DNA of 64,000 bases. Origin: a virus. Positions 1-64,000 of this stretch are shown here, piece after piece (positions within the stretch are counted from its first letter, which is position 1; each line of letters opens with the position of its first letter). A model generated the notes under the pieces. The model saw only the letters and a program-made list of their open reading frames with translations, was not told where the DNA came from and made no database searches. Both the position numbers and the translations under genes were made by a program. The stretch lies in the IMG/VR virus record IMGVR_UViG_3300046461_000342, positions 22,581 through 86,580 of that record; one strand, given 5' to 3'.

Positions 1-620
1 ACCCGGGTGCTACGCCGGTGGCAGACACGTGAACGAGTTGCCGCGGTGCGCCTCGAGTCGTGTCGACTACCAAAGAAATCACCTTGTACTCGCCGGACAC
101 ACAGAGTTCTTCGGTCCGACCAGAGTTTCGCCGTTGAAGGTTGAATCGTAGTTCCAGCCTGTCCCCTAGCCTAAGCAGTGGCAAATCCATGCGTACCTTG
201 GGCTCTCCCAAGACATCCGAGAGGGTCAAAAAAGCAGGGGTCATGGTCGAATTAGTACACCAGGGCGCCGCCCCACGGTGTACGGGGATGATAACCCGTG
301 GCCGCACGGGTCTAGGTCCTAAGCCCCTTGGTCACCGCGGTGACCCCATCAACCTGAGAGCTTACTCGGGATCTGAGAGGAAAGGCCTCGTTGCTCCAAC
401 CGACGCTTACGAGGGTCGGATGCTTCGAACACCGCCAGAGTAGATAAGCACTACAAGGTGTTCGATGGTTATGGGTACCCAGGGGATCGTTCTTCCCCAG
501 AGACAGGGTATCCCAGCTAAGTAGGCTGAGAGAGTCTGAACGTATCCCTAAGAGATAAGACTTTCCCCTTAGACAGAAGAGATCTTTAGTTCTTTTCCAC
601 TCTAGGGTTAGCTGAAGTTG
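1..620. ncRNA. candidate large structured non-coding RNA region
   Basis: No ORF here looks like a protein; the only open frame (141-443) has no plausible composition or start signal. Complementary segments are dense: ACGGG/CCCGT around 286-303, an exact 16-nt palindrome GGTCACCGCGGTGACC near 330-345, CGAACACC (425-432) with GGTGTTCG (456-463), GGGGA/TCCCC near 483-499, and CTAAG/CTTAG near 549-574. This resembles the large ornate RNAs (GOLLD, ROOL) known to sit near phage tRNA genes, but I cannot match a family. Strand and ends are uncertain and the RNA may begin before the window. Confidence 0.35.
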
Positions 621-1022
621 GAGTTACTCAAAATCCCAGTCCCACCGCTCATCTCAGAACTGCCTCTCTTTCAACTCCTCCATCAACCCATGATTCACTT
701 CAACCAAATCAACCAGCTCAAGAAGCAACGCGTTCTCAACTCACGATAAGAAGACCGGCTCCCGCTACTCCTTCAAATCAACCGACACAATCGACTCAAC
801 CAAATCATCCGACACCGAGAGAAACAGCTTCAATGAGTTCACCTGCTCCCTCCCGCTAAACACAAAACATTCACAATCATCCTTTTGGTCACACGAGTGA
901 TCCACTTCGTTCAGGTCTTCGTTGACACACTTCACTCGACTTCGTAGAGATGTTTCCCAGAGACCGATTCGCCCGAGTTTGAGTCAGCTGAGCTGAGTCA
1001 ATCGACGTTCTTAGAGAAAGCT
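621..1022. other. G-poor spacer with short imperfect repeats
   Basis: About 400 nt with strong C/A bias on the + strand and no ATG-started gene. CAACCAAATCA occurs twice (about 693 and 791), with CAAATCAACC variants between. The minus strand has two short open stretches of protein-like composition, interrupted by stops and without start codons. They could be decayed coding sequence or a by-product of the base skew. The last 20 nt (TTCTTAGAGAAAGCT) lead into the first gene. Confidence 0.4.
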
Positions 1023-1988
1023 ATGATGTCGTCCGAGCGATTCATCGTCCCGAGTTCTTACCCAGAGCTTCAAAGGCTGTATGGATCACACATCAAAAAG
1101 CTTCTTCAGCGATCAAACCAAGTGGAGAGTAACTTCGAGGATCTTCACAGCTACGTGTGGGTAAAAATCTTGGAAGCCCGCCTCTTAGAGCGATTTGAGG
1201 CTCACCTTCAAAAGCAAACACCAAAGGTGCTCACAGCGATCGGAGCTTGTGACCTTCTTGGGGTGAGCTGGTTTCAATGGGTTCAGGCGGCAAAGGCGTA
1301 CCACACCGGCAAATGCCGGGTGTGGATGCCAACGCCGGTGAACATCGCGGACTTCAGGATTCGAGGGGTCGATTGGCTCACCGCCAAGGACGCATGCTTT
1401 GCCTATGAAGATGTGATCGCGCTCACATGGGGAGAGATCATCAAGGGGAAGCTTCGGTACCCGTTTAAGGTCTGGGGGCTGGATGTAAAAGATGGCGGCA
1501 TCTATGGGATGAGTCGCCCCGAGGGGAATGCAAAGATCCCTGAGCCGCGAGCGACCCAGAGCCAGTTCAAAAATTACTTGACCACGGCAGTCCTCAATCA
1601 CTACGCGAATTTCTGTCGCACCCTCAAGCGACGCCACAAGGAGCGCCCCCAAGCGCTTCGCGGGCAGGAGGGGGACGCGATACCTTGGGAGGATACCTTG
1701 GAGGAGGTGAGGCAAGCGCCCCCCGAGGTGAAGATCGCTTTGAGCGAGGCTCGAGCTCTGCTCGCTGAGACCCTTCAATCGTGCCTCGTGGCGTTTGGGG
1801 TCCCACCAGACGGCACTGCTGAAGAGCGGGTCTTCGCCCAACTTCAGGAGGGGGCGACGCTACCGCAGGCGCTCAGGGGGGCCGGCTTCCCAATACGAGT
1901 GCGCAAGTCTGTGATCAGATCCATCCAGCTGGGCGGGGGCTTGCCCGCTGACGACGTGATCGAAAGCGATGAAGCCGCTGAGGGGTGA
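1023..1988 (+). CDS. sigma-70/ECF-like protein, divergent
   Basis: A 321-residue protein starting with a double ATG. Residues about 14-55 resemble sigma region 2 (LYGSHIKKLL, then FEDLHSYVWVKILEA, like the E-D-x-x-Q-E-V-F helix). A later stretch, NYLTTAVLNHYANFCRTLKRR, has the look of the helix that precedes the basic patch in ECF sigma factors. The roughly 110 residues between them (WMPTPVN...MSRPEG) are not typical. Family knowledge would make it a transcription specificity factor; the divergence makes this tentative. It lies 29 nt upstream of a second protein of the same general shape. Confidence 0.4.
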   Translation: MMSSERFIVPSSYPELQRLYGSHIKKLLQRSNQVESNFEDLHSYVWVKILEARLLERFEAHLQKQTPKVLTAIGACDLLGVSWFQWVQAAKAYHTGKCRVWMPTPVNIADFRIRGVDWLTAKDACFAYEDVIALTWGEIIKGKLRYPFKVWGLDVKDGGIYGMSRPEGNAKIPEPRATQSQFKNYLTTAVLNHYANFCRTLKRRHKERPQALRGQEGDAIPWEDTLEEVRQAPPEVKIALSEARALLAETLQSCLVAFGVPPDGTAEERVFAQLQEGATLPQALRGAGFPIRVRKSVIRSIQLGGGLPADDVIESDEAAEG

Positions 1989-2017
1989 GTTAGTGCTTTT
2001 GTGCCCCTGCAGGGGTA

Positions 2018-2851
2018 ATGGAACGCGTCGCACAGCTGATTAGGACCGCCGCACAGATCCGGCGCATGATTTGGGCCTCCCTCCCTTTATGGGAGCGCTT
2101 CGCACAGGTCGTATGCCGACTAGCCAGTAGCACAACCGACGCTTTCGGCGTCGCCATGTACGGCCTGTTCGTTGAGAACGGGGTCGAGGGGATGCCGGCG
2201 ATCAATGGGAAGCCCGCGAGTGAGTGGGTCGCGCAGCATTCTGTGAACCGCTTGCCGGCGGCCTACGGCCGCGAGTTCGGCAAGAAGGCGTTCTTGTCGC
2301 TGATGCGCAAGTACCACAAGCCAGAGATCGTCGAGGACATCCTGAGCGCGTTCCTGGTGAAGTTCATGGGGAAGGCGGACCAGTACATCAAAGCCGGCAC
2401 TTCGCTCCGGCAGGCTGAGGCCTACGTCATGCGCAGTCTGTACAACGACGGGATCAACCTTCTGCGGCGGAAGCGGTTCGAGCTCGGTGAGTCGACTCTG
2501 CGGCGTGATGATGAAGATGAAGGGCCTGGGTTCCTCGATCGATCTCCGAGCCAAGGCATGGAGCCAGGGGACGAGGAAACCGTCCTAGACTCTCCCGAGA
2601 TGAAAGCGAAGCTCCGTCGCATTCACCCGTCGGCCGAGCAGTACGTTCGGCTCTTGATGGAAGGCTTTAGCGATGTTGAGATCCTTGGTAACCCTGCACG
2701 GGGGAAGCCGTCGATGCTGGACCATGCGACGAATGCGTCGGGCGGCCCGCTAACGGCGACGGCTTGGGTCCGATACAAGAAGCTCATCTTCCAAGCGATC
2801 AAGGGCGAGTATCCGGCGATGGTCGAGGAGTTGGAGGATGCTGCGGAGTAG
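2018..2851 (+). CDS. sigma-factor-like protein
   Basis: A 277-residue protein with an AGGGG ribosome-binding stretch just before ATG. Residues about 80-150 read like sigma region 2: EIVEDILSAFLVKFM, then AYVMRSLYNDGINLLRRKR, which matches the ECF pattern of a helix ending in RRKR. After an acidic linker, HPSAEQYVRLLMEGFSDVEI resembles a region-4 helix-turn-helix. Inference: a phage-encoded promoter-specificity factor, possibly partnered with the preceding gene. Alternatively it is another sigma-derived DNA-binding protein. The next gene starts 2 nt after the stop. Confidence 0.45.
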   Translation: MERVAQLIRTAAQIRRMIWASLPLWERFAQVVCRLASSTTDAFGVAMYGLFVENGVEGMPAINGKPASEWVAQHSVNRLPAAYGREFGKKAFLSLMRKYHKPEIVEDILSAFLVKFMGKADQYIKAGTSLRQAEAYVMRSLYNDGINLLRRKRFELGESTLRRDDEDEGPGFLDRSPSQGMEPGDEETVLDSPEMKAKLRRIHPSAEQYVRLLMEGFSDVEILGNPARGKPSMLDHATNASGGPLTATAWVRYKKLIFQAIKGEYPAMVEELEDAAE

Positions 2852-2853
2852 CT

Positions 2854-4644
2854 ATGGCGCAGTCATCGTCGAGCCTGATTTACATCGCTGATAGTCCTGC
2901 TCTCCGGGTGGCAGAGCGCTTCCGTTTGGCGGCCGATGAGGTTGTGCCCAAGAAATGGTTTGCGACCAAGCTGGCCGAGCTGAAGGCACTCTTGAAGACC
3001 CCACATCACGAGAGCGCTCGGGCTTGGGGGTGGGTCATCGAAGATCGGCTGGTCTCGTACTTCAGGAAGTTTCAGTCCGAGTTCGATGCCATGGTTAGCA
3101 ACGACCAGGCCCGTCTCGTGATCAAGCGAGCGGTCGACTTTGCCATAGAGTATCTCGAGGCGGTGGCGGCCAAGCACAGAAGACAGGGTGAGCTGTCGTC
3201 GCAGTACTACGGCTCTGACGAGCAGCGGGACCCTGTCCGATCCTTGAAACAGTTTGGGTGGTCTGAGGTCACGTCGAGAATGGAGAAGGCTTGCCCGACC
3301 ATTGCGGACCTCATCAAGTATGAGTGGACGGTCGATCAGAGCGTCCTTGATAAGCTTGCGCAGAAGACCGTCAAGAAGGCGACGCCCGTTGAGATCGCGT
3401 CCATCATGGGTGACTCTGACAGTGAGTGGCGCGTCAAGTGGGAGTTTCTCACGCGGGTCGGTTTCTATGCCGCGGCCGGCAAGGCTGCGAAGAAGAGCAA
3501 GCTCGACTGGAGCCCGCTGGAGTGGTTCGAGAAGACGCGCGAGATCTTCGAGGAGAACTACGGGCAAGGGCTGACAACCGCGTATCGGAACTTCGACCTG
3601 CTCGGCATGAAGATCGTGGTGGACGACTCGACCGTCATCGACAAAGAGGTCCGCGAATATATTGGCTACCTGAGGGAGGCACACGCACGGCTCAAGATCC
3701 GAGGTCTGGAGAGCGCGTGGTACGGGACCACGTTCATCAAGTGCAATGATTGCGGCGGTGCGAACCAGAACACGGGTGGCGGCGTTGGAGGCCATTACTT
3801 CATTGGTCCGGACACGGTCCGGATCTACTCTCGGCCGAGCACGTTCATTGTTGAGCTGGTTGTACACGAACTTGGTCACCGCTACTGGTTCAAGCAGATG
3901 CGGCCCGAGCAGCGCCATCGGTTCTCCGAGTTGGTGAAAGCTCGAACTGTTCCACGGCCCGCCAACGCTCCGAAGGATGTCGCGCTCTACAGCGAGAACC
4001 ATCTCAGTAAGCCCAAGTACCTGATACGGACTGCAGAGCGTGCTATCCTAGCGCTGGTCTCTGCAGTAGCGACAGGTGTCTCGACTCCCGAGGAGGAAGA
4101 TGGGCACAGGAAACAGATTCGAGATCTTTCGTCGGACATAACCGACGCTCTGTCTGGGGTCCGCGGCTTGCGCGACGCCTTCAAGAACCCGGATGTTGAG
4201 AAGTTGAATAGAGCCACCTGGAGCGAGGGGGTCAGCGTCAGGTGGCATGCCGACGACCTCTCCAAGGTGAGGCCCGCGCAACGAGATCAGTGGGTCACTA
4301 CCGCGAGAGTTCTGCTCAAGCAGTTGGTCGATAATGCCATGGCGACCCTTGACCTCGCGCTCAAGGTCCACAACGCGGAAGCGGAAGCTAAACTTGACCC
4401 CAAGTCCAAGGCTTGGCAGCAAAGTTACTTCGACAACCCAGCGCCGGTTGAGGCAGTGTCTGACTACGGGAAGAGCGACATCGATGAAGCCTTCGCCGAA
4501 GTGTTCGCGCACTACGTGCTGAACTACGACATCACGCGAGACCAGATGGAATCGTTCCGGTCGGTGTTGTCCAAGCCGGGCGCTCATCGCCGGGGTAACG
4601 TGGTTGAGCGCGTCGCGCACCGCTTCCTTGTGGCAGTGGTGTAG
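2854..4644 (+). CDS. putative zinc metallopeptidase (HELGH zincin)
   Basis: 596 residues. HELGH at residues 338-342 gives an HExxH zinc site, and DEAFAEVFAHYV near residue 545 can provide the third (Glu) ligand. The ATG two bases after the upstream stop is chosen over an earlier in-frame start. The N-terminus contains RVAERFRLAA and the C-terminus ends RVAHRFLVAVV, a short peptide pattern that recurs in other proteins here. The large N-terminal region is unrecognised. The reaction would be peptide hydrolysis; the substrate is unknown. The stop codon forms the TAG of a GGTGTAG signal for the next gene. Confidence 0.65.
   Translation: MAQSSSSLIYIADSPALRVAERFRLAADEVVPKKWFATKLAELKALLKTPHHESARAWGWVIEDRLVSYFRKFQSEFDAMVSNDQARLVIKRAVDFAIEYLEAVAAKHRRQGELSSQYYGSDEQRDPVRSLKQFGWSEVTSRMEKACPTIADLIKYEWTVDQSVLDKLAQKTVKKATPVEIASIMGDSDSEWRVKWEFLTRVGFYAAAGKAAKKSKLDWSPLEWFEKTREIFEENYGQGLTTAYRNFDLLGMKIVVDDSTVIDKEVREYIGYLREAHARLKIRGLESAWYGTTFIKCNDCGGANQNTGGGVGGHYFIGPDTVRIYSRPSTFIVELVVHELGHRYWFKQMRPEQRHRFSELVKARTVPRPANAPKDVALYSENHLSKPKYLIRTAERAILALVSAVATGVSTPEEEDGHRKQIRDLSSDITDALSGVRGLRDAFKNPDVEKLNRATWSEGVSVRWHADDLSKVRPAQRDQWVTTARVLLKQLVDNAMATLDLALKVHNAEAEAKLDPKSKAWQQSYFDNPAPVEAVSDYGKSDIDEAFAEVFAHYVLNYDITRDQMESFRSVLSKPGAHRRGNVVERVAHRFLVAVV
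4638..4644 (+). promoter_or_regulatory. GGTGTAG start-associated heptamer
   Basis: GGTGTAG followed by exactly 8 nt and then the GTG of the methyltransferase gene. Its TAG is also the stop codon of the upstream gene. Confidence 0.6.
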
Positions 4645-4652
4645 CCCCACGG

Positions 4653-6245
4653 GTGAACCAGATCCTGCTTGGCGACTGCCTGGACGTTCTTAAGACGTTG
4701 CCGGATGAGTCGGTGCACTCGGTCGTGACCGACCCGCCCTATGGGCTAGGCACGAGAGAGCCGACCTCGGACGAGATCATCGCGTACCTGCAGGGCGGCG
4801 AGCTCGATACGTCGGGCGACTTCATGGGTCGTGATTGGAGCATCCCGCCGATCTCGGTTTGGCGTGAGTGCCTCCGTGTTCTGAAGCCTGGTGGGCACCT
4901 GGTCTCATTCGGCGGAACGCGTACTTTCGATCTGATCTCGATCGGGATCCGCGCTGCGGGTTTCGAGTGTCGCGACACGATCGCGAGTCAGTTCGGGGTC
5001 CAGTGTTTTCAGTGGTTGAACGGGTCTGGTTTTCCCAAAGCGCTATCTGTTCAAAAAGCACTTGAGAAGGCTGGGCTCAGTGCTGAGGAAGCTTCCTCTT
5101 GGGAGGGCTGGGCCACGGCGCTCAAGCCTAGTTGGGAGCCGGCGCTGATTTTTCGTAAGCCGCTCGCTGAGTCGACGGTCGCCAAGCAAGTGCTCGCGAC
5201 TGACACCGGGGCGATGAACATCGATGCTTGTCGCGTTGGTGTCCAGACCCGCACCAATAGCTCAAAACCTAGAGCGGAGCGCACTAGTGGGCCGGGGTCG
5301 AAGCAGACTGGCGGCATGACTCAAGGGACTGAAACCGTGGTTCACAATCACGGTCGATGGCCCGCCAACCTCCTGCTTACCCACGCGGCCGATTGCAAAA
5401 TCACCGGGACCAAGCGTTTGCCCGCGCCCGTCATCAACCGTTTCGACGACGGGATGAAGCCCTTCGGTGAGGGTGCCGGCCACGCCTACACGTCGGAGCA
5501 GACGGGCGACGCGGACGGCATGGAGGAGGTGCCTGTCTATGAATGCGAGGTTGGGTGTCCGGTCAAGGCGCTCGATGGGCAGAGCGGGCCGGCGGGTGGG
5601 GCTCCGGGGATTCGAAACAACTCGGCGTGCGAGACAAACGTAGCCAAGGGCCGAGAATACGCGCGGACGTCGCAAGGCTACTCGGATGCTGGAGGGGCCT
5701 CCCGCTTCTTCAGCCAGTTTGAATCCGACGCCGCTGAAGTACCCTTCTATGAGTGCGCTGACGGTTGCCCCGTAAAGACCCTGGATGAGCAGAGTGGGCA
5801 CACTACATCGGGAGTCCGACATGACATGCGAGCGTCTGCACTTGGTCGGATGAACGACGATTCATGGAAGCCTCAAGTGACGCCGCGGAATGGTTTCCCT
5901 GACTCTGGGGGCGCGTCCCGCTTCTTTGGCCAGTTCGAGCCCGACGCACCATTCTTCTACTCGGGCAAGGTCAGCAAGGCCGAGCGCGATCGCGGGCTGC
6001 CGAAGGGGACCAACAAGCACCCGACGGTGAAGCCGCTCGCTGTGATGCGTTGGCTGGTCAGGCTCGTCACGCCCAAGGGCGGCACGGTCCTGGACCCGTA
6101 TTGCGGAAGCGGCACCACATGCTTGGCGGCGCTCGAGGAGGGCTGCCGGTTCATTGGCATCGAGCGCGACCCGGAGTCGCATCAGGTTGCGGTGCTTCGC
6201 ACGACTCGTGAGCCCGACCTCTTTGACGAGCTCGCGGGGCTATGA
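4653..6245 (+). CDS. DNA methyltransferase, DPPY type (beta class order)
   Basis: 530 residues. The N-terminus has the catalytic TDPPYGLG motif (motif IV). Near the C-terminus, VLDPYCGSGTTCLAA is the SAM-binding motif I, followed by FIGIERD. Catalytic motif first and SAM motif last is the beta-class arrangement of N6-adenine/N4-cytosine methyltransferases. The central 300 residues hold internal repeats (GGASRFFSQFE and GGASRFFGQFE; CPVKALDGQSG and CPVKTLDEQSG), probably target recognition. GTG start. A likely role is protecting phage DNA from restriction. Confidence 0.9.
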   Translation: MNQILLGDCLDVLKTLPDESVHSVVTDPPYGLGTREPTSDEIIAYLQGGELDTSGDFMGRDWSIPPISVWRECLRVLKPGGHLVSFGGTRTFDLISIGIRAAGFECRDTIASQFGVQCFQWLNGSGFPKALSVQKALEKAGLSAEEASSWEGWATALKPSWEPALIFRKPLAESTVAKQVLATDTGAMNIDACRVGVQTRTNSSKPRAERTSGPGSKQTGGMTQGTETVVHNHGRWPANLLLTHAADCKITGTKRLPAPVINRFDDGMKPFGEGAGHAYTSEQTGDADGMEEVPVYECEVGCPVKALDGQSGPAGGAPGIRNNSACETNVAKGREYARTSQGYSDAGGASRFFSQFESDAAEVPFYECADGCPVKTLDEQSGHTTSGVRHDMRASALGRMNDDSWKPQVTPRNGFPDSGGASRFFGQFEPDAPFFYSGKVSKAERDRGLPKGTNKHPTVKPLAVMRWLVRLVTPKGGTVLDPYCGSGTTCLAALEEGCRFIGIERDPESHQVAVLRTTREPDLFDELAGL

Positions 6246-6257
6246 CCCGGCTCCTTT

Positions 6258-6833
6258 TCAGTCGTCGCCCGGGAAGCGCCACGCGCCTTCATAGACTTCG
6301 TCGACTGAGAAACTGGTCCCGTTTGCCAGAGTAACCTTGGCTTCAGCGCCAGCTTCAACAAGCACCCAGGTGGAATCGCGGCGCTGAAAATGCTCGATCA
6401 GCGCCGCACGCTGCGACACCAGAAGGTAGTCAAGAAGGGACGGGCGAGCCCGGTAGAGGCGGAACTTGTCGCCTCGGTCAAAAGCCTCGGTGCCCTTGGA
6501 CAGGATTTCCACAAGCACCGTCGGGTTCAAGAGGGCCTGGCCGACCTCGTCAAAATTAGGCTCTCCGCACACGATGCTCATGTCTGGGTAGACGTAACCT
6601 GACTCAGTCTCTACGCAGACCCGTTGATTCGATTCTAACGCATCGCACGGCGTGCCCCGGAGAAGACGCCCTAGAACAGAGTGCAGGTTAGAGGCGAGTT
6701 TGTTGTGGCGCGGGGAAGCACCGGCCATTGCGAAGACTTCACCGCCAACAAACTCATGCCTGTCTAGCTGCGTCTTCTCCCATTCGATGAACTCTGCCGG
6801 AGTCAGCTTGGGGGTTGGGAGTGCGCTAGCCAT
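6258..6833 (-). CDS. Uma2-family putative endonuclease (PD-(D/E)xK)
   Basis: 191 residues. Visible Uma2 pattern: LTPAEFIEWE near the start, YPDMSIVCGEP, then NPTVLVEILSKGTEAFDRGDKF, where the Asp, Glu and Lys-bearing strands form the PD-(D/E)xK core. The start is the ATG encoding MASALPTPK; an upstream in-frame ATG would add 38 atypical residues. The gene converges with the methyltransferase to its left. The biological role of Uma2 proteins is poorly defined; a nuclease fold is established by family. Confidence 0.8.
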   Translation of the reverse strand: MASALPTPKLTPAEFIEWEKTQLDRHEFVGGEVFAMAGASPRHNKLASNLHSVLGRLLRGTPCDALESNQRVCVETESGYVYPDMSIVCGEPNFDEVGQALLNPTVLVEILSKGTEAFDRGDKFRLYRARPSLLDYLLVSQRAALIEHFQRRDSTWVLVEAGAEAKVTLANGTSFSVDEVYEGAWRFPGDD

Positions 6834-6888
6834 TACAGGTAAGGATAGCACAAATGGGTGGTTCCGTCGAACGGCGCGCCAACCCCTT

Positions 6889-6895
6889 GGTGTAG
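6889..6895 (+). promoter_or_regulatory. GGTGTAG start-associated heptamer
   Basis: GGTGTAG, 8 nt, then the ATG of the MT-A70 gene. The motif lies in the divergent gap after a minus-strand gene, so here it must serve a new transcript or an independent translation start. Confidence 0.6.
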
Positions 6896-6903
6896 CCGGT
6901 GAC

Positions 6904-7632
6904 ATGTCAGCCGCAGCCGCAGAAAAGAGCGGCCCGTACGAGATCATCTACGCGGACTTCCCGTGGCCGTACACGTCATTCGGCACTGCCAAGCTCACGT
7001 ACGAGCAAATGCCGGAGCTCGAGATCGCAGCGTTCGATTGGTCTCGGTTCATGGCCAAACGCTGCGCTGTCTTTTCGTGGGTCACGGGTCCAAAGCTCGC
7101 CCTTGCGATGCGTTGCGGCGAGCAATGGCGTGAGCGGCACGGTCTGCACTACCAGGGCATCGCGTACATCTGGGTTAAGACCACGAAGGACGGCACGCCC
7201 ATCAGGGCAAGCGGCCCACGGCCCCGATTCGTAAAGCCGCTCGATGAGCTGCTGCTGGTCTTCTCGACGCATCCGAATGAGCGTGTGTTCCCGCTGCTCA
7301 GTGAGAGCCAGGTCCAGCATGTGTTTGAGCTCGACCACGATGGTTATGAGGTGCTGCCGCCAGAGTGGCCGGTCGATTACGTGCTGGCGCCCAAGCAGCA
7401 GGTGCACTCGCGCAAGCCCGCCATCTTCCGCGACTTGATCGTCGAGCTCCTGGGCGACAGGCCCCGCATCGAGCTCTTCGCGAGGGAGGCGTGGCCCGGC
7501 TGGGACACGTGGGGATCGGAGGCACCTCCAGCTGTAAGCGAGGCGGTCCCTTCAAAAGAAGAAGCTGTGTCGGACGATGATCTCGACCTTTTCTTACGAT
7601 GGCAATGGTACCGGCATGGACCCAGAGATTGA
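6904..7632 (+). CDS. MT-A70 family adenine-N6 methyltransferase
   Basis: 242 residues. IIYADFPWPYTS carries the DPPW-type catalytic motif (here DFPW). The C-terminal HSRKPAIFRDLIVELLGD...ELFAR...GWDTWGSE is the characteristic MT-A70 ending. Family members methylate adenine N6 in DNA or RNA; bacterial and phage members usually act on DNA. ATG chosen because it is correctly spaced from the GGTGTAG motif and begins just before the conserved domain. The last 17 nt overlap the next small gene. Confidence 0.85.
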   Translation: MSAAAAEKSGPYEIIYADFPWPYTSFGTAKLTYEQMPELEIAAFDWSRFMAKRCAVFSWVTGPKLALAMRCGEQWRERHGLHYQGIAYIWVKTTKDGTPIRASGPRPRFVKPLDELLLVFSTHPNERVFPLLSESQVQHVFELDHDGYEVLPPEWPVDYVLAPKQQVHSRKPAIFRDLIVELLGDRPRIELFAREAWPGWDTWGSEAPPAVSEAVPSKEEAVSDDDLDLFLRWQWYRHGPRD

Positions 7633-7762
7633 ACCTGTAGAGACCAAGGGTCCTTTGGTCCGCACGCCTCGTGCTGATTGGATCGCCCTGCCGATATTGC
7701 TATTCATGCTCGCGCTGTCCTTTGGTGCTGGAGTGGCGCTGGCGATGCTGCTGCATCACTGA
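7616..7762 (+). CDS. small single-pass membrane protein
   Basis: 48 residues. An acidic N-terminus is followed by a hydrophobic helix, about WIALPILLFMLALSFGAGVA, that can span the inner membrane once, and then a short HH tail. It overlaps the end of the methyltransferase gene, suggesting coupled translation. An earlier in-frame ATG at 7577 would lengthen it by 13 residues. Function not recognised; small phage membrane proteins are often involved in lysis or superinfection exclusion, but nothing here shows that. Confidence 0.5.
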   Translation: MDPEIEPVETKGPLVRTPRADWIALPILLFMLALSFGAGVALAMLLHH

Positions 7763-8100
7763 TTCTCGACGCGCCGGATGATCTCTTGAGCTCGCTTGCT
7801 GGGCTGCTTGGTTAAGAACCCTCTGCCTCGACCTTGGGCGTAGATCTCTTTTCGCGTCTCGCTATCGAACTGCGCGCCCGTGGGATCGAGCCGGGTTCCG
7901 CCTTGCTGTATCCACCAATGCACGCCGCCGGGGCAGGGGGCCGAGTAGGGTTTGGCCCCCGCCACACTCCCGCCGATCATGTGAAATAGAGATTCGGCGG
8001 CTGCGTAGCAGTGCCCCGCCAATGGGTGAGGGTTGCCGCGCCACTGAGGTAGGAGAAGATCTGGCGTGAGCACCCGTTGAATGCTCTTGATCAGAGACAC
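7756..8100 (-). CDS. hypothetical protein with Cys-His-Asp pattern
   Basis: 114 residues. GHCYAAAESLFHM, then GVHWWIQ, then RLDPTGAQFD place Cys, His and Asp in the order of a papain-like or transglutaminase-like triad. I recall proteins of this shape in bacteria and phages annotated as hypothetical, so an enzymatic role is only an inference. It is separated by 9 nt from the metallopeptidase gene upstream on the same strand and probably shares its transcript. Its 3' end overlaps the small membrane protein gene by 7 nt, tail to tail. Confidence 0.55.
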   Translation of the reverse strand: MSLIKSIQRVLTPDLLLPQWRGNPHPLAGHCYAAAESLFHMIGGSVAGAKPYSAPCPGGVHWWIQQGGTRLDPTGAQFDSETRKEIYAQGRGRGFLTKQPSKRAQEIIRRVENQ

Positions 8101-8109
8101 GGTCTGTGA

Positions 8110-8736
8110 TCACCAGGTGAGGTTGCCTTCAGCCTTCCGCTGCCGGAATGTGGCGATCACGTACGGGCCGTACGCGTGCATCATGTAGACGCCTCCGGCC
8201 CATCTCTTGCGGTCGTAGTCGCTGCCGGTTCTCAGAGCTCGCTCACGGCGATTGCGGATGTTGTCCGCCGCAGCCTGGATCATTTCTTGGCGATACGGCT
8301 CCCACAGAGGCGCGTGTGCCAGTACCCACGTCCCGTAATCAGCGACGGCTTCTTCGTAGAACGGGTCACCCTCGGGGAAGTCGGCCAGCGAGCCGTGGAT
8401 CATCTCGTGCGTGAGCTTCTCGAGCGTGGCCCCAGGCTGGTCAAAGAGATGAGAGCCTAAGCAGATCTGGCCTGACACGAGATCGAAGCTCGCGTTTGCG
8501 CAGGCCATGTGAAAGCCGTCCGACAGGGGTAGGATCTTGCTCTTGGGCTGGGTTCCGTACGGACCCAGGGCGTCTTCAACGAACGCGTGAATTTTGGGCG
8601 CCCAGAGCTCGACGAATGCGTTCCAGTGGTCTGGGTAAAAGGCACAGGTGAAACTCTGGGTCGGCAGCGCCGTGCTGGCGGTGCGGAGAGTCTCGCGCAC
8701 CCCCTCGGGGATAGAGGTCATGCCATAGCGTGACAA
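8110..8736 (-). CDS. putative zinc metallopeptidase (HEMIH)
   Basis: 208 residues. HEMIH at residues 110-114 is an HExxH site, and FYEEAVADYGTW about 15 residues later supplies a downstream Glu as in gluzincin-like families. No signal peptide is visible, so it is probably cytoplasmic or virion-associated. A second in-frame ATG lies five codons in. The 5' end overlaps the opposite-strand ORF at 8730, which is one reason the later start was preferred for that neighbour. Substrate unknown. Confidence 0.6.
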   Translation of the reverse strand: MSRYGMTSIPEGVRETLRTASTALPTQSFTCAFYPDHWNAFVELWAPKIHAFVEDALGPYGTQPKSKILPLSDGFHMACANASFDLVSGQICLGSHLFDQPGATLEKLTHEMIHGSLADFPEGDPFYEEAVADYGTWVLAHAPLWEPYRQEMIQAAADNIRNRRERALRTGSDYDRKRWAGGVYMMHAYGPYVIATFRQRKAEGNLTW

Positions 8737-8762
8737 AAGAACTTTTATGGGATTGCTTGGGT

Positions 8763-9371
8763 ATGCCGGACCTCTTCATCCCTAGTTCCACCGGAATGGT
8801 GCAGACCAGCAACCAGATCCTGACCCGTGTGAATGGGACCGACGCATTCAACGGCTACGTGTATCGGCCAGTCCCTGGTCAATTGCTTCAGACCCGTGGC
8901 CTTGGACAGTTCGAGGTAGAGCACATTGGAACCTGTGGATCGCTGACCGCGGAGGTTGTCACAGGGCCGCCCGGCGCGGCCCGTGCGCTCATCAAACTCA
9001 CTTCCGAGTTGACCAGTCCCCCTCGGGATACGGTCCAGCTTTCGCTCGATACGCAGAATCGGCCGGTGCTAACGATTGCCTTTCAAGGTGCCGCTATCAT
9101 TACAGCGTCGACGCCTGGCGGTCCGGCGCTCCCCGCTGGGGCCACAGTCCAGGTCCGCGTTTCGTGGAATTCGATAAACCCGCTCCCTAGTGGCCAGTAC
9201 GTGGACTTCACGCTTCTGAACGGTGCCCCTGTTCCTGGCGGCATGGGTGATATCCCGAACGACCCTTGGGCAACGGACTATATGAGATACGTCCGCGTCG
9301 GCTACGGCACCCTCCTGGCCGATTTTAACGGAACACTCCTGAACTTTCAGGTTGGCGACCAACCCATGTGA
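8763..9371 (+). CDS. hypothetical beta-rich protein, possibly virion
   Basis: 202 residues from the ATG giving MPDLFIPSSTGM. An earlier ATG at 8730 would overlap the divergent gene. The sequence alternates hydrophobic and polar residues throughout, with many Gly, Pro and Thr, few Lys and no long helix, as in phage fibre or decoration proteins (for example GPPGAARALIKL, GPALPAGATVQVRVSW). I do not recognise the family. The protein at 15297 has similar composition and size and may play a related structural part. Confidence 0.5.
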   Translation: MPDLFIPSSTGMVQTSNQILTRVNGTDAFNGYVYRPVPGQLLQTRGLGQFEVEHIGTCGSLTAEVVTGPPGAARALIKLTSELTSPPRDTVQLSLDTQNRPVLTIAFQGAAIITASTPGGPALPAGATVQVRVSWNSINPLPSGQYVDFTLLNGAPVPGGMGDIPNDPWATDYMRYVRVGYGTLLADFNGTLLNFQVGDQPM

Positions 9372-9378
9372 CCCCTTC

Positions 9379-10470
9379 ATGATTAGAGAGCGAATTGCAA
9401 ATCGTGTTGCGCGGCGCTATGCCGCAGCGGCAATGTCCGAAGAGAAGTTCCGGGAGCTGCTCATCAAGATACGCAAGGGCGCGACCACGAGCTTGACGAT
9501 CAAGCAGTGGTTGGAGGTGCTGGCTCGGTTGGGCGGGGGCTGGAAGGTGGAAAAGACCGTCGCCTTCGTTACCACCCGGGGCTATGAGACGGCGGATAAC
9601 CGGCCCCAACACCACTTCGAGTATGGCCTTGAGCAGATTCAGGCGCGGCACGCGCAGCTGAAGCACCTCGAGGTTTCGAGCAAGCCCTCTGCTCCGAAGT
9701 TCGGGCAAAAGTACGTGATGGACCTCTCGGATGTGAAGGAGGGACAGCCGGGATCTTGGTATGTCACCTATCACGAGTTCGTCGGGACCGACGGGTTCCT
9801 TATTACGTCACCGGAGGGACAAGTCTTCGAGCTGGGCGCCGATCTAAATCAGGTGGAGCGTGGCGACTACAAAAAGATGACGCCTTACGCACTCGCCGCT
9901 TGGCTCGACAAGAAGACCAAGCTGAAAGAGCAGGCCTCTAACTACCTTGGCTTGGAAACGCACGAGGCCGAGCGAGAGAAGAAGAAGCCCAAGACGCGTA
10001 GCGCCAGCGGGACGTGCTCGTGCTGTTTTCGCAACATCAAGCTGAAGGCCCGCAGTAGTGCGCCGCCCACTGTCGTGCTCCACGGCTACCAGCGGCCCGG
10101 TTGGGGGCAGATTCAGGGTAGTTGCTACGGGGTTGGCTACCAGCCTTTCGAGCTCTCATGCGAAGGCACTGAGCATCTAGTGGGCGTGCTCGACAAGAGT
10201 GAAGCTCACCACAAGGACTTCCTTCGACGCCTCGAGAATGGAGAGGTCGACCAGCTGGCCTATGAGTTGTCCGGCAATGTAAAAATGGTCAAGCCAGGAG
10301 AGCCGGCTTGGGACCGCTTACTCAAGGGCCGGATTGACGACACGAAGCACATCCTACAGCGGCTTGTGAAAGACCTGCAGGTACTCCGCAAGCTCATCGC
10401 AGAATGGAAGCCGCAGCCGTTGCCCGAAGAGGGCCAGGCGATCAAACCGCCTCCCACGCAGTTTCGGTAG
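9379..10470 (+). CDS. hypothetical protein with Cys cluster and N-terminal RVARRY motif
   Basis: 363 residues. The N-terminus MIRERIANRVARRYAAAA carries the RVAxR[F/Y] peptide seen in several other proteins of the window. Around residues 210-260 GTCSCCFR, HGYQRPGWGQ, GSCYGVGY and LSCEGTEH suggest a metal-binding pocket; H-G-Y-x-R-P-G followed by C-x-G is a pattern I associate with uncharacterised phage proteins. The C-terminal 100 residues are predicted helical. The start is the first ATG beyond the upstream stop. Function unknown. Confidence 0.6.
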   Translation: MIRERIANRVARRYAAAAMSEEKFRELLIKIRKGATTSLTIKQWLEVLARLGGGWKVEKTVAFVTTRGYETADNRPQHHFEYGLEQIQARHAQLKHLEVSSKPSAPKFGQKYVMDLSDVKEGQPGSWYVTYHEFVGTDGFLITSPEGQVFELGADLNQVERGDYKKMTPYALAAWLDKKTKLKEQASNYLGLETHEAEREKKKPKTRSASGTCSCCFRNIKLKARSSAPPTVVLHGYQRPGWGQIQGSCYGVGYQPFELSCEGTEHLVGVLDKSEAHHKDFLRRLENGEVDQLAYELSGNVKMVKPGEPAWDRLLKGRIDDTKHILQRLVKDLQVLRKLIAEWKPQPLPEEGQAIKPPPTQFR

Positions 10471-10668
10471 GAGCTCGGAGCCTACACCCCTTAATCTTTA
10501 CCCTTGGCCCGTGATTCCAGCCGTCCTTTCAACAACTTGCAACTTTCTCAAGAAACCTTTGCACTTTTCTTTATGAAACCGCTTGCGTGCTAGGCTCGCA
10601 GGTGTAACAACCCACGAACCAGTAGCTGGTGGGCTCGGCGCCCGCCCTTGGTTCAAGAGAACACGGAC
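10471..10668. other. intergenic leader before the small gene
   Basis: About 200 nt, T-rich at first (about 10501-10575), without a gene. It holds a GGTGTAA copy at 10601-10607 without a start codon at the usual distance, and the pair CCCAC/GTGGG (about 10611-10634) forming a hairpin. A promoter is plausible but I cannot assign -35/-10 boxes with confidence. Confidence 0.35.
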
Positions 10669-10863
10669 ATGACGACTCAGCTCACATCAAGACCCTTATC
10701 CCAGTCGGTGAAAACCGCGGGGATGTGGTGCGTCCTGAGCTTGGGCTCTGAAGGTCTGTCGGCGAGCTATCTCGGCGGTAAGAACATTACGTCCCACCAA
10801 GCCTCGGTGTTTAGCACCCGCAATCCGCGACCCGAGGCAGATCATAGGGCGGTACTCGACTAA
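10669..10863 (+). CDS. small hypothetical protein
   Basis: 64 residues starting MTTQLTSRPLSQ. A TTG seven codons upstream is an alternative start. No domain recognised; it is Ser/Thr-rich with a short hydrophobic stretch (GMWCVLSLG). It sits alone between a long leader and a strong terminator, so it is its own transcription unit and probably well expressed. Confidence 0.5.
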   Translation: MTTQLTSRPLSQSVKTAGMWCVLSLGSEGLSASYLGGKNITSHQASVFSTRNPRPEADHRAVLD

Positions 10864-10890
10864 CCAATCCACGAAAGTAGGATTGAATCG

Positions 10891-10926
10891 AGAGCCGCCC
10901 GGGAAACCAGGCGGCTCTTTTCGTTT
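10891..10926 (+). terminator. rho-independent terminator
   Basis: AGAGCCGCC pairs perfectly with GGCGGCTCT (9 bp) around a loop containing GGGAAACCA, followed by TTTTCGTTTCT. It ends the transcript of the small gene just before the first tRNA array. Confidence 0.85.
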
Positions 10927-11005
10927 CTAGGGCTCGAATCATGATCACGCGACACGAACCGCTACACGAACGCTATCGACGCTCAGCCGCTACCCAGATG
11001 ATTCT

Positions 11006-11086
11006 GGTGGGGCTGGGCACGAGTGAGCCCAACTGACTGTAAATCAGCCGTTAATCCTGTGGCGGTGCAAATTCCGCCCCCCACCA
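11006..11086 (+). tRNA. tRNA-Tyr(GTA)
   Basis: Acceptor GGTGGGG pairs with CCCCACC; anticodon loop CTGTAAA gives GTA. A long variable region is as expected for Tyr. The T arm GGCGG/CCGCC encloses 8 nt (TGCAAATT) rather than 7. CCA not encoded. Confidence 0.85.
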
Positions 11087-11147
11087 CTAGAGAGAAAATA
11101 GGTATCCATGAGACGACTCAAACGAACGCTGCGACGCCGCCTATTTT

Positions 11148-11220
11148 GGGGTCGTAGCTAAGTGGACAAAGCAGCCGACTTTTAATCGGACGATCGAGGG
11201 TTCGATCCCCTCCGACCCTA
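11148..11220 (+). tRNA. tRNA-Lys(TTT)
   Basis: Acceptor GGGGTCG/CGACCCT, anticodon loop CTTTTAA, T arm GAGGG-TTCGATC-CCCTC. CCA is not fully encoded. A tiny basic ORF (11109 onward) runs into this gene. Confidence 0.93.
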
Positions 11221-11224
11221 CAAC

Positions 11225-11296
11225 GCCGCGCACGCTCAACGGTCGAGCACCATCCTCTTAAGATGGCTCCACAGGGTTCGACTCCCTGGTGCGGCA
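11225..11296 (+). tRNA. tRNA-Lys(CTT)
   Basis: Acceptor GCCGCGC/GTGCGGC; anticodon stem CCATC/GATGG with loop CTCTTAA; T arm CAGGG-TTCGACT-CCCTG. Four nt after the previous tRNA, so probably one precursor. Confidence 0.93.
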
Positions 11297-11300
11297 CTGT

Positions 11301-11359
11301 GAAGACGCGAAAGGCCCCGAATACCGGGATCAGCCTGGATAAGCGATTGTGGCGTCTTC
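11301..11359 (+). ncRNA. small closed hairpin RNA candidate
   Basis: GAAGACGC and GCGTCTTC close a roughly 60-nt element whose interior contains further complementary pieces. It lies five nt after tRNA-Lys. It is not a cloverleaf tRNA and I do not recognise it. Confidence 0.3.
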
Positions 11360-11540
11360 GTTCGTTGACAACTGAATATAGGAATTCGAGATGACCACGT
11401 CATTGGGGTCGTACCGGGCGGATCCCTGGGCGATGAGTGTGACGTGTGTCATCCGTCTTAGCGGGGGTCTTGGGCTCCTAAGGCCCGAGGCCCCCGCGAA
11501 AGACATGTAGCTCCATTGCGGAGCTATCGCAACGTGTTGT
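11360..11540. other. untranslated spacer with strong hairpins
   Basis: No gene seen. GCGGGGG/CCCCCGC (about 11460-11500) and TAGCTCC/GGAGCTA (about 11508-11526) form strong stems. These may be processing or stability elements of the tRNA precursor. Confidence 0.35.
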
Positions 11541-11612
11541 GCCCTCGTACGCATCGGGTGAGGCGGGCTGATTGTCGATCAGCTGAGGCAGGTTCGACTC
11601 CTGTCGGGGGCG
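11541..11612 (+). tRNA. tRNA-Asp(GTC)
   Basis: Acceptor GCCCTCG/CGGGGGC; anticodon stem GCTGA/TCAGC with loop TTGTCGA; T arm GCAGG-TTCGACT-CCTGT. CCA not encoded (CCT). Confidence 0.9.
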
Positions 11613-11713
11613 CCTAGACGGCTGCAGAGCCAATCTGACAGAGGGTCTGTTAGATCACAGCGAGTGTCGAGAATCTAGCCGGTAGCCGCGACCGTACTCG
11701 CAGCGGCGTCGAC

Positions 11714-11788
11714 GGGGGGTGACAGGCAAGGGGCCGGCGCTGTTTCGCATTCAGCGGTTGGCGGGTTCGATTCCCGTGCTCTCCACCA
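11714..11788 (+). tRNA. tRNA-Ala(CGC)
   Basis: Acceptor GGGGGGT/GCTCTCC with several G-U pairs; anticodon loop TTCGCAT gives CGC; T arm GCGGG-TTCGATT-CCCGT; CCA encoded. The 100 nt before it (11613-11713) hold hairpins but no gene. Confidence 0.8.
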
Positions 11789-11799
11789 GATCAATGCTC

Positions 11800-11871
11800 G
11801 GGGTCATCGTCCAATTGGGAAGACACCTGGTTTGCACCCAGGAAATCGGGGATCGTGTCCCCGTGACTCCA
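11800..11871 (+). tRNA. tRNA-Ala(TGC)
   Basis: Acceptor GGGGTCA/TGACTCC; anticodon stem CCTGG/CCAGG with loop TTTGCAC. The T loop is ATCGTGT rather than TTCRANN. Confidence 0.9.
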
Positions 11872-11890
11872 CCGTCTCTGAACACTCAGT

Positions 11891-11925
11891 GGGGATAAGG
11901 GCCAGATGTGGGCACCCTTATCCCC
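11891..11925 (+). other. perfect 11-bp hairpin before tRNA-Arg
   Basis: GGGGATAAGGG pairs perfectly with CCCTTATCCCC over a 13-nt loop, ending 3 nt before tRNA-Arg. There is no T tract, so it is not an ordinary terminator. It may be an RNase III type processing signal. Confidence 0.6.
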
Positions 11926-11928
11926 GTT

Positions 11929-12002
11929 GTCCCCGTCGTCTAAAGGAAAGGCGCAGTCCTACGGAGGCTGCTATGAAGGTTCGAGTCCTTCCGGGGACGC
12001 CA
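11929..12002 (+). tRNA. tRNA-Arg(ACG)
   Basis: Acceptor GTCCCCG/CGGGGAC; anticodon stem CAGTC/GGCTG, loop CTACGGA; T arm GAAGG-TTCGAGT-CCTTC; CCA encoded. ACG needs A34-to-inosine editing to read all CGN codons. Confidence 0.93.
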
Positions 12003-12014
12003 AGGCACTGAATC

Positions 12015-12788
12015 CTAGGCGTGCTGCTCGGCCTGAACGAGGGGGATGTTCGGGCGAACTGTAGCGATGAACTTCCTGAGCTTCCGGAAAGACTCGATGT
12101 CCGCCTGGATTTTCACTAGGGCGGCCAGCTTCGCGGCGGCTTCCTCTTCGACCTCTCTCCGGAGTTCCTCCAGCTCCTTGGTCTCTGCTTTGAGATCTTT
12201 TTCCTTGGCGGCTAGCTGATCAAGGATTGTTTCGCCGTTCTCAAGCCAGGCAGCGATGTTGTCAGTTTTGCGCTTCCTCGGTGCCGCTACCGGTGTCGGC
12301 ACGGGCACTGGCGTCGCTTCGAGCTCTGGCGTCGCTTCGAGCTCTGGCTGCGCCGGTATGACTCGCGGTGCTGCGGACCGTGGGGCGAGCCTGACGAGTT
12401 TCTGTTCTTCTACAGGCGCGGGACTGGGAGCGAGAGTGGGCTCGGCTGTCACCACGGCTGATGCGGGCGTGAGTGCCTCAGCGAGACCTGCAAGCGCTGG
12501 TGGGACTGCTCTCAGCCCCGGCACCGACGGCGGCAAGGGCAACGATTGTTGCGCCGCTTGTGGGTTCGGGACACGGCGGGTTGGCCTGGCGACTGGTCTC
12601 AGGCGTTTGTAGGGGATCTTCTGATTCCCGCCATTTTCGACCCGGACTGTCGCGAACGCCGACTCCTTGTCCACTATGCGGCCAGCTTTCACCGAGCTCG
12701 TTACGCCGCCATAACCTGGATATTCAACCAGGACATCGTCGCCGACGGCCCAGTCGTCCCTTAAATCCTGCAGGCTGTTTTCTGGCAT
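12015..12788 (-). CDS. hypothetical protein: SH3-like N-terminus, Pro/Ala linker, C-terminal coiled coil
   Basis: 257 residues with a clear GGAGGAG ribosome-binding site. Residues 1-65 (DDVLVEYPGYGGVTSSVKAGRIV) look like a small KOW/SH3-type beta barrel. Residues about 70-175 are low-complexity Pro/Ala/Val with a tandem ELEATP repeat. Residues about 185-245 (AAKEKDLKAETKELEELRREVEEE) form a coiled coil. Such a tether-plus-coil layout suggests an adaptor or structural protein; the function is unknown. The gene is a minus-strand island in the tRNA region. Confidence 0.6.
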   Translation of the reverse strand: MPENSLQDLRDDWAVGDDVLVEYPGYGGVTSSVKAGRIVDKESAFATVRVENGGNQKIPYKRLRPVARPTRRVPNPQAAQQSLPLPPSVPGLRAVPPALAGLAEALTPASAVVTAEPTLAPSPAPVEEQKLVRLAPRSAAPRVIPAQPELEATPELEATPVPVPTPVAAPRKRKTDNIAAWLENGETILDQLAAKEKDLKAETKELEELRREVEEEAAAKLAALVKIQADIESFRKLRKFIATVRPNIPLVQAEQHA

Positions 12789-12909
12789 GGTTACGCTCCT
12801 CCAAGCGCAATGCCCTGAACGTTACCGCCGAACTGGCCCTGCGCGCAAGCTCTCAAGTTACCGCCAGAATGTGTCCGCGCGCAAGCTCTTGGCGGCACAA
12901 CCTTTCGTC

Positions 12910-12992
12910 GCCGCGGTGTAGAGCCGCACAAAGGAACGCAACTGCCACTGGCCATCGGCCGGTCGACCGAATCAGGCGTGACCTACCGGGGA
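12910..12992 (+). repeat. tRNA-flank repeat, copy 1
   Basis: About 83 nt nearly identical to 14031-14120: both run from GCCGCGGTGTAG through AAGGAACGC, ACTGCCACTGGCC and GGTCGACCGAATCAGGCGTG to ACCTACCGGGGA. This copy lacks a 7-nt AGAGGCC-type insertion. It includes a GGTGTAG heptamer inside a GCGG/CCGC hairpin. Confidence 0.85.
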
Positions 12993-13048
12993 TGGAAAGG
13001 CGCCACGAAGGCTGGCGTGAAGGTTCAAATCCTTCCGGGGACGCCAGC
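12983..13048 (+). pseudogene. degenerate tRNA-like element
   Basis: The T arm GAAGG-TTCAAAT-CCTTC, the 3' strand CGGGGAC and CCA match the tRNA-Arg(ACG) end. The anticodon-like stem CGCCA/TGGCG is perfect, but its loop CGAAGGC has G33 and no sensible anticodon. The 5' acceptor strand pairs poorly. It looks like a chimera between repeat copy 1 and a tRNA-Arg 3' half. Confidence 0.5.
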
Positions 13049-13069
13049 CCTCGTCAGAGTACGCCCCTC

Positions 13070-13483
13070 TCAAAATACGAAGTACGCACTTAGGAATGGC
13101 GTGGGTCGCCATTGTTCCCAGGGCGTGTTGGCCAGGATTGCTAGGCCGAAGTGCGGAGTGACATCGTGGCCGAGACCTATTCCAACGGAGCGAAAGCTTG
13201 CGAACGCGTTCAGGTTAGCGCGGTAAAAGTGGAGCGGCTCAATCATTATTCCGACGTCTCCGGAGTCAAGAAGTCTCCGCCCGTCGACTATGTCGCGAGC
13301 GTGGACACCGACAGCAGCTTTCAAGCGAAGCCCGAACCCGAATTTGTGCTCTGTGTCGGAATGGTGGCTTGGGGTTGATGTTACCTCGGTCGATCCTCCC
13401 GTCGCAGCAGGGGTGTTTTCCTGTGCGTTAGCTGAGAAGGGCGCGATGAGGGCGAATAGTAGAGCGAGACCTATGGTACGCAT
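13070..13483 (-). CDS. small secreted/outer-membrane-type protein
   Basis: 137 residues. A signal peptide MRTIGLALLFALIAPFSANA with an A-x-A cleavage site is followed by a Ser/Thr-rich spacer and alternating beta-type sequence (FGFGLRLKAAVGVHA, RSVGIGLGHDV). It ends in Phe (LSAYFVF), typical of outer-membrane beta barrels, though 137 residues is short for a full barrel. Inference: exported from a Gram-negative host, perhaps altering the surface. A lipobox is absent. Confidence 0.6.
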   Translation of the reverse strand: MRTIGLALLFALIAPFSANAQENTPAATGGSTEVTSTPSHHSDTEHKFGFGLRLKAAVGVHARDIVDGRRLLDSGDVGIMIEPLHFYRANLNAFASFRSVGIGLGHDVTPHFGLAILANTPWEQWRPTPFLSAYFVF

Positions 13484-13644
13484 GCATAAGGCCTCAAATC
13501 AGAGATTTATGGGGTCCACTCAGGGTCCCGCGCCGGGGTAGTTCGATGGAGGGGTCAGTGTGGGCAAGGGTGCGTTCTGGAAAACGCATCTTGAGCTTGA
13601 AGAATGGCCCCTGTGGATTGTTCCTAGACCGGAAGGTAAAGAAC

Positions 13645-14028
13645 ATGTCCAAGTCAGCAACCGAGTCCTCCGATCCCCGCACCGACACTAGCAAGTCCTT
13701 CAACGACTACCTGAAGCGCGCTGAAGCGGAGTTCCTCGGGGAAGTTGGCAGGATTGTGAATGCCAAGCAGAAGTACTGTACATGTAGGGTCCGCGATGGC
13801 ATCTCGATGAGTTTCCTCATCGTCGAGGGCACGGACATCAGCGACTTCGACTTGAGTGGCTCGGTGTCCCTCACGTTGGCGTCGGCGAACTTCGAGGCGA
13901 CGGTCCATCTGGACTTCGATTCCATGTACAAGCGGAAGGTTCAGCGGTCGCACGCGGCCAAGATCGGCCTCATCACTGTCGACATGGTTGCCGAAATGGT
14001 TCTTGAGATTATCGGCGCTCGCAGGTAG
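13645..14028 (+). CDS. small hypothetical protein
   Basis: 127 residues from the ATG giving MSKSATESSDPR; an upstream ATG at 13546 would add a basic, unlikely leader. The upstream hairpin TGCGTT/AACGCA (about 13570-13586) would lie in the mRNA leader. Sequence mixes an N-terminal helix with beta strands (LSGSVSLTLASANFEATVHLDF). Not recognised. Confidence 0.5.
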   Translation: MSKSATESSDPRTDTSKSFNDYLKRAEAEFLGEVGRIVNAKQKYCTCRVRDGISMSFLIVEGTDISDFDLSGSVSLTLASANFEATVHLDFDSMYKRKVQRSHAAKIGLITVDMVAEMVLEIIGARR

Positions 14029-14030
14029 GC

Positions 14031-14120
14031 GCCGCGGTGTAGCGCCGCACGAAGGAACGCCACTGCCACTGGCCAGAGGCCAGAGGCCGGTCGACCGAAT
14101 CAGGCGTGACCTACCGGGGA
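14031..14120 (+). repeat. tRNA-flank repeat, copy 2
   Basis: Partner of the repeat at 12910-12992, about 90 percent identical by eye, here with the additional AGAGGCC segment. It lies immediately before tRNA-Asn. Confidence 0.85.
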
Positions 14121-14134
14121 GAGTCCCGGTTTTT
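14113..14134 (+). terminator. short terminator-like hairpin
   Basis: ACCGGG/CCCGGT (6 bp) followed by TTTTT. The T run abuts the 5' end of tRNA-Asn, so it may instead help processing. Confidence 0.4.
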
Positions 14135-14224
14135 CCAGGTTAGCACAACGGTAGTGCGACGGCCTGTTAAGCCGTGTATGGCAGCAATGCCTCGATGGAG
14201 GTTCGATTCCTTCACCTGGAGCCA
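14134..14224 (+). tRNA. tRNA-Asn(GTT) with long variable arm
   Basis: Acceptor TCCAGGT/ACCTGGA; anticodon stem ACGGC/GCCGT with loop CTGTTAA; T arm GGAGG-TTCGATT-CCTTC; CCA encoded. The variable region is 21 nt with a GGCA-GCAA-TGCC hairpin, unlike normal class I Asn tRNAs. Confidence 0.85.
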
Positions 14225-14265
14225 ATCCTCGCTCTCACTTTCTTTTGGTGTAAGTTCTCTACATG

Positions 14266-14336
14266 GCGGCCGGGGAAGACGGCAATCCGCCGGCCTCATA
14301 AGCCGGAGAAACCTGGTTCGACTCCAGGGGTTCGCA
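14266..14336 (+). tRNA. tRNA-Met(CAT), imperfect acceptor
   Basis: Anticodon stem CCGGC/GCCGG with loop CTCATAA; T arm CCTGG-TTCGACT-CCAGG. The acceptor GCGGCCG pairs only partly with GGTTCGC. Initiator, elongator and Ile2 (lysidine) identities cannot be told apart here. Confidence 0.6.
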
Positions 14337-14340
14337 TCCG

Positions 14341-14480
14341 AGAGCGTTCACTTCATCAGGCATACACGCGTAGCTCATTTGGTAGAGCATCTGTCTTGTA
14401 CACAGAATGTTGCTGGTTCGATCCCAGTCGCCCTCGAAAGAGGTTATCCTGCCTGATTCCTCGAGCGCTCTCTATTTTTT
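14341..14480 (+). ncRNA. tRNA-like RNA with long terminal stem and U tail (Y-RNA-like candidate)
   Basis: The centre is a tRNA body: D arm, anticodon arm TCTGT-CTTGTAC-ACAGA, T arm GCTGG-TTCGATC-CCAGT. The acceptor stem is replaced by a long interrupted helix: AGAGCG (14341) with CGCTCT (14466), TCAGGCA (14355-14361) with TGCCTGA (14449-14455), GCG/CGC, plus an inserted CCTC-GAAA-GAGG hairpin on the 3' side. The element ends in TTTTTT. A canonical tRNA-Thr(TGT) exists at 21945, so this copy is not needed for decoding. Bacterial Y RNAs are known to carry a tRNA-like domain, a terminal stem and a U tail. Confidence 0.55.
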
Positions 14481-14483
14481 CGT

Positions 14484-14675
14484 ATGACCGTCGGCGAGCT
14501 CATCCGCATCTTGAGTCAATGCACGGACCCTGACCGGCCCGTGACCATCGGTATCAAGAGGCAGAGGTACTCGGCGTCGCTTGATGAGGTCTACCTCAAC
14601 GCCGAAGGCATCGGGCCGAATGGTACCGAGCTCGTGGTGGCGTTGGTCAACTCAGAGGAAGATCTCCCGAACTGA
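14484..14675 (+). CDS. small hypothetical protein
   Basis: 63 residues, starting MTVGELIRILSQ with DPDRPVTIGI and an acidic end. I have the impression of similar small proteins with a T-V-x-E-L-I-x-x-L beginning in phages and bacteria, but know no function. The start lies 3 nt after the T run of the preceding RNA. A GC-rich inverted repeat (GCCGTCTC/GAGGCGGC, about 14709-14727) follows the stop and may terminate it. Confidence 0.65.
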   Translation: MTVGELIRILSQCTDPDRPVTIGIKRQRYSASLDEVYLNAEGIGPNGTELVVALVNSEEDLPN

Positions 14676-14735
14676 GCTCATCCGCCATGTGCGGAAGGAG
14701 CAACGAGGCCGTCTCGCGAGAGGCGGCTTTAGCCA

Positions 14736-14808
14736 CGGCCGTTATAACTAGGGTTTAGTTTGCCACGCTGATAACGTGGAGAAAGAGGTTCAACTCCTCT
14801 ACGGCCGA
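14736..14808 (+). tRNA. tRNA-Ile(GAT)
   Basis: Acceptor CGGCCGT/ACGGCCG perfect; anticodon stem CCACG/CGTGG with loop CTGATAA; T arm AGAGG-TTCAACT-CCTCT. Confidence 0.93.
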
Positions 14809-14830
14809 CCGAGAATGTTGTGACGAGTAT

Positions 14831-14907
14831 CTAGATGTAGCACAGCCTGGTAGTGCGCACCGTTTGGGGCGGTGAGGCCGTGGGTTCGAATCCCTCCATC
14901 TAGACCA
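14831..14907 (+). tRNA. tRNA-Pro(TGG)
   Basis: Acceptor CTAGATG/CATCTAG; anticodon stem CACCG/CGGTG with loop TTTGGGG; one T-stem mismatch; CCA encoded. Confidence 0.93.
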
Positions 14908-14908
14908 A

Positions 14909-14983
14909 CGAGCTGTAGTCAATCGGTATGACGCCTGTTTCGGGAACAGGAGGCAGCGGGTTCAATTCCCGCCAGCTCGACCA
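14909..14983 (+). tRNA. tRNA-Pro(CGG)
   Basis: Acceptor CGAGCTG/CAGCTCG; anticodon stem CCTGT/ACAGG with loop TTCGGGA; T arm GCGGG-TTCAATT-CCCGC; CCA encoded. One nt after the previous tRNA. Confidence 0.95.
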
Positions 14984-15005
14984 ACCACGTCCAGCACCAA
15001 AGCCG

Positions 15006-15072
15006 CGTAAGTCGTTCTAAGAACGTTGCGGTTACTCTGGGTAAGTCGTCCTCTGGACGTTCCAGCGGTGCC
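15006..15072 (+). other. twin hairpins with shared flanks
   Basis: GTAAGT-CGTTC-TAA-GAACG-TT and GTAAGT-CGTCC-TCT-GGACG-TT occur 34 nt apart, each followed by a GCGG. The stem sequences differ but the pairing is kept, as in a conserved RNA structure or binding site. They lie between tRNA-Pro and tRNA-Trp. Confidence 0.55.
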
Positions 15073-15082
15073 CGTGGGTTTT

Positions 15083-15151
15083 ACGTCGCGGGCTAAGGTA
15101 GCCAAGCAGATTCCAAATCTGCAGGACAGCGTTCGATTCGCTGGCGGCGTG
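15083..15151 (+). tRNA. tRNA-Trp(CCA)
   Basis: Acceptor ACGTCGC/GCGGCGT; anticodon stem GCAGA/TCTGC with loop TTCCAAA; T arm CAGCG-TTCGATT-CGCTG. The D arm is short. Confidence 0.9.
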
Positions 15152-15296
15152 CCGAGAACCACCTACGTGAGAGATAGGCCCGAGAGTGCCGGGTGCGGCC
15201 CGAACAAATCAGTAGGCAACCGCATATTTTGGTTTCCGCCGCGGCCGGCATGGGACGGCGGGAGTTCTCGGTGTACCAAGGTCCAAAGGACGACCG

Positions 15297-15911
15297 ATGG
15301 CTTACCAAATCACTAAGAATGTGCCCGGGGGCTTCCCGGCCCTCACTACCTCTTGGCCAAACATCGAGGTTCTTGAGGCGCAGATCGGTGCGGCCATTAC
15401 CAGTGCCAAGTGCGTGAGCACTTTTTCCACTGTGGCGACTGGGACCCTCGTCCTTCAGTTCAACGTTACCCCGAGCGCTGCAGATCTGACCGCCATCGAC
15501 AATGTCTGTAATACTCACACTGGTGTCGGGTACGTGCGTGGAGCTCAGACGTTGTTTTCGGAGGGCGTTCAAACGGAGCCGGGCACGACTTACGTTACCA
15601 AGGCTACGCTGCAGTCAGGGCTTCTGGCAGGCGGAAACTATCTGGTCTCCTTTTACAGCGAGCTAGCCGTCGTGACCGCGGATTCAACATCAGGGGTCTC
15701 GGCTAGAATCTTGTGGGCGGGGGTGGAGCGGGCTGAAAGCTCCAACAACCTGACTTTCTACACTTCTTTTTCTGGGTCTGTTATCTTGGCGGCTAACGCA
15801 CTCGACGCACCTTCGCTTGTGCTGCAGCTGCGCAGAGTGGGAACGGCGAATACGGCTCAGGTCCGCCGTATCCGCTTCGCAATCGCTCCGATAGAGAGCC
15901 CCGTGACTTGA
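15297..15911 (+). CDS. hypothetical beta-rich protein, possibly virion
   Basis: 204 residues starting MAYQITKNVPGGFPALTTSW, with a weak AAAGGA ribosome-binding site. Rich in Thr, Ser, Val and Ala with alternating hydrophobics (TGTLVLQFNVTPSAADLTA), one region with a Tyr/Phe cluster (GGNYLVSFYSELAVV), and a basic C-terminal strand. The look is that of a phage fibre, appendage or decoration protein; I do not recognise the family. Compare the gene at 8763. It is flanked by tRNAs on both sides. Confidence 0.5.
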   Translation: MAYQITKNVPGGFPALTTSWPNIEVLEAQIGAAITSAKCVSTFSTVATGTLVLQFNVTPSAADLTAIDNVCNTHTGVGYVRGAQTLFSEGVQTEPGTTYVTKATLQSGLLAGGNYLVSFYSELAVVTADSTSGVSARILWAGVERAESSNNLTFYTSFSGSVILAANALDAPSLVLQLRRVGTANTAQVRRIRFAIAPIESPVT

Positions 15912-15932
15912 GCGTGATCGCCTTATGATTCT

Positions 15933-16006
15933 GCCCGTGTCGCCTCAATGGTGAGGCACCGCACTCGTACCGCGGACTTCGGTGGGTTCGATCCCCATCA
16001 CGGGCT
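15933..16006 (+). tRNA. tRNA-Thr(CGT)
   Basis: Acceptor GCCCGTG/CACGGGC; anticodon loop CTCGTAC; T arm GTGGG-TTCGATC-CCCAT. One mismatch at the top of the anticodon stem. Confidence 0.88.
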
Positions 16007-16010
16007 CTAT

Positions 16011-16088
16011 GGGTTGTGAGCTAGTACGGTTATTCAGCGACCGCCTGAAGAGCGGTAGAACCGGGTTCGACTCCTGGACAACCCACCA
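16011..16088 (+). tRNA. tRNA-Phe(GAA)
   Basis: Acceptor GGGTTGT/ACAACCC; anticodon stem ACCGC/GCGGT with loop CTGAAGA; T arm CCGGG-TTCGACT-CCTGG; CCA encoded. Confidence 0.94.
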
Positions 16089-16093
16089 CACGC

Positions 16094-16285
16094 CTAGTTC
16101 GAAGCTGGCGGCAGTTTGACCGCACGTTTACGTCCGACCGAGCTCGAATGGTCGAGGCTGATCCAAGTGGCGAGAAAATAGTTCACCCAGCCAAGTGCCT
16201 CGGTTACCTCTTTGGCTCCGGCTTCTAAAGAGGCGAAGGTTCGTACAAGCAAGGTGCAAGTGAGGGCAGTCATGCGTGGCTTCAT
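16094..16285 (-). CDS. small hypothetical protein
   Basis: 63 residues starting MKPRMTALTCTLLVRTFAS, preceded by CAGGAG at good spacing, which supports translation. The N-terminus is basic then hydrophobic and could be a weak export signal. Not recognised. It lies opposite in strand to the tRNAs around it. Confidence 0.4.
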   Translation of the reverse strand: MKPRMTALTCTLLVRTFASLEAGAKEVTEALGWVNYFLATWISLDHSSSVGRKRAVKLPPASN

Positions 16286-16377
16286 GGCGACTCCTGTTCG
16301 GTTTGCGTGACCCTGCGAATACAATCGGGCGCCGGTGAATGTTCAAGCGCCTGCATGATGTAGGTTGCAGGTTACAT

Positions 16378-16451
16378 GCCCCCATCGTCTACGTTGGTTA
16401 GGATACGTCATTCTCAGTGACGTGAACGGGGATCGTCGCCCCGTGGGGGTG
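16378..16451 (+). tRNA. tRNA-Glu(CTC)
   Basis: Acceptor GCCCCCA/TGGGGGT; anticodon stem CGTCA/TGACG with loop TTCTCAG; T loop ATCGTCG. CCA not encoded. Confidence 0.88.
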
Positions 16452-16578
16452 CCGGTTCGTGACACAGGCTTTAAGAATACGCGGCGACCTTCTAAGTCGT
16501 AGTGGCGGCGCTCGCTTGATCAACGAGGTTTGCGCCCGGCTGCGAGGCTTGCGTTCTATGCCGCCGTCACGGACCTCT

Positions 16579-16653
16579 GCACACGTCGTCTAATGGTAGG
16601 ACCCTTGGTTTTCACCCAGGATAATGCCCGTTCGAGTCGGGTCGTGTGCGCCA
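16579..16653 (+). tRNA. tRNA-Glu(TTC)
   Basis: Acceptor GCACACG/CGTGTGC; anticodon stem CTTGG/CCAGG with loop TTTTCAC; CCA encoded. The 125 nt before it contain an anticodon-arm-like hairpin (GCGAC-CTTCTAA-GTCGT) without the rest of a tRNA. Confidence 0.92.
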
Positions 16654-16666
16654 GCTGTGCCGGGAG

Positions 16667-16834
16667 TCAACGCCTTCGAATCCAGTCATCCCACTCTTCG
16701 GCTTCAGAATAGTAGGGAACCTCGATCGGCTTGGCTTCGTTGGGGTCGCAATCGCAGGCAAGGACAGGCCGGCCTTCCGGGTGTTCATCGTGATGGACGC
16801 CGGCGCCGCAACTAGAGCAAACGAAATGAGTCAT
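16667..16834 (-). CDS. small zinc-ribbon-like protein
   Basis: 55 residues: MTHFVCSSCGAGVHHDE, then ACDCD, then an acidic/aromatic C-terminus. The CxxC and CxC pairs plus His could bind one zinc. The start is chosen at the ATG just before the first CxxC. Small zinc ribbons are common in phages; no specific function can be given. Confidence 0.55.
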   Translation of the reverse strand: MTHFVCSSCGAGVHHDEHPEGRPVLACDCDPNEAKPIEVPYYSEAEEWDDWIRRR

Positions 16835-17106
16835 GAGAGCCCTTCTTATGAGCGGGCTCACCAGAGGATTACGGCGCGTAGGGTGCCTCCCTGCCCGCGC
16901 CAGAAGCAGCGCACAGAGCGCAATGACCACCAGCCGAGCCGGGGGCTTGGCGAATGGGCGTCCGCTAGGGGACGCGGTGGGAAAACCTAGCGCTTTTCAC
17001 TCGAGATGTAGGTGCAAAATAGTCTGGCAAATAGTCTGCAATAGATCTTCATAGATTGGGACGTTGCCCACTAACTGCCATAGGCTTCTTATGTCACGTT
17101 CTAGAC
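16835..17106. other. intergenic leader with direct repeats
   Basis: 270 nt without a gene. Hairpin GCGTCC/GGGACGC at about 16958-16975. Just before the next gene, AAATAGTCTGGC, AAATAGTCTGC and AATAGATC (about 17018-17048) form tandem imperfect 11-12-nt repeats, possibly an operator. I see no clear Shine-Dalgarno for the following ATG. Confidence 0.4.
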
Positions 17107-18180
17107 ATGACCTACGACTTTCGAGTGCGCACCGCCAGCAGCAAGAAACCTCTGTACGGACACGATAGCCCTCAGAACGCTTATGTGATCGACGACTATC
17201 CTAGTGGCTTCAAAGCCAGGTGCCGCAAGCGTGTATGGCTAGAGTTCAAGGCGAGGCAGGGCTTTCGCCTTGTCGAGCAGACTTCGAAGGCGTGGTATCC
17301 GGGTGGTGAGCCTGAGAAGGATGCCGCGTTGAGCTGGAACAAACCCAAGGCCAGTACGTATGCGGGTGTGGCAGGGTGTCTGTATCTGGATGCACAAGAC
17401 CACGTTCAGTGGGCTGGTCTTACCGGGTACTCGAATGCCTCTGCTGTCTCGGAGTTCATGAAAGAGTTTCCGAAGGCTGACTTTGATGGGATCAAGGCGC
17501 TGGTATTTGCGCAGACCAAGCACCTGGTAGCCCAACTGAAGGGGGCGACTTGGGTCATCAACGGGGAGCCGAAGCCAGCGTCGATGCACGAGCTCGGCGA
17601 GGCGCGCAAGGAATTGGAAACTTGGTCGGCGATCGGCAAGGAAGTTGGGCTGAAGGCCGCGCCGCTTGTGCAGGACCTGATCGATGGCAAGGTCGCTCCG
17701 ACGGTTGTCGATCCCGAAGAGATGAAAGCAAAGATGAAGGTCGAGCAGGAGGAGGCCGCGGCGGCGAAGGCTGAAGAGGTCAAGAAGACTCCCGGCGCGA
17801 TGAGCTTCAACAAGTTCGCCGATTGGCTCGAATCGAAGGTCAAGGTCAAGGGTGACGCAGAGTTTACGATCGACCGGTCGGAGCACCAGCTCGGTGGAAG
17901 TGGGGCGCTGTACTGCAAACTCTTCATCAAAGATAAGGGCCGCCTGCAGTTCACCATTGCTGGGTTTGATCGGAAGGATCGCGACCAGGCGGTGGTCAAG
18001 GTCAAGGTCGAGCAGTTCACGAACTTCTTCGGCGGTGACCGCGCCAAGACATTGCTCCGCGCCAAGTCAGGCACGCCCGCCAAGATTGCGGAGTATCTGG
18101 CAGCGCATCTCAACAAGGTGTTGAGTGAGGCCGGTGAGGAGAAGACGGCGTCATCAGCGTTATTCGACTACTCCTTTTGA
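17107..18180 (+). CDS. hypothetical protein, MTYDF N-terminus
   Basis: 357 residues. The start is the ATG of MTYDFRVRTASSKK; the J-domain protein at 19217 also begins MTYDFR, which supports this choice. The middle is Lys/Glu/Ala-rich (residues about 200-240, probably a charged helix) and the C-terminus has beta-type sequence around LYCKLFIKDKGRLQFTI. Not recognised. The shared N-terminal hexapeptide may reflect common ancestry of the leaders or a targeting tag. Confidence 0.55.
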   Translation: MTYDFRVRTASSKKPLYGHDSPQNAYVIDDYPSGFKARCRKRVWLEFKARQGFRLVEQTSKAWYPGGEPEKDAALSWNKPKASTYAGVAGCLYLDAQDHVQWAGLTGYSNASAVSEFMKEFPKADFDGIKALVFAQTKHLVAQLKGATWVINGEPKPASMHELGEARKELETWSAIGKEVGLKAAPLVQDLIDGKVAPTVVDPEEMKAKMKVEQEEAAAAKAEEVKKTPGAMSFNKFADWLESKVKVKGDAEFTIDRSEHQLGGSGALYCKLFIKDKGRLQFTIAGFDRKDRDQAVVKVKVEQFTNFFGGDRAKTLLRAKSGTPAKIAEYLAAHLNKVLSEAGEEKTASSALFDYSF

Positions 18181-18197
18181 GTAGTGGCAGTAGTTTC

Positions 18198-18268
18198 GCG
18201 GGTATAGTTCAACGGTCGAACGCATGCTTGCCAAGCATGAGGTGAGGGTTCAATTCCCTCTACCCGCA
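18198..18268 (+). tRNA. tRNA-Gly(GCC)
   Basis: Acceptor GCGGGTA/TACCCGC; anticodon stem CATGC/GCATG with loop TTGCCAA; T arm GAGGG-TTCAATT-CCCTC. Confidence 0.95.
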
Positions 18269-18299
18269 CTGCGGCACCCTAGTGGTGTAGCTCGCTGAG

Positions 18300-18494
18300 G
18301 TGCTGCCACGTCGCCAAAGAGTTGCCCAGCTCCGCCGAGTACCTGGGTCGAACGACGGCGCGGCAGTCAGGGACTCGGTCCATTGGGGGGTTGGGGGTTG
18401 GCCCCACTTCGACGGTAAATCGAAAGCATCGACCAGCACCGCACACTCGTTTTCGGCAGTCGTCGGGAACCCTTTCGGGTGCTTTCAAGCATAG
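18300..18494 (+). CDS. possible small gene overlapping a tRNA-like element
   Basis: 64-codon GTG-started frame (MLPRRQRVAQLRRVPG...). Its only support is GGTGTAG at 18284-18290 with 9 nt to the GTG, close to the 8-nt spacing seen at other genes. Composition is not convincing and the tRNA-like element at 18385 occupies the same DNA, so at most one reading is likely right. Confidence 0.25.
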   Translation: MLPRRQRVAQLRRVPGSNDGAAVRDSVHWGVGGWPHFDGKSKASTSTAHSFSAVVGNPFGCFQA

Positions 18495-18518
18495 AAGGTT
18501 CGACTCCTTCATCCCCCA
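18385..18518 (+). ncRNA. tRNA-like RNA with 69-nt insertion after the anticodon arm
   Basis: Acceptor GGGGGGT/ATCCCCC, D stem GGGG/CCCC with only a 4-nt loop, perfect anticodon stem TTCGA/TCGAA with loop CGGTAAA (GTA at the anticodon position but G33), and T arm GAAGG-TTCGACT-CCTTC. Between anticodon and T arms lies a structured insertion closed by AGCACC/GGTGCT. A normal tRNA-Tyr(GTA) is at 11006. It may be a tRNA mimic or a decayed tRNA. Confidence 0.45.
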
Positions 18519-18524
18519 CTAACG

Positions 18525-19031
18525 ATGACAAGGGTCTGTAGAGTTTGTCAGGTTGAGAAGCCGTTGTCCGGCTTTGACCTTTCGTCCTCTGGGTACCGAC
18601 GGAGGACGTGTAGCAATTGCCGTACGCAGCGCAAAAGGGCTCTCCATCCGGAGGCGCGAAGCAAAAAAGATGCTCGGTACAGAGCTAACCATCCTGTTGT
18701 GGTTCTGGTTACGGATTCTAGAAGTTCTGACAAGAAGCGCGGTAGGCCGGGTAACGATCTGAATCGCGATTTTGTGGCCGCGTTGATTAGGCAGGGGTGC
18801 TGCTATTGTGGTGAGACCGAGATGCGGATCACTCTTGACCGTATCGACAACTCGCTGGCGCATACTCGAGCCAACGTCCTGCCCGCCTGCTTGAGATGTA
18901 ACTATATGCGGGGATCCATGCCCTACGAAGCTTGGTTGCATCTCGTCCCAGCCGTCCGCCAGGCGCGAGAGTTTGGGCTCTTTGGGGCTTGGCGATCGCA
19001 GCCTTTCAATCGACGCGTTGACTTGACCTAG
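18525..19031 (+). CDS. HNH endonuclease (homing type)
   Basis: 168 residues. An N-terminal CRVCQVEKPLSGF...CSNC zinc finger is followed by the HNH region CCYCGETEMRITLDRIDN...NVLPACLRCNYMRG, with paired CxxC motifs and the D-x-I-D-N form of the His-rich loop. This layout is typical of free-standing phage HNH nucleases that introduce DNA breaks to spread. It starts 7 nt after the tRNA-like element, consistent with insertion at a tRNA locus. Confidence 0.85.
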   Translation: MTRVCRVCQVEKPLSGFDLSSSGYRRRTCSNCRTQRKRALHPEARSKKDARYRANHPVVVLVTDSRSSDKKRGRPGNDLNRDFVAALIRQGCCYCGETEMRITLDRIDNSLAHTRANVLPACLRCNYMRGSMPYEAWLHLVPAVRQAREFGLFGAWRSQPFNRRVDLT

Positions 19032-19216
19032 TCCTGCTTCGCTGCGGCGCTTCCAAATTACGCAACAGGCTGCGGCCCTCCACCGCTTTTCTATTGTTGG
19101 ATCGACCTGAACAGGTCGAGCTCTGCGCGCTCCGGTGTAGCGCTAGAGCTCAACCTGGGGAGTCGGGCGCGCCACCCCTTCTTTGGCCGCCTACTGCGCT
19201 TCTGAGGCTCCAACGT
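19032..19216. other. intergenic leader with hairpin and GGTGTAG copy
   Basis: CGACCT/AGGTCG (about 19103-19118) forms a perfect hairpin, and GGTGTAG lies at 19134-19140, but no start codon follows at the usual distance. It may belong to the leader of the J-domain gene. Confidence 0.35.
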
Positions 19217-20383
19217 ATGACGTACGATTTTCGCGAAGCTCGAATCACGATGACCAGGCAGGAAGCTCTGGCTTTGCTTGGTTTCGGGCCTCACGACGCT
19301 CCGACCGAGGCAGACGCTAAGAAAGCGGTTCGGTCGAAGCTACGCGATGTGCACCCCGATAGCGGCGGTTCTACCTTCGCGATGCAAGAGGTCAATCGGG
19401 CGTACGATCTGCTCTTTCCGAAAAAGCCTCAGCCTCTGTACCGTGAGGATCCGGGGTCATCACAGCCAGTCCCGCAGACAGAACCTTCGTGGGCTGATGA
19501 TGCGCCACCACGGCAGCAGTGGACGCCGCCGAAGGATGTGGTGGTCACTTGGGAGCAGGCCCGAGCTGGCGCTGGTATCCCGGGTGGGGTGGAGTGGCAG
19601 TTCACGACCGCGACACAGCGGGATAAGGGGGGCTACTCGGGTGACGAGTCATCGTTCTCGCGACACGCGTATGCGTACTATGGGCGAACGGCTGACCAGC
19701 ATGTGTTTGTGGTTGCTGTCCATGTCTCAAGAAGTGACTACTACGTTGGCGGCGGTGGGCGGCGTGATGTCTGGGATATGCAGACACACAAGCTGCCGAT
19801 CAAGAAGGACGAGCAGAGTAACCCGGCGTGGCTGCATCGCCAGATCTCGACGGCGTTCGGGCTACCGACCGGCGACTTCGAGTACAACGGGCGCTTCAAC
19901 TCCAAGGTACGGGATGCGAGAGGCTGGAGCCTCTCCGAGAAACTGCCGGCCAGCCCAGAGATCTCTCTCAAGCACTGGCTAGTAGAGTCCGGCCAAGTTG
20001 CCGGTGACGCGCCAGCAGTGGCGGGCCGCAAGCAGGTTGTCGAGCTCAAGCTGCATGTGGCGACTTTTGGGCCGGAGCCCGGTCATTACAATGACCCCAA
20101 GGCTGGCGCGTATAACAAGGATGGGTATCAGGTCACACTCGTTCTCAATGGCAAGCCTGTTGTGTTGGGTGAGCACGATACTGTGGCGTTGATCTCCGTG
20201 AGACTTGGCGGCAAACGCCTGCTGAACGCGGTTTTTGGCGAGTACTTCTATCAAGGTGGCTCCAAGGTCCTCACGCGCATGCAGAAGGGCAAAGTCATTC
20301 TTGAGTGGATGGTGCAGAAACTGACGGGAATTTCAGATGACACGCGTGCGGTTCTGCAAGCCGCGGCTGCTCAGATGAAGTGA
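19217..20383 (+). CDS. J-domain protein (DnaJ-like co-chaperone)
   Basis: 388 residues. Residues about 14-60 form a J domain: EALALLGF, then KKAVRSKLRDVHPDSGGSTF with the essential HPD, then MQEVNRAYDLLF. J domains stimulate Hsp70 ATPase, so it probably recruits host DnaK. The remaining 300 residues contain no G/F region or zinc centre and are unrecognised. The ATG (MTYDFREAR) is chosen over an upstream TTG. With the GroEL gene it suggests investment in folding. Confidence 0.75.
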   Translation: MTYDFREARITMTRQEALALLGFGPHDAPTEADAKKAVRSKLRDVHPDSGGSTFAMQEVNRAYDLLFPKKPQPLYREDPGSSQPVPQTEPSWADDAPPRQQWTPPKDVVVTWEQARAGAGIPGGVEWQFTTATQRDKGGYSGDESSFSRHAYAYYGRTADQHVFVVAVHVSRSDYYVGGGGRRDVWDMQTHKLPIKKDEQSNPAWLHRQISTAFGLPTGDFEYNGRFNSKVRDARGWSLSEKLPASPEISLKHWLVESGQVAGDAPAVAGRKQVVELKLHVATFGPEPGHYNDPKAGAYNKDGYQVTLVLNGKPVVLGEHDTVALISVRLGGKRLLNAVFGEYFYQGGSKVLTRMQKGKVILEWMVQKLTGISDDTRAVLQAAAAQMK

Positions 20384-20599
20384 CTTTTTTGGTGCGTCGC
20401 GCGGTTTTGTGATCTTTCGGTGTATGAAGGGATGGCACTGTGGCGCGACGGAGTTATAGAGATGAACGCATTGATTGCGCTGTCGGTTGTCCTGTTCGGC
20501 ACCGGCTGTGTAGCAAGCACGCAAGGAGTTAGCTTGTGTCACCCTCTATCTAGAGTGACATCGAGCGAGTTGAGTGACAGGCCGGAAAGACGGTCACAT
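20384..20599. other. intergenic region with a possible small lipoprotein frame
   Basis: Contains CTTTTTT after the stop, GGTGTAT at 20419, and the beginning of the weak frame described separately. Nothing else is seen. Confidence 0.3.
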
Positions 20600-20686
20600 G
20601 GGGCTTTTGGCGGGTGGCCGCCTACTGACACGGCACTAGTACCTCGGGTCTGCAAGGATCCCTCTCGAGTGCCCACAAGACCTTGA
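20432..20686 (+). CDS. possible small lipoprotein-like ORF
   Basis: 84 codons. From an internal Met, MNALIALSVVLFGTGCVAST resembles a signal peptide with a poor lipobox (GTGC). GGTGTA precedes the ATG by 7 nt. The distal half overlaps a tRNA-like element and has poor composition, so only the first 30 codons, if any, look genuine. Confidence 0.25.
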   Translation: MALWRDGVIEMNALIALSVVLFGTGCVASTQGVSLCHPLSRVTSSELSDRPERRSHGAFGGWPPTDTALVPRVCKDPSRVPTRP

Positions 20687-20712
20687 AAGTTCGACTCTTT
20701 CAGGCCCCACCA
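20600..20712 (+). ncRNA. tRNA-like RNA without recognisable anticodon
   Basis: Acceptor GGGGCTT/AGGCCCC with CCA encoded, D-arm-like GGCG-GGTGGC-CGCC, and T arm GAAAG-TTCGACT-CTTTC are all good. The middle, about 70 nt, contains a hairpin CTCGGG.../...CCCTCTCGAG but no 7-nt loop with U33 and an anticodon. It resembles the other enlarged tRNA-like elements here. Confidence 0.4.
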
Positions 20713-20861
20713 GTTCTCGTTCACTAGCATGACCTTACACGCACAGGTTCGAATCCTGACATAAGGCGCAAGCCCTATGAACGCGAGATGGTACTCGCAC
20801 CCGGCTATTAACCAGGCATACAAGCTAACCAGGTCCGGCACTCGAGCGAGAACGAAGTCTT
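20713..20861. other. spacer with isolated T-arm-like hairpin
   Basis: CAGG-TTCGAAT-CCTG flanked by CCTTA/TAAGG (about 20730-20766) looks like the top of a tRNA without the rest. No gene seen. Confidence 0.35.
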
Positions 20862-20994
20862 GGCCGCCTACAGGGGATCGGTTCCCCGCCAGCCTACGGA
20901 GCTGGAGCGCAAGCTCCCAGAGTGATGAACTCGTTCCCGCGAGGGGACACCGCATCGCTCTTACAAGTCAGTGGTTCGACTCCACGGGCGGCCT
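20862..20994 (+). ncRNA. tRNA-Arg(ACG)-like RNA with about 64-nt variable-region insertion
   Basis: Acceptor GGCCGCC/GGCGGCC; D arm GGGG-ATCGGTT-CCCC; anticodon stem CCAGC/GCTGG with loop CTACGGA, identical to tRNA-Arg(ACG) at 11929; T arm around TTCGACT. The variable region is expanded and folds: AGC-GCAA-GCT, then GAGTGATG/CATCGCTC enclosing TCCC-GCGA-GGGGA. The intact core with a large ordered insertion argues against random decay. Confidence 0.5.
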
Positions 20995-21017
20995 CTAAGA
21001 AGTGATTGTGATTGTTT

Positions 21018-21093
21018 GGCGACGTAGCCCAACGGCAGAGGCGACACGTTTAGGCCGTGTTTAGTGGAGGTTCAAATCCTCTCGTCGCTACCA
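21018..21093 (+). tRNA. tRNA-Leu(TAG), short variable arm
   Basis: Acceptor GGCGACG/CGTCGCT; anticodon stem ACACG/CGTGT with loop TTTAGGC; T arm GGAGG-TTCAAAT-CCTCT; CCA encoded. The variable region is only 5 nt, whereas bacterial Leu tRNAs normally have a long arm. Confidence 0.88.
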
Positions 21094-21094
21094 T

Positions 21095-21170
21095 CGCTCC
21101 GCGCCCATGGTGGGTGCCCCACTCTCATAAGGTGGCAAGGCTGCGGGATCGTTACCCGACGGAGCGACCA
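21095..21170 (+). tRNA. tRNA-Met(CAT)
   Basis: Acceptor CGCTCCG/CGGAGCG; anticodon stem CCACT/GGTGG with loop CTCATAA; T loop ATCGTTA; CCA encoded. Its final A is also the A of the next gene's ATG. Confidence 0.85.
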
Positions 21171-21538
21171 TGCCTGATTTTATAGAGGTTCTGAAGGGTC
21201 TGCCAACCCATGTGTCGTTGTGCTACGCCGATAGCAAGGCGGGCGTACCCAAGGACGGGGGGCGAGAGTGGGACACTCCGCCGGAGATGGTTGTGGTCGG
21301 GCTCCAGTTCAGCGAGAGTGGCTTCGGTTTCGGCGAGATCACGATCAAGCAAACCGCTCAAGGCGTGTTTCTCAACACGGAGTGTATGAGCTCAGAGCGG
21401 GTCAAGAAATACCTGGCGGCGCTAGTAGACTTAGCCATCACGGACAATGATCAAGACCCCGAGAAACACGCTCTCTACAACGAGGTCATGGGGCGCGGAT
21501 GCGGCCCGCGATGTCGTGTCTGTTTCCCGGAAGAGTGA
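21170..21538 (+). CDS. hypothetical protein, tandem paralogue A
   Basis: 122 residues: MPDFIEVLKGLPTHVSLCYA, a beta stretch VVVGLQFSESGFGFGEITI, then TQ-like and DPEKHALYNEVMGRGCG with a C-terminal CxxC (CRVC). Clearly related to the next gene (GLPT, SESG.G.GE.TI, ITDN..DP.KHALYN.VMGR.CG..CRVC). The ATG overlaps the CCA of tRNA-Met, so the mRNA and tRNA may be processed from one transcript. Function unknown; the C-terminal Cys cluster could bind metal. Confidence 0.65.
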   Translation: MPDFIEVLKGLPTHVSLCYADSKAGVPKDGGREWDTPPEMVVVGLQFSESGFGFGEITIKQTAQGVFLNTECMSSERVKKYLAALVDLAITDNDQDPEKHALYNEVMGRGCGPRCRVCFPEE

Positions 21539-21564
21539 ACGACCACGAAATAGGGATTGCCGAT

Positions 21565-21936
21565 ATGAGGACAAGCTTTCGAGAACTCTTGGATGGTTTG
21601 CCAACACGAGCGCGGCTGCAACATGCGTATTACAAAGAGGGTGTCCCCAAGGCCGGGCAATATAGGGGGCAGGTCGAGCCCGAACGGCTTGCCGTAGTGT
21701 TGCAGCACTCTGAGAGCGGAGTCGGATGGGGGGAGTTCACGATCGTGCAGACGCCTCAAGGCGTGTTTGTCGATACCGAGCACACAAGCCTAGACCGGGT
21801 CAGGAAGCAGCTGACAACACTTCTGGAGTCAGCCATCACAGACAACGAGTTGGACCCGGCAAAGCACGCTCTCTACAATAGAGTGATGGGACGGGTATGC
21901 GGCTTGTGGTGCCGAGTCTGTGACTCTGGGGAGTGA
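21565..21936 (+). CDS. hypothetical protein, tandem paralogue B
   Basis: 123 residues from the ATG of MRTSFRELLDGLPT, aligned with the start of the upstream paralogue; an earlier in-frame ATG is not needed. Shares the ordered motifs SESGVGWGEFTI, AITDNELDPAKHALYN and CRVC with it. The two probably arose by tandem duplication. No enzymatic motif is visible. Confidence 0.65.
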   Translation: MRTSFRELLDGLPTRARLQHAYYKEGVPKAGQYRGQVEPERLAVVLQHSESGVGWGEFTIVQTPQGVFVDTEHTSLDRVRKQLTTLLESAITDNELDPAKHALYNRVMGRVCGLWCRVCDSGE

Positions 21937-21944
21937 AGAAGTTT

Positions 21945-22016
21945 GCCCAGTTAGCACAATAGGCAGTGCACCGGATTTGTACCCCGGTGATGCGGGATCG
22001 TGCCCCGCACTGGGCT
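21945..22016 (+). tRNA. tRNA-Thr(TGT)
   Basis: Acceptor GCCCAGT/ACTGGGC; anticodon TGT in a CCGG/CCGG-closed arm with U33; T arm GCGGG-ATCGTGC-CCCGC. This is the orthodox Thr(TGT) gene of the window. Confidence 0.85.
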
Positions 22017-22040
22017 CTGACGTAGTGAAGGCTCATTCGG

Positions 22041-22511
22041 ATGACTATGGACCAGCCAGAAGCCGCTACTCATAATCCGACGACCCAATCCATCCTGTTC
22101 TTTCGCCTGCGGGATCATCTCCCGCAGCTGGAGGAGCTGTATAGGCGTATCGATGATGGGTGGATCTACGAAGATCACGTGTATCGGTTCTACCACCAGA
22201 GCTTCAAGGTCTATAAGATTCAGCCGTACACGGTAGAGATCGTCGAGGCGCTGCAGGCGCTCGCTCCCGACGCCACGCTCAATCCCTTCTTTCTCGAGAT
22301 ATATCAGCGGGGCATCGGGCACACGTTCGAGTGGTGCCATAACGAGAATTGGCTAGAGCGAGCTCGGCCGATGGTCGAGGCATTTTTCCACGCGAAATTC
22401 ATGCTGGAGATGGCGGTCCGGCACGGTCGGAAGTTCAGGGAGCAGGATACGGCGCCGCAGTTGCTGGAGTCGGGGTGGGCTGCGTTTCTGTACTTCTTCA
22501 ATCTCCGGTGA
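22041..22511 (+). CDS. conserved hypothetical protein
   Basis: 156 residues, all-alpha in appearance. The stretches LFFRLRDHLPQLEELYRRI, EDHVYRFYHQSFKVYKIQ and the C-terminal EAFFHAKFMLEMA match a pattern I associate with a widespread uncharacterised bacterial family. No catalytic motif is recognisable, and why a phage carries it is unclear. A second ATG lies two codons in. The next gene begins immediately after the stop. Confidence 0.65.
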   Translation: MTMDQPEAATHNPTTQSILFFRLRDHLPQLEELYRRIDDGWIYEDHVYRFYHQSFKVYKIQPYTVEIVEALQALAPDATLNPFFLEIYQRGIGHTFEWCHNENWLERARPMVEAFFHAKFMLEMAVRHGRKFREQDTAPQLLESGWAAFLYFFNLR

Positions 22512-22781
22512 ATGATGCGTGTCCTGGTGAATTTCACCGAGTTCGGGCAGAGAGTGGCCGACGGGGGTTGTTCCGAGATTCGCGGCATTAGTCGCGATCC
22601 GAATGGCTGGGAGTACTGGTCGGTTAAGGTCACGTTCTGGGCAGATGATCGCGACCATTGTGTTGTTGGCGTCGCTACATTCTTGATGCCTGAAGTCGAG
22701 GGGCGCTTCTCCCAAGAGTTCGAGGTGTTTCGCGGCGCCACTGTGTTTGCCCGGTGTACCCCCGTCCATGGAAGCGACTGA
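22512..22781 (+). CDS. small hypothetical protein
   Basis: 89 residues beginning MMRVLVNFTEFGQRV, probably a small alpha/beta protein with strands around YWSVKVTFWAD and CVVGVATFLMP. It directly follows the upstream stop and overlaps the next start, so it is part of a three-gene operon. Not recognised. Confidence 0.55.
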   Translation: MMRVLVNFTEFGQRVADGGCSEIRGISRDPNGWEYWSVKVTFWADDRDHCVVGVATFLMPEVEGRFSQEFEVFRGATVFARCTPVHGSD

Positions 22782-22974
22782 GCAGCAAATCTATCTCTTG
22801 CGTGTCGCGCTCGGTGATGAGCTGTTCGAGCTCATGGCGCGGAGCCTAGGGGCTGACCCGAGGGTCCAGGACGCCCATACGATCGACATCGTGGTCCGGA
22901 AGGACGCGGTGGAGAAGCGCATCGAGGGGGACTGGGTCAAGCACCTTGCTCGGATTGTCTTGCCGCCGCGCTAG
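22768..22974 (+). CDS. small hypothetical protein
   Basis: 68 residues from the internal ATG MEATEQQIYLLRVAL, overlapping the previous gene by 14 nt. Predicted helix, then IDIVVRKDAVEKRI and a basic end. It ends tail to tail with the minus-strand gene, overlapping by 4 nt. Not recognised. Confidence 0.5.
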   Translation: MEATEQQIYLLRVALGDELFELMARSLGADPRVQDAHTIDIVVRKDAVEKRIEGDWVKHLARIVLPPR

Positions 22975-23501
22975 GTCGGGCAACCTTGCGATGGCATCCG
23001 CGGGTCCGGGATCCCGTCCCAGAATGTCGTGATGATCATCGCGCCCGCGCTCTTCATGGCGAAAACCACGGTGAGGCCGGAGGGGCTCTCAAAACGAATT
23101 TCGTCGCCGTACGTCAGCTTTGTCGTGAGCTGTGTGTGCAGCTTGGGGTTTCGGGTCAGGTGCTCTTCGAGCTGTTTGTTGAACATACCCAATGCGCTCC
23201 GTACATCGTCGACCGTAACTGACCGGAGGTCCATTCGGTATTGAGCGTGGGGGCCAATCAGGAGCTGCCTGATGAAGCCCGCGCCGGGCTCACGATCGAG
23301 CTGATAGATCTTGGCTGCCTCCGGGTTAGAGAGGTCGTCTCCGTGTTCGACCTCGTCTATTAGGTGCTTTTGTAGTGCCGGGGAGGGTACTTCGTCTCGA
23401 ATCCGCCGAACCACTTGACATGGGCCACCCGGATCGCCTAGCGGTGGTTGCAGGTCGGCAGCAAGAAATCTGGCCAAGACTTTTCGCGCGGAGTGGCTCA
23501 C
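22971..23501 (-). CDS. hypothetical protein with N-terminal KVLARFLAA motif
   Basis: 176 residues. The N-terminus SARKVLARFLAADL belongs to the RVAxRF-type peptide group found in several proteins here. The body contains DEVEHGDDLSNPEAAKIYQLD and a beta-rich C-terminus (TKLTYGDEIRFESPSGLTVVF). Function unknown. A lone minus-strand gene between two + strand blocks. Confidence 0.55.
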   Translation of the reverse strand: MSHSARKVLARFLAADLQPPLGDPGGPCQVVRRIRDEVPSPALQKHLIDEVEHGDDLSNPEAAKIYQLDREPGAGFIRQLLIGPHAQYRMDLRSVTVDDVRSALGMFNKQLEEHLTRNPKLHTQLTTKLTYGDEIRFESPSGLTVVFAMKSAGAMIITTFWDGIPDPRMPSQGCPT

Positions 23502-23589
23502 GCTTCAGAGACGGCAGAAAAAGAACAATGGGGCCGCGGCTCCGCTGGGTGTCATGAGTGCGTCGCGGGACGGTGGCTAGCTACAGCGG

Positions 23590-23619
23590 CCACAAGCGTC
23601 TGTAGTGCTTGTGGTTTTT
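23590..23619 (+). terminator. rho-independent terminator or attenuator
   Basis: CCACAAGC pairs perfectly with GCTTGTGG over a 9-nt loop, followed by TTTTT. It lies about 60 nt upstream of the kinase ATG and no + strand gene directly precedes it, so it may attenuate the kinase transcript. Confidence 0.65.
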
Positions 23620-23677
23620 GATAAGCCGATCGAAACATGCACTGGACGAGCGCAGTCATGAGCATGTAAAGAGACAC

Positions 23678-26600
23678 ATGGGTACTGAACCAGGGGCCTG
23701 CGACCCTCAACTAGAGCTGTCACGATTGACGGCACAGACCCTCGAGTGTAAACGACTGGAGGCCGCTCTGCAGGCCGAAATCGCCGAACGCGAGCGCGTA
23801 GAAGCAGCGCTCCGTAAGAGCGAGTTGCGGTTCCAGCGCCTCGCCGATACCGGGCTCATCGGCATTTTCACGACCAACTCTCAAATGACCGTCCTAGAGG
23901 CGAATGCCGCTTTTCTGGGTATGGTTGGTTACTCGCGAGACGAACTGATCTCGCGGAAAATCCGTTGGGACCGGCTGACTCCTCCGGAGTTATTGGACCG
24001 GGACATGAGGGTGAAGGCGGACGGCCGGGGCACAGGCGTGGTCCTCCCGTACGAGAAAGAACTCGTACATAAAGACGGCCGGCGAATCCCAGTCTTGATC
24101 GGTGGTGCCCATCTCGACAGTACCGCGGACGAAGCCATCTGCATTGTCCTGGACCTGAGTGGTCAGAAGCGCGCTGAGGAGGTCAAGAAGGCGCAAGCGA
24201 TTGCTGAGGCAGAAATCGCTGAACGTCAGCGCGTAGAAGCGGAGCTCGTCAAGAGTAAAAGACGCTTCAAGCGACTGGCCGATGCGGGGATTCTTGGCAT
24301 CGTGTCGGCCGACCTGGATCGGAACATCGTGGATGTCAATGAGGCGTTCGTGACGATGCTGGGTTACTCGCGGGAGGAATTCTGCCGACTTGGCGGGAGG
24401 CGGCTCACGCCTCCGGAGTATTGGGAGAGAGACGATCGTGCGTGCGAACAACTAGAGCGCACGGGAGTGCTTCACGGGTACGAGAAAGAGTACTTCCACA
24501 AGGACGGTAGCCGAGTCCCAGTTCTGATTGGTACTGCGGTGCTTGATGAGCCTGGGCAGGGGCGCGAGGCTATCAGCTGTGTTCTCGACCTGAGGGAGCA
24601 CAAGCGGACCGAAACTGCGCTCCGTAGGAGCGAGTCGCGCTTCCACAGACTTGCTGAGTCCGGAGTCATCGGGATTATTACCGCCGGATATGATGGGACC
24701 ATCGTGGAAGCCAACGCCGCATTCTTGGAGATGCTCGGCTATTCGCGAGAGGATGTGGCCTCTGGATCGCTCCGTTGGGATCGACTCACGCCTCCGGAGT
24801 TCTGGGAGCAGGATGCGCGTGTGACGGCGGCCTGTCGGGACACGAGAGTGGCTCCCGTGTACGAGAAAGAGTACTTCCACAAGGACGGCAGCCGAGTCCC
24901 TGTCTTGATTGGCGGTGCCCAGATCGACGACGACCCCGATGAGGGTGTTTGTTTCGTCTTGGACCTGAGCGACCGCAAGCGTGTGGAGGCCGAACGTAAG
25001 CGCGCCGAGCTCGAGCTACGCAAGAGTGAACGGCGTTTTCAAAGACTCGCCGAGTCCGGGATCATCGGGATCATTACGGGCGACCTCAAGGGGAACATCC
25101 TGGATGTTAATGGGGCGTTTCTGGATATGCTTGGTTACTCGCGAGAGGATTACACCTCTGGCCAGATACGCTGGGATCAAATCACGCCACAGGAGTTGCG
25201 GGCGCAAGATGCGCTGATGGTGGAGCGATGTCAGAGCACGGGTGTGATTCCCGTGTACGAGAAGGAATATCTACACAAAGACGGCCACCGAGTACCCGTT
25301 TTGATCGGTGGGGCTCAGATCGAGGACGCTGCACAGGGCACATGCTTCGTGCTGGACCTAACTGGGTTTAAGCGCATCGAAGCTGCGCTCCACCAGAGTG
25401 AGGCGCGTTTCGAAAGGCTCGGTGCCAGCGGGATCATCGGCATTTTCACGGCGGGCACGCAAGGAGACATCCTGGATGCCAATGATGCGTTTCTGAATCT
25501 GCTCGGTTTCTCGCGAGACGATTTGGCCTCCGGACAAATGCGCTGGGACGACCTCACACCCAGAGAGTATCGGGAGCTAGATGCGAGTGTGATTAAGCTG
25601 TCTCGGGCCTCCAGTACGAGATCGCATCCGGCGTACGAGAAAGAATTTATCCATAAAGACGGCCGCCGAATCTCCGTCCTGATCGGCTCTGCCCTGACTG
25701 ACGACGCTGGGAGCGAGGGCATCTGCTTTGTGCTGGATCTGACCGATCGCAAGCGGGCAGAGCAGTTGCGCGGGGCGCATGCAGTTGCTGAAGCTGAAAC
25801 AGCCGAACGCCTACGTGTAGAAACCGCGCTGCGCCATAGTGAGTCCCGCTTCCAAAGACTGGTTGAGTCTGGGATTTTCGGCGTTGTCACGGGCAACTAT
25901 GAAGGGACGATCTTGGATGCCAATGCTTCGTTCGCGGAGATGATCGGATACTCGCGCGAGGAACTGGCCTCCGGACAACTCAGCTGGCGTGACTTCACGC
26001 CTCCGGAGTATTGGGAGCAAGGCGCTCTTGTGGCGGAGCAGTGTCGGCGCACGGGGGTGATTCCCGTGTACGAGCAAGAATTCGTCCACAAGGACGGCCA
26101 CCGGATCCCTGTCTTGATGGGTGGCGCTCTGCGCGATGGCACCGGGGACGAGGGTATCTGCTTTGTATTGGACCTGAGTGATCGCAAGCGAGCTGAGGAA
26201 CTGCGTGCGGCGCACGCCATCGCCGAAGCTTCAAGCAGAGCCAAGAGCGAGTTTCTCTCGCTAGTGAGCCACGAGCTGCGTACGCCGCTCAATTCCATCC
26301 TGGGGTTCACCCAGCTCTTGTTGCAAGACAGGAAGACGCCGCTGCCTGAACGCCAACGCGAGCGAGCTCAACACGTGCTCAAAGGCGGCGAGCACTTGCT
26401 GCGCTTGATCGAGGACATTTTGGACTTGTCGCGGATCGAATCGGGGGGCATGTCGATGTCTATCGAACCGACGAGCGCGTACGATGCCATGGAAGAGCTG
26501 ATGCCTACGCTTGAGCCATTGGCAGCTCAGTCCGACATCACGATCACTCTGGAACCCGCTCCCGAGAAGTTGCCGTTGGTGGCTGCCGACCGCACACGCC

Positions 26601-27370
26601 TTAATCAAATCGTGATGAACTTCGCTACGAACGCGATCAAGTACAATCGGCCTGGGGGCAAAGTCGGGCTGCACCTCTCGGTTGTGGATGCGAACCACGT
26701 GCGACTCGCGGTATCGGATACGGGCTGCGGTATTCCGAAAGATAAGCAAGACAAACTCTTCCAAGCCTTCCAACGCGCTGGACAGGAAGCGGGAGTGATC
26801 GAAGGCACGGGCGTCGGTCTGTTCGTTGCAAAACGGTTGGTGCAACTCATGCACGGCGAGGTGGGCTTTCGCAGTGTGCTCGGTGAGGGCTCGGAGTTTT
26901 GGGTTGACATCCCGATCGCGTCTCCTGACGACCGAAGTCGCTTACCGGACCGCCCACTGCAGTCAAAAGTTGCGTCGGTGAACGCACGGCGCATCCTTTA
27001 TGTGGAGGATAACCCTGCCAATCTCGTGCTCATGCAGGACTTGGTAAGCAACTTTTTTGAAGATGTTGCGTTGCTGACTGCGACGACCGGTGAGCTTGGC
27101 CTCGAGATCGCTCGGGCTCACAGGTTGGATGTGATACTCATGGATATCAACCTGCCGGGAATGTCGGGGCTTGAGGCGCTCTACGAACTTCGCAATGACC
27201 CAAAGACGCAACATGTGCCGGTGATTGCGATTTCGGCAGCTGTATCGGAGCGCGATAAACAGCGAGGAGTGCGGGCTGGCTTTGTGGCGTACCTCACGAA
27301 GCCCTTGGTTGTTGAGGAGTTCGTGAGTGTGATCAGGCGCCAATTCGCTTCGCGTCCCGTGACCGAATGA
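23678..27370 (+). CDS. hybrid sensor histidine kinase with six PAS domains
   Basis: 1230 residues from MGTEPGACDP, preceded by AAAGAGA. Six tandem PAS modules (residues about 45-830), each with R-F-x-R-L-A-x-x-G-x-x-G-I at its start and YEKE-HKDG-R-PVLIG further on. Then HisKA (LVSHELRTPL near 860, phospho-His), HATPase (NFATNAIKYN, SDTGCGIP, GTGVGLFVAKRL) and a C-terminal receiver (YVEDNP, acceptor Asp in ILMDINLPG, lysine in LTKP). No transmembrane segment or HAMP, so a cytoplasmic sensor. Such kinases are normal in bacteria and very unusual in phage genomes. Confidence 0.92.
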   Translation: MGTEPGACDPQLELSRLTAQTLECKRLEAALQAEIAERERVEAALRKSELRFQRLADTGLIGIFTTNSQMTVLEANAAFLGMVGYSRDELISRKIRWDRLTPPELLDRDMRVKADGRGTGVVLPYEKELVHKDGRRIPVLIGGAHLDSTADEAICIVLDLSGQKRAEEVKKAQAIAEAEIAERQRVEAELVKSKRRFKRLADAGILGIVSADLDRNIVDVNEAFVTMLGYSREEFCRLGGRRLTPPEYWERDDRACEQLERTGVLHGYEKEYFHKDGSRVPVLIGTAVLDEPGQGREAISCVLDLREHKRTETALRRSESRFHRLAESGVIGIITAGYDGTIVEANAAFLEMLGYSREDVASGSLRWDRLTPPEFWEQDARVTAACRDTRVAPVYEKEYFHKDGSRVPVLIGGAQIDDDPDEGVCFVLDLSDRKRVEAERKRAELELRKSERRFQRLAESGIIGIITGDLKGNILDVNGAFLDMLGYSREDYTSGQIRWDQITPQELRAQDALMVERCQSTGVIPVYEKEYLHKDGHRVPVLIGGAQIEDAAQGTCFVLDLTGFKRIEAALHQSEARFERLGASGIIGIFTAGTQGDILDANDAFLNLLGFSRDDLASGQMRWDDLTPREYRELDASVIKLSRASSTRSHPAYEKEFIHKDGRRISVLIGSALTDDAGSEGICFVLDLTDRKRAEQLRGAHAVAEAETAERLRVETALRHSESRFQRLVESGIFGVVTGNYEGTILDANASFAEMIGYSREELASGQLSWRDFTPPEYWEQGALVAEQCRRTGVIPVYEQEFVHKDGHRIPVLMGGALRDGTGDEGICFVLDLSDRKRAEELRAAHAIAEASSRAKSEFLSLVSHELRTPLNSILGFTQLLLQDRKTPLPERQRERAQHVLKGGEHLLRLIEDILDLSRIESGGMSMSIEPTSAYDAMEELMPTLEPLAAQSDITITLEPAPEKLPLVAADRTRLNQIVMNFATNAIKYNRPGGKVGLHLSVVDANHVRLAVSDTGCGIPKDKQDKLFQAFQRAGQEAGVIEGTGVGLFVAKRLVQLMHGEVGFRSVLGEGSEFWVDIPIASPDDRSRLPDRPLQSKVASVNARRILYVEDNPANLVLMQDLVSNFFEDVALLTATTGELGLEIARAHRLDVILMDINLPGMSGLEALYELRNDPKTQHVPVIAISAAVSERDKQRGVRAGFVAYLTKPLVVEEFVSVIRRQFASRPVTE

Positions 27371-27401
27371 GTTGAGATCGCAGACGGCTTAGCTGCTCAT
27401 C

Positions 27402-27420
27402 TGTATCGAGGCTCGATACA
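27402..27420. promoter_or_regulatory. 8-bp inverted repeat between the kinase genes
   Basis: TGTATCGA-GGC-TCGATACA, a perfect dyad in the 158-nt gap. It has no T tract, so a protein-binding operator is more likely than a terminator. Untested. Confidence 0.4.
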
Positions 27421-27528
27421 ATCGCAACGGCGCTAGAGCCATTCGATCCGATGCCCAACTGAGGCAGTCGTGCGCCAATTGCCTCACGTACTGGACGTGG
27501 CCATGGGAGGGCGGCTAAAACATCGCGT

Positions 27529-29487
27529 ATGGGCGCTGACTACCCCGTTGAAGACGAACTGCGTTCCGAGCTCGTTGAATGCAAACGCGTAGGAGCGGCA
27601 CTCAGCAAGAGTGAGGCGCGGCTTCAGAGATTTTTCGACTCTGGAGGTCTTGGCCTCGTTACGGTTGACGGCCGTGGGATCCTCCTGGACGCGAATGCGG
27701 CCTTCTTGGAGATGACTGGTTACTCGCAAGAAGAATTGTTGTCTGGACAAGTCCGCTGGGACCAACTCACCCCTTTGGGGTTGTTGTCGCAAGAGGCGGA
27801 GGGGGCGAAAGAGGGGCCTCCGTATGAGAGCGAACTCATCCATAAGGGCGGTCGCCGAATCCCCATCTTGCTTGGCGGTTCCGTGAGCGACGGAAGTGAG
27901 GGCATCTGCTTCGTACTCGATCTGAGCGATCGCAAGCGTGCCGAGCAGCTCCGCGAGGCGCACATACGCATAGACGCTGCGCTCCGCAAGGGCGAATTGC
28001 TCCTCCAAGGCCTCGTCAGCTCCGGGATTATCGGCATTGTCACGACTGACTATGAGGGGTGGATACTGGACGCCAATACGGCGTTCTTGGATATGATCGG
28101 TTACTCCGCGGCCGAACTGGCCACCCAACAAGTGCGGTGGGATCAAGTCACGCCACCGGAGTGGTGGGAGCTAGACGCACGTGCGCTGGAGCAGAGTCGG
28201 GCTACGAAAGTGGTTCATCCCTACGAGAAAGAACTCCTAAACAAGGATGGCCGACGTATTCCGATTTTGGTCGGCGGAACCACTTTTGACAACAACCCGG
28301 ATAAGGGGCTGCGCTTTGTTTTGAATCTGAGCGATCGCAAGCGTGCGGAGGAGCTGCGTGCTGACGCGGATAGCAGGGCAAGGAGCGAGTTTTTCTCGTT
28401 GATTAGCCACGAGCTACGCACGCCGCTGAGTGTCATCCTGGGGTTCGCACAACTGATGCAGCTCGACCAGAAGCAGCCGCTGTCCGGCCTACAGCGGGAA
28501 CGAGTCGCTCGGATCTTGACCAGCGGCGAGCACTTGCGGTGCTTGATCGAGGACATCCTGAACTTGTCGCAGATCGATTCGGGCGGCGTGACCGTCTCCA
28601 TCGAGCCGACGAATCCGTATGAGGTCCTTGTGCAAGTGCTGCCCACCCTTGAGCCGCTCGCGGTGCGCTCAGAGGTTGAAATTACGTTGGAGCCGCCAGC
28701 CGCGGAGCTGCCGCTGATAGCCGCCGATCGTCTGCGGTTTACGCAGATCTTGATGAACTTCGCTACGAACGCGATCAAGTACAATCGGCCTGGGGGCAAA
28801 GTTGGGCTGCACCTCTCGGTTGTGGATGCGAACCACGTTCGGTTGACGGTGTCGGATACGGGCATCGGAATCCCGCTCGACAAGCAAGGCAAGCTCTTCC
28901 AGGCATTTCAACGCGCTGGACAGGAGCTCGGGCCAATCGAAGGTACGGGCGTCGGTCTGTTCATCACGAAGCGCCTTGCTCAGCTTATGCACGGCGATGT
29001 GGGGTTCCGCAGTGTGCTCGGTGAGGGCTCGGAGTTCTGGGTGGACCTACCGGCTGTGCGCACCAAGCAGCAGCAAGTGCGTCGGACCGTTTTGTACGTA
29101 GAAGACAGTCCAGACAACCTCGCGTTCATGCAAGATATCGTCGCCAGTCTTCTCGAGGACGTCTCGTTGATGAGCGCGACCACCGGCGAGCTCGGTTTGC
29201 AGCTGGCACGGGCTCACAGGTTGGATGTGATCGTCATGGACATCAACCTGCCGGGAATGTCAGGGTTTGATGCGCTACGCGAACTTCGCAATGACCCGAA
29301 GACGCAACACGTGCCGGTGATCGCGGTGTCGGCGGCAGCCTCGGAGCAGGACAAGCAGCGCGGTTTGCGTGCAGGATTCTTGGACTACCTGACGAAGCCC
29401 GTGAACTTGGAAGACTTCGTGAGGGTGATCAGGCGCCAATTCGCGTCCAGTGATCGTACGAGTGACGTAGGGTCCCCACCCGTCTGA
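27529..29487 (+). CDS. hybrid sensor histidine kinase with two PAS domains
   Basis: 652 residues, same build as its neighbour but with only two PAS modules (about 25-140 and 150-265). HisKA has LISHELRTPL (about 293), HATPase has NFATNAIKYN, SDTGIGIP and GTGVGLFITKRL, and the receiver has YVEDSP, VIVMDINLPG and LTKP. Stretches of the HATPase and receiver are nearly identical at DNA level to the upstream kinase (for example around 26619-26700 and 28757-28838). This indicates recent duplication or gene conversion. It is probably a soluble sensor; no output domain follows the receiver. Confidence 0.92.
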   Translation: MGADYPVEDELRSELVECKRVGAALSKSEARLQRFFDSGGLGLVTVDGRGILLDANAAFLEMTGYSQEELLSGQVRWDQLTPLGLLSQEAEGAKEGPPYESELIHKGGRRIPILLGGSVSDGSEGICFVLDLSDRKRAEQLREAHIRIDAALRKGELLLQGLVSSGIIGIVTTDYEGWILDANTAFLDMIGYSAAELATQQVRWDQVTPPEWWELDARALEQSRATKVVHPYEKELLNKDGRRIPILVGGTTFDNNPDKGLRFVLNLSDRKRAEELRADADSRARSEFFSLISHELRTPLSVILGFAQLMQLDQKQPLSGLQRERVARILTSGEHLRCLIEDILNLSQIDSGGVTVSIEPTNPYEVLVQVLPTLEPLAVRSEVEITLEPPAAELPLIAADRLRFTQILMNFATNAIKYNRPGGKVGLHLSVVDANHVRLTVSDTGIGIPLDKQGKLFQAFQRAGQELGPIEGTGVGLFITKRLAQLMHGDVGFRSVLGEGSEFWVDLPAVRTKQQQVRRTVLYVEDSPDNLAFMQDIVASLLEDVSLMSATTGELGLQLARAHRLDVIVMDINLPGMSGFDALRELRNDPKTQHVPVIAVSAAASEQDKQRGLRAGFLDYLTKPVNLEDFVRVIRRQFASSDRTSDVGSPPV

Positions 29488-29504
29488 TTCGATCGCGTCC
29501 CCTC

Positions 29505-29511
29505 GGTGTAC
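29505..29511 (+). promoter_or_regulatory. GGTGTAC start-associated heptamer (distal)
   Basis: GGTGTAC, 8 nt, then an in-frame TTG at 29520 of the Ntn-hydrolase frame. It could mark an alternative, propeptide-bearing start. Confidence 0.45.
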
Positions 29512-29534
29512 GAAAGCGGTTGCCCCACCAGCTC

Positions 29535-29541
29535 GGTGTAC
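29535..29541 (+). promoter_or_regulatory. GGTGTAC start-associated heptamer (proximal)
   Basis: GGTGTAC, 8 nt, then the GTG that puts Thr at position 2 of the Ntn hydrolase. Confidence 0.55.
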
Positions 29542-29549
29542 TGGTTGGG

Positions 29550-30095
29550 GTGACCTGCATCGTAGCGCTCAAGGTCAAGAGAGACTCGCGCCACCAAGTG
29601 GTGATGGGCGGTGATTCAGCCGGTGTCTCCCACCTGGATGTCACGGTCCGGAAGGACCCTAAGGTATTTAGGAATGGGGAGTGCTTGATTGGCTACACGA
29701 GCAGCTTTCGGATGGGTCAGCTGCTGCGGTTCAAGTTTCAACCACCTCCGATGAAGCAAGGCACGGACCCGTTCCGATACATGTGTACGAGCTTCGTGGA
29801 TGCGGTGCGGCGAACGCTCAAGAAGGGTGGTTTCTCCCAGGTTGACAGCAACGTCGAGCGTGGTGGGCACTTCTTGGTCGGCTTTCGGGGGCGCATCTTT
29901 GAGGTCGACTCGGATTTTCAGGTCGGCGAGGCTATCGCTGACTACGCCGCCATAGGGTGCGGTGACTGTTATGCCTTGGGAGCTCTTGAGGCATCTTCAG
30001 TCATCGATCCCGAGAAGCGCGTTAGGCAGGCATTGGCAGTAGCAGAGAAGTTCTCAGGGGGAGTCAGACAGCCATTTGTTGTGTTGCGCGCATGA
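29550..30095 (+). CDS. proteasome/HslV-type Ntn hydrolase
   Basis: 181 residues from GTG, reading M-T-C-I-V-A-L. Removing Met would expose the nucleophilic Thr. Then come GGDSAGVS (matching the conserved GxDSA turn), KVFRNGECLIGYTSSFRMGQLLR (lysine strand and G-x-x-G region) and AIGCGDCYALGAL (the G-x-G-x-x-A-x-GAL helix). This is the fold of proteasome beta, HslV and Anbu peptidases. An in-frame TTG at 29520 would add a short propeptide. No ATPase partner is adjacent. It is of special interest with the Ubl/E1/JAB cluster downstream. Confidence 0.8.
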   Translation: MTCIVALKVKRDSRHQVVMGGDSAGVSHLDVTVRKDPKVFRNGECLIGYTSSFRMGQLLRFKFQPPPMKQGTDPFRYMCTSFVDAVRRTLKKGGFSQVDSNVERGGHFLVGFRGRIFEVDSDFQVGEAIADYAAIGCGDCYALGALEASSVIDPEKRVRQALAVAEKFSGGVRQPFVVLRA

Positions 30096-30250
30096 GTGAC
30101 GGTTCTTAGGAATGGCCGATTGGCAGGAGTCATGTGGCGTTAGGGGTAAGCTGGTACTTGGATCACCTTGTGTTACCAAGATCTTGAGACCACTTAAAAA
30201 GGGTTCTGCAGAAGGTTGCATGGAGCGGTTGTACGGGTAGCATCTGCTCT
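30096..30250. other. intergenic region with hairpins
   Basis: 155 nt, no gene. CTTGG/CCAAG (about 30157-30180) and GCAGA/TCTGC closing 40 nt (about 30209-30248) could form an RNA element or leader for the next gene. Confidence 0.3.
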
Positions 30251-30574
30251 ATGAATAGAGACACTCACGCGGCCCCCCAGCCACGCAGGATGCGGGAAGT
30301 TGCTCGGGGATGTCGTGAAATATCCGTCAAGGTCGCCTATGTACACTTTAGAGCTCGTTGCCCTAAAGATTGTGGAGACTGCCGTCTCTGCAATCTATGG
30401 ATCTGCGGGCGCTGCGGGGGTGTGGAGGGCACGTTGACCAAGGCCGGGTGCCCGGGTTTTGAGCTCACTCAAGAGGAGCGGGACCTGGTTTTCGAGGGCT
30501 GGCTTTCGGCGCGCGACGTCCAGGCGTTGCGAGTAGCTGCGGAGCAAAGGCAAGATTTCGGTACGCGGGGTTAA
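30251..30574 (+). CDS. Cys-rich small protein
   Basis: 107 residues. A basic N-terminus, then CPKDCGDCRLCNLWICGRCGG, a dense Cys cluster that could hold zinc or an iron-sulfur centre, then an acidic helix. No strong ribosome-binding site is seen. The 3' end runs into tRNA-Val by 10 nt, so translation and tRNA processing would compete. Not recognised. Confidence 0.45.
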   Translation: MNRDTHAAPQPRRMREVARGCREISVKVAYVHFRARCPKDCGDCRLCNLWICGRCGGVEGTLTKAGCPGFELTQEERDLVFEGWLSARDVQALRVAAEQRQDFGTRG

Positions 30575-30639
30575 CTCAGCGGTAGAGTGGTTGCCCTACA
30601 AGCAACTGGCCGGGGGTTCGAATCCCTCACCCCGTACCA
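30565..30639 (+). tRNA. tRNA-Val(TAC) with C33
   Basis: Acceptor GCGGGGT/ACCCCGT; anticodon stem GTTGC/GCAAC with loop CCTACAA, so position 33 is C, not the near-universal U. T arm GGGGG-TTCGAAT-CCCTC; CCA encoded. Confidence 0.9.
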
Positions 30640-30641
30640 AT

Positions 30642-30725
30642 GCATGGGTGGCGTAATAGGCAAACGCGGTCGGCTCAGGTCCGACTGGTCGCAAGACCGT
30701 GGAGGTTCGAGTCCTCTCTCATGCA
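30642..30725 (+). tRNA. tRNA-Leu(CAG)
   Basis: Acceptor GCATGGG/CTCATGC; anticodon stem GTCGG/CCGAC with loop CTCAGGT; long variable arm GGTC-GCAA-GACC, proper class II. Confidence 0.93.
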
Positions 30726-30733
30726 CTGATGAT

Positions 30734-30806
30734 GCGGATGTAGCCCAACGGCAGAGGCAACGGTTCGAGAAGCCGTCCAGTGGAGGTTCGACTCCTCCTA
30801 TCCGCA
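30734..30806 (+). tRNA. tRNA-Leu(GAG) with C33 and short variable arm
   Basis: Acceptor GCGGATG/TATCCGC; anticodon stem ACGGT/GCCGT with loop TCGAGAA (C33, GAG); T arm GGAGG-TTCGACT-CCTCC. The body matches the Leu(TAG) and Leu(TAA) genes. Confidence 0.82.
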
Positions 30807-30808
30807 CT

Positions 30809-30881
30809 GTGGCCGAACGCAACTAGGATCGCGGCGTGATTGTGGATCACGTGTTAGCGGGTTCGATTCCCGTCGGTCACC
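30809..30881 (+). tRNA. tRNA-His(GTG)
   Basis: Acceptor GTGGCCG/CGGTCAC; anticodon stem CGTGA/TCACG with loop TTGTGGA; T arm GCGGG-TTCGATT-CCCGT. Confidence 0.93.
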
Positions 30882-30883
30882 CT

Positions 30884-30890
30884 GGTGTAG
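30884..30890 (+). promoter_or_regulatory. GGTGTAG start-associated heptamer
   Basis: Begins 3 nt after tRNA-His; 8 nt to the ATG of the small gene. Confidence 0.6.
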
Positions 30891-30898
30891 GGATCGGG

Positions 30899-31081
30899 AT
30901 GCTATACGATGTTGAGGCCTTCGCTATGAGCGCATACAACGCCTATGGGGAGGTCACTGGTTTCAAAAACTATGCGGGGCTGCCCATGCCGAAGTGGGAG
31001 GAGCTCACGCCTAGGATTCAGGAAGCATGGCGGGCCGCGGTTAGTAATGTCGCGACCAACCTGCTCAAAATGCGGACGTAG
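30899..31081 (+). CDS. small hypothetical protein
   Basis: 60 residues (MLYDVEAFAMSAYNAYGEV...ELTPRIQEAWRAAVSNVATNLL), a credible small helical protein. The start is fixed by the GGTGTAG motif. The stop TAG lies in the D-arm-like part of a truncated tRNA-Leu element. Confidence 0.65.
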   Translation: MLYDVEAFAMSAYNAYGEVTGFKNYAGLPMPKWEELTPRIQEAWRAAVSNVATNLLKMRT

Positions 31082-31125
31082 CCCAATTGGCAGGAGGCGG
31101 CTCCCTCAAGATAGCACGCAGCTTT
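31072..31125 (+). pseudogene. truncated tRNA-Leu-like fragment
   Basis: GCGGACGTAGCCCAATTGGC repeats the 5' third of the Leu(GAG)/(TAG)/(TAA) genes and CTCAAGA could be a CAA loop, but stems and T arm are missing. A complete tRNA-Leu(CAA) follows at 31286. Confidence 0.55.
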
Positions 31126-31285
31126 CAACTCGGTGCTGTGGTCCTGCCTCGCCTTCCAGAACGAGGCGCCGACCTGTGCTGAGCTGTGCGGCGGGAGGGG
31201 TGCGCGGCATTGACACTCGGCTTGTGGTTTGAATTTTGGAGGGTGCCTAAGCGTACTAGCGATGGGGCATCTTCAAGTATGTGTT
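31126..31285. other. spacer between tRNA fragment and tRNA-Leu
   Basis: No gene recognised. CCTGCCTCG/CGAGGCG (about 31144-31170) can pair. Confidence 0.35.
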
Positions 31286-31369
31286 GCGAGCGTGGCGTAA
31301 CGGCAAACGCGGTCGGCTCAAACCCGACTACCCTAGTGGCACCTGCAGGTTCGACTCCTGTCGCTCGCA
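31286..31369 (+). tRNA. tRNA-Leu(CAA)
   Basis: Acceptor GCGAGCG/CGCTCGC; anticodon stem GTCGG/CCGAC with loop CTCAAAC; long variable arm; T arm GCAGG-TTCGACT-CCTGT. Confidence 0.94.
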
Positions 31370-31421
31370 CTGAAGGGCAGACTAGGCGCAAAGGCACTTA
31401 TGCGCCATCTGGGTCGTGGTC

Positions 31422-32189
31422 ATGACGGATCACCACTCAAGACAGTCCCTTGAAAGAGCGGTCTCCGGCAACGTTTCAATGGCGGGAGTGCTTCGCGCGT
31501 TGGGGCTAAAGCAAGGAGGTGGCACCCAAAGGCACCTGAAGCAGAAGATCCAATCTTTGGGGATCAGCACTGCTCACTTCAGAAGGCTGGCCACTAATTA
31601 CGGGGCGGCGCACAAAGGAGGCGTGCCTCGGAAACGGACGTATGATTCCTCTGGGCAGGCCCTGCTCTATTGCGCGAAGTGTGACGCTTACAAGCACCAA
31701 GATCAGTTCGGGTTCAAGCGAAAGGCGTCAGGGGTACGGCAGTCGCAATGCAAGCAGTGTCATAAAACCTACGCAGCCGGGCATTATAAGTCCAACAAGG
31801 CAGCGTACGCTCAGCGGGCGCGGTGTAGCGCCCCTAGGGTCGCGGCTCGTAATAGGGAGTGGCTGCAGGAGCACAAAGCCACGAAACCCTGCATGGATTG
31901 TGGGGGAAAATTTCATCCGTGTGCCATGGACTTCGATCATCGAGAGGGCGAGGCGAAGAGGTTTAACGTCTCTAGGATGGCGAGTCGCTTGTCCCTTGAG
32001 GCCATCCAGACTGAGATTGCGAAGTGCGATCTGGTCTGTTCCAACTGTCACAGAGTGCGCACATTTGTTCGTTATCATGCCCGCGTAGCCCAAAGCAGAG
32101 GCAACCGGCTTAAGCCCGGTGTAGTGTCGGTGCGAGACCGTCCGCGGGTACCAGAATTTGCCTACGTTGCTCCGGAGGCGGAGCGCTAA
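31422..32189 (+). CDS. HNH endonuclease (homing type)
   Basis: 255 residues from the ATG of MTDHHSRQ; a GTG two codons earlier is possible. The N-terminal segment SLERAVSGNVSMAGVLRALG is the helical DNA-binding leader common in phage HNH enzymes, followed by CAKC...CKQC, then the nuclease core CMDCGGKF, MDFDHREG and CSNCHRVR. The last 35 codons read straight through tRNA-Leu(TAA), so that gene lies inside this frame on the same strand. The original stop may have been lost on insertion. Confidence 0.82.
   Translation: MTDHHSRQSLERAVSGNVSMAGVLRALGLKQGGGTQRHLKQKIQSLGISTAHFRRLATNYGAAHKGGVPRKRTYDSSGQALLYCAKCDAYKHQDQFGFKRKASGVRQSQCKQCHKTYAAGHYKSNKAAYAQRARCSAPRVAARNREWLQEHKATKPCMDCGGKFHPCAMDFDHREGEAKRFNVSRMASRLSLEAIQTEIAKCDLVCSNCHRVRTFVRYHARVAQSRGNRLKPGVVSVRDRPRVPEFAYVAPEAER
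32079..32153 (+). tRNA. tRNA-Leu(TAA), short variable arm, nested in HNH frame
   Basis: Acceptor GCCCGCG/CGCGGGT; anticodon stem ACCGG/CCGGT with loop CTTAAGC; variable region 5 nt; CCA encoded. Entirely within the 3' part of the HNH reading frame. Confidence 0.85.
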
Positions 32190-32232
32190 CTTGGTATGTT
32201 AGAGTTTGCTGGTTCGACTCCAGTCGTAGGCT
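32160..32232 (+). tRNA. tRNA-Thr(GGT)
   Basis: Acceptor GCCTACG/CGTAGGC; anticodon stem CTAAC/GTTAG with loop TTGGTAT; T arm GCTGG-TTCGACT-CCAGT. Confidence 0.94.
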
Positions 32233-32242
32233 CTAGGCTTGT

Positions 32243-32317
32243 GGGCCGTTAGAAATCTGGTCGAATTCACCCGCCTTATATGCGGGCATCAGGCTGGTTC
32301 AATTCCAGCACGGCCTA
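32243..32317 (+). tRNA. tRNA-Ile(TAT)
   Basis: Acceptor GGGCCGT/ACGGCCT; anticodon stem CCCGC/GCGGG with loop CTTATAT. A UAU anticodon reads AUA directly; most bacteria instead use a lysidine-modified CAU tRNA. Confidence 0.9.
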
Positions 32318-32321
32318 CCGA

Positions 32322-32408
32322 GGAGAGTGAAGCAGGCAGGGCCTGTCACCGCCTGGAAAGCGGAGGGCACCCCGCAAGGGGGGCGCGTTTCGAGTACGTC
32401 TCTCTCCG
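32322..32408 (+). tRNA. tRNA-Ser(GGA)
   Basis: Acceptor GGAGAGT/TCTCTCC; anticodon stem CCGC/GCGG with loop CTGGAAA; long variable arm CACCCCGCAAGGGG; T loop TTCGAGT. Confidence 0.9.
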
Positions 32409-32492
32409 CTGCGGTAAAGCTCTTATCTTTCGCCATTTTCTGCGAGGCAAGGCACGGCGTGACGTGCGGTCCGAGCCCAAAGGATTTGACCG

Positions 32493-33227
32493 ATGCAGAA
32501 GATCGCCAACACCAGTGAGTTGCAACGCGAGCTCCGCCGCCTGCTGAGTTATGCGCAGAGCCAGCGCCCCTCACGTCTACAGCTGGCCAGTGCTTGTCAG
32601 GAGCTCGGAGAACGGGTCGCGGGGCAACATGAGGCTCGGATCGCTCCCACACGGTACTTGCCGCCTCAAGCCCGCGACACGGAACCAGTTGATCCGCAAG
32701 GCACCGATGTCTCGGCCTGGACGTACGATGGGACCGATAAGACTGGCAGGGTCATCTATTATGCAATCGCCTTCGTGGGTAAGCAGAGCAAGCCCATCTG
32801 GCACCATTCGTTCGGGACTCGTGCGCATGAGCGCGATGAAGCCATCCAGAAGCTTATAGACAGCCGCAAGGCTCGGATGAAGGTCAAGGAGGAGGAGCAA
32901 GCAGAGAAGCGGAAGTTCTCGACCGACCTTTTCATGGGTGACATCCTGTATACGAGTTGGGGCTACGACCAGACGAACGTCGATTGGTACGAGGTCGTCG
33001 AGGTCACAGGGCCGCAGTCAGTTATTATCCGCGAGATCGGCGCAACAACTAGGCGGACTGATAGCGCCGGCAACGACTACATGATGCCGACCCCGGGAGA
33101 CTATATTGGCCCCGAGATGAAGAAGCGTGTGTCGCCTGGGAACTCGATCAAGATCACGAGTTTCGCGTATGCTCATAAATGGGACGGCAAGCCCAAGTAC
33201 GAGACCGGCGCGCACGGCGGGCACTAA
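32493..33227 (+). CDS. hypothetical protein
   Basis: 244 residues starting MQKIANTSELQRELRRLLSY. An N-terminal helical part is followed by beta sequence (GRVIYYAIAFVGKQSKPIWH) and then MGDILYTSWGYDQTNVDWYEVVE. The GDILYSSWGYDQTN phrase is one I associate with uncharacterised phage and plasmid proteins. No catalytic motif assigned. Bracketed by tRNA clusters. Confidence 0.65.
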   Translation: MQKIANTSELQRELRRLLSYAQSQRPSRLQLASACQELGERVAGQHEARIAPTRYLPPQARDTEPVDPQGTDVSAWTYDGTDKTGRVIYYAIAFVGKQSKPIWHHSFGTRAHERDEAIQKLIDSRKARMKVKEEEQAEKRKFSTDLFMGDILYTSWGYDQTNVDWYEVVEVTGPQSVIIREIGATTRRTDSAGNDYMMPTPGDYIGPEMKKRVSPGNSIKITSFAYAHKWDGKPKYETGAHGGH

Positions 33228-33233
33228 GATTCT

Positions 33234-33304
33234 GCGGGTAAGATGTAACGGCTGCATGGCTGGCTTCCAACCAGTTCGAGTGGGTTCGACCCCCTCTACC
33301 CGCA
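33234..33304 (+). tRNA. tRNA-Gly(TCC)
   Basis: Acceptor GCGGGTA/TACCCGC; anticodon stem GCTGG/CCAGT with loop CTTCCAA; T loop TTCGACC. Confidence 0.92.
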
Positions 33305-33308
33305 CCGC

Positions 33309-33379
33309 GCGAGCATCGTTCAGTGGTAGGATGGCTGGTTCCCAACCAGTAGACGGGATTTCGATTATCCCTGCTCGCA
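33309..33379 (+). tRNA. tRNA-Gly(CCC)
   Basis: Acceptor GCGAGCA/TGCTCGC; anticodon stem GCTGG/CCAGT with loop TTCCCAA; T arm GGGAT-TTCGATT-ATCCC. Confidence 0.92.
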
Positions 33380-33388
33380 CTAGATAAC

Positions 33389-33459
33389 GGCGCGGTGGTC
33401 GAATGGTTAGGCAGCTGGTTGCAACCCAGCCTACGTCGGTTCGATTCCGGCCCGCGCCT
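33389..33459 (+). tRNA. tRNA-Cys(GCA)
   Basis: Acceptor GGCGCGG/CCGCGCC; anticodon stem GCTGG/CCAGC with loop TTGCAAC; T arm GTCGG-TTCGATT-CCGGC. Confidence 0.94.
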
Positions 33460-33477
33460 CCGGTGTACTGACACCAT

Positions 33478-33553
33478 GCTCCCGTAGCTCAGAGGAAGAG
33501 CGCCGAGTTTCTACCTCGGGACCGCGAGGGTTCGATTCCTTCCGGGAGCGCCA
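33478..33553 (+). tRNA. tRNA-Arg(TCT)
   Basis: Acceptor GCTCCCG/CGGGAGC; anticodon stem CCGAG/CTCGG with loop TTTCTAC; CCA encoded. Preceded by GGTGT-ACTG-ACACC, a hairpin that includes the heptamer. Confidence 0.94.
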
Positions 33554-33558
33554 CGAAT

Positions 33559-33632
33559 GCCCTCGCAGCTCGATGGACGAGCGGCGGTTTCCTAAGCCGA
33601 TGGTGAAGGTTCAATTCCTTCCGGGGGCGCCA
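33559..33632 (+). tRNA. tRNA-Arg(CCT)
   Basis: Acceptor GCCCTCG/CGGGGGC; anticodon loop TTCCTAA; T arm GAAGG-TTCAATT-CCTTC; CCA encoded. One weak pair in the anticodon stem. Confidence 0.9.
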
Positions 33633-33645
33633 AAGGAGTCTGGCC

Positions 33646-33834
33646 ATGTTGAGTGTGTTCAAGCCGAATGAGAAAGAGCACAAGGCGCTCATTGGGTTCG
33701 AGAAGCGCCACTCAAAAAAATGTCAGGGGACGATGGAGGTGACATTCACCATCACCGGCATTGGGCTCGGGGTCCACGTGCGATGCTGTTACTGCCACAA
33801 GGAGAAGAACGTCACAGACTACGATTCTTGGTGA
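33646..33834 (+). CDS. small Cys-containing protein
   Basis: 62 residues with a clear AAAGGAG site: MLSVFKPNEKEHKALIGFEK, a beta stretch EVTFTITGIGLGVHVRC and CCYCHKEKN. The C-terminal C-C-x-C-H resembles half of a zinc finger. Lies between tRNA-Arg genes. Not recognised. Confidence 0.6.
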   Translation: MLSVFKPNEKEHKALIGFEKRHSKKCQGTMEVTFTITGIGLGVHVRCCYCHKEKNVTDYDSW

Positions 33835-33837
33835 TAT

Positions 33838-33912
33838 GTCCTCGTAGCCTAGTGGATCAGGCACGACTCTCCGAAGGTCGCTACACAGGTTCGAGTCCTG
33901 TCGAGGACGCCA
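33838..33912 (+). tRNA. tRNA-Arg(CCG)
   Basis: Acceptor GTCCTCG/CGAGGAC; anticodon stem CGACT/GGTCG with loop CTCCGAA; CCA encoded. Starts 3 nt after a stop codon. Confidence 0.94.
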
Positions 33913-33913
33913 C

Positions 33914-33988
33914 GCCCGCGAAGCTCAATGGACGAGCGCTGCGCTTCGAACGCAGATGCTGAGAGTTCGAGTCTCTCCGTGGGCGCCA
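33914..33988 (+). tRNA. tRNA-Arg(TCG)
   Basis: Acceptor GCCCGCG/CGTGGGC; anticodon stem CTGCG/CGCAG with loop CTTCGAA; CCA encoded, immediately followed by the next gene's GGTGTAG. Confidence 0.94.
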
Positions 33989-33989
33989 T

Positions 33990-33996
33990 GGTGTAG
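33990..33996 (+). promoter_or_regulatory. GGTGTAG start-associated heptamer
   Basis: One nt after the tRNA-Arg CCA; 8 nt to the GTG start. Confidence 0.6.
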
Positions 33997-34004
33997 CGAC
34001 TCTT

Positions 34005-34292
34005 GTGAACCAAGCAGTCGCAGACAAGATTAGAGAGCTCGGGCACCTCATGGCGCACGCCACTGAAGCGGACCGCCATAAGCTCCCCGAGATGAGCCAC
34101 TGGTTTGAGCAGTACATGGCGAGCGCTTCGCCGGCAGAGGTCCGAGCTGTACGGGCGGAGGTCCGCAAGCTGTGGCCGCTGTGTGCCGTGCTGCTGATGC
34201 TGCAGGCTGAGTCTTCGAATCCGGAGGTCTCTGCGGCGGCGCTGCTCGAGCTCGAGAAGATGAAGTCGCTCCGAGAGGGCGGCAAGAATTAG
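34005..34292 (+). CDS. small helical hypothetical protein
   Basis: 95 residues from GTG, start set by the GGTGTAG motif. Almost entirely amphipathic helix (ADKIRELGHLMAHATEADRH, VRAVRAEVRKLWPLCAVLLML, LLELEKMKSLREGG). It may be a helical-bundle or coiled-coil adaptor. Not recognised. Confidence 0.6.
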   Translation: MNQAVADKIRELGHLMAHATEADRHKLPEMSHWFEQYMASASPAEVRAVRAEVRKLWPLCAVLLMLQAESSNPEVSAAALLELEKMKSLREGGKN

Positions 34293-34296
34293 ACAT

Positions 34297-34386
34297 GGAA
34301 GCTGAATCGGCCAAGGGCCGAGCCCGTTTCGAAAACGGTGCGGACCCCGAAAGGGGTCTGGGGATCGAGACCTCCGGCTTCCGCCA
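34297..34386 (+). tRNA. tRNA-Ser(CGA)
   Basis: Acceptor GGAAGCT/GGCTTCC; anticodon loop TTCGAAA closed by CCGT/ACGG; variable arm GACCCC-GAAA-GGGGTC; CCA encoded. Confidence 0.92.
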
Positions 34387-34387
34387 C

Positions 34388-34472
34388 GGAAGATCAACTC
34401 GCAAGGTGCGGGACCCGCCTTGAAAGCGGTGGGCAGGCGAAAGTCTGTGGGGGTCGGGACCTCGATTTTCCG
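34388..34472 (+). tRNA. tRNA-Ser(TGA)
   Basis: Acceptor GGAAGAT/ATTTTCC; anticodon stem CCGC/GCGG with loop CTTGAAA; long variable arm. The T loop TCGGGAC is atypical. Confidence 0.85.
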
Positions 34473-34481
34473 CTAGTAACT

Positions 34482-34567
34482 GGAGAGTGAATTCGCCGTG
34501 GGGCGAAGCCTGTTTGCTAAACAGTGCGGACCTGCAAGGGTCTGGAGTTCGAGCCTTCCTCTCTCCG
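34482..34567 (+). tRNA. tRNA-Ser(GCT)
   Basis: Acceptor GGAGAGT/TCTCTCC; anticodon stem CTGT/ACAG with loop TTGCTAA; variable arm GGACC-TGCAA-GGGTC; T loop TTCGAGC. Confidence 0.9.
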
Positions 34568-34604
34568 CCGAATGTCGCGAATGGTTTTGTGCGCCTGCAA
34601 GGGC

Positions 34605-34973
34605 ATGGATGCCAGACAAGCCTTTGAGAGCGCACTAGTGGTGGATCGGGTAGCTCAACGCTTCGCGAAGGAGGACGATGCGCCAGCCGATGACAAAAAG
34701 AGCGGCAAGCCGAAGACCTTCATGGAAGCTCGGAACCGTCTGCTCGATTACCTTGAATCCAAGCACTGGAAGCTTTCGAGCCGAACGCTGAAGATCCCGT
34801 ACGCGACATCGCCGGACGGCAAGCATCGTCTATGGTTCAAGACGCAGGCCGTGTATCTGTCGAGCGGCGGGGGGCGTCACGACTTCGGAGACGCACGAAC
34901 TGTTTCGTATGACACGAATGATCTGAAGAACATGTCGCCAGAGCAGTATGTGCGGCACGCGATTCGGGAGTGA
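34605..34973 (+). CDS. hypothetical protein with N-terminal RVAQRF motif
   Basis: 122 residues. The ATG giving MDARQAFESALVVDRVAQRF is chosen because upstream frames run through tRNA-Ser. The N-terminal RVAQRFAKED is another RVAxRF-type peptide. The body (FMEARNRLLDYLESKHWKLS, GKHRLWFKTQAVYLSSGGGRHDFGDARTV) looks like a small folded domain seen as uncharacterised in phages. Ends 4 nt before tRNA-Gln. Confidence 0.65.
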   Translation: MDARQAFESALVVDRVAQRFAKEDDAPADDKKSGKPKTFMEARNRLLDYLESKHWKLSSRTLKIPYATSPDGKHRLWFKTQAVYLSSGGGRHDFGDARTVSYDTNDLKNMSPEQYVRHAIRE

Positions 34974-34977
34974 TTAT

Positions 34978-35048
34978 TGGGGCGCGCCACGGGTTGGTAG
35001 CCGGGTCTCTGACACCTGTGCTCGAAAGTTCGAGTCTTTCCGCCCCAA
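34978..35048 (+). tRNA. tRNA-Gln(CTG)
   Basis: Acceptor TGGGGCG/CGCCCCA; anticodon stem CGGGT/ACCTG with loop CTCTGAC; T arm GAAAG-TTCGAGT-CTTTC. Confidence 0.9.
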
Positions 35049-35054
35049 CAAAAT

Positions 35055-35126
35055 AGGCCTGTAACTCACTGGTAGAGTGTTTCCTCGACAAGGAAAAAGC
35101 AGCGGGTTCGATCCCCGCCAGGCCTA
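35055..35126 (+). tRNA. tRNA-Val(GAC) with C33
   Basis: Acceptor AGGCCTG/CAGGCCT; anticodon stem TTTCC/GGAAA with loop TCGACAA, again C at position 33; T arm GCGGG-TTCGATC-CCCGC. Confidence 0.9.
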
Positions 35127-35130
35127 CTAT

Positions 35131-35204
35131 TCGGGGTTCGTCTAATGGTAGGACGCGAGTCTTTGGAACTCGCTGTGGGAGTTCGATCCTCTCACCCCGA
35201 ACCA
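35131..35204 (+). tRNA. tRNA-Gln(TTG)
   Basis: Acceptor TCGGGGT/ACCCCGA; anticodon stem CGAGT/ACTCG with loop CTTTGGA; CCA encoded. Confidence 0.94.
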
Positions 35205-35206
35205 GC

Positions 35207-35213
35207 GGTGTAA
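35207..35213 (+). promoter_or_regulatory. GGTGTAA start-associated heptamer
   Basis: Two nt after the tRNA-Gln CCA; 8 nt to the ATG of the SpoU-type gene. Confidence 0.6.
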
Positions 35214-35221
35214 CCAGCCGC

Positions 35222-35794
35222 ATGCTCATCGGCAAGAACGCTGCACCCGCGGGCGTCGCCCCGGCAATCGCGCTCATCGATCCACGGTTCGCCTACAACG
35301 TCGGAATGGTCGTGCGGCTCGCGAGCTGCTACGGGCTCCAGCAGGTCTGGTACACAGGCGACCGCGTCCGCATGGAGGTCGAGCGCCGCGGCAAGCTCCC
35401 ACGTGAAGAGCGGATGAAGGGCTACAAGGAAGTGGAGATCGTCCAGTTCGATCGTCCGCTTGAGCAGTTTCGCGACTGCACGCCCGTGGCTGTCGAGGTG
35501 CGTCCGAGCTCGGAGCGGCTGCAGGACTTCGAGCACCCGAAGAACGCCGTCTATGTGTTCGGCCCCGAGGACGGCTCCATCCCGCAATCGGTGCTCCGGC
35601 ATTGCCATCGCTTCGTGATCATCCCGACGCGCAACCGGTATTGCCTCAACCTTGCGACAGCTACGGCGACGATCCTATGGGACCGAGCCCTCAAGCTTGG
35701 GGAGATTCCTGAAGAGGAACCAGAGCTGCCATACGTGGAGACCGACCCCAAGGGGATGGGGCTCTACGATGATTGTGGTTGGCCGGGGTCTTGA
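35222..35794 (+). CDS. SpoU/TrmH-family RNA 2'-O-ribose methyltransferase
   Basis: 190 residues. SPOUT motifs: ALIDPRFAYNVGMVVRLASCYG (motif 1, Asn-Arg region), VYVFGPEDGSIPQSVL (motif 2, G-P-E-x-G) and CLNLATATATILWDRAL (motif 3, knot and dimer helix). The family transfers methyl from SAM to a ribose 2'-OH in tRNA or rRNA. Its place at the end of a tRNA cluster suggests it modifies the phage tRNAs. The stop overlaps the next ATG (TGATG). Confidence 0.88.
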   Translation: MLIGKNAAPAGVAPAIALIDPRFAYNVGMVVRLASCYGLQQVWYTGDRVRMEVERRGKLPREERMKGYKEVEIVQFDRPLEQFRDCTPVAVEVRPSSERLQDFEHPKNAVYVFGPEDGSIPQSVLRHCHRFVIIPTRNRYCLNLATATATILWDRALKLGEIPEEEPELPYVETDPKGMGLYDDCGWPGS

Positions 35795-36093
35795 TGGTCG
35801 AAACCACCTGGACGGATCTATTTTCGATGCTTGAGGATGTTCGCAAGCACGTGCTGGCTGGCGAGCACGTCGTGTCATGCAACGATCCTGTGAGTCGTAT
35901 GCTTGGCATGCGAAGCTCTGAGAACGTCTGGTGGATCAGCCTGGTTTCGGTGAAGAGTGCTTGCCCTAGCTGTCACCGGGAAGAGCTTCTCTTTGAACAG
36001 TTCCGGACTCGGGAAGGTCGTGAGCAGCTCTTGCAGGCGTTCGCAGTGGGGCGCCCACGCAAGACGATCTGGCAGCACCTCAAAGAGGTGTAG
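35794..36093 (+). CDS. small hypothetical protein
   Basis: 99 residues, start overlapping the stop of the methyltransferase gene, so probably translationally coupled. MVETTWTDLFSMLEDVRKHV is helical, followed by WWISLVSVKSACPSCHREEL with CPSC, possibly a metal site. Ends in GGTGTAG where TAG is the stop. Function not recognised. Confidence 0.6.
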   Translation: MVETTWTDLFSMLEDVRKHVLAGEHVVSCNDPVSRMLGMRSSENVWWISLVSVKSACPSCHREELLFEQFRTREGREQLLQAFAVGRPRKTIWQHLKEV

Positions 36094-36186
36094 TGATGGT
36101 CTCGAATTCCTATTCAGTTGCCAGCTCGATGTCTATTTGGGCACGCGTCGGCCCACTCTTATTTGGCGCGCAGATCGGATGGTAAT

Positions 36187-38058
36187 ATGGCAAACGAAAA
36201 CCTAGGCCCGGCAGAGCGCATTCTCGAGACTGTGATTGGGTATTCGGATCACTGTGTCCACAATCGCGCGGGTATTGTGATCCCGGACGTCGGCTCTGTG
36301 ATCGGGGTAAAGTGGCTTCCGGTCACCCACGTCGTTGAAGACGGGGATAAGGTCGTCTACGAGCTCCGCAAGGTTGGGAAGAAGACCGCCAAGGTTAAGC
36401 TTGGCAAGCTCAAGGATGACGGTCGCATCAAGGATGTGAATCGGGTCGTTGGCCGCTACCAGCCGGCAGGGATCTTCGCAGACGTGGCGGTTTGGTTGTA
36501 TCGCCAGGTTGCTGAGGTCTGGAAACTCGACAACGAGTTTGCGGCTCGCTGGGCGTCGCACGAGTTCTTGCTATTGCAGGAGCGCCGTGACCTCAAGGTG
36601 ATCATGGCGGCATTTCTCTTGGTTCAGTCTCGCAAGGGCGACCCGGTGATCGATGCTGGCAAAGTCGCCTTCTTTGATGACGATCTACGCGACGTCGGCG
36701 AGGCGATGTTGCTCTTGGGCGGCAAGGACTTTAAGGATGTAAAGACGTTCAACCCGAAGCTCTTGCTCCGGGTGCACGACGTGTTGATGCTGCCAGGCGT
36801 GGCGGAGATCAACCGCGAGCTCGGCTTTGGGAGCTCGGCGCGCAATCCATTCTTGGGTCGTTGGACTAAGGCTGTAGAGAAGTGGTTGCTTTACCGTGAG
36901 GAAAACCCAAAGCTGCTCGACGGGCTGGTGAAGGCTGGCTTCCGTCGTACGGTGATGGAGCTCGCGCGTCGCATTCACTATCGGCCGGCGACGCCTCGAT
37001 TCTTTGAGGCTCTGCGCTGGAAGCAGGTGCAGGCCCAGGACGGCCGTCGCTCGATTGCGATTGGCCAGGCGGTGCAGGCGGCTGAATCTTGGGAAGGCTT
37101 CACCGAGCAACAGATTTGTGAGGCGATTGTTCGCACCAGGCCAAGCTTCAAGCGCGTGGTCGGGCTTCTACCGAAGGGTCAGGGGCTCACTCGTGCGATC
37201 GTCGCTGCGGCAATCGAGGTTGGGTCGATGTCTGACAAGGATTTGATCATCGCCACTCCGACGCTTGAGGAGCTCGGGCTCTTGGAGGTCCAGGAGGTTC
37301 GAGGGCGTTGGGAGAGGGCGATCCAGGCTGCTGAGGATATGCGTGCTGCGAACATCGCGACTCGCGTCAAGTCTTTGGCCACTCAAGATAAGCTACACGA
37401 AGCGGCGGATAACGCGGTCAAGCTAGCTGTGGCTGAGGTCGTCAAGGGTCTCCGCATCTATGTGATCGTGGATATCTCGGGATCAATGAACAACGCGATC
37501 GTTCAGGCCAAGCAGTATATCGCAAAGTTCCTGCAGGCGTTCCCACCGGAGCAGCTGCATGTCTCGGTGTTCAGCACCTCGGGTCGTGAGGTCAAGATCA
37601 CTCACGCATCAGCAGCTGGCGTTGAGAACGCGTTCCGCGGCATTACAGCGGGCGGCGGCACATTGCACTCCCAGGGCGTGCGGGTTCTTAGCAAGTACAA
37701 GCCAACGGCAGATGAGGATGCGCTGATGATTTTCGTCGGCGATGAAGAAGAGCACTCAACATTCGAAGTGGCCGTGCGCGAGTCTGGTATCAACCCGGTT
37801 GCGTTCGGTCTACTCAAGGTGCGTGAGTGCGTGTCGTCTAGTGTGCGCGACACTGCAGCAAGACTGGGGATCCCCTGCTTCATGATCGAACCGCAGACCT
37901 TTTCCGACGTCTATGCTATCCCTCGTGTTCTGCGTGCGTTGATCTCAGCTACTCCAGTGGGTAAGACTCACGGCGGCCCGGTCTTTGTTCCGCGGGTGTC
38001 CCTGGTAGACACGATCTTGAAGACTAAGCTGCTGGTGAAGCCCACGTGGGCGGCATGA
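36187..38058 (+). CDS. Ro60/TROVE-like protein with C-terminal VWA domain
   Basis: 623 residues from MANENLGPAERILE. A long alpha-helical region (about 130-400; for example KAVEKWLLYREENPKLLDGL, ELARRIHYRP, IGQAVQAAESWEGF) resembles the HEAT-repeat ring of Ro60/Rsr. It precedes a VWA domain with a MIDAS DISGSM at residues 429-434 and LMIFVGDEEEH further on. Ro60 rings bind misfolded RNAs and Y RNAs and can guide an exoribonuclease. The order helical ring then VWA fits Ro60; the extra beta-type N-terminus (about 1-110) is unusual. A plain VWA protein is the alternative. It heads the Ubl cluster. Confidence 0.6.
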   Translation: MANENLGPAERILETVIGYSDHCVHNRAGIVIPDVGSVIGVKWLPVTHVVEDGDKVVYELRKVGKKTAKVKLGKLKDDGRIKDVNRVVGRYQPAGIFADVAVWLYRQVAEVWKLDNEFAARWASHEFLLLQERRDLKVIMAAFLLVQSRKGDPVIDAGKVAFFDDDLRDVGEAMLLLGGKDFKDVKTFNPKLLLRVHDVLMLPGVAEINRELGFGSSARNPFLGRWTKAVEKWLLYREENPKLLDGLVKAGFRRTVMELARRIHYRPATPRFFEALRWKQVQAQDGRRSIAIGQAVQAAESWEGFTEQQICEAIVRTRPSFKRVVGLLPKGQGLTRAIVAAAIEVGSMSDKDLIIATPTLEELGLLEVQEVRGRWERAIQAAEDMRAANIATRVKSLATQDKLHEAADNAVKLAVAEVVKGLRIYVIVDISGSMNNAIVQAKQYIAKFLQAFPPEQLHVSVFSTSGREVKITHASAAGVENAFRGITAGGGTLHSQGVRVLSKYKPTADEDALMIFVGDEEEHSTFEVAVRESGINPVAFGLLKVRECVSSSVRDTAARLGIPCFMIEPQTFSDVYAIPRVLRALISATPVGKTHGGPVFVPRVSLVDTILKTKLLVKPTWAA

Positions 38059-38070
38059 CCGGAGACAATC

Positions 38071-39030
38071 ATGGGCTGGAGAGACTTGCTTGAGACAGAG
38101 GGCAGCTCAATCGTGCTGCCTTGGGTTGGTGGTAGGTCTCTCTGTTCCGGCGTTCGAGTTTGGTCTATCGAGGGGGTTCTTCCCAAGGAACACGCTTGGG
38201 TCAAGTTCCAGTTGACTGGCCGTAAAGCGAGGGTGATGGAGGTCTGTTACCCGGAGCCGGACAGCTTGTCTCAGCGGGTCGTCGGGTACTTGGTGGGCGA
38301 CCGAATCATGGCCGCCGATGTTCGGGTGGACCCTCATCCTAAAGTCATCGCCGCTTATTCCGAGCGCGTGCATTTGATCGACCCTGGCTTGGATCGGTTT
38401 GTTCGGATCTCAGCGGGTCGCGCCCATGAGGGTGGGCCGCTGGTCTTCATTCAACAGGAGATGCCTCTTGGGCCGGATGTGGAGGTGCGAGCGGCCTATT
38501 ATGATCGCAAGGCAACCGTCGATGACGTCCCTGGGGTCACGCCTGCGTTGGACGCTGCTTTTCGCATGGCGCGCTGGCAGCGTATCGAGGCCGACCGCAG
38601 GCGAGCGGAGGTAGAGATCCAGCTCCGTCGAGAGGAAGAAGCGAGAGATCAAGAGGCCCGTCGTCGGGATCTTCTCTCGAGGCTGGGTGATGGTGCATCG
38701 CGTCGGGAGATGGCTGGTGTCGATTTCGAGGCGGCGGCGCGAGCTGCACTGACGGTTGGCGGCGTGACGTATCTGGAGTACCGGAGGTCGCATCGTCCGG
38801 AAGAGATGGTGGTGCGGTTTCGGCTCGACGGTCGTCGCTTTGAATGCACCTGCGATCGCCGCAGTCTGCGGATTCTCGATGCTGGTATCTGTCTGACAGC
38901 TCACGGGGACGACGATGATTTTGAGCGTGGTACCAAAGGTGATTCATTCTTCACTCTCGAGAGTTTGCCGGCAGTCATTAGGCAAGCGGACCGGGAGGGG
39001 AAGCTCGTTGTGTTCCGCCACGTCGATTAA
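38071..39030 (+). CDS. uncharacterised protein of the Ubl cluster
   Basis: 319 residues, 12 nt after the Ro-like gene. An N-terminal beta-rich half (SIVLPWVGGRSLCSGVRVW, AWVKFQLTGRKARVMEVCY), a charged coiled coil (about 165-215, ADRRRAEVEIQLRREEEARD) and a C-terminal alpha/beta part with VVRFRLDGRRFECTCDRRSL and CLTAHGDDDDFERG. No E2-type HPN motif or RING cysteines are evident, so a conjugating-enzyme role cannot be claimed. Its tight coupling to JAB, Ubl and E1 genes makes it a candidate partner or substrate. Confidence 0.6.
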   Translation: MGWRDLLETEGSSIVLPWVGGRSLCSGVRVWSIEGVLPKEHAWVKFQLTGRKARVMEVCYPEPDSLSQRVVGYLVGDRIMAADVRVDPHPKVIAAYSERVHLIDPGLDRFVRISAGRAHEGGPLVFIQQEMPLGPDVEVRAAYYDRKATVDDVPGVTPALDAAFRMARWQRIEADRRRAEVEIQLRREEEARDQEARRRDLLSRLGDGASRREMAGVDFEAAARAALTVGGVTYLEYRRSHRPEEMVVRFRLDGRRFECTCDRRSLRILDAGICLTAHGDDDDFERGTKGDSFFTLESLPAVIRQADREGKLVVFRHVD

Positions 39031-39037
39031 CGATTTC

Positions 39038-39044
39038 GGTGTAA
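39038..39044 (+). promoter_or_regulatory. GGTGTAA heptamer upstream of JAB gene
   Basis: Same motif, here 9 nt before ATG (39054) or 3 nt before an alternative GTG (39048). Confidence 0.45.
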
Positions 39045-39053
39045 TAGGTGAAG

Positions 39054-39428
39054 ATGAGCCTCGAAGCCGGCGTACTAGTCAATCTCGATAGCGAGCCCCT
39101 TTTTTGGCATCTCCCCGAGGGCCGCGCAGTCGGATCGCTGCCGGATAGTCGGGACCTGTGGACCATCATCTGGGATCACAGAGACGAGGTGCTGGGCTTC
39201 GCGCATAGTCACCCAGGTTCGGGTGTGCCTGTACCGTCAGATGAGGATTTGACGACATTTGCGGCGGTTGAGTCGGCTCTTGGTAAGCGGCTCGTGTGGT
39301 GGGTCACCAGCCGAGACGAGTCTGTGGAGTTGTTTTGGTCGGGGCCTGGCAAGCTTTCGTACGGCACGGTGCCAGTGATGTACGAGCCCGAATGGATGTC
39401 GGAGCTGCGCACGCTCTCTAGATTTTGA
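39054..39428 (+). CDS. JAB/JAMM-family metallopeptidase (deubiquitinase-like)
   Basis: 124 residues. GFAHSHPGSGVPVPSDEDL (residues 48-66) is the JAMM signature: His51 and His53, Pro, then Ser62 and Asp65 as zinc and active-site residues; an upstream Glu would be the general base. The family cleaves isopeptide or C-terminal peptide bonds of ubiquitin-like proteins, or acts on Cys adducts. The adjacent Ubl gene is the obvious substrate. An in-frame GTG two codons upstream is an alternative start. Size fits a minimal JAB domain. Confidence 0.85.
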   Translation: MSLEAGVLVNLDSEPLFWHLPEGRAVGSLPDSRDLWTIIWDHRDEVLGFAHSHPGSGVPVPSDEDLTTFAAVESALGKRLVWWVTSRDESVELFWSGPGKLSYGTVPVMYEPEWMSELRTLSRF

Positions 39429-39439
39429 TTGGAGGATCG

Positions 39440-39703
39440 ATGGAAGACTTTGAAGCTCGTGTCAACGTTACCTATGCTGGGGTCAACGCGGACCTCCCGG
39501 ATCCTGTGCCTTTCGACACGACGGATTCTGTAGTCAAAGGTCTTGTTGAGGAGGCGATCCGGACGGGCAGCCTTCCTGGCATCCCTCTGGATAAGGATGT
39601 CGAGCTCAGCGATTACATGGTGGATCGGTTCAGCGCTTCTGCTGAGCGAGGGCATCACGTCATGTTTTTGAGACCCAAGACGCCTTTTGGTGCCGGGGCC
39701 TGA
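39440..39703 (+). CDS. ubiquitin-like (beta-grasp) protein
   Basis: 87 residues with a GGAGG site. The pattern fits a beta-grasp fold: strand ARVNVTYAGV, strand DPVPFDTT, helix VVKGLVEEAIRTG, then SDYMVDRF and a final strand HHVMFLRPKTPFGAGA with a glycine-containing tail. Trimming by the adjacent JAB enzyme could expose a C-terminal Gly for adenylation by the E1-like protein. Sequence identity to ubiquitin is not detectable by eye; the call rests on pattern, size and neighbours. Confidence 0.65.
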   Translation: MEDFEARVNVTYAGVNADLPDPVPFDTTDSVVKGLVEEAIRTGSLPGIPLDKDVELSDYMVDRFSASAERGHHVMFLRPKTPFGAGA

Positions 39704-39876
39704 TGTATTTCCTAGGTTGGGAAGGCTGGCAGAGGGTGCACAGATATAGCTGTCTAGCGTGTGGCGCCATAGTAGAGAGTCCGCACGGGTGGGGCGGTGG
39801 TCCACCGCCTAAATGCCCCGAGGGTTGCGTGCTTGATCCGGAGACTAGGACATGGACAAGGCGAAAGACAGAATGA
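39703..39876 (+). CDS. small zinc-ribbon-like protein
   Basis: 57 residues; ATG overlaps the Ubl stop (TGATG). CLACG and CPEGC make a CxxC...CxxxC pair within YSCLACGAIVESPHGW...KCPEGCVLD, consistent with one zinc. It ends inside an ATGA overlap with the E1-like gene. In this context it could be a RING-like or adaptor element, but it is too short for a RING. Confidence 0.6.
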   Translation: MYFLGWEGWQRVHRYSCLACGAIVESPHGWGGGPPPKCPEGCVLDPETRTWTRRKTE

Positions 39877-40442
39877 GAAAGGTCACGGTCATCGGAGTGG
39901 GAGCCCTTGGCTCCCATTTCATTTTGTGCGCACGGAACTTCGCAGAGCTGACAGTCATCGATGATGGTCGTGTGAAGTCGAAGAGCCCTCTGTCACAGTT
40001 CCATAGCAAGACGCAGGTTGATCGCAGCAAGGCACCGGCTCTCCAGCAGACCATGCAGTTCTTGTTTGGGGTTAAGCTCGTGGCAGTGCCGCACCGGCTC
40101 ACCCTGTACAATCAACAGAAGCTGCTTGGGGATGCGGACCTCTTGGTCGATTGCTTGGACAACGCGCCTTCACGTGAGCTCGTTCAGTCCTTTGCTCGCT
40201 CTAGGGGCACCCCGTGTCTGCATGGTGCGTTGGCAGCGAATGGGCAATATGGACGCGTCGTCTGGGATGAGTACTTCGTGATCGATGCCGCGGCTCCGGG
40301 GGCGGCCACCTGCGAGGATGGGGAGCACCTGCCTTTCATCTCTCTAGTGTCATCCCTCTTGTCTCGCGCTGCTCAAGAGTTTTTGAGGGACGGCCGTAAG
40401 ATTGGCTTCGAGGTCCATCCTACTGGTGTAACCAGGACCTAG
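39873..40442 (+). CDS. ThiF/E1-like adenylating enzyme
   Basis: 189 residues from the ATGA overlap; an earlier ATG at 39852 is possible. VTVIGVGALGSHF is the Rossmann GxGxxG nucleotide site, LTVIDDGRV ends strand 2 with the acidic residue, a K-rich stretch follows, then LVDCLDNAPSR matches the E1/ThiF D-x-x-D-N metal and substrate region. Candidate catalytic Cys: ATCEDGEHLPF. E1/ThiF enzymes adenylate the Ubl C-terminus. At this size it is a minimal domain, shorter than eukaryotic E1. Confidence 0.85.
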   Translation: MRKVTVIGVGALGSHFILCARNFAELTVIDDGRVKSKSPLSQFHSKTQVDRSKAPALQQTMQFLFGVKLVAVPHRLTLYNQQKLLGDADLLVDCLDNAPSRELVQSFARSRGTPCLHGALAANGQYGRVVWDEYFVIDAAAPGAATCEDGEHLPFISLVSSLLSRAAQEFLRDGRKIGFEVHPTGVTRT

Positions 40443-40453
40443 GAGGGATTGAC

Positions 40454-40945
40454 ATGGCGTGGACCTGGAATGACCCAGAGCGCAGCCCGCATCCGCGTCT
40501 CAAGGAAGCTGCCTTGGACGTGATCACTAAGGTGCGGGTGATGTTGGAGAACAAGCGCGCAATCATCGAGTTCATGTTGGGGGTCGAGGCGATGATGGGC
40601 CTCACCGATTACCACAAGGGTCACGTGAGCTCTATGCACCAGACGATCGCTGATCTAGAGGCGATGCTCGGGGGCAAGTGGGTCGTGACGGAATCCAGGC
40701 TCATCGATGCTTGGAACGGCGCGGATGGGCAGGAGCGGAGGCCGGGTGAGGGCGAGATGGGCTTCACGCTTTCGTGGACGGCGATCGGCGTCGGGGACGG
40801 GGAGACCAGCTTCTACATGGGCAAGGATGGGCTCATTCATTGCGACAATGAGAGCATGAATCGAGACTTCTTTGCCCAGGTGCTGGCGAAGTTCTTGGAG
40901 GGGGTCAAAATGGACCATCAAGAAAGTCCCGATCCTGGGGCGTGA
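40454..40945 (+). CDS. uncharacterised protein, end of Ubl cluster
   Basis: 163 residues with a strong AGGAGGG site 11 nt after the E1 stop. The N-terminal half is helical (LKEAALDVITKVRVMLENKR, HQTIADLEAMLGGKW), the C-terminal half beta (GEMGFTLSWTAIGVGDGETSFYM). One Cys only (LIHCDNESM). A divergent E2-like fold cannot be excluded, but no HPN/Cys signature is visible. Probably co-transcribed with the cluster. Confidence 0.55.
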   Translation: MAWTWNDPERSPHPRLKEAALDVITKVRVMLENKRAIIEFMLGVEAMMGLTDYHKGHVSSMHQTIADLEAMLGGKWVVTESRLIDAWNGADGQERRPGEGEMGFTLSWTAIGVGDGETSFYMGKDGLIHCDNESMNRDFFAQVLAKFLEGVKMDHQESPDPGA

Positions 40946-40971
40946 GATTGTTCTGGTGTCACGGCTAGGGT

Positions 40972-41187
40972 GTGGGTAAAGACCTCACCGCAACAGCTAT
41001 TCCTTCCGCGCTGGCATATGTTTGCCTGAGCTGCGGCAGGCTCGCGGTCGAGAAGGCCGGGCTTGGTTGGTGCGCTCACGGCGCCGTGCAGCTCCCGTTG
41101 AGCGCCCTCGAGGTTGGCGCTGCTGGACGGGTAGTCGCGATCAGCCGCCAGGCAATCTTGAAGCTCAAACTTTCACGTCTGAATTAG
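40972..41187 (+). CDS. small zinc-binding-type protein
   Basis: 71 residues from GTG: YVCLSCGRLAVEKAGLGWCAHGAVQLPL has CxxC and CxH spaced like a one-zinc knuckle. GGTGTCA (one base off the heptamer) lies at 40955. Function unknown. Confidence 0.5.
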   Translation: MGKDLTATAIPSALAYVCLSCGRLAVEKAGLGWCAHGAVQLPLSALEVGAAGRVVAISRQAILKLKLSRLN

Positions 41188-41214
41188 CCTGGCATCTTAT
41201 GTTAGGCAAACTAC

Positions 41215-41302
41215 GCTCGGGTGGTGGAATTTGGTAGACACGGCAGGGTCTAGTTGGCCCGGCTGCGGAAACGCATGCAGGTTCGAACTCCTGCCCCGAG
41301 TA
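41215..41302 (+). tRNA. class II tRNA, anticodon uncertain (AGT or TAG)
   Basis: Acceptor GCTCGGG/CCCGAGT; D arm GGAATTTGGTAGA as in Leu tRNAs; variable arm TGCG-GAAA-CGCA; T stem GCAGG/CCTGC around an 8-nt loop. The anticodon arm is imperfect: stem GGGT/GCCC with loop CTAGTTG gives AGT, which would be Thr on a Leu-like body; other foldings give TAG. Confidence 0.7.
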
Positions 41303-41368
41303 CCGACACGTTCATTGACACAACAGAGAGGCGCCAGATGAAGCGGTTAAGACGCAGGCGGTAATTGC

Positions 41369-41905
41369 ATGGAACATCACACACTTCTACTAACGTCTTG
41401 GATGCAACCTCACAGAATCGTCGATTGGCGGACGGCTATCTGCAAGCTAGTCGAGGGTGAGATCGAGGTGCTCGTGAATCACGACGCAACCGTGTCGTCT
41501 CCGAGTGTCACGTTTTACATCCCATCCGTGGCGCGAATCAAGACAGAGGTCCCGCATAACAAGAAGGGTGTGAAGTTCTCGCGCGAGAACGTGCTGTCAC
41601 GCGACAACTATCAGTGCCAGTACTGCGGGCACCGCTTTCCACGCCGTCAGCTGAACTACGACCATGTGATCCCGAGAGCGCAGGGCGGCAAGACCGTCTG
41701 GACCAATGTGGTTTCCAGCTGTATTCCGTGCAACTCTTGGAAGGGTGGTCGCACGCCAAAGCAGGCCGGGATGCAGTTACTCAAGGTCCCGGAGCGGCCG
41801 AAGTGGCTGCCGCTGAAGATGCCGGCGGTCCCGCTCGCGAAGGTCCCGGAGGCTTGGGTGTTCTATCTCCAGGGGATTCCGCACCTTGAGTTCGCATCCG
41901 GCTGA
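41369..41905 (+). CDS. HNH endonuclease
   Basis: 178 residues. The N-terminus (LLTSWMQPHRIVDWRTAICKLVEGEIEVL) is the usual leader of the bacterial HNH family also seen in phages. The nuclease core is CQYCGHRFPRRQLNYDHVIP, GGKTVWTNVVSSCIPCNSWKGGRTP, with zinc Cys pairs and catalytic His. Free-standing, next to a tRNA, consistent with a mobile or homing nuclease. Confidence 0.88.
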   Translation: MEHHTLLLTSWMQPHRIVDWRTAICKLVEGEIEVLVNHDATVSSPSVTFYIPSVARIKTEVPHNKKGVKFSRENVLSRDNYQCQYCGHRFPRRQLNYDHVIPRAQGGKTVWTNVVSSCIPCNSWKGGRTPKQAGMQLLKVPERPKWLPLKMPAVPLAKVPEAWVFYLQGIPHLEFASG

Positions 41906-41967
41906 TAGACTCGGCGGGCCACCGGCCTCAACAGGTGGCATTTCATTTTATCGGAGCAGCTGTATCG

Positions 41968-42213
41968 ATGCCACACGCGTATGATCACCGGACGGCGTAT
42001 TGGGATCCGTCGGTCTTAGGGATTACTCCGGATGAGTGGGCCAGGATGGACGCTGAGGAGCGCCAGACTTATCTGGTCGACTCTCTGCACCGGGCCGGGG
42101 ATTTGGCGCATGCCCTCGTGAAGGCTTTCTCCGAAGACCTGAGTGCGTCTGAGCGGCAGTCCATTTTGCAGGCATCGAAAGTGCTGCAGGCAGTGGCGCG
42201 CTCCAGGAGTTGA
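41968..42213 (+). CDS. small hypothetical protein
   Basis: 81 residues from the ATG of MPHAYDHRTAYWD; an in-frame ATG at 41935 would add 11 residues. Acidic and helical (DEWARMDAEERQTYLVDSLH, SASERQSILQASKVLQAV). Ends 28 nt before the VWA gene. Not recognised. Confidence 0.5.
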   Translation: MPHAYDHRTAYWDPSVLGITPDEWARMDAEERQTYLVDSLHRAGDLAHALVKAFSEDLSASERQSILQASKVLQAVARSRS

Positions 42214-42226
42214 GTTTTGGCGTCTC

Positions 42227-42233
42227 GGTGTAG
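42227..42233 (+). promoter_or_regulatory. GGTGTAG start-associated heptamer
   Basis: 8 nt to the ATG of the large VWA protein. Confidence 0.6.
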
Positions 42234-42241
42234 GGCCGGAG

Positions 42242-44602
42242 ATGCCGAACACCGTTTCGTACCAAATATCCAAGGACCTATTTTTAGTCCATCAGAGGCA
42301 CGCAGCCGACCAAGCACCGGTAGTCGCAGTCGAGCTCCCGACAAACCACTTTGCGGTCATCGATTGCTCGGGCTCGATGTACTCGGACCTTCCACGCATC
42401 CGTGAGCAGCTGAAGCGAAAGCTTCCCAAGCTGCTGAAGGAGCAGGACACGATTTCGCTGATCTGGTTCAGCGGTCGGGGTGAATTCGGGACCCTCTTGG
42501 AGGCGGAGCCGGTAGCAACGCTCACGGACCTCAAGGCCGTGGAGCACGCGATCGATCGCTGGCTCAAGCCATGCGGTCTGACGGGATTCACGGAGCCGAT
42601 TCAAGAAGCGGGTAGGGTTGTGGAGCGCGTCGCGAAGGCTCGCCCAGGTAGTGTCAGCAGCCTTCTTTTCCTATCTGATGGCTGTGACAACCAGGGCACC
42701 CGGGCCAGCATTCTCAAGGCGATGGAAGAAGCCGCCAACGGTTTCCAGTGCACCACGGTTGTGGAGTACGGTTACTACGCGGACCGCAATCTCTTGGCCG
42801 CTATGGCTGAGAAGGCGGGCGGATCTCATATCTTTGCAGAGGACTTCAATCGTTACGAGCCGACCTTCGAGGCGACGATGCAGAAGCGGCCGGTGGGCGC
42901 GCCCCGGGTCGAGGTGGCGATTGACGGCGATCCGATCCAGGGCTTTGTGTTTGCTCTGCAGGACGGCGACTTGGTGACGTACTCGGTCGAGGGAGGGAAG
43001 GTTCGAGTGCCCGAGAACCTCTCGGGCTTCTGGTTCGTCTCCCCGGCACAGGTCGGCGTCCCGAGCTCGATGGCGTTTGCTGACAGCGTTGCCTATGAAG
43101 CCGCGCAGCCGACGCCGCAGCTCGCAGACAACATCTGCGCAGCCTTTGCCGCCGTCTCGCTCTACGCCGTGAGGATGAAGCCCAACATCGTGTACCCGCT
43201 GCTCAAGGTGCTCGGTGATGTCTCGCTCGTTGAGGAGTTTGCGAATTGCTTCGGCAAGCAGCGGTACTCGGATTTCCAGGAGCACGCCAAGAAAGCGGCA
43301 TTCGGTCAGGGTGCATTCAGCAAGGGCTACGATCCCAATCGGGTCCCAGCGGACGACGCCTTCACGGTCCTGGATTTGCTGCAACTACTGTCGAGCGACG
43401 ACGCCAATCGCGTGTTGCTCGATGACAATCGCTTCCGATACAGCCGCATTGGCCGCGGTCGTGTCGACAGCAGCGACCAACTCACGGAGGCGGAGCAGGA
43501 GGAGATTCGCGTGCTCACCGAGGAAATGGGGCGGATCAAGAAGGCGTCTCGCATCGCTGAGATAACCGCTCGCATCACGGAGATCACTGCAAGCAAGCCG
43601 ACGGCCTTGAAGTTCGAGCCGGATCCCGCGCCCACGGGCTATCCGGTGTCCTCGTTGACCTTCAATGAAGATCGCCCGAACGTGTCGTTTCTCATCCGCA
43701 AGCCAGGGACGGTCGACCTGAGCGAACGACTGTCGGACACCTTGTTCACTGTGCCGGACACGTTCAATACGCAGGTCTTTCGCAACTACACGGTGATCAA
43801 GGATGGGCTGGTCAATATTGATCAGTTGCCGGTCAATCTGACCAAGGAGAGCTACGCGGCTTTGCGCGAGAAGCTCGGTGCCAAGCTCGATCAGGTTTTC
43901 CAGGTCGATTACTACAGCGAGGGTGCGGTCGGGGCCATCGGTACGCTGAATCTGCGCGAGCTCCCGGTGATCAACCGCAAGATGGTCAGGGACGTGAGTG
44001 CGAAGGATTTCTTCGGGCTCCAATACCAACTGCTCGCCGCGCAAGCAGAGCAGAAAGTATACAACGGGTACATCAAAGAACTGGCCCCTAAGGAGCGCTC
44101 CGAGGGCATCAAGGGTCTATACGGCGAGCAAGCGGCGCAGTGGCTCAAGGAGCAGGGGATCACAGACGGCGGGTTCGCACCAAAGAGTGTTCAGGCGGAG
44201 AGCACTGACTTCTATATGGGTAAGGAGCTCAAGGTCTCGCTCAAGGGCTACTCCAAGCTTCCGAGTCTGAAGGAAGCACAGACCGCGATAGCAAAGGGCA
44301 AGATCAACGGGCCGACGGCTTTGATGGAGCCAACTATCAGGGAGGTCGATGAGCTTCTCGTCAAGGCCAATGGCAGAAATAATACCGTTCGGGCGTGGCT
44401 GGACATTCAGGCGGACGCCGCTAAGGCTAAGGTCCGTGACTTGATCTTCAAGATTGCTCAGACGACCTTCGTTCTGGTCGTTGGTCAAATCTGGTTCAAG
44501 GAGTTCGCTACCCTTGATGAAACAGTTTATCAGCTCGCACTGGATGGCGGAGGAACCATCCAGTGCGAAGTGGAGATGAGGGAAATTCAGATCAAGATTT
44601 GA
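42242..44602 (+). CDS. large VWA-domain protein
   Basis: 786 residues. The N-terminal VWA domain has MIDAS residues DCSGSM at 41-46, GLTGFTEPI (the Thr loop) and LLFLSDGCDN (the distal Asp), so it is probably metal-binding. The middle has a helical linker with EAEQEEIRVLTEEMGRIKKAS, and the C-terminal 300 residues are unrecognised alpha/beta. VWA domains usually nucleate protein complexes. It is one of three VWA proteins within 13 kb, all different outside the VWA domain. The start is fixed by the heptamer. Confidence 0.85.
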   Translation: MPNTVSYQISKDLFLVHQRHAADQAPVVAVELPTNHFAVIDCSGSMYSDLPRIREQLKRKLPKLLKEQDTISLIWFSGRGEFGTLLEAEPVATLTDLKAVEHAIDRWLKPCGLTGFTEPIQEAGRVVERVAKARPGSVSSLLFLSDGCDNQGTRASILKAMEEAANGFQCTTVVEYGYYADRNLLAAMAEKAGGSHIFAEDFNRYEPTFEATMQKRPVGAPRVEVAIDGDPIQGFVFALQDGDLVTYSVEGGKVRVPENLSGFWFVSPAQVGVPSSMAFADSVAYEAAQPTPQLADNICAAFAAVSLYAVRMKPNIVYPLLKVLGDVSLVEEFANCFGKQRYSDFQEHAKKAAFGQGAFSKGYDPNRVPADDAFTVLDLLQLLSSDDANRVLLDDNRFRYSRIGRGRVDSSDQLTEAEQEEIRVLTEEMGRIKKASRIAEITARITEITASKPTALKFEPDPAPTGYPVSSLTFNEDRPNVSFLIRKPGTVDLSERLSDTLFTVPDTFNTQVFRNYTVIKDGLVNIDQLPVNLTKESYAALREKLGAKLDQVFQVDYYSEGAVGAIGTLNLRELPVINRKMVRDVSAKDFFGLQYQLLAAQAEQKVYNGYIKELAPKERSEGIKGLYGEQAAQWLKEQGITDGGFAPKSVQAESTDFYMGKELKVSLKGYSKLPSLKEAQTAIAKGKINGPTALMEPTIREVDELLVKANGRNNTVRAWLDIQADAAKAKVRDLIFKIAQTTFVLVVGQIWFKEFATLDETVYQLALDGGGTIQCEVEMREIQIKI

Positions 44603-45333
44603 GACCGTGGTTTGTATACACCCTACATGACCCAGAACTTCCTCAAGAGGTTCGTTATGTAGGGTGGACCACCCGTCCTAAGCGTCGCTTGTGGGCTCAC
44701 TTGCAGGACGCTAAGACTGGGAAGGATCGGACGTATTGCGGGAACTGGAAGAGAACCGTGTTAGCACGTGGTCTCGAACCGGCAATGCAAGTCATAGAGC
44801 AAGGCGTCGGGGATGGTTGGAAACCAGTCGAGGTCCATTGGATCAAGCACTACAGGGACCTTGGGCATCCTATTACGAATCTGACAAACGGCGGTGACGG
44901 GAGCGGCAAGAAGCTCACTCCAGCCCAGAAGAAGAAAATAGGGGATGCCAATAGGGGGAAAGTCAGGTCGGCTGAGACTCGTGCGCGATTGAGCGCTGCC
45001 CACAAAGGCTACAAACATACGCCAGAGCAAACAGCCAAGATTGCTGCGGCCAACCGCGGTCGCAAACAATCAGAGGAAGTGCTACGTCGGAGACGTGGAC
45101 GAAAAATGTCCTCCGAAGCGGTGGCGAAATCCGCTGAGGCTAGGCGTGGACAGCAGCGCTCGCCGGAGGTGCGAGCCAAGATGAGAGCTTCGCATCTTGG
45201 AAAACGTTTGGCTCCAGAACATGCCGCTAACATCGCTAAGGCTCACTTAGGACTCAAGCGGACGGAAGACCAACGCCGTCGAATCTCGGACGCTATTCGG
45301 GCGTGGCATGTTGCTCGAAAAGATGCCGCGTAG
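44599..45333 (+). CDS. GIY-YIG endonuclease with NUMOD3-type repeats
   Basis: 244 residues from a TTG start overlapping the VWA stop; no ATG or GTG is available closer to the domain. WFVYTLHD and VRYVGWTTRPKRRLWAH are the GIY-YIG core with the catalytic Arg, and LTNLTNGGDG closes it. Then come repeated basic motifs (GRKQSEEV, GRKMSSEA, GQQRSPEV, GKRLAPEH, GLKRTEDQ), typical DNA-binding NUMOD3 repeats of homing nucleases. Probably an inserted mobile gene. Confidence 0.85.
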   Translation: MRPWFVYTLHDPELPQEVRYVGWTTRPKRRLWAHLQDAKTGKDRTYCGNWKRTVLARGLEPAMQVIEQGVGDGWKPVEVHWIKHYRDLGHPITNLTNGGDGSGKKLTPAQKKKIGDANRGKVRSAETRARLSAAHKGYKHTPEQTAKIAAANRGRKQSEEVLRRRRGRKMSSEAVAKSAEARRGQQRSPEVRAKMRASHLGKRLAPEHAANIAKAHLGLKRTEDQRRRISDAIRAWHVARKDAA

Positions 45334-45537
45334 TGCTGTTACTTTACTTGTCGTGCGTGTGTGTATGCCGGAACCAATGATGGTCGGCTCTCGACGATAT
45401 TGAGCCCCGACCCCTGAGGCTCGATTCACCGTTCATTGCGGGCATTCGAGCAACTCAGGGGCGGGGTAGCTGCGTCCTTTAGTTTAGACGGGACCTGCTT
45501 ACACCATGGCACACAAGTATCTTAAATGGTGTAGTCT
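45334..45537. other. intergenic region with a long structured hairpin
   Basis: No gene. 45405-45418 pairs with 45454-45466 (CCCCGACCCCTGAG with CTCAGGGGCGGGG, one mismatch), enclosing a second stem GCTCGA/TCGAGC with a 21-nt loop. Close to the next ATG, ACACCAT and ATGGTGT form another inverted repeat that includes a GGTGTAG heptamer at 45528. It may be a ncRNA, a terminator (CCTTTAGTTT follows) or a translational control element. Confidence 0.45.
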
Positions 45538-45810
45538 ATGCACGACGCTTTTTCAGATTTGGTGGAAATTCGGCAACAGATAGTCACTTTAGAAATCCAT
45601 CGCGAACGACTCGACGAGGCCATCTTGGTGCAGGCTGGTCTTTACGAGACGGCGTGTCGGGAGCGATGGTCAGAGACAGTTCGCCTCTCCTTATTTGGCA
45701 CGTGGATGGCTCTTGAGGGTGAATGGCGCGTAACGCAGGACACCATCAACCGCAAGCGGGACGAGGAAACGGAGTGTTCGATCGCTACCGCTGACCAGCG
45801 GGGTTGGTGA
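45538..45810 (+). CDS. small helical hypothetical protein
   Basis: 90 residues (DLVEIRQQIVTLEIHRERLDE, CRERWSETVRLSLFGTWMAL, TQDTINRKRDEETEC), predicted all helix. The heptamer is only 3 nt before ATG here, and the ATG lies beside an inverted repeat, suggesting structured mRNA at the start. Not recognised. Confidence 0.5.
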   Translation: MHDAFSDLVEIRQQIVTLEIHRERLDEAILVQAGLYETACRERWSETVRLSLFGTWMALEGEWRVTQDTINRKRDEETECSIATADQRGW

Positions 45811-45852
45811 CTGCGGGCCGGATCTAAGATCAGCTTGTAGCCTGGCTCTGGC

Positions 45853-46635
45853 ATGTGGCGTTATGACTATCGACGCGGATCGGGCACGGTCCGCGTCGAC
45901 CTTCACCAGGTCCAGCACTTCGTTGCCAATGATTTGATGCCGGATATCGAGCATTGGCTACGTGCCCACCCGGACCCGAATGAGCCGATCGGCGCGGGCA
46001 GGCGGATTGCGAAGGGGGTGATTGAAATCGAAACCGTGCGAAGTCGGTCGCGCAGTTTCCCCCATGCGGAGTTCATCGAAGCGCAAGTGTTTGTCATAAG
46101 CAAGGCATCGCAGTCGCGAGACGCAGTGATCGGCGGCGCGGTTACCGAGGTACACGAGGATCGGGGCGAGTTTAGGATTGGCGTTCACGCCTGGCTCAAC
46201 GCTGGTGTCAGCGCACACGACTATCTGAAGCATCGAATGTCGCCGAACCGCTTGGACCAGAACATCCAATATGGGCTGTACTCCCTGCTGATTCATGAGC
46301 TCACGCATGCCGCGGAGGCCATGTTCAAGAAAAAGCCGGGGTACGATCCGGAGAACCTCGACCGTCGGGATTACTACAACGACCCGAAGGAGGTCCGTGC
46401 CTTCATGCAGCAAGTGGCGGATGAGGTCCTGCATTACGTCGGGCTCGACACGATCCGTGACTATGCCGGCGGTAACAATCGGAAGCTCGTTGACACCGGG
46501 CTCAAGGTGTCCGCCACGTGGAGGGAGATCGGGCCGTTCTTGACCCCTGCCAACAAGCGCCGCGTGCTCAGTGCGGTGTATGCTGCGATGGACAGACAGG
46601 GACGGCTCTTTCTAGCGTCCCATTCCCAGTATTGA
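45853..46635 (+). CDS. putative zinc metallopeptidase (HELTH)
   Basis: 260 residues. HELTH at 148-152 in YSLLIHELTHAAEAMF is an HExxH site; YYNDPKEVRAFMQQV about 30 residues later carries a Glu that could be the third ligand. No signal peptide. The N-terminal half is beta-type. It is the third unrelated zincin of the window (others at 2854 and 8110). Substrate unknown; processing of phage or host proteins is an inference. Confidence 0.6.
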   Translation: MWRYDYRRGSGTVRVDLHQVQHFVANDLMPDIEHWLRAHPDPNEPIGAGRRIAKGVIEIETVRSRSRSFPHAEFIEAQVFVISKASQSRDAVIGGAVTEVHEDRGEFRIGVHAWLNAGVSAHDYLKHRMSPNRLDQNIQYGLYSLLIHELTHAAEAMFKKKPGYDPENLDRRDYYNDPKEVRAFMQQVADEVLHYVGLDTIRDYAGGNNRKLVDTGLKVSATWREIGPFLTPANKRRVLSAVYAAMDRQGRLFLASHSQY

Positions 46636-46687
46636 GCTTGTGCCCGTCCCTTTACTGGGCTATACAAAGTCCCCTTAGGAGCTACCC

Positions 46688-46753
46688 ATGCGCATCGCTC
46701 TCATGTTCCCGGTTGGCAACACAATGCCTGGCTTCGAGCCTGGTCATTTGTAG
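46688..46753 (+). CDS. possible micropeptide
   Basis: 21 codons (MRIALMFPVGNTMPGFEPGHL) after TTAGGAG at good spacing. Too short to judge; it may be a leader peptide for the next gene. Confidence 0.3.
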   Translation: MRIALMFPVGNTMPGFEPGHL

Positions 46754-46770
46754 TTAACCTGGAGGCAACT

Positions 46771-47574
46771 ATGCGTAAAGACATGGCGCAGTTGCTCGTG
46801 GAGCACCCCCGGCACAACGCAGGGGAACTCTACCGCGAGCACCGGCGCATCGCTAATCGCGACCCTGAAGAGGCCCCGGCCAAGCTGGGGATGCGACGGC
46901 TCTATTTTGAACGGAAGGAATTCGGGGAGTACTTCGCGCCCATCAAGGGGTTCCTGCGCAAGAGCGTGGGCCGTCCTTGGGACAAGGTGTTCTCTGAATT
47001 GAGCTCGTCACTGAGCGGCGGCGGGGCGGTCGTCGACCACGTGAAACTCCACGTGCTGCGCGACTTTGTGATCCTCAAGCCCGTGTGGGACGGCAATGTG
47101 CCCTGCTACCCGCCCCACCTAAGCTTTTTCTGGCGGAACAAGCCGTCGCCGATCACGCGGAGCCGCAATGAGGGCTTCTATGTTGACCGGCTCGGGTTTC
47201 TTCGGCAGGTCCCGGCTAAGTCCCGGAAGCGGCCCAAGCCCAAGCCCATTGGCATCGTGATCGACGAGCAGAGCGCATACTACAAGATCGATGCGGTGTG
47301 GTACCGGGTTTGGTACAAGGCGTTGCCCGGAGCCGACGCTGGGTTCGCACCCTTGTATGATCTTGTGCTTAAGGATTGGGTCCGCTGCAAGCATTACCCA
47401 CCCACCAAATACCAGCTCCACGAGTTCTACCGCTGGGAACTCGATAAGGGATATGGGATCAACGAGTTGGTTGAGACGCACGGGGGAGCTCGTGTTGCCC
47501 ATCGCCGGGAGCAGGTCGGTTCTCGAGTGATCCGGCGCGAGCGTTTGAATGAGCGTCTGAGCGAGATCGGGTAG
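46771..47574 (+). CDS. hypothetical protein
   Basis: 267 residues with a CTGGAGG site. An N-terminal basic helical part (AGELYREHRRIANRDPEEAP, LYFERKEFGEYF) is followed by a middle with VKLHVLRDFVILKPVWDG and HLSFFWRNKPSPI, then KKPIGIVID-type beta sequence with YYKIDAVWYRVWYKAL. The C-terminus is basic (RREQVGSRVIRRERLNERL). Rich in Trp/Tyr and Arg; possibly nucleic-acid-binding. Not recognised. Followed by a strong terminator. Confidence 0.6.
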   Translation: MRKDMAQLLVEHPRHNAGELYREHRRIANRDPEEAPAKLGMRRLYFERKEFGEYFAPIKGFLRKSVGRPWDKVFSELSSSLSGGGAVVDHVKLHVLRDFVILKPVWDGNVPCYPPHLSFFWRNKPSPITRSRNEGFYVDRLGFLRQVPAKSRKRPKPKPIGIVIDEQSAYYKIDAVWYRVWYKALPGADAGFAPLYDLVLKDWVRCKHYPPTKYQLHEFYRWELDKGYGINELVETHGGARVAHRREQVGSRVIRRERLNERLSEIG

Positions 47575-47580
47575 TACTTG

Positions 47581-47614
47581 GGGGCGTCTGGGTTAGTAGC
47601 CCAGGCGCCCCTTT
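47581..47614 (+). terminator. rho-independent terminator
   Basis: GGGGCGTCTGGG pairs with CCCAGGCGCCCC (one mismatch) over a 7-nt loop, followed by TTTTGCGTTTCT. Confidence 0.85.
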
Positions 47615-47826
47615 TGCGTTTCTCTTGTTGGAGTTGGTGTAGAGATCTGCACGTGAGGCCGCGCCTTTGGGTTTTGGGCTTTTCGTACTGGTTGACCGCG
47701 CCCCCTGGGGTTTGGGTTTGCCAGAGGACGTTCTGAAAACCAGCTCTTCGCTCGCGCCGATTTTGGGGGCCGTCCAGTCCCGCGTCGCTCGAGTGCATAG
47801 CCAGACGGCAACGAGAGGCATAGGCC
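47615..47826. other. leader region of the third VWA gene
   Basis: About 210 nt after a terminator. GGTGTAG at 47636 has a GTG 10 nt later that opens only a 27-codon frame (VRPRLWVLGFSYWLT...), perhaps a leader peptide. Nothing else is recognised. Confidence 0.35.
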
Positions 47827-49407
47827 ATGAAAGTAGAAGCTAGACTCACATACGGTAAGGTCCGTTTTGACCAAGAGACGGCCGCCCATTTGGTGGTCAC
47901 CGTTTCGGCCCCCGAGGCAACCACGAACGAAGAGAAGCGCCCGTCGCTCTGCATCGTTCCGCTAATCGACGTATCCCCTTCGATGGAAGGCGCAAAGCTT
48001 CTGTATGCGAAGCGCTCTTTGATCAAGCTCATCGATCATCTCTCCGCGAATGACTACTGCGGGTTGATCGCGTTTTCGTATTCGGCGCAGACGTTGTCAA
48101 AGCCTGTGAAGTGCACGCCGGAGGCCAAGGAAGACCTCAAACGCAAGGTGCAGGGGCTCACGCTCAGTGGCGCCACGAACATCGCCGATGCCTTGCTGGA
48201 AGGCTTCCGTGTCGCGAACAACATGGATTTGCCGAGTGAGGTGATCACCCGCGTCATCTTGTTCACGGATGGGGCGGCCAACACAGGTCCGGCCAAGACC
48301 CCGCCGGAGCTCCTTGCCCTGGTGAAGCCCAATATCGGGATCGCGTCGGTCAGTGCCTTTGGTTACGGCAAGGATGCGGTTCAGGACTTTCTTTCGGATC
48401 TGTCCAAGGCGGGCAACGGCAACTATTCATTCGTCGAGAATCCGGACGATGCGCTCACGGCGTTCGGCAAGGAGCTCGGCGGCTTACTGAGCACGTACGC
48501 GACAAATTTGACGGTTGCCATCGGCCCACTCGCTGGCCATGAGGTCACCCAAGTCATCACGGACGTGGATGCCGACGAGGAGGAGACGGGCCAAGTCAAG
48601 CTCAAGGTGTCTGACATCCTGGCCGGTGAGACGCGGAATTTCGTGCTCGCAGTGAAGTTGCAGGCACAGAAGTCCGCCCTCCCGCGCGAGGTCAACGTGT
48701 TCAATATCCAGGCCGGCTACGACGTCTTGGACGCCAACCTCCGGCGCGAGCACAAGAGCCTCGGAACGAATGCGAAGGTGCAGTTCGTCAAGGCCGGCGA
48801 GCACCAGGAGACCCCGACCCCGGAGCTCGACCAGGTTGTAGGCTTGGCTCAACTGGTCCGGGCACAGCTTGAGGCTGAGGATCACGCTAAGCGCGGCGAC
48901 TTCATCAGTGCGCAGAGCGTCATGAATACTATTTCCACGGACGTGACGACGCGTGGTCTCGTTGGACTCGGGAACGTGGCTACGAACATCGGTGATCAGC
49001 TGCGCTCGCGAGACAGCTATATTGGCAGTCAGGCATATCGGGCTAGCGTCACACGGGGCGGCACTCGGGGGTATAGCGGCACCTATGAGACGTCTGCCGC
49101 TCAGGACCTGCAGTCGCTGGGCGTCAACTTGACGAACTCATCGCAGGCAACGGTCTCTGCCACGTTCGCAGGTCCCGATGTCCATGTCGCTGATACAGGT
49201 TTGCCGACCGGCCATCTCAGCATCAGCGATGCTCTTGCGGACTTTCAGATTGCAGGCGGGTCGAATGATGCAGCGGCGTGGGCTGGCACCTTGACCACAG
49301 GAGCCATCCCATGGGTTGTCCAGCCACTGGACGCGGTTGCGGAAAACAAGCTGCCTGCCGAAAAGCCTAAGAAGCGGAAGATCAGTCAGAAGTCAAAGCG
49401 TTGGTAG
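47827..49407 (+). CDS. VWA-domain protein (TerY/YfbK-like architecture)
   Basis: 526 residues. VWA from about residue 38: VPLIDVSPSMEG (MIDAS DxSxS at 48-52), GATNIADALLEG (Thr) and VILFTDGAAN (Asp), a complete metal site. A beta-rich domain follows (VTQVITDVDADEEETGQVKL, RNFVLAVKLQAQ), as in YfbK or inter-alpha-inhibitor type VWA proteins. The C-terminal 120 residues are Ser/Thr/Gly/Tyr-rich and end in a Lys/Arg tail (KPKKRKISQKSKRW). No signal peptide. Directly upstream of rtcB. Confidence 0.85.
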   Translation: MKVEARLTYGKVRFDQETAAHLVVTVSAPEATTNEEKRPSLCIVPLIDVSPSMEGAKLLYAKRSLIKLIDHLSANDYCGLIAFSYSAQTLSKPVKCTPEAKEDLKRKVQGLTLSGATNIADALLEGFRVANNMDLPSEVITRVILFTDGAANTGPAKTPPELLALVKPNIGIASVSAFGYGKDAVQDFLSDLSKAGNGNYSFVENPDDALTAFGKELGGLLSTYATNLTVAIGPLAGHEVTQVITDVDADEEETGQVKLKVSDILAGETRNFVLAVKLQAQKSALPREVNVFNIQAGYDVLDANLRREHKSLGTNAKVQFVKAGEHQETPTPELDQVVGLAQLVRAQLEAEDHAKRGDFISAQSVMNTISTDVTTRGLVGLGNVATNIGDQLRSRDSYIGSQAYRASVTRGGTRGYSGTYETSAAQDLQSLGVNLTNSSQATVSATFAGPDVHVADTGLPTGHLSISDALADFQIAGGSNDAAAWAGTLTTGAIPWVVQPLDAVAENKLPAEKPKKRKISQKSKRW

Positions 49408-49430
49408 CCTTTCCTAAACTGTAGTATGCT

Positions 49431-49465
49431 GGGGCGGTGGCGCGAGTCATCGCCCCATTTCTTTT
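49431..49465 (+). terminator. terminator/attenuator between VWA and rtcB genes
   Basis: GGGGCG/CGCCCC stem with partial inner pairing, followed by ATTTCTTTT. It lies between the VWA stop and the rtcB start. Confidence 0.6.
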
Positions 49466-49476
49466 GGAGTCGGGTC

Positions 49477-50880
49477 ATGTCTTTCAAGTACCAGGCCTAC
49501 AAAGTTGGTGATGCGCATTATGTCCTTCCTAGAGTCGGCACCATGCGAACGGAGGCGCATGCTTTCCTGTCTGATGAGCTCTACGCGGCGTCAGAAGAGG
49601 GTGTGTGGCAACAGATCGCCAATGGGGCGTCTTATGAAGGTGTGATTGGAGCGTACCTGCTTCCCGATTGCCATGTTGGCTACGGTGTGCCCGTGGGGTC
49701 AGTGATTGTGACGGAGGATACCGTCATCCAGGGCGGGTCTGGCTACGACATCTCTTGTGGGGTGTTGTACATGAAGGCGCACCTTTCGGCTGGATCAGTC
49801 AAGAGCAAGCACAAGCGGCGCGAGTGGATCGATGAAGTTGAGAAGCGAGTCGCGACGGGGGTGGGACATAATCGCCCCGCGCTGATGAAGCGTTTTTCGC
49901 AGAACAAGGCGGATGAGATCCTGCGTTATGGAGCGAAGGCGCTCGGGGTTGATGAGGCTCTGTGTGAGCGGAGATTTATCCCAATTCCGGACACGCTCGA
50001 CCTTCACAAGATCGAGAAGGCCTACGACAAGGTCTCGGACCAGCTGGGCTCGGTCGGCGGCGGCAACCATTTCATCGAGATGCAGTGTGACCGCGACACC
50101 GGCGATGTTTGGGTGATGGTGCATTGCGGGTCACGCGGTTACGGGTGGCAGACGGCTAACCACTTCTTCTATGCAGGTGCGGAGCTGCGCGGGTTGGCAA
50201 AGAACCGCCGCGAAGAATCCTGGCTACGCATGGACGAGCCGCTCGGACAGGAGTACTGGGCGCATCACAACTCGGCGGCAAACTTTGCGGTAGCCAATCG
50301 GCACTTGATCGTCGAAGGCGTGAGAGAAGCAACGCAGGAGGTCTTCAACGCGGATCTTGAGGTCTATTTCGAGATCTCGCACAACCTGGTGCAACAGGAG
50401 ACACTCGTGTTGCCGGACGGGACGCATAGAAAGGGCTTTGTTCATCGCAAGGGCTCGACCCGTGCGTTCCCCGCGGGGCACCCGGACCTGATGGGCACGG
50501 TTTGGGAGGCGACGGGACACCCATGTTTGATTCCTGGCTCGATGTACGAGGGCGCGGCAATCCTTTTCCCCGGTTCCGAGGCTCACAAGTCGGCTTGCTC
50601 TGTGAACCATGGGTCTGGGCGGCTGCTTGCGCGGGGTGAGGCAAAGCGGAAGCTGGAGCACAAGCAGAAGTACATCGATGACGAGATGGCCAATGTGCAG
50701 CGCTCCTTCGGCGGTACGATGGTCGAGGGCATCATCGGCAACCATCGGCACACGCCGCTGGACGAGTGCGGCCACGTCTACAAGGACCTTGATGAAGTCC
50801 TTGCGGTGCTGGAGGCGGAGAGGATCGCGACGGTCCGGAGCCGGCTCTATCCCGTGGCAAACCTGAAGGGCACGGATTGA
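49477..50880 (+). CDS. rtcB: RNA-splicing ligase RtcB
   Basis: 467 residues from MSFKYQAYKVG; an earlier ATG at 49426 falls in the terminator. Recognisable RtcB motifs: LPDCHVGYGVPVGSV, GGSGYDISCGV (metal-binding Cys and Asp), GSVGGGNHFIE, MVHCGSRGYG, and SVNHGSGRLLARGEA with the His that becomes guanylylated. RtcB joins RNA 2',3'-cyclic phosphate or 3'-phosphate ends to 5'-OH ends using GTP and Mn. In a genome full of tRNA genes the likely job is repair of tRNAs cut by host defence ribonucleases. No archease gene is seen nearby. Confidence 0.95.
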   Translation: MSFKYQAYKVGDAHYVLPRVGTMRTEAHAFLSDELYAASEEGVWQQIANGASYEGVIGAYLLPDCHVGYGVPVGSVIVTEDTVIQGGSGYDISCGVLYMKAHLSAGSVKSKHKRREWIDEVEKRVATGVGHNRPALMKRFSQNKADEILRYGAKALGVDEALCERRFIPIPDTLDLHKIEKAYDKVSDQLGSVGGGNHFIEMQCDRDTGDVWVMVHCGSRGYGWQTANHFFYAGAELRGLAKNRREESWLRMDEPLGQEYWAHHNSAANFAVANRHLIVEGVREATQEVFNADLEVYFEISHNLVQQETLVLPDGTHRKGFVHRKGSTRAFPAGHPDLMGTVWEATGHPCLIPGSMYEGAAILFPGSEAHKSACSVNHGSGRLLARGEAKRKLEHKQKYIDDEMANVQRSFGGTMVEGIIGNHRHTPLDECGHVYKDLDEVLAVLEAERIATVRSRLYPVANLKGTD

Positions 50881-50928
50881 GCGAAGCGAGCCTGCTCCGG
50901 GTCATGTTAGCGTACGAACACGACCGCT

Positions 50929-51324
50929 ATGGAAGCACTCAGCTATCATTTTCTCGCCGCGCAAATGTACCGCTGGTATATCGAAAAAACGGAGCGGCGC
51001 GCTGCAATTGAAACCAGCGAGTCGAGACGCCGGCTGGCACAGAGAAGGATCGCAGCCTGGTCTCGGCGCGAGCAATGGCAGCTGACTCAACACCAAGGTG
51101 GTGTCAGCGTGCCGCCTCGCGTGGGGAAGCTCGCCCTTAAAGCGCATGGGTATTGGTTGCAGTGGCGTGCGGCGGAGGCGGCGGGAAACCAGCGGAATAC
51201 GGCCAACTACGCACGCAACCTTTTTTTGTTTTACACCCGGGAAGCGGGATATGCGTTGCGTCGCCACAACCGGCAGCAAGCGGCGAGCGCTGCCCCGCAG
51301 ATCGGTTTATCGCCCGACGCGTAG
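50929..51324 (+). CDS. small basic helical protein
   Basis: 131 residues, Arg/Gln/Ala-rich and helical (YRWYIEKTERRAAIETSESR, RRRLAQRRIAAWSRREQWQL). Basic composition suggests nucleic acid or membrane-surface binding. Not recognised. 48 nt after rtcB. Confidence 0.5.
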   Translation: MEALSYHFLAAQMYRWYIEKTERRAAIETSESRRRLAQRRIAAWSRREQWQLTQHQGGVSVPPRVGKLALKAHGYWLQWRAAEAAGNQRNTANYARNLFLFYTREAGYALRRHNRQQAASAAPQIGLSPDA

Positions 51325-51339
51325 GGCTGGTCACCTCCT

Positions 51340-51346
51340 GGTGTAG
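51340..51346 (+). promoter_or_regulatory. GGTGTAG start-associated heptamer
   Basis: 8 nt to the GTG of the next gene. Confidence 0.6.
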
Positions 51347-51354
51347 CCGGAGGG

Positions 51355-53362
<2,008 letters not shown>

Positions 53363-53385
53363 CGGTTTTATGCTTCGGCCCTAGT

Positions 53386-53970
53386 GTGGACTCCAGGCTT
53401 AAGACCGTGAGTGGGCAGCGTCTTGTCCCCTTGCTCTATTCGGACGCCCCTAGAGTGGCTCAGGCCTTGGTCGACAAGTTGCTCGGCCGCGCGAAAGTCT
53501 TTTCCGGGGTAGTGGGGAGCACCCCGTATATCGAGTTCCGGTATCCGGGGGCGTACTCGGTCGTGATTCGCGGGGATGACTGGCGAAGAATCTTTCCGTT
53601 TGTTCGCTACGGTTCCGGCTATTTTCATCCGGTGACCCCACCGGCGATTCGGCCGGATCCGATCCCTTCCCCTCAGCCCAACAGGACAATGCAGGTGCCG
53701 CCCGAGAAGCCCGGCGACGGGTTCACCTCGTTCCTGTCTTTTTTCACATGGGACGAGTACAGCGCGATCCAACGATTACTGCCAATGACCAATGTGGGGC
53801 GCGAGGCTAAGGGCACGGCATACAAGCCGTCAAATCCTGTGCCGGACCCAATAGAGATTAATCCCCCTCCGCGTCGTACTGACCAGTCTGGAATGCCAGA
53901 TGTCTATGATCGCCTCGTGGAGATACTTCAGCACCTCTTCCCTAAAGACTTTCCTACATCTCAGGTTTGA
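53386..53970 (+). CDS. hypothetical protein
   Basis: 194 residues from GTG. N-terminal segment VPLLYSDAPRVAQALVDKLLG, then beta sequence TPYIEFRYPGAYSVVIRGDDW, and a long Pro-rich linker (about 85-110 and 140-165) before a C-terminal helix. The layout suggests two small interaction modules joined by a linker. Not recognised. Confidence 0.55.
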   Translation: MDSRLKTVSGQRLVPLLYSDAPRVAQALVDKLLGRAKVFSGVVGSTPYIEFRYPGAYSVVIRGDDWRRIFPFVRYGSGYFHPVTPPAIRPDPIPSPQPNRTMQVPPEKPGDGFTSFLSFFTWDEYSAIQRLLPMTNVGREAKGTAYKPSNPVPDPIEINPPPRRTDQSGMPDVYDRLVEILQHLFPKDFPTSQV

Positions 53971-53973
53971 TAC

Positions 53974-54186
53974 ATGCGAGTAGATCAGACTGGAACCGCT
54001 CCCGGCTTGACCTCTGAGCCGGCAGAAGCACCAAAGATCAACATACGTTGTAAGAACCCTGATTGCGACTCGATCGTAGCCATCGAGCTCAAGCTTTCAG
54101 GCCAAGAACCCGGGCACCGGCTGTATCAGTGCTGCAAGTGCAAGGTGACCCGGGGGATCGCGGTAGGCGGCAGAATCCACTTGTGA
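53974..54186 (+). CDS. small zinc-ribbon protein
   Basis: 70 residues. IRCKNPDCDSIVAIE...YQCCKCKVTRGIAVGG has CxxxxC and CxxC pairs in the layout of a common phage zinc-ribbon family. It may be an adaptor for nucleic acid or polymerase. Overlaps the next gene by 4 nt (GTGA). Confidence 0.7.
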   Translation: MRVDQTGTAPGLTSEPAEAPKINIRCKNPDCDSIVAIELKLSGQEPGHRLYQCCKCKVTRGIAVGGRIHL

Positions 54187-54389
54187 TCGATGACGGGTTC
54201 ATCCGTTGCCCCGAGTGTCGAGGGCAACTCTTGCCTAGTGGTGTAGAGGTTCATCGATTCATTTGCAGCACGTGCGACCGCAACTTCCAGGCCGTGCTGC
54301 AGTTCATACAGGTGCCCCCGATCGTCAGGACGGAAGGACTGCTGTTATCCGATGCTCTCCGAGATTCGACACCAGGAGGCGGCGACTAG
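54183..54389 (+). CDS. small zinc-ribbon protein
   Basis: 68 residues from the GTG overlapping the previous stop. IRCPECRGQLL and FICSTCDRNFQ give two CxxC pairs. The C-terminus overlaps the clamp-loader gene by 38 nt. It contains an in-frame GGTGTAG that is not at a start. Confidence 0.6.
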   Translation: MIDDGFIRCPECRGQLLPSGVEVHRFICSTCDRNFQAVLQFIQVPPIVRTEGLLLSDALRDSTPGGGD

Positions 54390-55299
54390 ATTTCTGCGTC
54401 GAGTAGCGTCCGGCGCGCTCGTGTCTCCGTTGCTGTTGGCCGGGCCTTCGGGGGTTGGTAAGCGACATTCTCTGCTCTGCTTGATGCGCGAGATTCTGTG
54501 TACGGGGACCCGCGCCGCCAATTGCCCGTGCGCGGGATGCTACCAGGTGCAACGGAACTTGCACTCTGACATTCATGTGGTCACTGCGGACAAGCACATC
54601 GATGTGAAGGAGATCAGGGCGCTGATCGTTGAGGCACACAACTGTCCATCGGCCTCCAAGTTCAGCGTTTTCATTCTTGACGGTGCAGATCGGTTCACGA
54701 CTGAAGCAGCGGATGCGCTCCTGAAAACACTCGAGGAGCCTCCGGTCACATCTCGATTCTTTCTACTCGCGGAAGACCTATCTAGGGTGCCGCTGACGAT
54801 TCGTTCGCGTTGTGGGGTAGTCACATACCGCCGCTTGCCGGATGACTTCATCCTATCGATAGTTCAGCGGTCCGAAGAGGACCCTACTAAAGCACTTGTC
54901 TATAGCCGAATGGGTGACGGATCGGCCGGTAGAGCGATCGACTACTGTAACGCTAGTAGGTTAGTCCTACGAGACCAGGTCGTGAAGGCCCTCCACGCGA
55001 GCGTGGAGAAAGACCTCTGGGCAGTGTTTTCTTTGGTAGATGCCATGAAGAAGGACCTGGAATTAGCCGCGCAGTTCATGGAGCAGGTCATTCACGACGT
55101 GCTCATCTGCGGGCTCGACCCTCTGCGGGCTACCAACGTGGATGTGACCGATACACTCGTTGCCCTGGGCACGAAAGTGCCAATGGCGGCGTGGGTCAAA
55201 CTTGCTCGGAAGGTCGGGGCATTGCGAGACACCGCCAACAAGGTCAGCGTCAATCTGTCCTTCCAGTTCAAGACGGTGCTCGCAGAATCGTTCGTCTAA
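54352..55299 (+). CDS. holB: clamp loader AAA+ subunit (DnaX/HolB-like)
   Basis: 315 residues. Walker A AGPSGVGKRHSLL, zinc-type CPCAGCYQV, FSVFILDGADRFTTEAADALLKTLEEPP (Walker B variant and the L-K-x-L-E-E-P motif typical of delta' and gamma), and the arginine-finger region PLTIRSRCGVVTYR with SRC. These are the hallmarks of DNA polymerase III delta' or gamma. It loads the sliding clamp with the delta-like neighbour. It forms a replication operon with holA and nrdJ. Confidence 0.9.
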   Translation: MLSEIRHQEAATRFLRRVASGALVSPLLLAGPSGVGKRHSLLCLMREILCTGTRAANCPCAGCYQVQRNLHSDIHVVTADKHIDVKEIRALIVEAHNCPSASKFSVFILDGADRFTTEAADALLKTLEEPPVTSRFFLLAEDLSRVPLTIRSRCGVVTYRRLPDDFILSIVQRSEEDPTKALVYSRMGDGSAGRAIDYCNASRLVLRDQVVKALHASVEKDLWAVFSLVDAMKKDLELAAQFMEQVIHDVLICGLDPLRATNVDVTDTLVALGTKVPMAAWVKLARKVGALRDTANKVSVNLSFQFKTVLAESFV

Positions 55300-55312
55300 G
55301 GCGGGGTGATGT

Positions 55313-56275
55313 GTGGCTGGCAAGGGATCCACATTCAACGCGTTCTACGTCGCATATGGCGGTGAGCCTTTTTACCTCGACCGTTACATTGAACAGACCA
55401 GGCAGAGTCGTCGCCGCGTGCTCTTGTTGGACGGCGACGGGCTCACTGACGTTGAGCTCGTTGAGCTCTGCGAAGCTAGCTCGGAGGACCCCAGGACCAT
55501 TGTGTTAGACAATGCTCAAGAGCTGAAGGGGAACAAGGAACTGCGGCGCTATGTCGAGAGGCGCAACCCTGTTGATCAATCGGTGATACTGGCGGCCATC
55601 GTTAGGTCTGAGAGCTTGTCGGAGCTGTGGTCGTTTGTTGCCAGCAAGGGCAAGTCTCTGGAATGGAAAAAGTGCAAGCCTTGGGACAAGGAGGCATATC
55701 ACACCGACTTCATCAGCAAGGAGGCGACACGTAATGGCGTCGCGATTCGAAAGCGAGCGGTGGAGTTGCTGTACCAATCAACAGGCCCTGACCTGTATCG
55801 GCTCGCCAATGAGATCAAAAAGCTTGCGATCTATGCCGGGAGTGTCGGCGAGATCACAGAAGCACATGTGGCTCAGATTGCTACGCAGGCCCCCGAGGCG
55901 GAGCCCAGCCTCGTGGCTGAGGCGGTAATGGCAAAGGACGTCAAACGCGCTTTGCAGCTGTTTGGAGCAGTCTGCGCCAAGTCTGGCGAAACCCAGTACG
56001 GCGCCGTGGTCTATCAGCTGATGAAGCACGTCGAAAACACAACCGTGGTCCGCAGCATGTTGGACAAAGGGATGTCAGCGGCGGATGTGGCGGGACTTCT
56101 CGGCCAGAATCTCTGGCGCTTCAACAATGCCGTAGCGCCTACGGCCCGCAAACATGAGCTGCGGTCACTCGTTCGCTACATGGGACAGCTCAGCAAATTA
56201 GATGTTGATGTGAAGTCGTCTTCCCCATTCAAGCGAACGATGATCGAGATGGTCATCCTATCGATGGCACAATGA
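55313..56275 (+). CDS. holA: DNA polymerase III delta-like subunit
   Basis: 320 residues from GTG. The pattern matches HolA: YVAYGGEPFYLDRYI at the start, a degenerate AAA+ core without Walker A, KSLEWKKCKPW then the helical DLYRLANEIKKLAIYAG, and a C-terminal helical collar domain. The delta subunit opens the sliding clamp. Follows the delta'-like gene by 13 nt. Highly divergent, as usual for phage copies. Confidence 0.8.
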   Translation: MAGKGSTFNAFYVAYGGEPFYLDRYIEQTRQSRRRVLLLDGDGLTDVELVELCEASSEDPRTIVLDNAQELKGNKELRRYVERRNPVDQSVILAAIVRSESLSELWSFVASKGKSLEWKKCKPWDKEAYHTDFISKEATRNGVAIRKRAVELLYQSTGPDLYRLANEIKKLAIYAGSVGEITEAHVAQIATQAPEAEPSLVAEAVMAKDVKRALQLFGAVCAKSGETQYGAVVYQLMKHVENTTVVRSMLDKGMSAADVAGLLGQNLWRFNNAVAPTARKHELRSLVRYMGQLSKLDVDVKSSSPFKRTMIEMVILSMAQ

Positions 56276-56298
56276 AAACAAGGAGATCTTAGGTAATC

Positions 56299-58602
56299 AT
56301 GCAGGCCCAACCTCAAGTCCACAACGGCTCTCATGTCAGCTACAGTCACCAGCCGAGCTCGATCCGCAAGCGAGATGGTGTCACTGTCCAGCCCTTCGAT
56401 CCTTTGAAGCTGCGCAATGCTATCTACGCCGCGTGGGTAGATAGCGTAGGAGCTGCCGACGATAAGGCCATCAACGAGGTGGTCACCACAGTGGTGCTCT
56501 CGCTGCCGGGTGACGTGGTTGACGTTGAGCTGATTCAGAATGCTGTGGAGATCGCGTTGATGCGGCTCCATCAGTACAAGGTCGCCAAAGCTTACATCTT
56601 GTATCGGCATCACCGGCAGGAGATGCGGCAGCTCCATGAGAAAGCGATCGATCCGAAGGGGCTCTCTGATTACATCCACGCGAGCAAGTACGCACGCTAT
56701 CTGCCTGAGTTGCTGCGCCGTGAAGTGTACGAAGAGACCGTGGCCCGCGTAGAGGGGATGCACTTGGGTCAGTTCCCCGGCATGGCGGATGAGATCCGTG
56801 AAGCGTTCAAGCTCGTCTACAGCAAGCGTGTCTTGCCTTCGATGCGCTCGATGCAGTTCGGCGGTCCGGCGATCCTCGCGAATCACAATCGACTCTACAA
56901 TTGCTCTGCGACTCATGTCGATCGTTGGGAAGCATTCAGTGAGTCGCTGTATCTGCTGCTGTCAGGTTGCGGCGTTGGATTCTCCGTGCAGTTCGATCAC
57001 GTGGAGCGGCTCTCCCCGGTGGCGCATATTGATCCGAAGAGGGTCCAGCATCACGTGGTGCAGGATACGATTGAAGGCTGGGCTGACGCGCTCAAGGCGC
57101 TGATCAACAGCTTTCAAAAAGGGACCAATCTCGAGCTGAGCTATCACAAGGTCCGGCCCGCTGGTTCTCCGCTGAAGACTTCCGGCGGTCGAGCTCCGGG
57201 TCATTTGAAGCTGAAAGAGTCGTTGGAGCGGGTGCGCGCCACCCTCTTGGCTGCGCAGGGTCGCAAGCTCCGTCCGATCGAGGCCTATCGCATCATGTGC
57301 TTCGCTGCTGATGCTGTGCTGTCTGGCGGCATCCGGCGATCAGCGATGATCTGCCTTTTCTCGCTTGAAGACAGCGAGATGATGTTCGCCAAGACGGGCA
57401 ACTGGTGGCAGACCGATCCTTGGTTCGCCAACTCGAACAATTCCGTGGTGCTGAAGCGCGATGAGGTCAAGAAGAAGCAATTCAAGCGCATTTTTCAGAT
57501 GACGCGCGAGTGGGGTGAGCCGGGATTCTTTTTCGTCAGCGACTACGATCACGCGACTAATCCGTGCTGCGAGATCAACCTGTACCCCGTTGTAACGGTG
57601 ACCCCGGAGATTCAGGCGCGTCTCGCTACCCGTGGCATCTCGGTCGAGGCGGACAGCCGTCACACGGGCTGGGCGTTCTGCAATCTGTGCGAGATCAATG
57701 CATCCAAGCTCACCAGCTACGAGGAATTCGTCGAGGCTGCCAAAGCCGCGACGCTCATCGGGACCGTGCAGGCCGCCTACACGGATATGCCGTACTTGGG
57801 CTGGGCGTCGTCGGAGATCGCCAAACGCGACGCCCTGCTGGGCATCGGCATGACTGGCATCATGGACGCCCCGCAGATTGCTCTCAACGCAGAGTACCAG
57901 CGCCAGGTCGCCGTGAAGGTGAAGGAGTGGAACCGGGAGTATGCGGCTCGCCTGGGCATCAACTCGGCGGCGCGTACGACGTGCGTGAAACCGTCGGGAA
58001 CTACGTCACTGGCCCTCGGGTGCATTGGCTCCGGGATCCACCCGCACCATGCACGCCGGTACATTCGCCGCGTCACAGCGGATGAGCTGGAGCCGGTCTT
58101 TCAGGCGTTCATGGCGGCGAATCCGAAAATGTGCCAGCGAAAGCCAGACGGCAAATGGGTCGTCGAGTTCCCCGTGCAGGCGCCGGACGGGGCGATCCTC
58201 AAGGGTGATCAGACGGCGATGCAGTTCTTGGATGCTGTGCGGTCCACGCAAGTCAACTGGGTTGTCCCGGGGACCGACCGCATGCACCCCGGATACAACG
58301 GCGGGCATCACAATGTGTCGAACACCGTCACGGTTCAGCCCGACGAGTGGGAGGCCGTGGCGAGCTACATTTGGGCGCACCGCGATGACTTCACGGGCAT
58401 CTCGTTGCTGCCGGCGTCGGCAGACAAAGATTACGCGTTCGCTCCACTGGAAGCCGTGACAACCGAGGCCGACGAGCGGCGCTGGCTCGAGCTCGTCTCC
58501 TGCTACAAGCCCATCGATTACACCGCGATACTCGAGACTGAAGATGGGACCGTGCTTTCCGCTGAGGCCGCTTGTGCGGGCGGGTTCTGCCAGATCGTGT
58601 GA
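56299..58602 (+). CDS. nrdJ: ribonucleotide reductase, class II (adenosylcobalamin-dependent)
   Basis: 767 residues. An ATP-cone (SIRKRDGVTVQPFDPLKLRN) precedes the catalytic barrel: MRSMQFGG...YNCSATH with the first active-site Cys, NPCCEINLYP (N-P-C-x-E, Cys radical site and Glu), FCNLCEIN, VKPSGTTSLALGC (phosphate loop) and the C-terminal redox Cys in ACAGGFC. The arrangement is that of monomeric B12-dependent NrdJ, so no NrdB partner is required. It reduces ribonucleotides with or without oxygen, giving dNTPs for phage replication. Host B12 would be needed. Confidence 0.93.
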   Translation: MQAQPQVHNGSHVSYSHQPSSIRKRDGVTVQPFDPLKLRNAIYAAWVDSVGAADDKAINEVVTTVVLSLPGDVVDVELIQNAVEIALMRLHQYKVAKAYILYRHHRQEMRQLHEKAIDPKGLSDYIHASKYARYLPELLRREVYEETVARVEGMHLGQFPGMADEIREAFKLVYSKRVLPSMRSMQFGGPAILANHNRLYNCSATHVDRWEAFSESLYLLLSGCGVGFSVQFDHVERLSPVAHIDPKRVQHHVVQDTIEGWADALKALINSFQKGTNLELSYHKVRPAGSPLKTSGGRAPGHLKLKESLERVRATLLAAQGRKLRPIEAYRIMCFAADAVLSGGIRRSAMICLFSLEDSEMMFAKTGNWWQTDPWFANSNNSVVLKRDEVKKKQFKRIFQMTREWGEPGFFFVSDYDHATNPCCEINLYPVVTVTPEIQARLATRGISVEADSRHTGWAFCNLCEINASKLTSYEEFVEAAKAATLIGTVQAAYTDMPYLGWASSEIAKRDALLGIGMTGIMDAPQIALNAEYQRQVAVKVKEWNREYAARLGINSAARTTCVKPSGTTSLALGCIGSGIHPHHARRYIRRVTADELEPVFQAFMAANPKMCQRKPDGKWVVEFPVQAPDGAILKGDQTAMQFLDAVRSTQVNWVVPGTDRMHPGYNGGHHNVSNTVTVQPDEWEAVASYIWAHRDDFTGISLLPASADKDYAFAPLEAVTTEADERRWLELVSCYKPIDYTAILETEDGTVLSAEAACAGGFCQIV

Positions 58603-58613
58603 AGGAGGTTCCA

Positions 58614-58832
58614 ATGGATCTAGGTTTGATGACTGAGGGCTTCGTGGAGCTGGACCCCATGAGCGGACAGTGGGTGCTACGTATCCCGCAAGCGAATGGG
58701 ACCAATGAGTACCTCGATATGCAGGAGGTGCTTGGTCTGCACCAAGGCAAAGAAGTTCGCTTGATTATCACTCCTTTAGACGTGATCGCCACGCTGGCGG
58801 AGATGATCGAACTGGGGGAGGTTGACGTCTAG
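58614..58832 (+). CDS. small hypothetical protein
   Basis: 72 residues with a textbook AAGGAGG site: MDLGLMTEGFVELDPMSGQW, a small acidic beta protein. The pattern (FVELDPMSGQWVLRI..., EVRLIITPLDVI) suggests an SH3-like fold. It sits between nrdJ and ligA and may be a regulatory or ligand-binding partner; not recognised. Confidence 0.6.
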   Translation: MDLGLMTEGFVELDPMSGQWVLRIPQANGTNEYLDMQEVLGLHQGKEVRLIITPLDVIATLAEMIELGEVDV

Positions 58833-58837
58833 CGTTT

Positions 58838-58844
58838 GGTGTAG
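58838..58844 (+). promoter_or_regulatory. GGTGTAG start-associated heptamer
   Basis: 8 nt to the ATG of the DNA ligase gene. Confidence 0.6.
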
Positions 58845-58852
58845 CTCCCGGG

Positions 58853-60775
58853 ATGGAAGATTTCCCGGAACTGTTGGATGAGGCCACTTCAAATCGAATC
58901 ATCGAACTGGAGGGGCTCATCCAGCAAGCTCGACACGCGTACTACAACAGCACGCCGACGATCGTCGACGAGGCCTACGACGCGTGGGTGGATGAGCTCT
59001 CAGCTCTGAAGCACGATAGCGCCGCGGTCACTCAGGTCGGTGCAGCGCCAGTTTCCGAGTGGACCAAGGTCTCGCACACGATCGCCATGGGCTCGTTGAG
59101 CAAGATCAACACCTTGGAAGAGCTGACTTCGTGGGTGATGTCCACGGGTAGCTCGAAATTCGCGGCGCTTCTGGTGACTGAGAAGCTCGACGGCATCTCG
59201 ATCGCTGTCGACTACGTGAAGGGGACATTTTCCCGCGCCGCCACTCGAGGTGATGGCGTTACTGGCGAAGACATATCTGCGAATGTTGCCAGGATGCAAG
59301 GCGTTCCTGGTCGCTTGCCCAAGGCATTCACCGGCACGCTTCGCGGCGAGATCGTGCTCACGAAGAGCGATCACGCCGCGCATTTTCCGCAATACGCAAA
59401 CCCTCGTAACGCCGCGAGTGGTATCGCCAAGCGTTACGATGGCCACGGGTGCGAGCACCTGACGATCATGTTCTACCAGGTCGCCGATGGGGAAGACTTC
59501 GAGTCGGAGGGCGACCAGTTCACGTGGCTTGTGCAGCAGGGGCTCAAGGTGCCGAACTGGTATGTCACGGCCATGACGCCGGGGATCCGAACGCCTCACG
59601 ATCTGTGGTTGGAATATCAGCAGTTCAAACGGGCTGAGTTGAACTACGAGATCGACGGTCTTGTGGTGCGCGTGAATGACTTGGCGAATCAGCTCGCTCT
59701 GGGTGAGGTAGACAATCGACCGAAAGGCGCGGTCGCTTTCAAGTTTGCCCCCATGACTCGCGAGTCAACGTTGCGGCGTATCGATTGGCAGGTTGGTGGG
59801 TCTGGTCGCATCACGCCCGTTGCCATATTTGATCCCGTGCGTGTGCTGGGCACGGAGATCACGAACGCTTCGCTGTACAACGTCGCGTACATCAACACTC
59901 TCGGGATAGACATCGGGGCCACGATCCTGATCGCTCGTGCACAGGATGTGATCCCGAGGGTCGCCGCTGTTCGCAAGCCGACTGGCACCGTGGCCGCTCC
60001 TCCGCTGACCTGTCCGTGCTGCGAGGGCGCAACGCAGATGGACGGGGAATACCTGATCTGCACGAACTCGATGGAGTGCTCTGCTCAGGCGGTAGGGCGC
60101 ATCAAGCGTTACGTCTCGGTGCTCGACATCAAGGAGTGGGGCGAGACGCTGATCGAGAAGCTTGTGGAGATGGAGCTCGTGGGCGACGTCGGTGACCTCT
60201 ACAAGCTGTCGGAGGCGCAGCTTGCCGACGTGGATAGGATGGGGCCGAAATCTGCGGCGAAGGTCATCAAGACCCTCTGGGCCAAGCGCAAGGTGCCTCT
60301 CGATACACTGCTGGGCTCGCTCTCTATCCCGCTCTGCGGCCCGAGCTGCATCAAGCTGGCCATGGACGCCGGCTTCGACACCTTGGAGCGCTTCAAGTCC
60401 ATCACGGTCGAGCAGCTCATGTCTGTGGAGGGGTTAGGCCCGGTGCGGGCGCGCAACATTCACGGCTGGTTGGCCAATCATGCCTGGCTGATCGACAAGC
60501 TCTTGCTCCTCGGTGTGGAGATTGAAGGCAAGCGGCACGGCACACTGTCCGGCATGAGCGTGTGCTTCACCGGCAGCTTGGCGAGGCCTCGCGCGGAGCT
60601 CGAGAACCTGGTCAAGCAGGCTGGCGGTGAGGTCAAGACATCGGTTGGGAAGAAACTCACGTACCTCGTGATGGCTGATCCGAGCTCAACCAGCTCGAAG
60701 GCTCAAGCGGCTAGGAAGAACGGCACGAACTGCGTGTCTGAGGATGAGCTGCTCAAAGTCATCGGGGTCTCGTGA
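58853..60775 (+). CDS. ligA: NAD-dependent DNA ligase
   Basis: 640 residues, close to bacterial LigA. Domain Ia (YYNSTPTIVDEAYD), adenylation motif TEKLDGIS with Lys111, the TRGDGVTGED motif, an OB fold (GAVAFKFAP), a four-Cys zinc site (CPCC...CTNSMEC), helix-hairpin-helix repeats (DRMGPKSAAKVI, SVEGLGPVRARNI) and a C-terminal BRCT (GMSVCFTGSL). It seals nicks using NAD+. The stop overlaps the next GTG (GTGA), so it is coupled to the helicase. Confidence 0.96.
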   Translation: MEDFPELLDEATSNRIIELEGLIQQARHAYYNSTPTIVDEAYDAWVDELSALKHDSAAVTQVGAAPVSEWTKVSHTIAMGSLSKINTLEELTSWVMSTGSSKFAALLVTEKLDGISIAVDYVKGTFSRAATRGDGVTGEDISANVARMQGVPGRLPKAFTGTLRGEIVLTKSDHAAHFPQYANPRNAASGIAKRYDGHGCEHLTIMFYQVADGEDFESEGDQFTWLVQQGLKVPNWYVTAMTPGIRTPHDLWLEYQQFKRAELNYEIDGLVVRVNDLANQLALGEVDNRPKGAVAFKFAPMTRESTLRRIDWQVGGSGRITPVAIFDPVRVLGTEITNASLYNVAYINTLGIDIGATILIARAQDVIPRVAAVRKPTGTVAAPPLTCPCCEGATQMDGEYLICTNSMECSAQAVGRIKRYVSVLDIKEWGETLIEKLVEMELVGDVGDLYKLSEAQLADVDRMGPKSAAKVIKTLWAKRKVPLDTLLGSLSIPLCGPSCIKLAMDAGFDTLERFKSITVEQLMSVEGLGPVRARNIHGWLANHAWLIDKLLLLGVEIEGKRHGTLSGMSVCFTGSLARPRAELENLVKQAGGEVKTSVGKKLTYLVMADPSSTSSKAQAARKNGTNCVSEDELLKVIGVS

Positions 60776-62949
60776 GCTATATTCGAGGTCAAGTAGAGAG
60801 GGTCGTTCACGCGAGCGGCACCTTTTACGTGCTCGCGTTCAGCGTCCTTGAGGGCTCCGGCTACGTGTCAGGCAAGTCCACGAAAGCCACAGGACACTTG
60901 TTTGGGCTAACTCAGGTCTTCCGGGGCTTGGTATTTGAGCTCGACGGGGAGTGGATTACGCACATCAAGTATGGCCGCCAGTTCAAGATCCGCAGCTGGC
61001 GGCCGTGGTCTAGGCACTCGCTGGACGTCAAAGCATTCTTTAGGTTTGCGGTCACGGTGTTCGAGGACAACGACCTGATGGATCGCTTCGTCGATTGTTT
61101 CGGCAACGACTCATACCAGGTCTTGATGGGCGATAGTGTCCACATGTTCGCGGCAGACAATGAGATCGCAGAGGTCGCACTGGACCAAGCGTGTGCTCGA
61201 TGGCGTGTGATCCGAGGGCTTGCTGCACTCGCCGACTTCCTGCAGGAGTACGAGCTCGGGGCCAGCCTGATCGCCGCGGTGTTCCAGAAGTTTGGCTTTG
61301 ACTCGGTCGAGGTGTTGGCCGCGAATCCGTATCGGTTGGTGGAGATCGACGGCATCTCGTTTCAGCGGGCCGATCATATCGCCGAGAAGCGGGGCGTTGA
61401 CCCCGGCGACCCACGCCGCCTAGCCGCCGCGGTCCTGTGGACGATTCGAGACCAGACACGACAGTACGGCCACCTGTACTTGCGGCGCGGCGAGATCGTC
61501 CCGTTGCTGTCCGAGCTCGTGACACGGTCGGCCGTGGCCCCGTTCCCTGTGCCGGACCTCACGCAAGCGGTCTCCGACGCCTTGGTGGGGCTTGAGCAGC
61601 ACGACGCGGTGAAGGTTGACCCGGATGTCGGCGTGTATCTCCCGGAGCTCTACATGTACGAGCGCAGCGGTGCGGCCATGCTGGCCGGGTTTCTGACCCC
61701 CGTGGAGCTCACCTTGGACTCGGAGCAGTTCCTGCCGGAGTACGAGGCCACGAACGGTATCGAGCTATCAAACCTCCAGCGTGAAGCGGTGGTGCGGCTC
61801 ATCTCGAATCGCGTGTTGGTGGTGACTGGCGCTCCCGGCACCGGCAAGACCACGCTGATCAAAACCTTCGTTCACCTGTTCAGCTCTCTTGGTATCTCCC
61901 ACGCGCTGATGGCGCCCACCGGGATCGCGTCCAAGCGTTTGTCGCATGTCACTGGGGCGCTGGCATCCACGATTCACCGAGCGTTGAAGTACGACGGCTT
62001 TAGGTGGGGCTTTGACGGCACCCAGAAGCTCGACACTCAGGCCGTGATCGTGGACGAGCTGTCCATGGTCGATCAGGAGCTCTTCTACCGGCTCCTTGAC
62101 GCGCTCGAGCCGACCACGATGCTCGTGCTGGTGGGGGATGACGCGCAGCTTCCATCGGTTGGCGCTGGCAATGTTCTGCGGGAGCTGATCGCCTGTCCCC
62201 GGATCCCGACCATCCGCTTGGAGCATGTGTTTCGACAAGCAGAGAGCAGCGATATCGTTTTGGCGGCGCACAAGATCCGTCGAGGGGAATCGCCGCTGGG
62301 CTTGCCGCCAAAGGAAGCCACGGAGTTTCAATTCGTTGAAGTCTCCAACGAGGAGACGATCGCCGAGCTCATCGTGAGAATGGCGCGCAAGCTCAAAGAG
62401 CGCGATGCAAACTTTCAGGTTTTGTCACCGAAGTACGAGGGCGCCGTCGGCGTCGACAACCTGAATGCGAGGCTCCGCGATGCTCTCAACCCTGATGTTG
62501 GGCAATCATCATGTGACTTCCTGAGCTTCAATGTCCGCGTTGGCGATCGCTTGATGGTCATTAAGAATGACTACAAGCTCAACGTGTATAACGGCGACAT
62601 CGGCAAGCTCTTAGAGGTTCACCGGGATCGCCTTAGCATCCGTATCCACGGGATCGGCCGTCACCCTGACACTGTGGTTGACATCCCTAGAGACATCGCC
62701 CCGACGATGCTCAAGCTTGCGTATGCGGTCACCGTGCACAAGAGCCAGGGTGAAGAGTTCGAGACCGTGATTCTACCCCTCGTTCGAGGCCATGGACGCA
62801 TGCTCCAGCGCAACCTTTTCTATACCGCGATCACCCGTGCTCGAAAGAAGGTCTGGCTATTGGGAGAGGTCGACGCTGTCTTGAAGGCCGTGGCGAACGC
62901 GAAGGTTCAACAGCGCAACACGGTCTTCGGGGCGTGCTTAGCCGGCTAG
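60772..62949 (+). CDS. recD2: RecD2-type SF1 helicase
   Basis: 725 residues from the GTG overlapping ligA. Walker A VVTGAPGTGKTTL (about 350-360), then MAPTGIASKRL, VIVDELSMVDQ (Walker B), LVGDDAQLPSVG, and the C-terminal YAVTVHKSQGEEFETVILP, the RecD/TraA signature. An N-terminal OB-like region and helix-hairpin-helix region are as in RecD2. A 5'-3' DNA helicase for replication or repair. The adjacent ligase and clamp loader support a replication role. Confidence 0.93.
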   Translation: MSYIRGQVERVVHASGTFYVLAFSVLEGSGYVSGKSTKATGHLFGLTQVFRGLVFELDGEWITHIKYGRQFKIRSWRPWSRHSLDVKAFFRFAVTVFEDNDLMDRFVDCFGNDSYQVLMGDSVHMFAADNEIAEVALDQACARWRVIRGLAALADFLQEYELGASLIAAVFQKFGFDSVEVLAANPYRLVEIDGISFQRADHIAEKRGVDPGDPRRLAAAVLWTIRDQTRQYGHLYLRRGEIVPLLSELVTRSAVAPFPVPDLTQAVSDALVGLEQHDAVKVDPDVGVYLPELYMYERSGAAMLAGFLTPVELTLDSEQFLPEYEATNGIELSNLQREAVVRLISNRVLVVTGAPGTGKTTLIKTFVHLFSSLGISHALMAPTGIASKRLSHVTGALASTIHRALKYDGFRWGFDGTQKLDTQAVIVDELSMVDQELFYRLLDALEPTTMLVLVGDDAQLPSVGAGNVLRELIACPRIPTIRLEHVFRQAESSDIVLAAHKIRRGESPLGLPPKEATEFQFVEVSNEETIAELIVRMARKLKERDANFQVLSPKYEGAVGVDNLNARLRDALNPDVGQSSCDFLSFNVRVGDRLMVIKNDYKLNVYNGDIGKLLEVHRDRLSIRIHGIGRHPDTVVDIPRDIAPTMLKLAYAVTVHKSQGEEFETVILPLVRGHGRMLQRNLFYTAITRARKKVWLLGEVDAVLKAVANAKVQQRNTVFGACLAG

Positions 62950-63584
62950 GCGGCAGTGGGACCGCTCATGAGCTTTTTCATGGCGGCACTTAGAGGGCGC
63001 TCGAGCAGCAATAGGATGATTTCTTCAGCGGAGAACCCTATGGCACTGACCGCTTTCCAAATTCCGCCCGAGAAGACCCCGGCGACCCCCGGGCCGGCAA
63101 AATAGATCAACACAATCTTGATGAGGATGCGTAGCAGGTGTTGCTTGGCAGCCTTGAACTCCTCGGGGTGAATCGCTTCGCCGTTCGCCCAGCGGCTGGC
63201 CACGCTTCCAAGATGGCGCGTTGCTCGGAGGTCTCTGTGGAGTGCCTTCTTGAAGGCCCCCTTGATCTCTGCACGGAACTTCCCGGAGCTGATGAGCTTT
63301 CCGAGAATGACGAACGGGTGGCTTAGGGCGTACCAGACCCCGCGTAGAACGAGCCCTCCTAGAGCTTTGATCACGGGGCCAGCGGTCTTTCCCTCGGAGA
63401 TGGAGTTGAGGCTGTCGGCGGTGAGCCCCTTCACAGTGAGTGCCGTGGAAACCCGGTCCTCACTGAAGATGCCCAAGCCACTCAGCTCCTGCAGAAATTC
63501 GTCTGCTACATGGTCGGCGAGTTCTTCCAGCGCTTCCTCTTGGGCACGCTTAAACCGCCGTAGCACGCGACTCTCAGACTCCAT
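62946..63584 (-). CDS. hypothetical protein with N-terminal RVLRRF motif and hydrophobic segments
   Basis: 212 residues from the ATG of MESESRVLRRFKRAQEE; an ATG further upstream would overlap the divergent gene. The N-terminus matches the RVAxRF-type peptide. Later segments VLRGVWYALSHPFVILGKLI and LLRILIKIVLIYFAGPGVAGVF are long and hydrophobic, so membrane association is likely. Its 3' end overlaps the helicase gene by 4 nt. Not recognised. Confidence 0.55.
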   Translation of the reverse strand: MESESRVLRRFKRAQEEALEELADHVADEFLQELSGLGIFSEDRVSTALTVKGLTADSLNSISEGKTAGPVIKALGGLVLRGVWYALSHPFVILGKLISSGKFRAEIKGAFKKALHRDLRATRHLGSVASRWANGEAIHPEEFKAAKQHLLRILIKIVLIYFAGPGVAGVFSGGIWKAVSAIGFSAEEIILLLLERPLSAAMKKLMSGPTAA

Positions 63585-63624
63585 ACTCACCCGTGCATAT
63601 TGAAGGACTATCGGTGCCCCTCGC

Positions 63625-63631
63625 GGTGTAG
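63625..63631 (+). promoter_or_regulatory. GGTGTAG start-associated heptamer
   Basis: 8 nt to the ATG of the last gene. It lies in the divergent gap after a minus-strand gene, where readthrough from upstream + genes is less direct. Confidence 0.6.
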
Positions 63632-63639
63632 GGCCGGGC

Positions 63640-64000
63640 ATGCTCAACGATCAGCGTATAGACGCCATCTTCAAAGAGATGGATGGGCTCGTGATTGAAT
63701 TGGCGTCGGACCCGAGTTCGTTGGGGCCGCAATACTTCCAGGACCTGATCGCCACCTGTCGGAACTATCTGAATCGTGTGGGGCTGGTGCTCAATGAATT
63801 GGATCGCGAGCACCTGACTGTGAGCTCGGAAGTCAGGCGCTTGGAGGCTGCCTATGAGCTCGAGCACGATGACATTCTCGCCAACGACCAGAGTGTGAAG
63901 GACCTCGGGTCATCCATCGAGGATCGTAAAGCGGCGGTTGGCTGGCGTCTACGAGAACAACGTGCGGCGCTCACTGAGGCTCGTGGTCGTCTGCACAGTC
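63640..64000 (+). CDS. hypothetical protein, truncated by window end
   Basis: At least 120 residues, helical and charged: MLNDQRIDAIFKEMDGLVIE, then YFQDLIATCRNYLNRVGLVL, then a coiled-coil-like SSIEDRKAAVGWRLREQRAA. The start is set by the heptamer. The 3' end lies outside the window. Not recognised. Confidence 0.6.
   Translation, partial: MLNDQRIDAIFKEMDGLVIELASDPSSLGPQYFQDLIATCRNYLNRVGLVLNELDREHLTVSSEVRRLEAAYELEHDDILANDQSVKDLGSSIEDRKAAVGWRLREQRAALTEARGRLHS

Follow-up and report, generated by a model that had tools for sequence, protein, structure and literature searches.

A conserved gene cluster of very large bacterial viruses that resembles a ubiquitin-like modification system

An operon joining a ubiquitin-like protein (Ubl), a JAB protease, an E1-like enzyme and an E2-like protein appears in row 6d of Iyer et al. 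(2006; PMC1779556), in the accessible part of that paper. The locus described here shares with PRTRC systems the encoding of Ubl, JAB and E1 as separate genes, together with a partner protein bearing a conserved Cys, on mobile elements. We take row 6d to be the PRTRC cassette. Many very large bacterial viruses carry a common fixed gene set that looks like equipment for the attachment and removal of a Ubl tag, and we found no description of this cluster in the open-licence literature, including the accessible parts of PMC1779556, PMC7159879, PMC7824862, PMC7162821 and PMC12660748. As far as the available text goes, PMC7824862 reports that a few jumbo phages encode a TROVE protein and does not use the words Ubl, JAB or ThiF, and the portion of the main text of PMC7162821 that was available does not mention ubiquitin, TROVE or ThiF.

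We analyzed a stretch of 64,000 nucleotides (the window; positions 22,581 to 86,580 of IMG/VR record IMGVR_UViG_3300046461_000342). A first-pass annotation had proposed a Ubl conjugation and deconjugation cluster at 38071-40945. The reading frames and motifs that it described were confirmed, with JAB and ThiF scoring above their Pfam cut-offs. The range itself needed revision: JAB, Ubl, E1 and a gene that we call B are core genes within it, but a further core gene, A, starts outside it at 36187. The features are as follows.

36187 to 38058, plus strand: A, core gene; vWA protein (VWA_2) that has the MIDAS residues; its helical N-terminal portion is weakly similar to TROVE/Ro60.
38071 to 39030, plus strand: B, core gene, 319 aa; two OB-like domains, a coiled coil and a last domain of the order alpha-beta4-GICL-alpha that contains C274.
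39048 to 39428, plus strand: JAB/JAMM metalloprotease, core gene (Prok-JAB, above cut-off).
39440 to 39703, plus strand: Ubl precursor, core gene; the core closes with RPKTPFG at G84 and is extended by AGA; a TTG at 39425 is an alternative start.
39703 to 39876, plus strand: accessory gene for a small zinc-ribbon protein, overlapping the stop of Ubl with its start; matches below cut-off only.
39873 to 40442, plus strand: minimal E1/MoeB/ThiF-type adenylating enzyme, core gene (ThiF, above cut-off); further in-frame ATG at 39852.
40454 to 40945, plus strand: 163-aa protein, accessory; no family match.
41215 to 41304, plus strand: unusual tRNA-like gene that lies downstream of E1 and may or may not belong to the module (ARAGORN, tRNA-Arg(tct)).
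41369 to 41905, plus strand: HNH endonuclease-type gene, frequent neighbor, belonging uncertain (HNH_5, 57.9 bits, above cut-off).

The core was defined by presence across 73 phage segments. A and E1 were each found in 70 of these and B and JAB in 71, and a phage-type model found the Ubl in 66, plus 5 divergent phages. Once repeated sequences had been removed, the five genes lay on one strand in the order A-B-JAB-Ubl-E1 in all 62 phage segments that have them all; the conservation of gene order in related phages, which had been set beforehand as a check, thus held. Comparison of the window with contig 3300046477_000634 gave dN/dS ratios of 0.08 for A, 0.05 for B, 0.11 for JAB, 0.14 for Ubl and 0.07 for E1, as well as 0.33 for the zinc ribbon and 0.11 for the alignable part of the 163-aa protein; because dS in this pair is high (1.1 to 2.7), these ratios are rough. 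They suggest that the core genes are under purifying selection, and since the ratios are low and the order is kept in 62/62 segments, we consider the cluster to be more than a chance assembly. Clustering of neighboring genes at 63 loci (8 near-duplicate contigs having been removed; clusters in at least 10 loci considered and assigned by eye and by known families) revealed no fixed partner beyond the five core genes, only their shadow frames and HNH-type genes. HNH-related ORFs occurred in 35/73 segments, with no fixed place.

The zinc ribbon and the 163-aa protein, which the first-pass annotation had counted as part of the cluster, are present in the window but were rejected as core genes: the ribbon occupies the place between Ubl and E1 in 4/73 segments, and the 163-aa protein follows E1 in 3/73. 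The latter had no match at an E value of ≤1 in Pfam, PHROG or NCBIfam. The feature at 41215-41304 was not scored as a tRNA by Rfam (E ≤ 1) or by our tRNA-like model R1 (E ≤ 0.01).

The two enzymes are well preserved. JAB scored 28.6 bits with Pfam Prok-JAB (cut-off, 25), and the JAMM residues H, H, P, S and D were present in all 63 distinct JAB sequences, with the N-terminal Glu in 62. E1 scored 64.4 bits with Pfam ThiF (cut-off, 28.1); its best solved relative in profile searches was MoeB (E = 3e-15), and its nearest relatives are MoeB, Uba4 and ThiF. Most E1 motifs are intact. A conserved Cys that aligns with the TC motif of MoeB is kept in 62/63 sequences (repeats removed, as for JAB), the Arg of the MoeB NLQRQ motif is missing from 21/21 relatives inspected by eye, and in the window E1 a Ser replaces an Asn kept in 60/63. 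The protein stands alone, at about 190 aa, and the E1-E2 fusion of CBASS Cap2/Cap3-type systems was not encountered.

The JAB also matched a PHROG tail family (E = 2.2e-4), which raises the idea that the Ubl-JAB pair serves in tail assembly in the manner of lambda-type TAPI/TAPK, the E1-like protein being used otherwise. Ubl-JAB pairs do occur in tail clusters, according to the accessible part of PMC1779556. We regard this idea as very improbable, however: E1 is present in 70/73 segments, no tail family occurred among the neighbor clusters of at least 10 of the 63 loci and linked tail genes were not found, and cyanobacterial genomes and plasmids carry the module without JAB.

The Ubl at 39440-39703 had no Pfam match at an E value of ≤1 and none in NCBIfam. 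The beta-grasp fold proposed for it in the first-pass annotation agrees with the kind of structure matched, which consists largely of beta-grasp domains, but the structural support is weak: an AF2 model with the order beta-beta-alpha-beta-beta and a mean pLDDT of 88.2 gave weak matches, the best at a Foldseek E value of 0.02 and a Z score of 4.7, with none at Z ≥ 5. Among 58 distinct phage proteins, 57 close the core with a Gly, commonly as RPKTPFG, and the exception ends RPKTRFA. This Gly is followed by 0 to 61 unconserved residues (none in 9 proteins, 1 in 24, 2 to 14 in 16 and more than 14 in 8). A conserved core Gly with a variable, unconserved tail matches a precursor that is cleaved at a C-terminal Gly. 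Together with the intact JAMM and E1 residues, it fits a pathway of Ubl activation, processing and deconjugation. The comparison thus supports the earlier proposal of a Ubl modification pathway on this replicon, although that the pathway works is something we infer.

A different use of the same enzymes would be sulfur transfer, in which the Ubl, once activated by E1, is converted to a thiocarboxylate and gives sulfur to tRNA (compare Urm1/TtuB and ThiS/MoaD), while JAB only matures the carrier. The kinship of E1 with MoeB, Uba4 and ThiF would suit this, as would the position of many loci among tRNA genes: at least 10 tRNA calls were made in 19 of the 35 phage loci scanned, with fewer than 10 in the other 16, so that a tRNA array is not obligatory. 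Nevertheless, in 57/57 proteins the terminal Gly is preceded by F, L or Y, giving one Gly rather than the Gly-Gly of the ThiS/MoaD/Urm1 sulfur carriers; no sulfurtransferase, desulfurase or tRNA thiolase was found among the conserved neighbors (clusters in at least 10 of 63 loci); and JAB is kept in 5/5 divergent phages in which the Ubl requires no trimming. We therefore consider sulfur transfer distinctly unlikely.

A scored 26.9 bits with VWA_2, slightly below the cut-off of 27, and its MIDAS residues D, S, S, T and D are invariant among 17 relatives. The lead gene had been called Ro60/VWA-like; the vWA part stands, with its MIDAS, and the Ro60 part persists as a weak similarity to a solved TROVE protein in PDB profile searches (E = 0.006 to 0.008; 9kop, E = 0.008); Pfam TROVE itself matched neither the window protein (E ≤ 1) nor three relatives (E ≤ 10). 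In B, C274 of the GICL motif is invariant (50/50). The structure model of B (pLDDT 86) matched the Mpa inter-domain (Z = 5.0), and its last domain gave weak, mixed matches in which cystatin-like entries equaled or exceeded E2-type ones. The fold lists included DsbC (Z = 4.6), YpmB (Z = 4.4), a kinetochore entry with an RWD domain (Z = 4.2) and a chain of a UFL1/DDRGK1-UFC1 entry (E = 1.8); ubiquitin E2s were not near the top. E2 homology was not found in PDB profile searches with whole B or with its last domain or in Pfam searches with 25 B members, and hhalign did not align B with any of three PRTRC B proteins; a B that is recognizable by sequence as an E2 was accordingly rejected. Prok-E2_D was found in 2/146 genomes and Prok-E2_B in 1/194, numbers that do not suffice for a fair profile test, and Prok-E2_A was found in 0/194, but the control was equally silent. 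Thus, of the suggestion that a flanking protein is an E2 or a target, what survives is B, a candidate E2 or target adaptor on the strength of its invariant Cys; the 163-aa protein, not being core, drops out.

Relatives of the module in divergent phages and in cyanobacterial genomes and plasmids place it beside unusual RNAs. The cyanobacterial loci (genome relatives being the best 80 of 157) were picked by the presence of B, so its occurrence in 82/82 is uninformative. A related Ubl ends exactly at the Gly in 5/5 divergent phages and at 45/82 cyanobacterial loci, and this terminal Gly is present in every such protein (5/5 and 45/45). JAB is retained in all 5 divergent phages with a tail-less Ubl, and no phage-type JAB was detected within the stretch examined at any of the 82 cyanobacterial loci (model E ≤ 0.01). 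A Dolichospermum plasmid encodes one further Ubl beyond the locus stretch examined. Direct hhalign comparison of phage and cyanobacterial Ubls was weak (probability, 16; E = 0.0016; last 26 columns only); we base the link on the joint alignment and on intermediate sequences from divergent phages, which the joint model finds at E values of 1e-9 to 2e-4.

Genes of both the cyanobacterial and the divergent-phage relatives adjoin tRNA-like RNAs, and the anticodons of those beside cyanobacterial relatives drift. In cyanobacteria, a tRNA-like gene lies within 300 nt upstream of the Ubl at 36/45 loci and between Ubl and A at 41/45. A mimic of the GTPase-associated center of 23S rRNA, standing in isolation, was detected at 43/82 cyanobacterial loci and 2/52 phage loci and was not found in the window. 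The motif TGTAGTA occurs within 300 nt upstream of a tRNA-like gene or Ubl at 19/44 cyanobacterial loci, versus 72/880 random stretches, these loci being mutually related. No Rfam Y-RNA family was found in window positions 30000-46000 or in ten cyanobacterial loci; an RtcB RNA ligase is encoded elsewhere in the window.

Taken together, these observations lead us to favor, at a probability of roughly 0.55, the reading that the cluster is a phage-encoded ubiquitin-like modification system with an RNA- or translation-linked job. Judging from conservation, JAB would mature the Ubl precursor by cleaving it behind the Gly of ...PFG, a step that is superfluous when the gene encodes a tail-less Ubl. 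From its family and motifs, the ThiF-like E1 would then adenylate that Gly and load the Ubl on its own conserved Cys. We hypothesize that B accepts the Ubl on the invariant Cys of GICL or presents a target, with its OB domains touching RNA, and that the target is A itself, or a protein bound to A or to tRNA or rRNA, from which JAB later detaches the tag. The tRNA-like RNAs and the 23S GTPase-center mimic of the relatives suggest a system that possibly senses the state of tRNA and the ribosome or acts on it, and phages may in this way guard or steer translation around their own tRNA arrays.

A bolder version of this reading, which we put forward as tentative, is that RNAs imitating elements of the translation machinery lie at the heart of the pathway. 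Here a Ro60-like A and an OB-fold B, the latter with an unrecognized E2-type Cys domain, would hold tRNA-like and GTPase-center-like RNAs, and tagging would report or resolve stalled translation or RNA damage; the scheme would be common to huge phages, which would protect or steer their own translation, and to cyanobacterial tRNA-array elements. It is also conceivable, but in our judgment unlikely, that the RNA neighbors are incidental and that the phage Ubl tags proteins of the host or of rival phages, in the manner of CBASS Cap2/Cap3 or Bil-type systems but with the phage doing the aiming. Ubl conjugation is used against phages in related systems, PADLOC E1-E2 models match the window E1 through their E1 part only (e.g., 276-409 of 489; 39.6 bits), and JAB weakly matches a PADLOC JAB model (E = 0.014). 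On the other hand, the module has been closely conserved over a large divergence of phages and in cyanobacteria as well, tRNA-like RNAs adjoin most Ubl-bearing cyanobacterial loci, and neither A nor B has a PADLOC match at E ≤ 1.

If the favored reading of an RNA- or translation-linked modification system is correct, many huge-phage genomes would stably include a Ubl pathway with modifier, E1, deconjugase and possible carrier, and one of their few conserved operon-like functional units would gain a checkable biochemical job. Small RNAs resembling tRNA and the ribosomal factor-binding site would become connected with bacterial Ubl tagging, and an old role of ubiquitin-like tagging in RNA or translation quality control would become testable.

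Several described systems share parts of this arrangement. In ATG8/UFM1-type modifiers, a disposable tail follows a single Gly that is itself preceded by an aromatic or small residue. The phage Ubl has the same pattern of Gly plus tail, but we found no sequence link or significant structural link, and the phage protease is a JAMM enzyme. According to the accessible part of PMC7790460, bacterial Ro60 (Rsr) is associated with tRNA-like YrlA and RtcB; the vWA protein A is weakly TROVE-similar, tRNA-like RNAs lie beside the cyanobacterial and divergent-phage genes, and RtcB is in the window, but A lacks a Pfam TROVE match, no Rfam Y-RNA family was found, and Ubl, E1 and B are coupled to it. The long tRNA array and the upstream TGTAGTA of cyanobacterial loci recall the TrcR regulon and trn tRNA array of Anabaena PCC 7120 (PMC10272220), but the available main text of that paper does not contain the words TROVE or ThiF. 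In the FtsH-ternary vWA-MoxR conflict systems, as the accessible part of Kaur et al. (2020; PMC7159879) describes them, a vWA protein also accompanies Ubl, E1 and JAB; the phage module differs in having a free-standing Ubl and a TROVE-like part in A, and its conserved neighbors (clusters in at least 10 of 63 loci) include no MoxR, FtsH, RING or EAD. PRTRC plasmids are among the plasmid matches of E1, at 24% identity. However, the window E1 scores 28.2 bits with PRTRC_ThiF against a cut-off of 144.75, the Ubl does not qualify as the PRTRC Ubl (protein C), B is unalignable with PRTRC B, and the phage module is led by a vWA/TROVE-like gene.

The core of the module lies on one strand of the window, whose source virus record is 86,580 bases long, and the proteins encoded there and nearby are as follows:

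23609-27367, large adjacent protein, 1253 aa
27529-29484, large adjacent protein, 652 aa
35222-35794, SpoU-type methylase
36187-38058, same strand as the other core genes, gene A, a vWA protein
38071-39030, same strand as the other core genes, core gene B
39048-39428, same strand as the other core genes, core gene JAB
39440-39703, same strand as the other core genes, core gene Ubl
39703-39876, zinc ribbon, confined to close relatives
39873-40442, same strand as the other core genes, core gene E1
40454-40945, 163-aa protein, confined to close relatives
42143-44602, about 1.7 kb 3' of E1, second vWA protein, 819 aa, PHROG family 2426
49426-50877, RtcB-type RNA ligase
51725-53359, GroEL-type chaperonin

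The 1253-aa and 652-aa proteins match one PHROG family set, which makes them probable paralogues.

A near-identical copy of the cluster is carried by a 255-kb viral contig, and relatives occur on viral contigs as large as 618 kb. Five viral-contig scans yielded 70 contigs, which together with the window, KX853510 (Virus Rctr197k) and LR756511 gave 73 segments. The first-pass annotation had described a compact cluster; A (70 of 73 segments), B (71), JAB (71), Ubl (66 with the phage-type model) and E1 (70) are indeed widely kept, but the ribbon is at its place in only 4/73 and the 163-aa protein in 3/73. Gene order is conserved in related phages: all 62 five-gene segments read A-B-JAB-Ubl-E1 on a single strand. 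The 11 others comprise two E1-only segments, three without an E1 match, one without an A match and five divergent phages. In these five phages the phage-type Ubl model had no match and the order A-B-JAB-E1 is kept; a related Ubl lies 5' of A, so that Ubl is present in all 71 B-bearing segments. When all open reading frames of 63 nonduplicate loci were clustered and clusters found in at least 10 loci were counted, we recovered the five core genes, their shadow frames and HNH-type genes, and no additional fixed partner. By eye, LAGLIDADG homing endonuclease-like frames lie between Ubl and E1 in two relatives (L004:3943-4959 and L005:4192-5001), the former overlapping the 3' end of Ubl.

H, H, P, S and D of the JAMM motif are present in 63/63 distinct JABs, and the N-terminal Glu is present in 62/63. 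The conserved core of Ubl terminates in Gly in 57/58 distinct phage proteins, most frequently as RPKTPFG (43 proteins); the exception ends in RPKTRFA. Beyond this Gly there are no residues in 9 proteins, one in 24, 2 to 14 in 16 and more than 14 in 8 (maximum, 61), a pattern that would be expected of a precursor trimmed at its C-terminal Gly. Four of the tails have a ribbon-like CxxC pattern, and such tails may be the origin of the separate ribbon gene beside Ubl in the window. Since the five divergent phages retain JAB even though their Ubl has no tail, JAB probably also removes attached Ubl. The structure model of Ubl (35 sequences; mean pLDDT, 88.2) has strands at 5-12, 15-18, 59-64 and 73-79 around a helix at 29-42, with a loose end. 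Its matches are mostly beta-grasp proteins (the UBL domains of FAF1, Dsk2 and Ddi1, PI3K N-terminal domains, PB1, a ubiquitin variant and protein G), but all fall short of a strong match, with E no better than 0.02 and Z no higher than 4.7, and we therefore regard the predicted beta-grasp fold as likely, not proven. Among solved structures, the E1 profile came closest to MoeB (E, 3e-15), with Uba4, ThiF and SUMO E1 next, and a conserved Cys (62/63) aligns with that of the MoeB TC motif. The Arg of MoeB NLQRQ is missing from 21/21 aligned relatives (by eye), and the window's E1 has Ser in place of an Asn kept in 60/63; both speak against a routine enzyme. Given their tails and motifs, JAB, Ubl and E1 are most economically explained by a Ubl pathway.

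It had also been suggested that one flanking protein is perhaps an E2 or a target, and B offers an invariant Cys for the former role. The model of B (48 sequences; mean pLDDT, 86.0; pTM, 0.60) has two OB-like domains, a coiled coil at 158-203 and a last domain of the form alpha-beta4-GICL-alpha. The GICL Cys is present in 50/50 B proteins and also in 25/25 last domains, cyanobacteria included, and the motif is reminiscent of the active site of E2 enzymes. However, no sequence test (PDB profile, Pfam or hhalign against PRTRC B) gave an E2 relationship, and E2-like fold matches were weak and no better than cystatin-like ones. The OB-like domains have a Z 5.0 match in the inter-domain region of the Mpa proteasomal ATPase; a Z of this size may reflect a common arrangement only. 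For gene A, the description as Ro60/VWA-like holds best for the vWA domain, in which the five MIDAS residues are invariant in 17 relatives; similarity of the N-terminal part to a solved TROVE protein is weak (E, 0.006 for one relative and 0.008 for the profile), and Pfam TROVE did not match A. Gene A of Virus Rctr197k (L008:3212-5161) carries no annotation beyond a misc_feature reading "similar to conserved hypothetical protein."

With divergent B proteins as queries, bacterial and archaeal genomes gave 157 relatives, the best 80 of which are all cyanobacterial by title; B was present in 17/244 sampled genomes of this phylum. These 80 and two plasmid stretches formed a set of 82 loci, selected by B (82/82), in which E1 occurs in 71 and A in 54. 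The phage-type JAB model matched 0/82, and this absence co-occurs with a tail-less Ubl: a 66-aa protein 5' of A, ending exactly in RPEA(V/I)YG in 45/82 loci and alignable with the Ubls of the divergent phages and the window. A conserved protein of ~240 aa, without a Pfam match above the cutoff, lies between Ubl and A in L207 (6044-6760) and 37 other loci of the set, and a Kovacikia plasmid (L158:3240-3914) encodes a poly(A) polymerase/CCA-adding-type protein between A and B.

RNA genes accompany the module. ARAGORN called 37 tRNAs in the window and at least 10 in 19 of 35 distinct phage loci (41 within 21 kb in one); the remainder had fewer than 10, with zero in two of the first 25. In phage loci, tmRNA genes lie near the cluster at L021:17517-17877, L042:15744-16101 and L054:1034-1411. 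Among the 45 Ubl-bearing cyanobacterial loci (from the best 80 of 157 plus two plasmid stretches), 36 have tRNA-like genes within 300 nt 5' of Ubl and 41 have them between Ubl and A. An unusual TACATACT-type 5' end was seen by eye in 32/36 of the former and most of the latter; isolated examples are L166:4938-5012 and 6621-6695 and L189:5846-5920 and 7315-7387. In 19 sampled genes, of which four come from divergent phages, there are 13 consensus pairs, with compensatory changes in 10. Anticodons drift in the cyanobacterial genes, are in some cases stop-reading and include cta, tta and tca, and Rfam scored the genes as tRNA in all ten loci submitted. These genes flanking Ubl and A are possible Y-RNA-like partners. 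The best match of a model built from these tRNA-like genes, 3' of E1 in locus L014, where ARAGORN calls no tRNA, is only suggestive because the model matches ordinary tRNAs too; at E ≤ 0.01 it did not match the window's odd tRNA-like gene (41215-41304).

A free-standing copy of ~56 nt matches positions 1093-1148 of the Rfam LSU model, which we take to be the GTPase-associated centre of 23S rRNA. It occurs in 43/82 cyanobacterial loci (best 80 of 157 plus two plasmid stretches), within 250 nt 5' of the B reading frame in 28 of the 43; one shuffle per locus gave zero. The pattern was found in 0/156 partly overlapping phage loci and, with a covariance model, the mimic was found in 2/52. Examples are as follows:

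L169:9801-9856, cyanobacterial GTPase-centre mimic
L158:4973-5028, cyanobacterial GTPase-centre mimic
L038:15131-15176, phage mimic, part of second hairpin missing
L054:4018-4069, phage mimic, part of second hairpin missing

Rfam placed the L054 copy below its cutoff, did not see the L038 copy and found no full rRNA gene in either locus.

Taken together, the Ro60-like protein, the OB-fold protein, the tRNA-like RNAs, the GTPase-centre mimic and the window's RtcB-type ligase point to a possible function in RNA or translation quality control. Within 300 nt 5' of the tRNA-like gene or Ubl, 19/44 cyanobacterial loci have a TrcR-like TGTAGTA, compared with 72/880 random stretches; because the loci are interrelated, a TrcR link would be a lead only. 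According to PMC10272220, Anabaena TrcR represses rtcB and other genes of translation as well as a tRNA array. Among known systems, identity with PRTRC was ruled out by model scores, and identity with the tail TAPI/TAPK pair was ruled out by the conserved-neighbour clustering of 63 loci. In manner, the module appears to work like a prokaryotic Ubl system, sharing three of the defining features tested (E1, terminal Gly and JAMM); its RNA partners could credibly turn out to involve something stranger.
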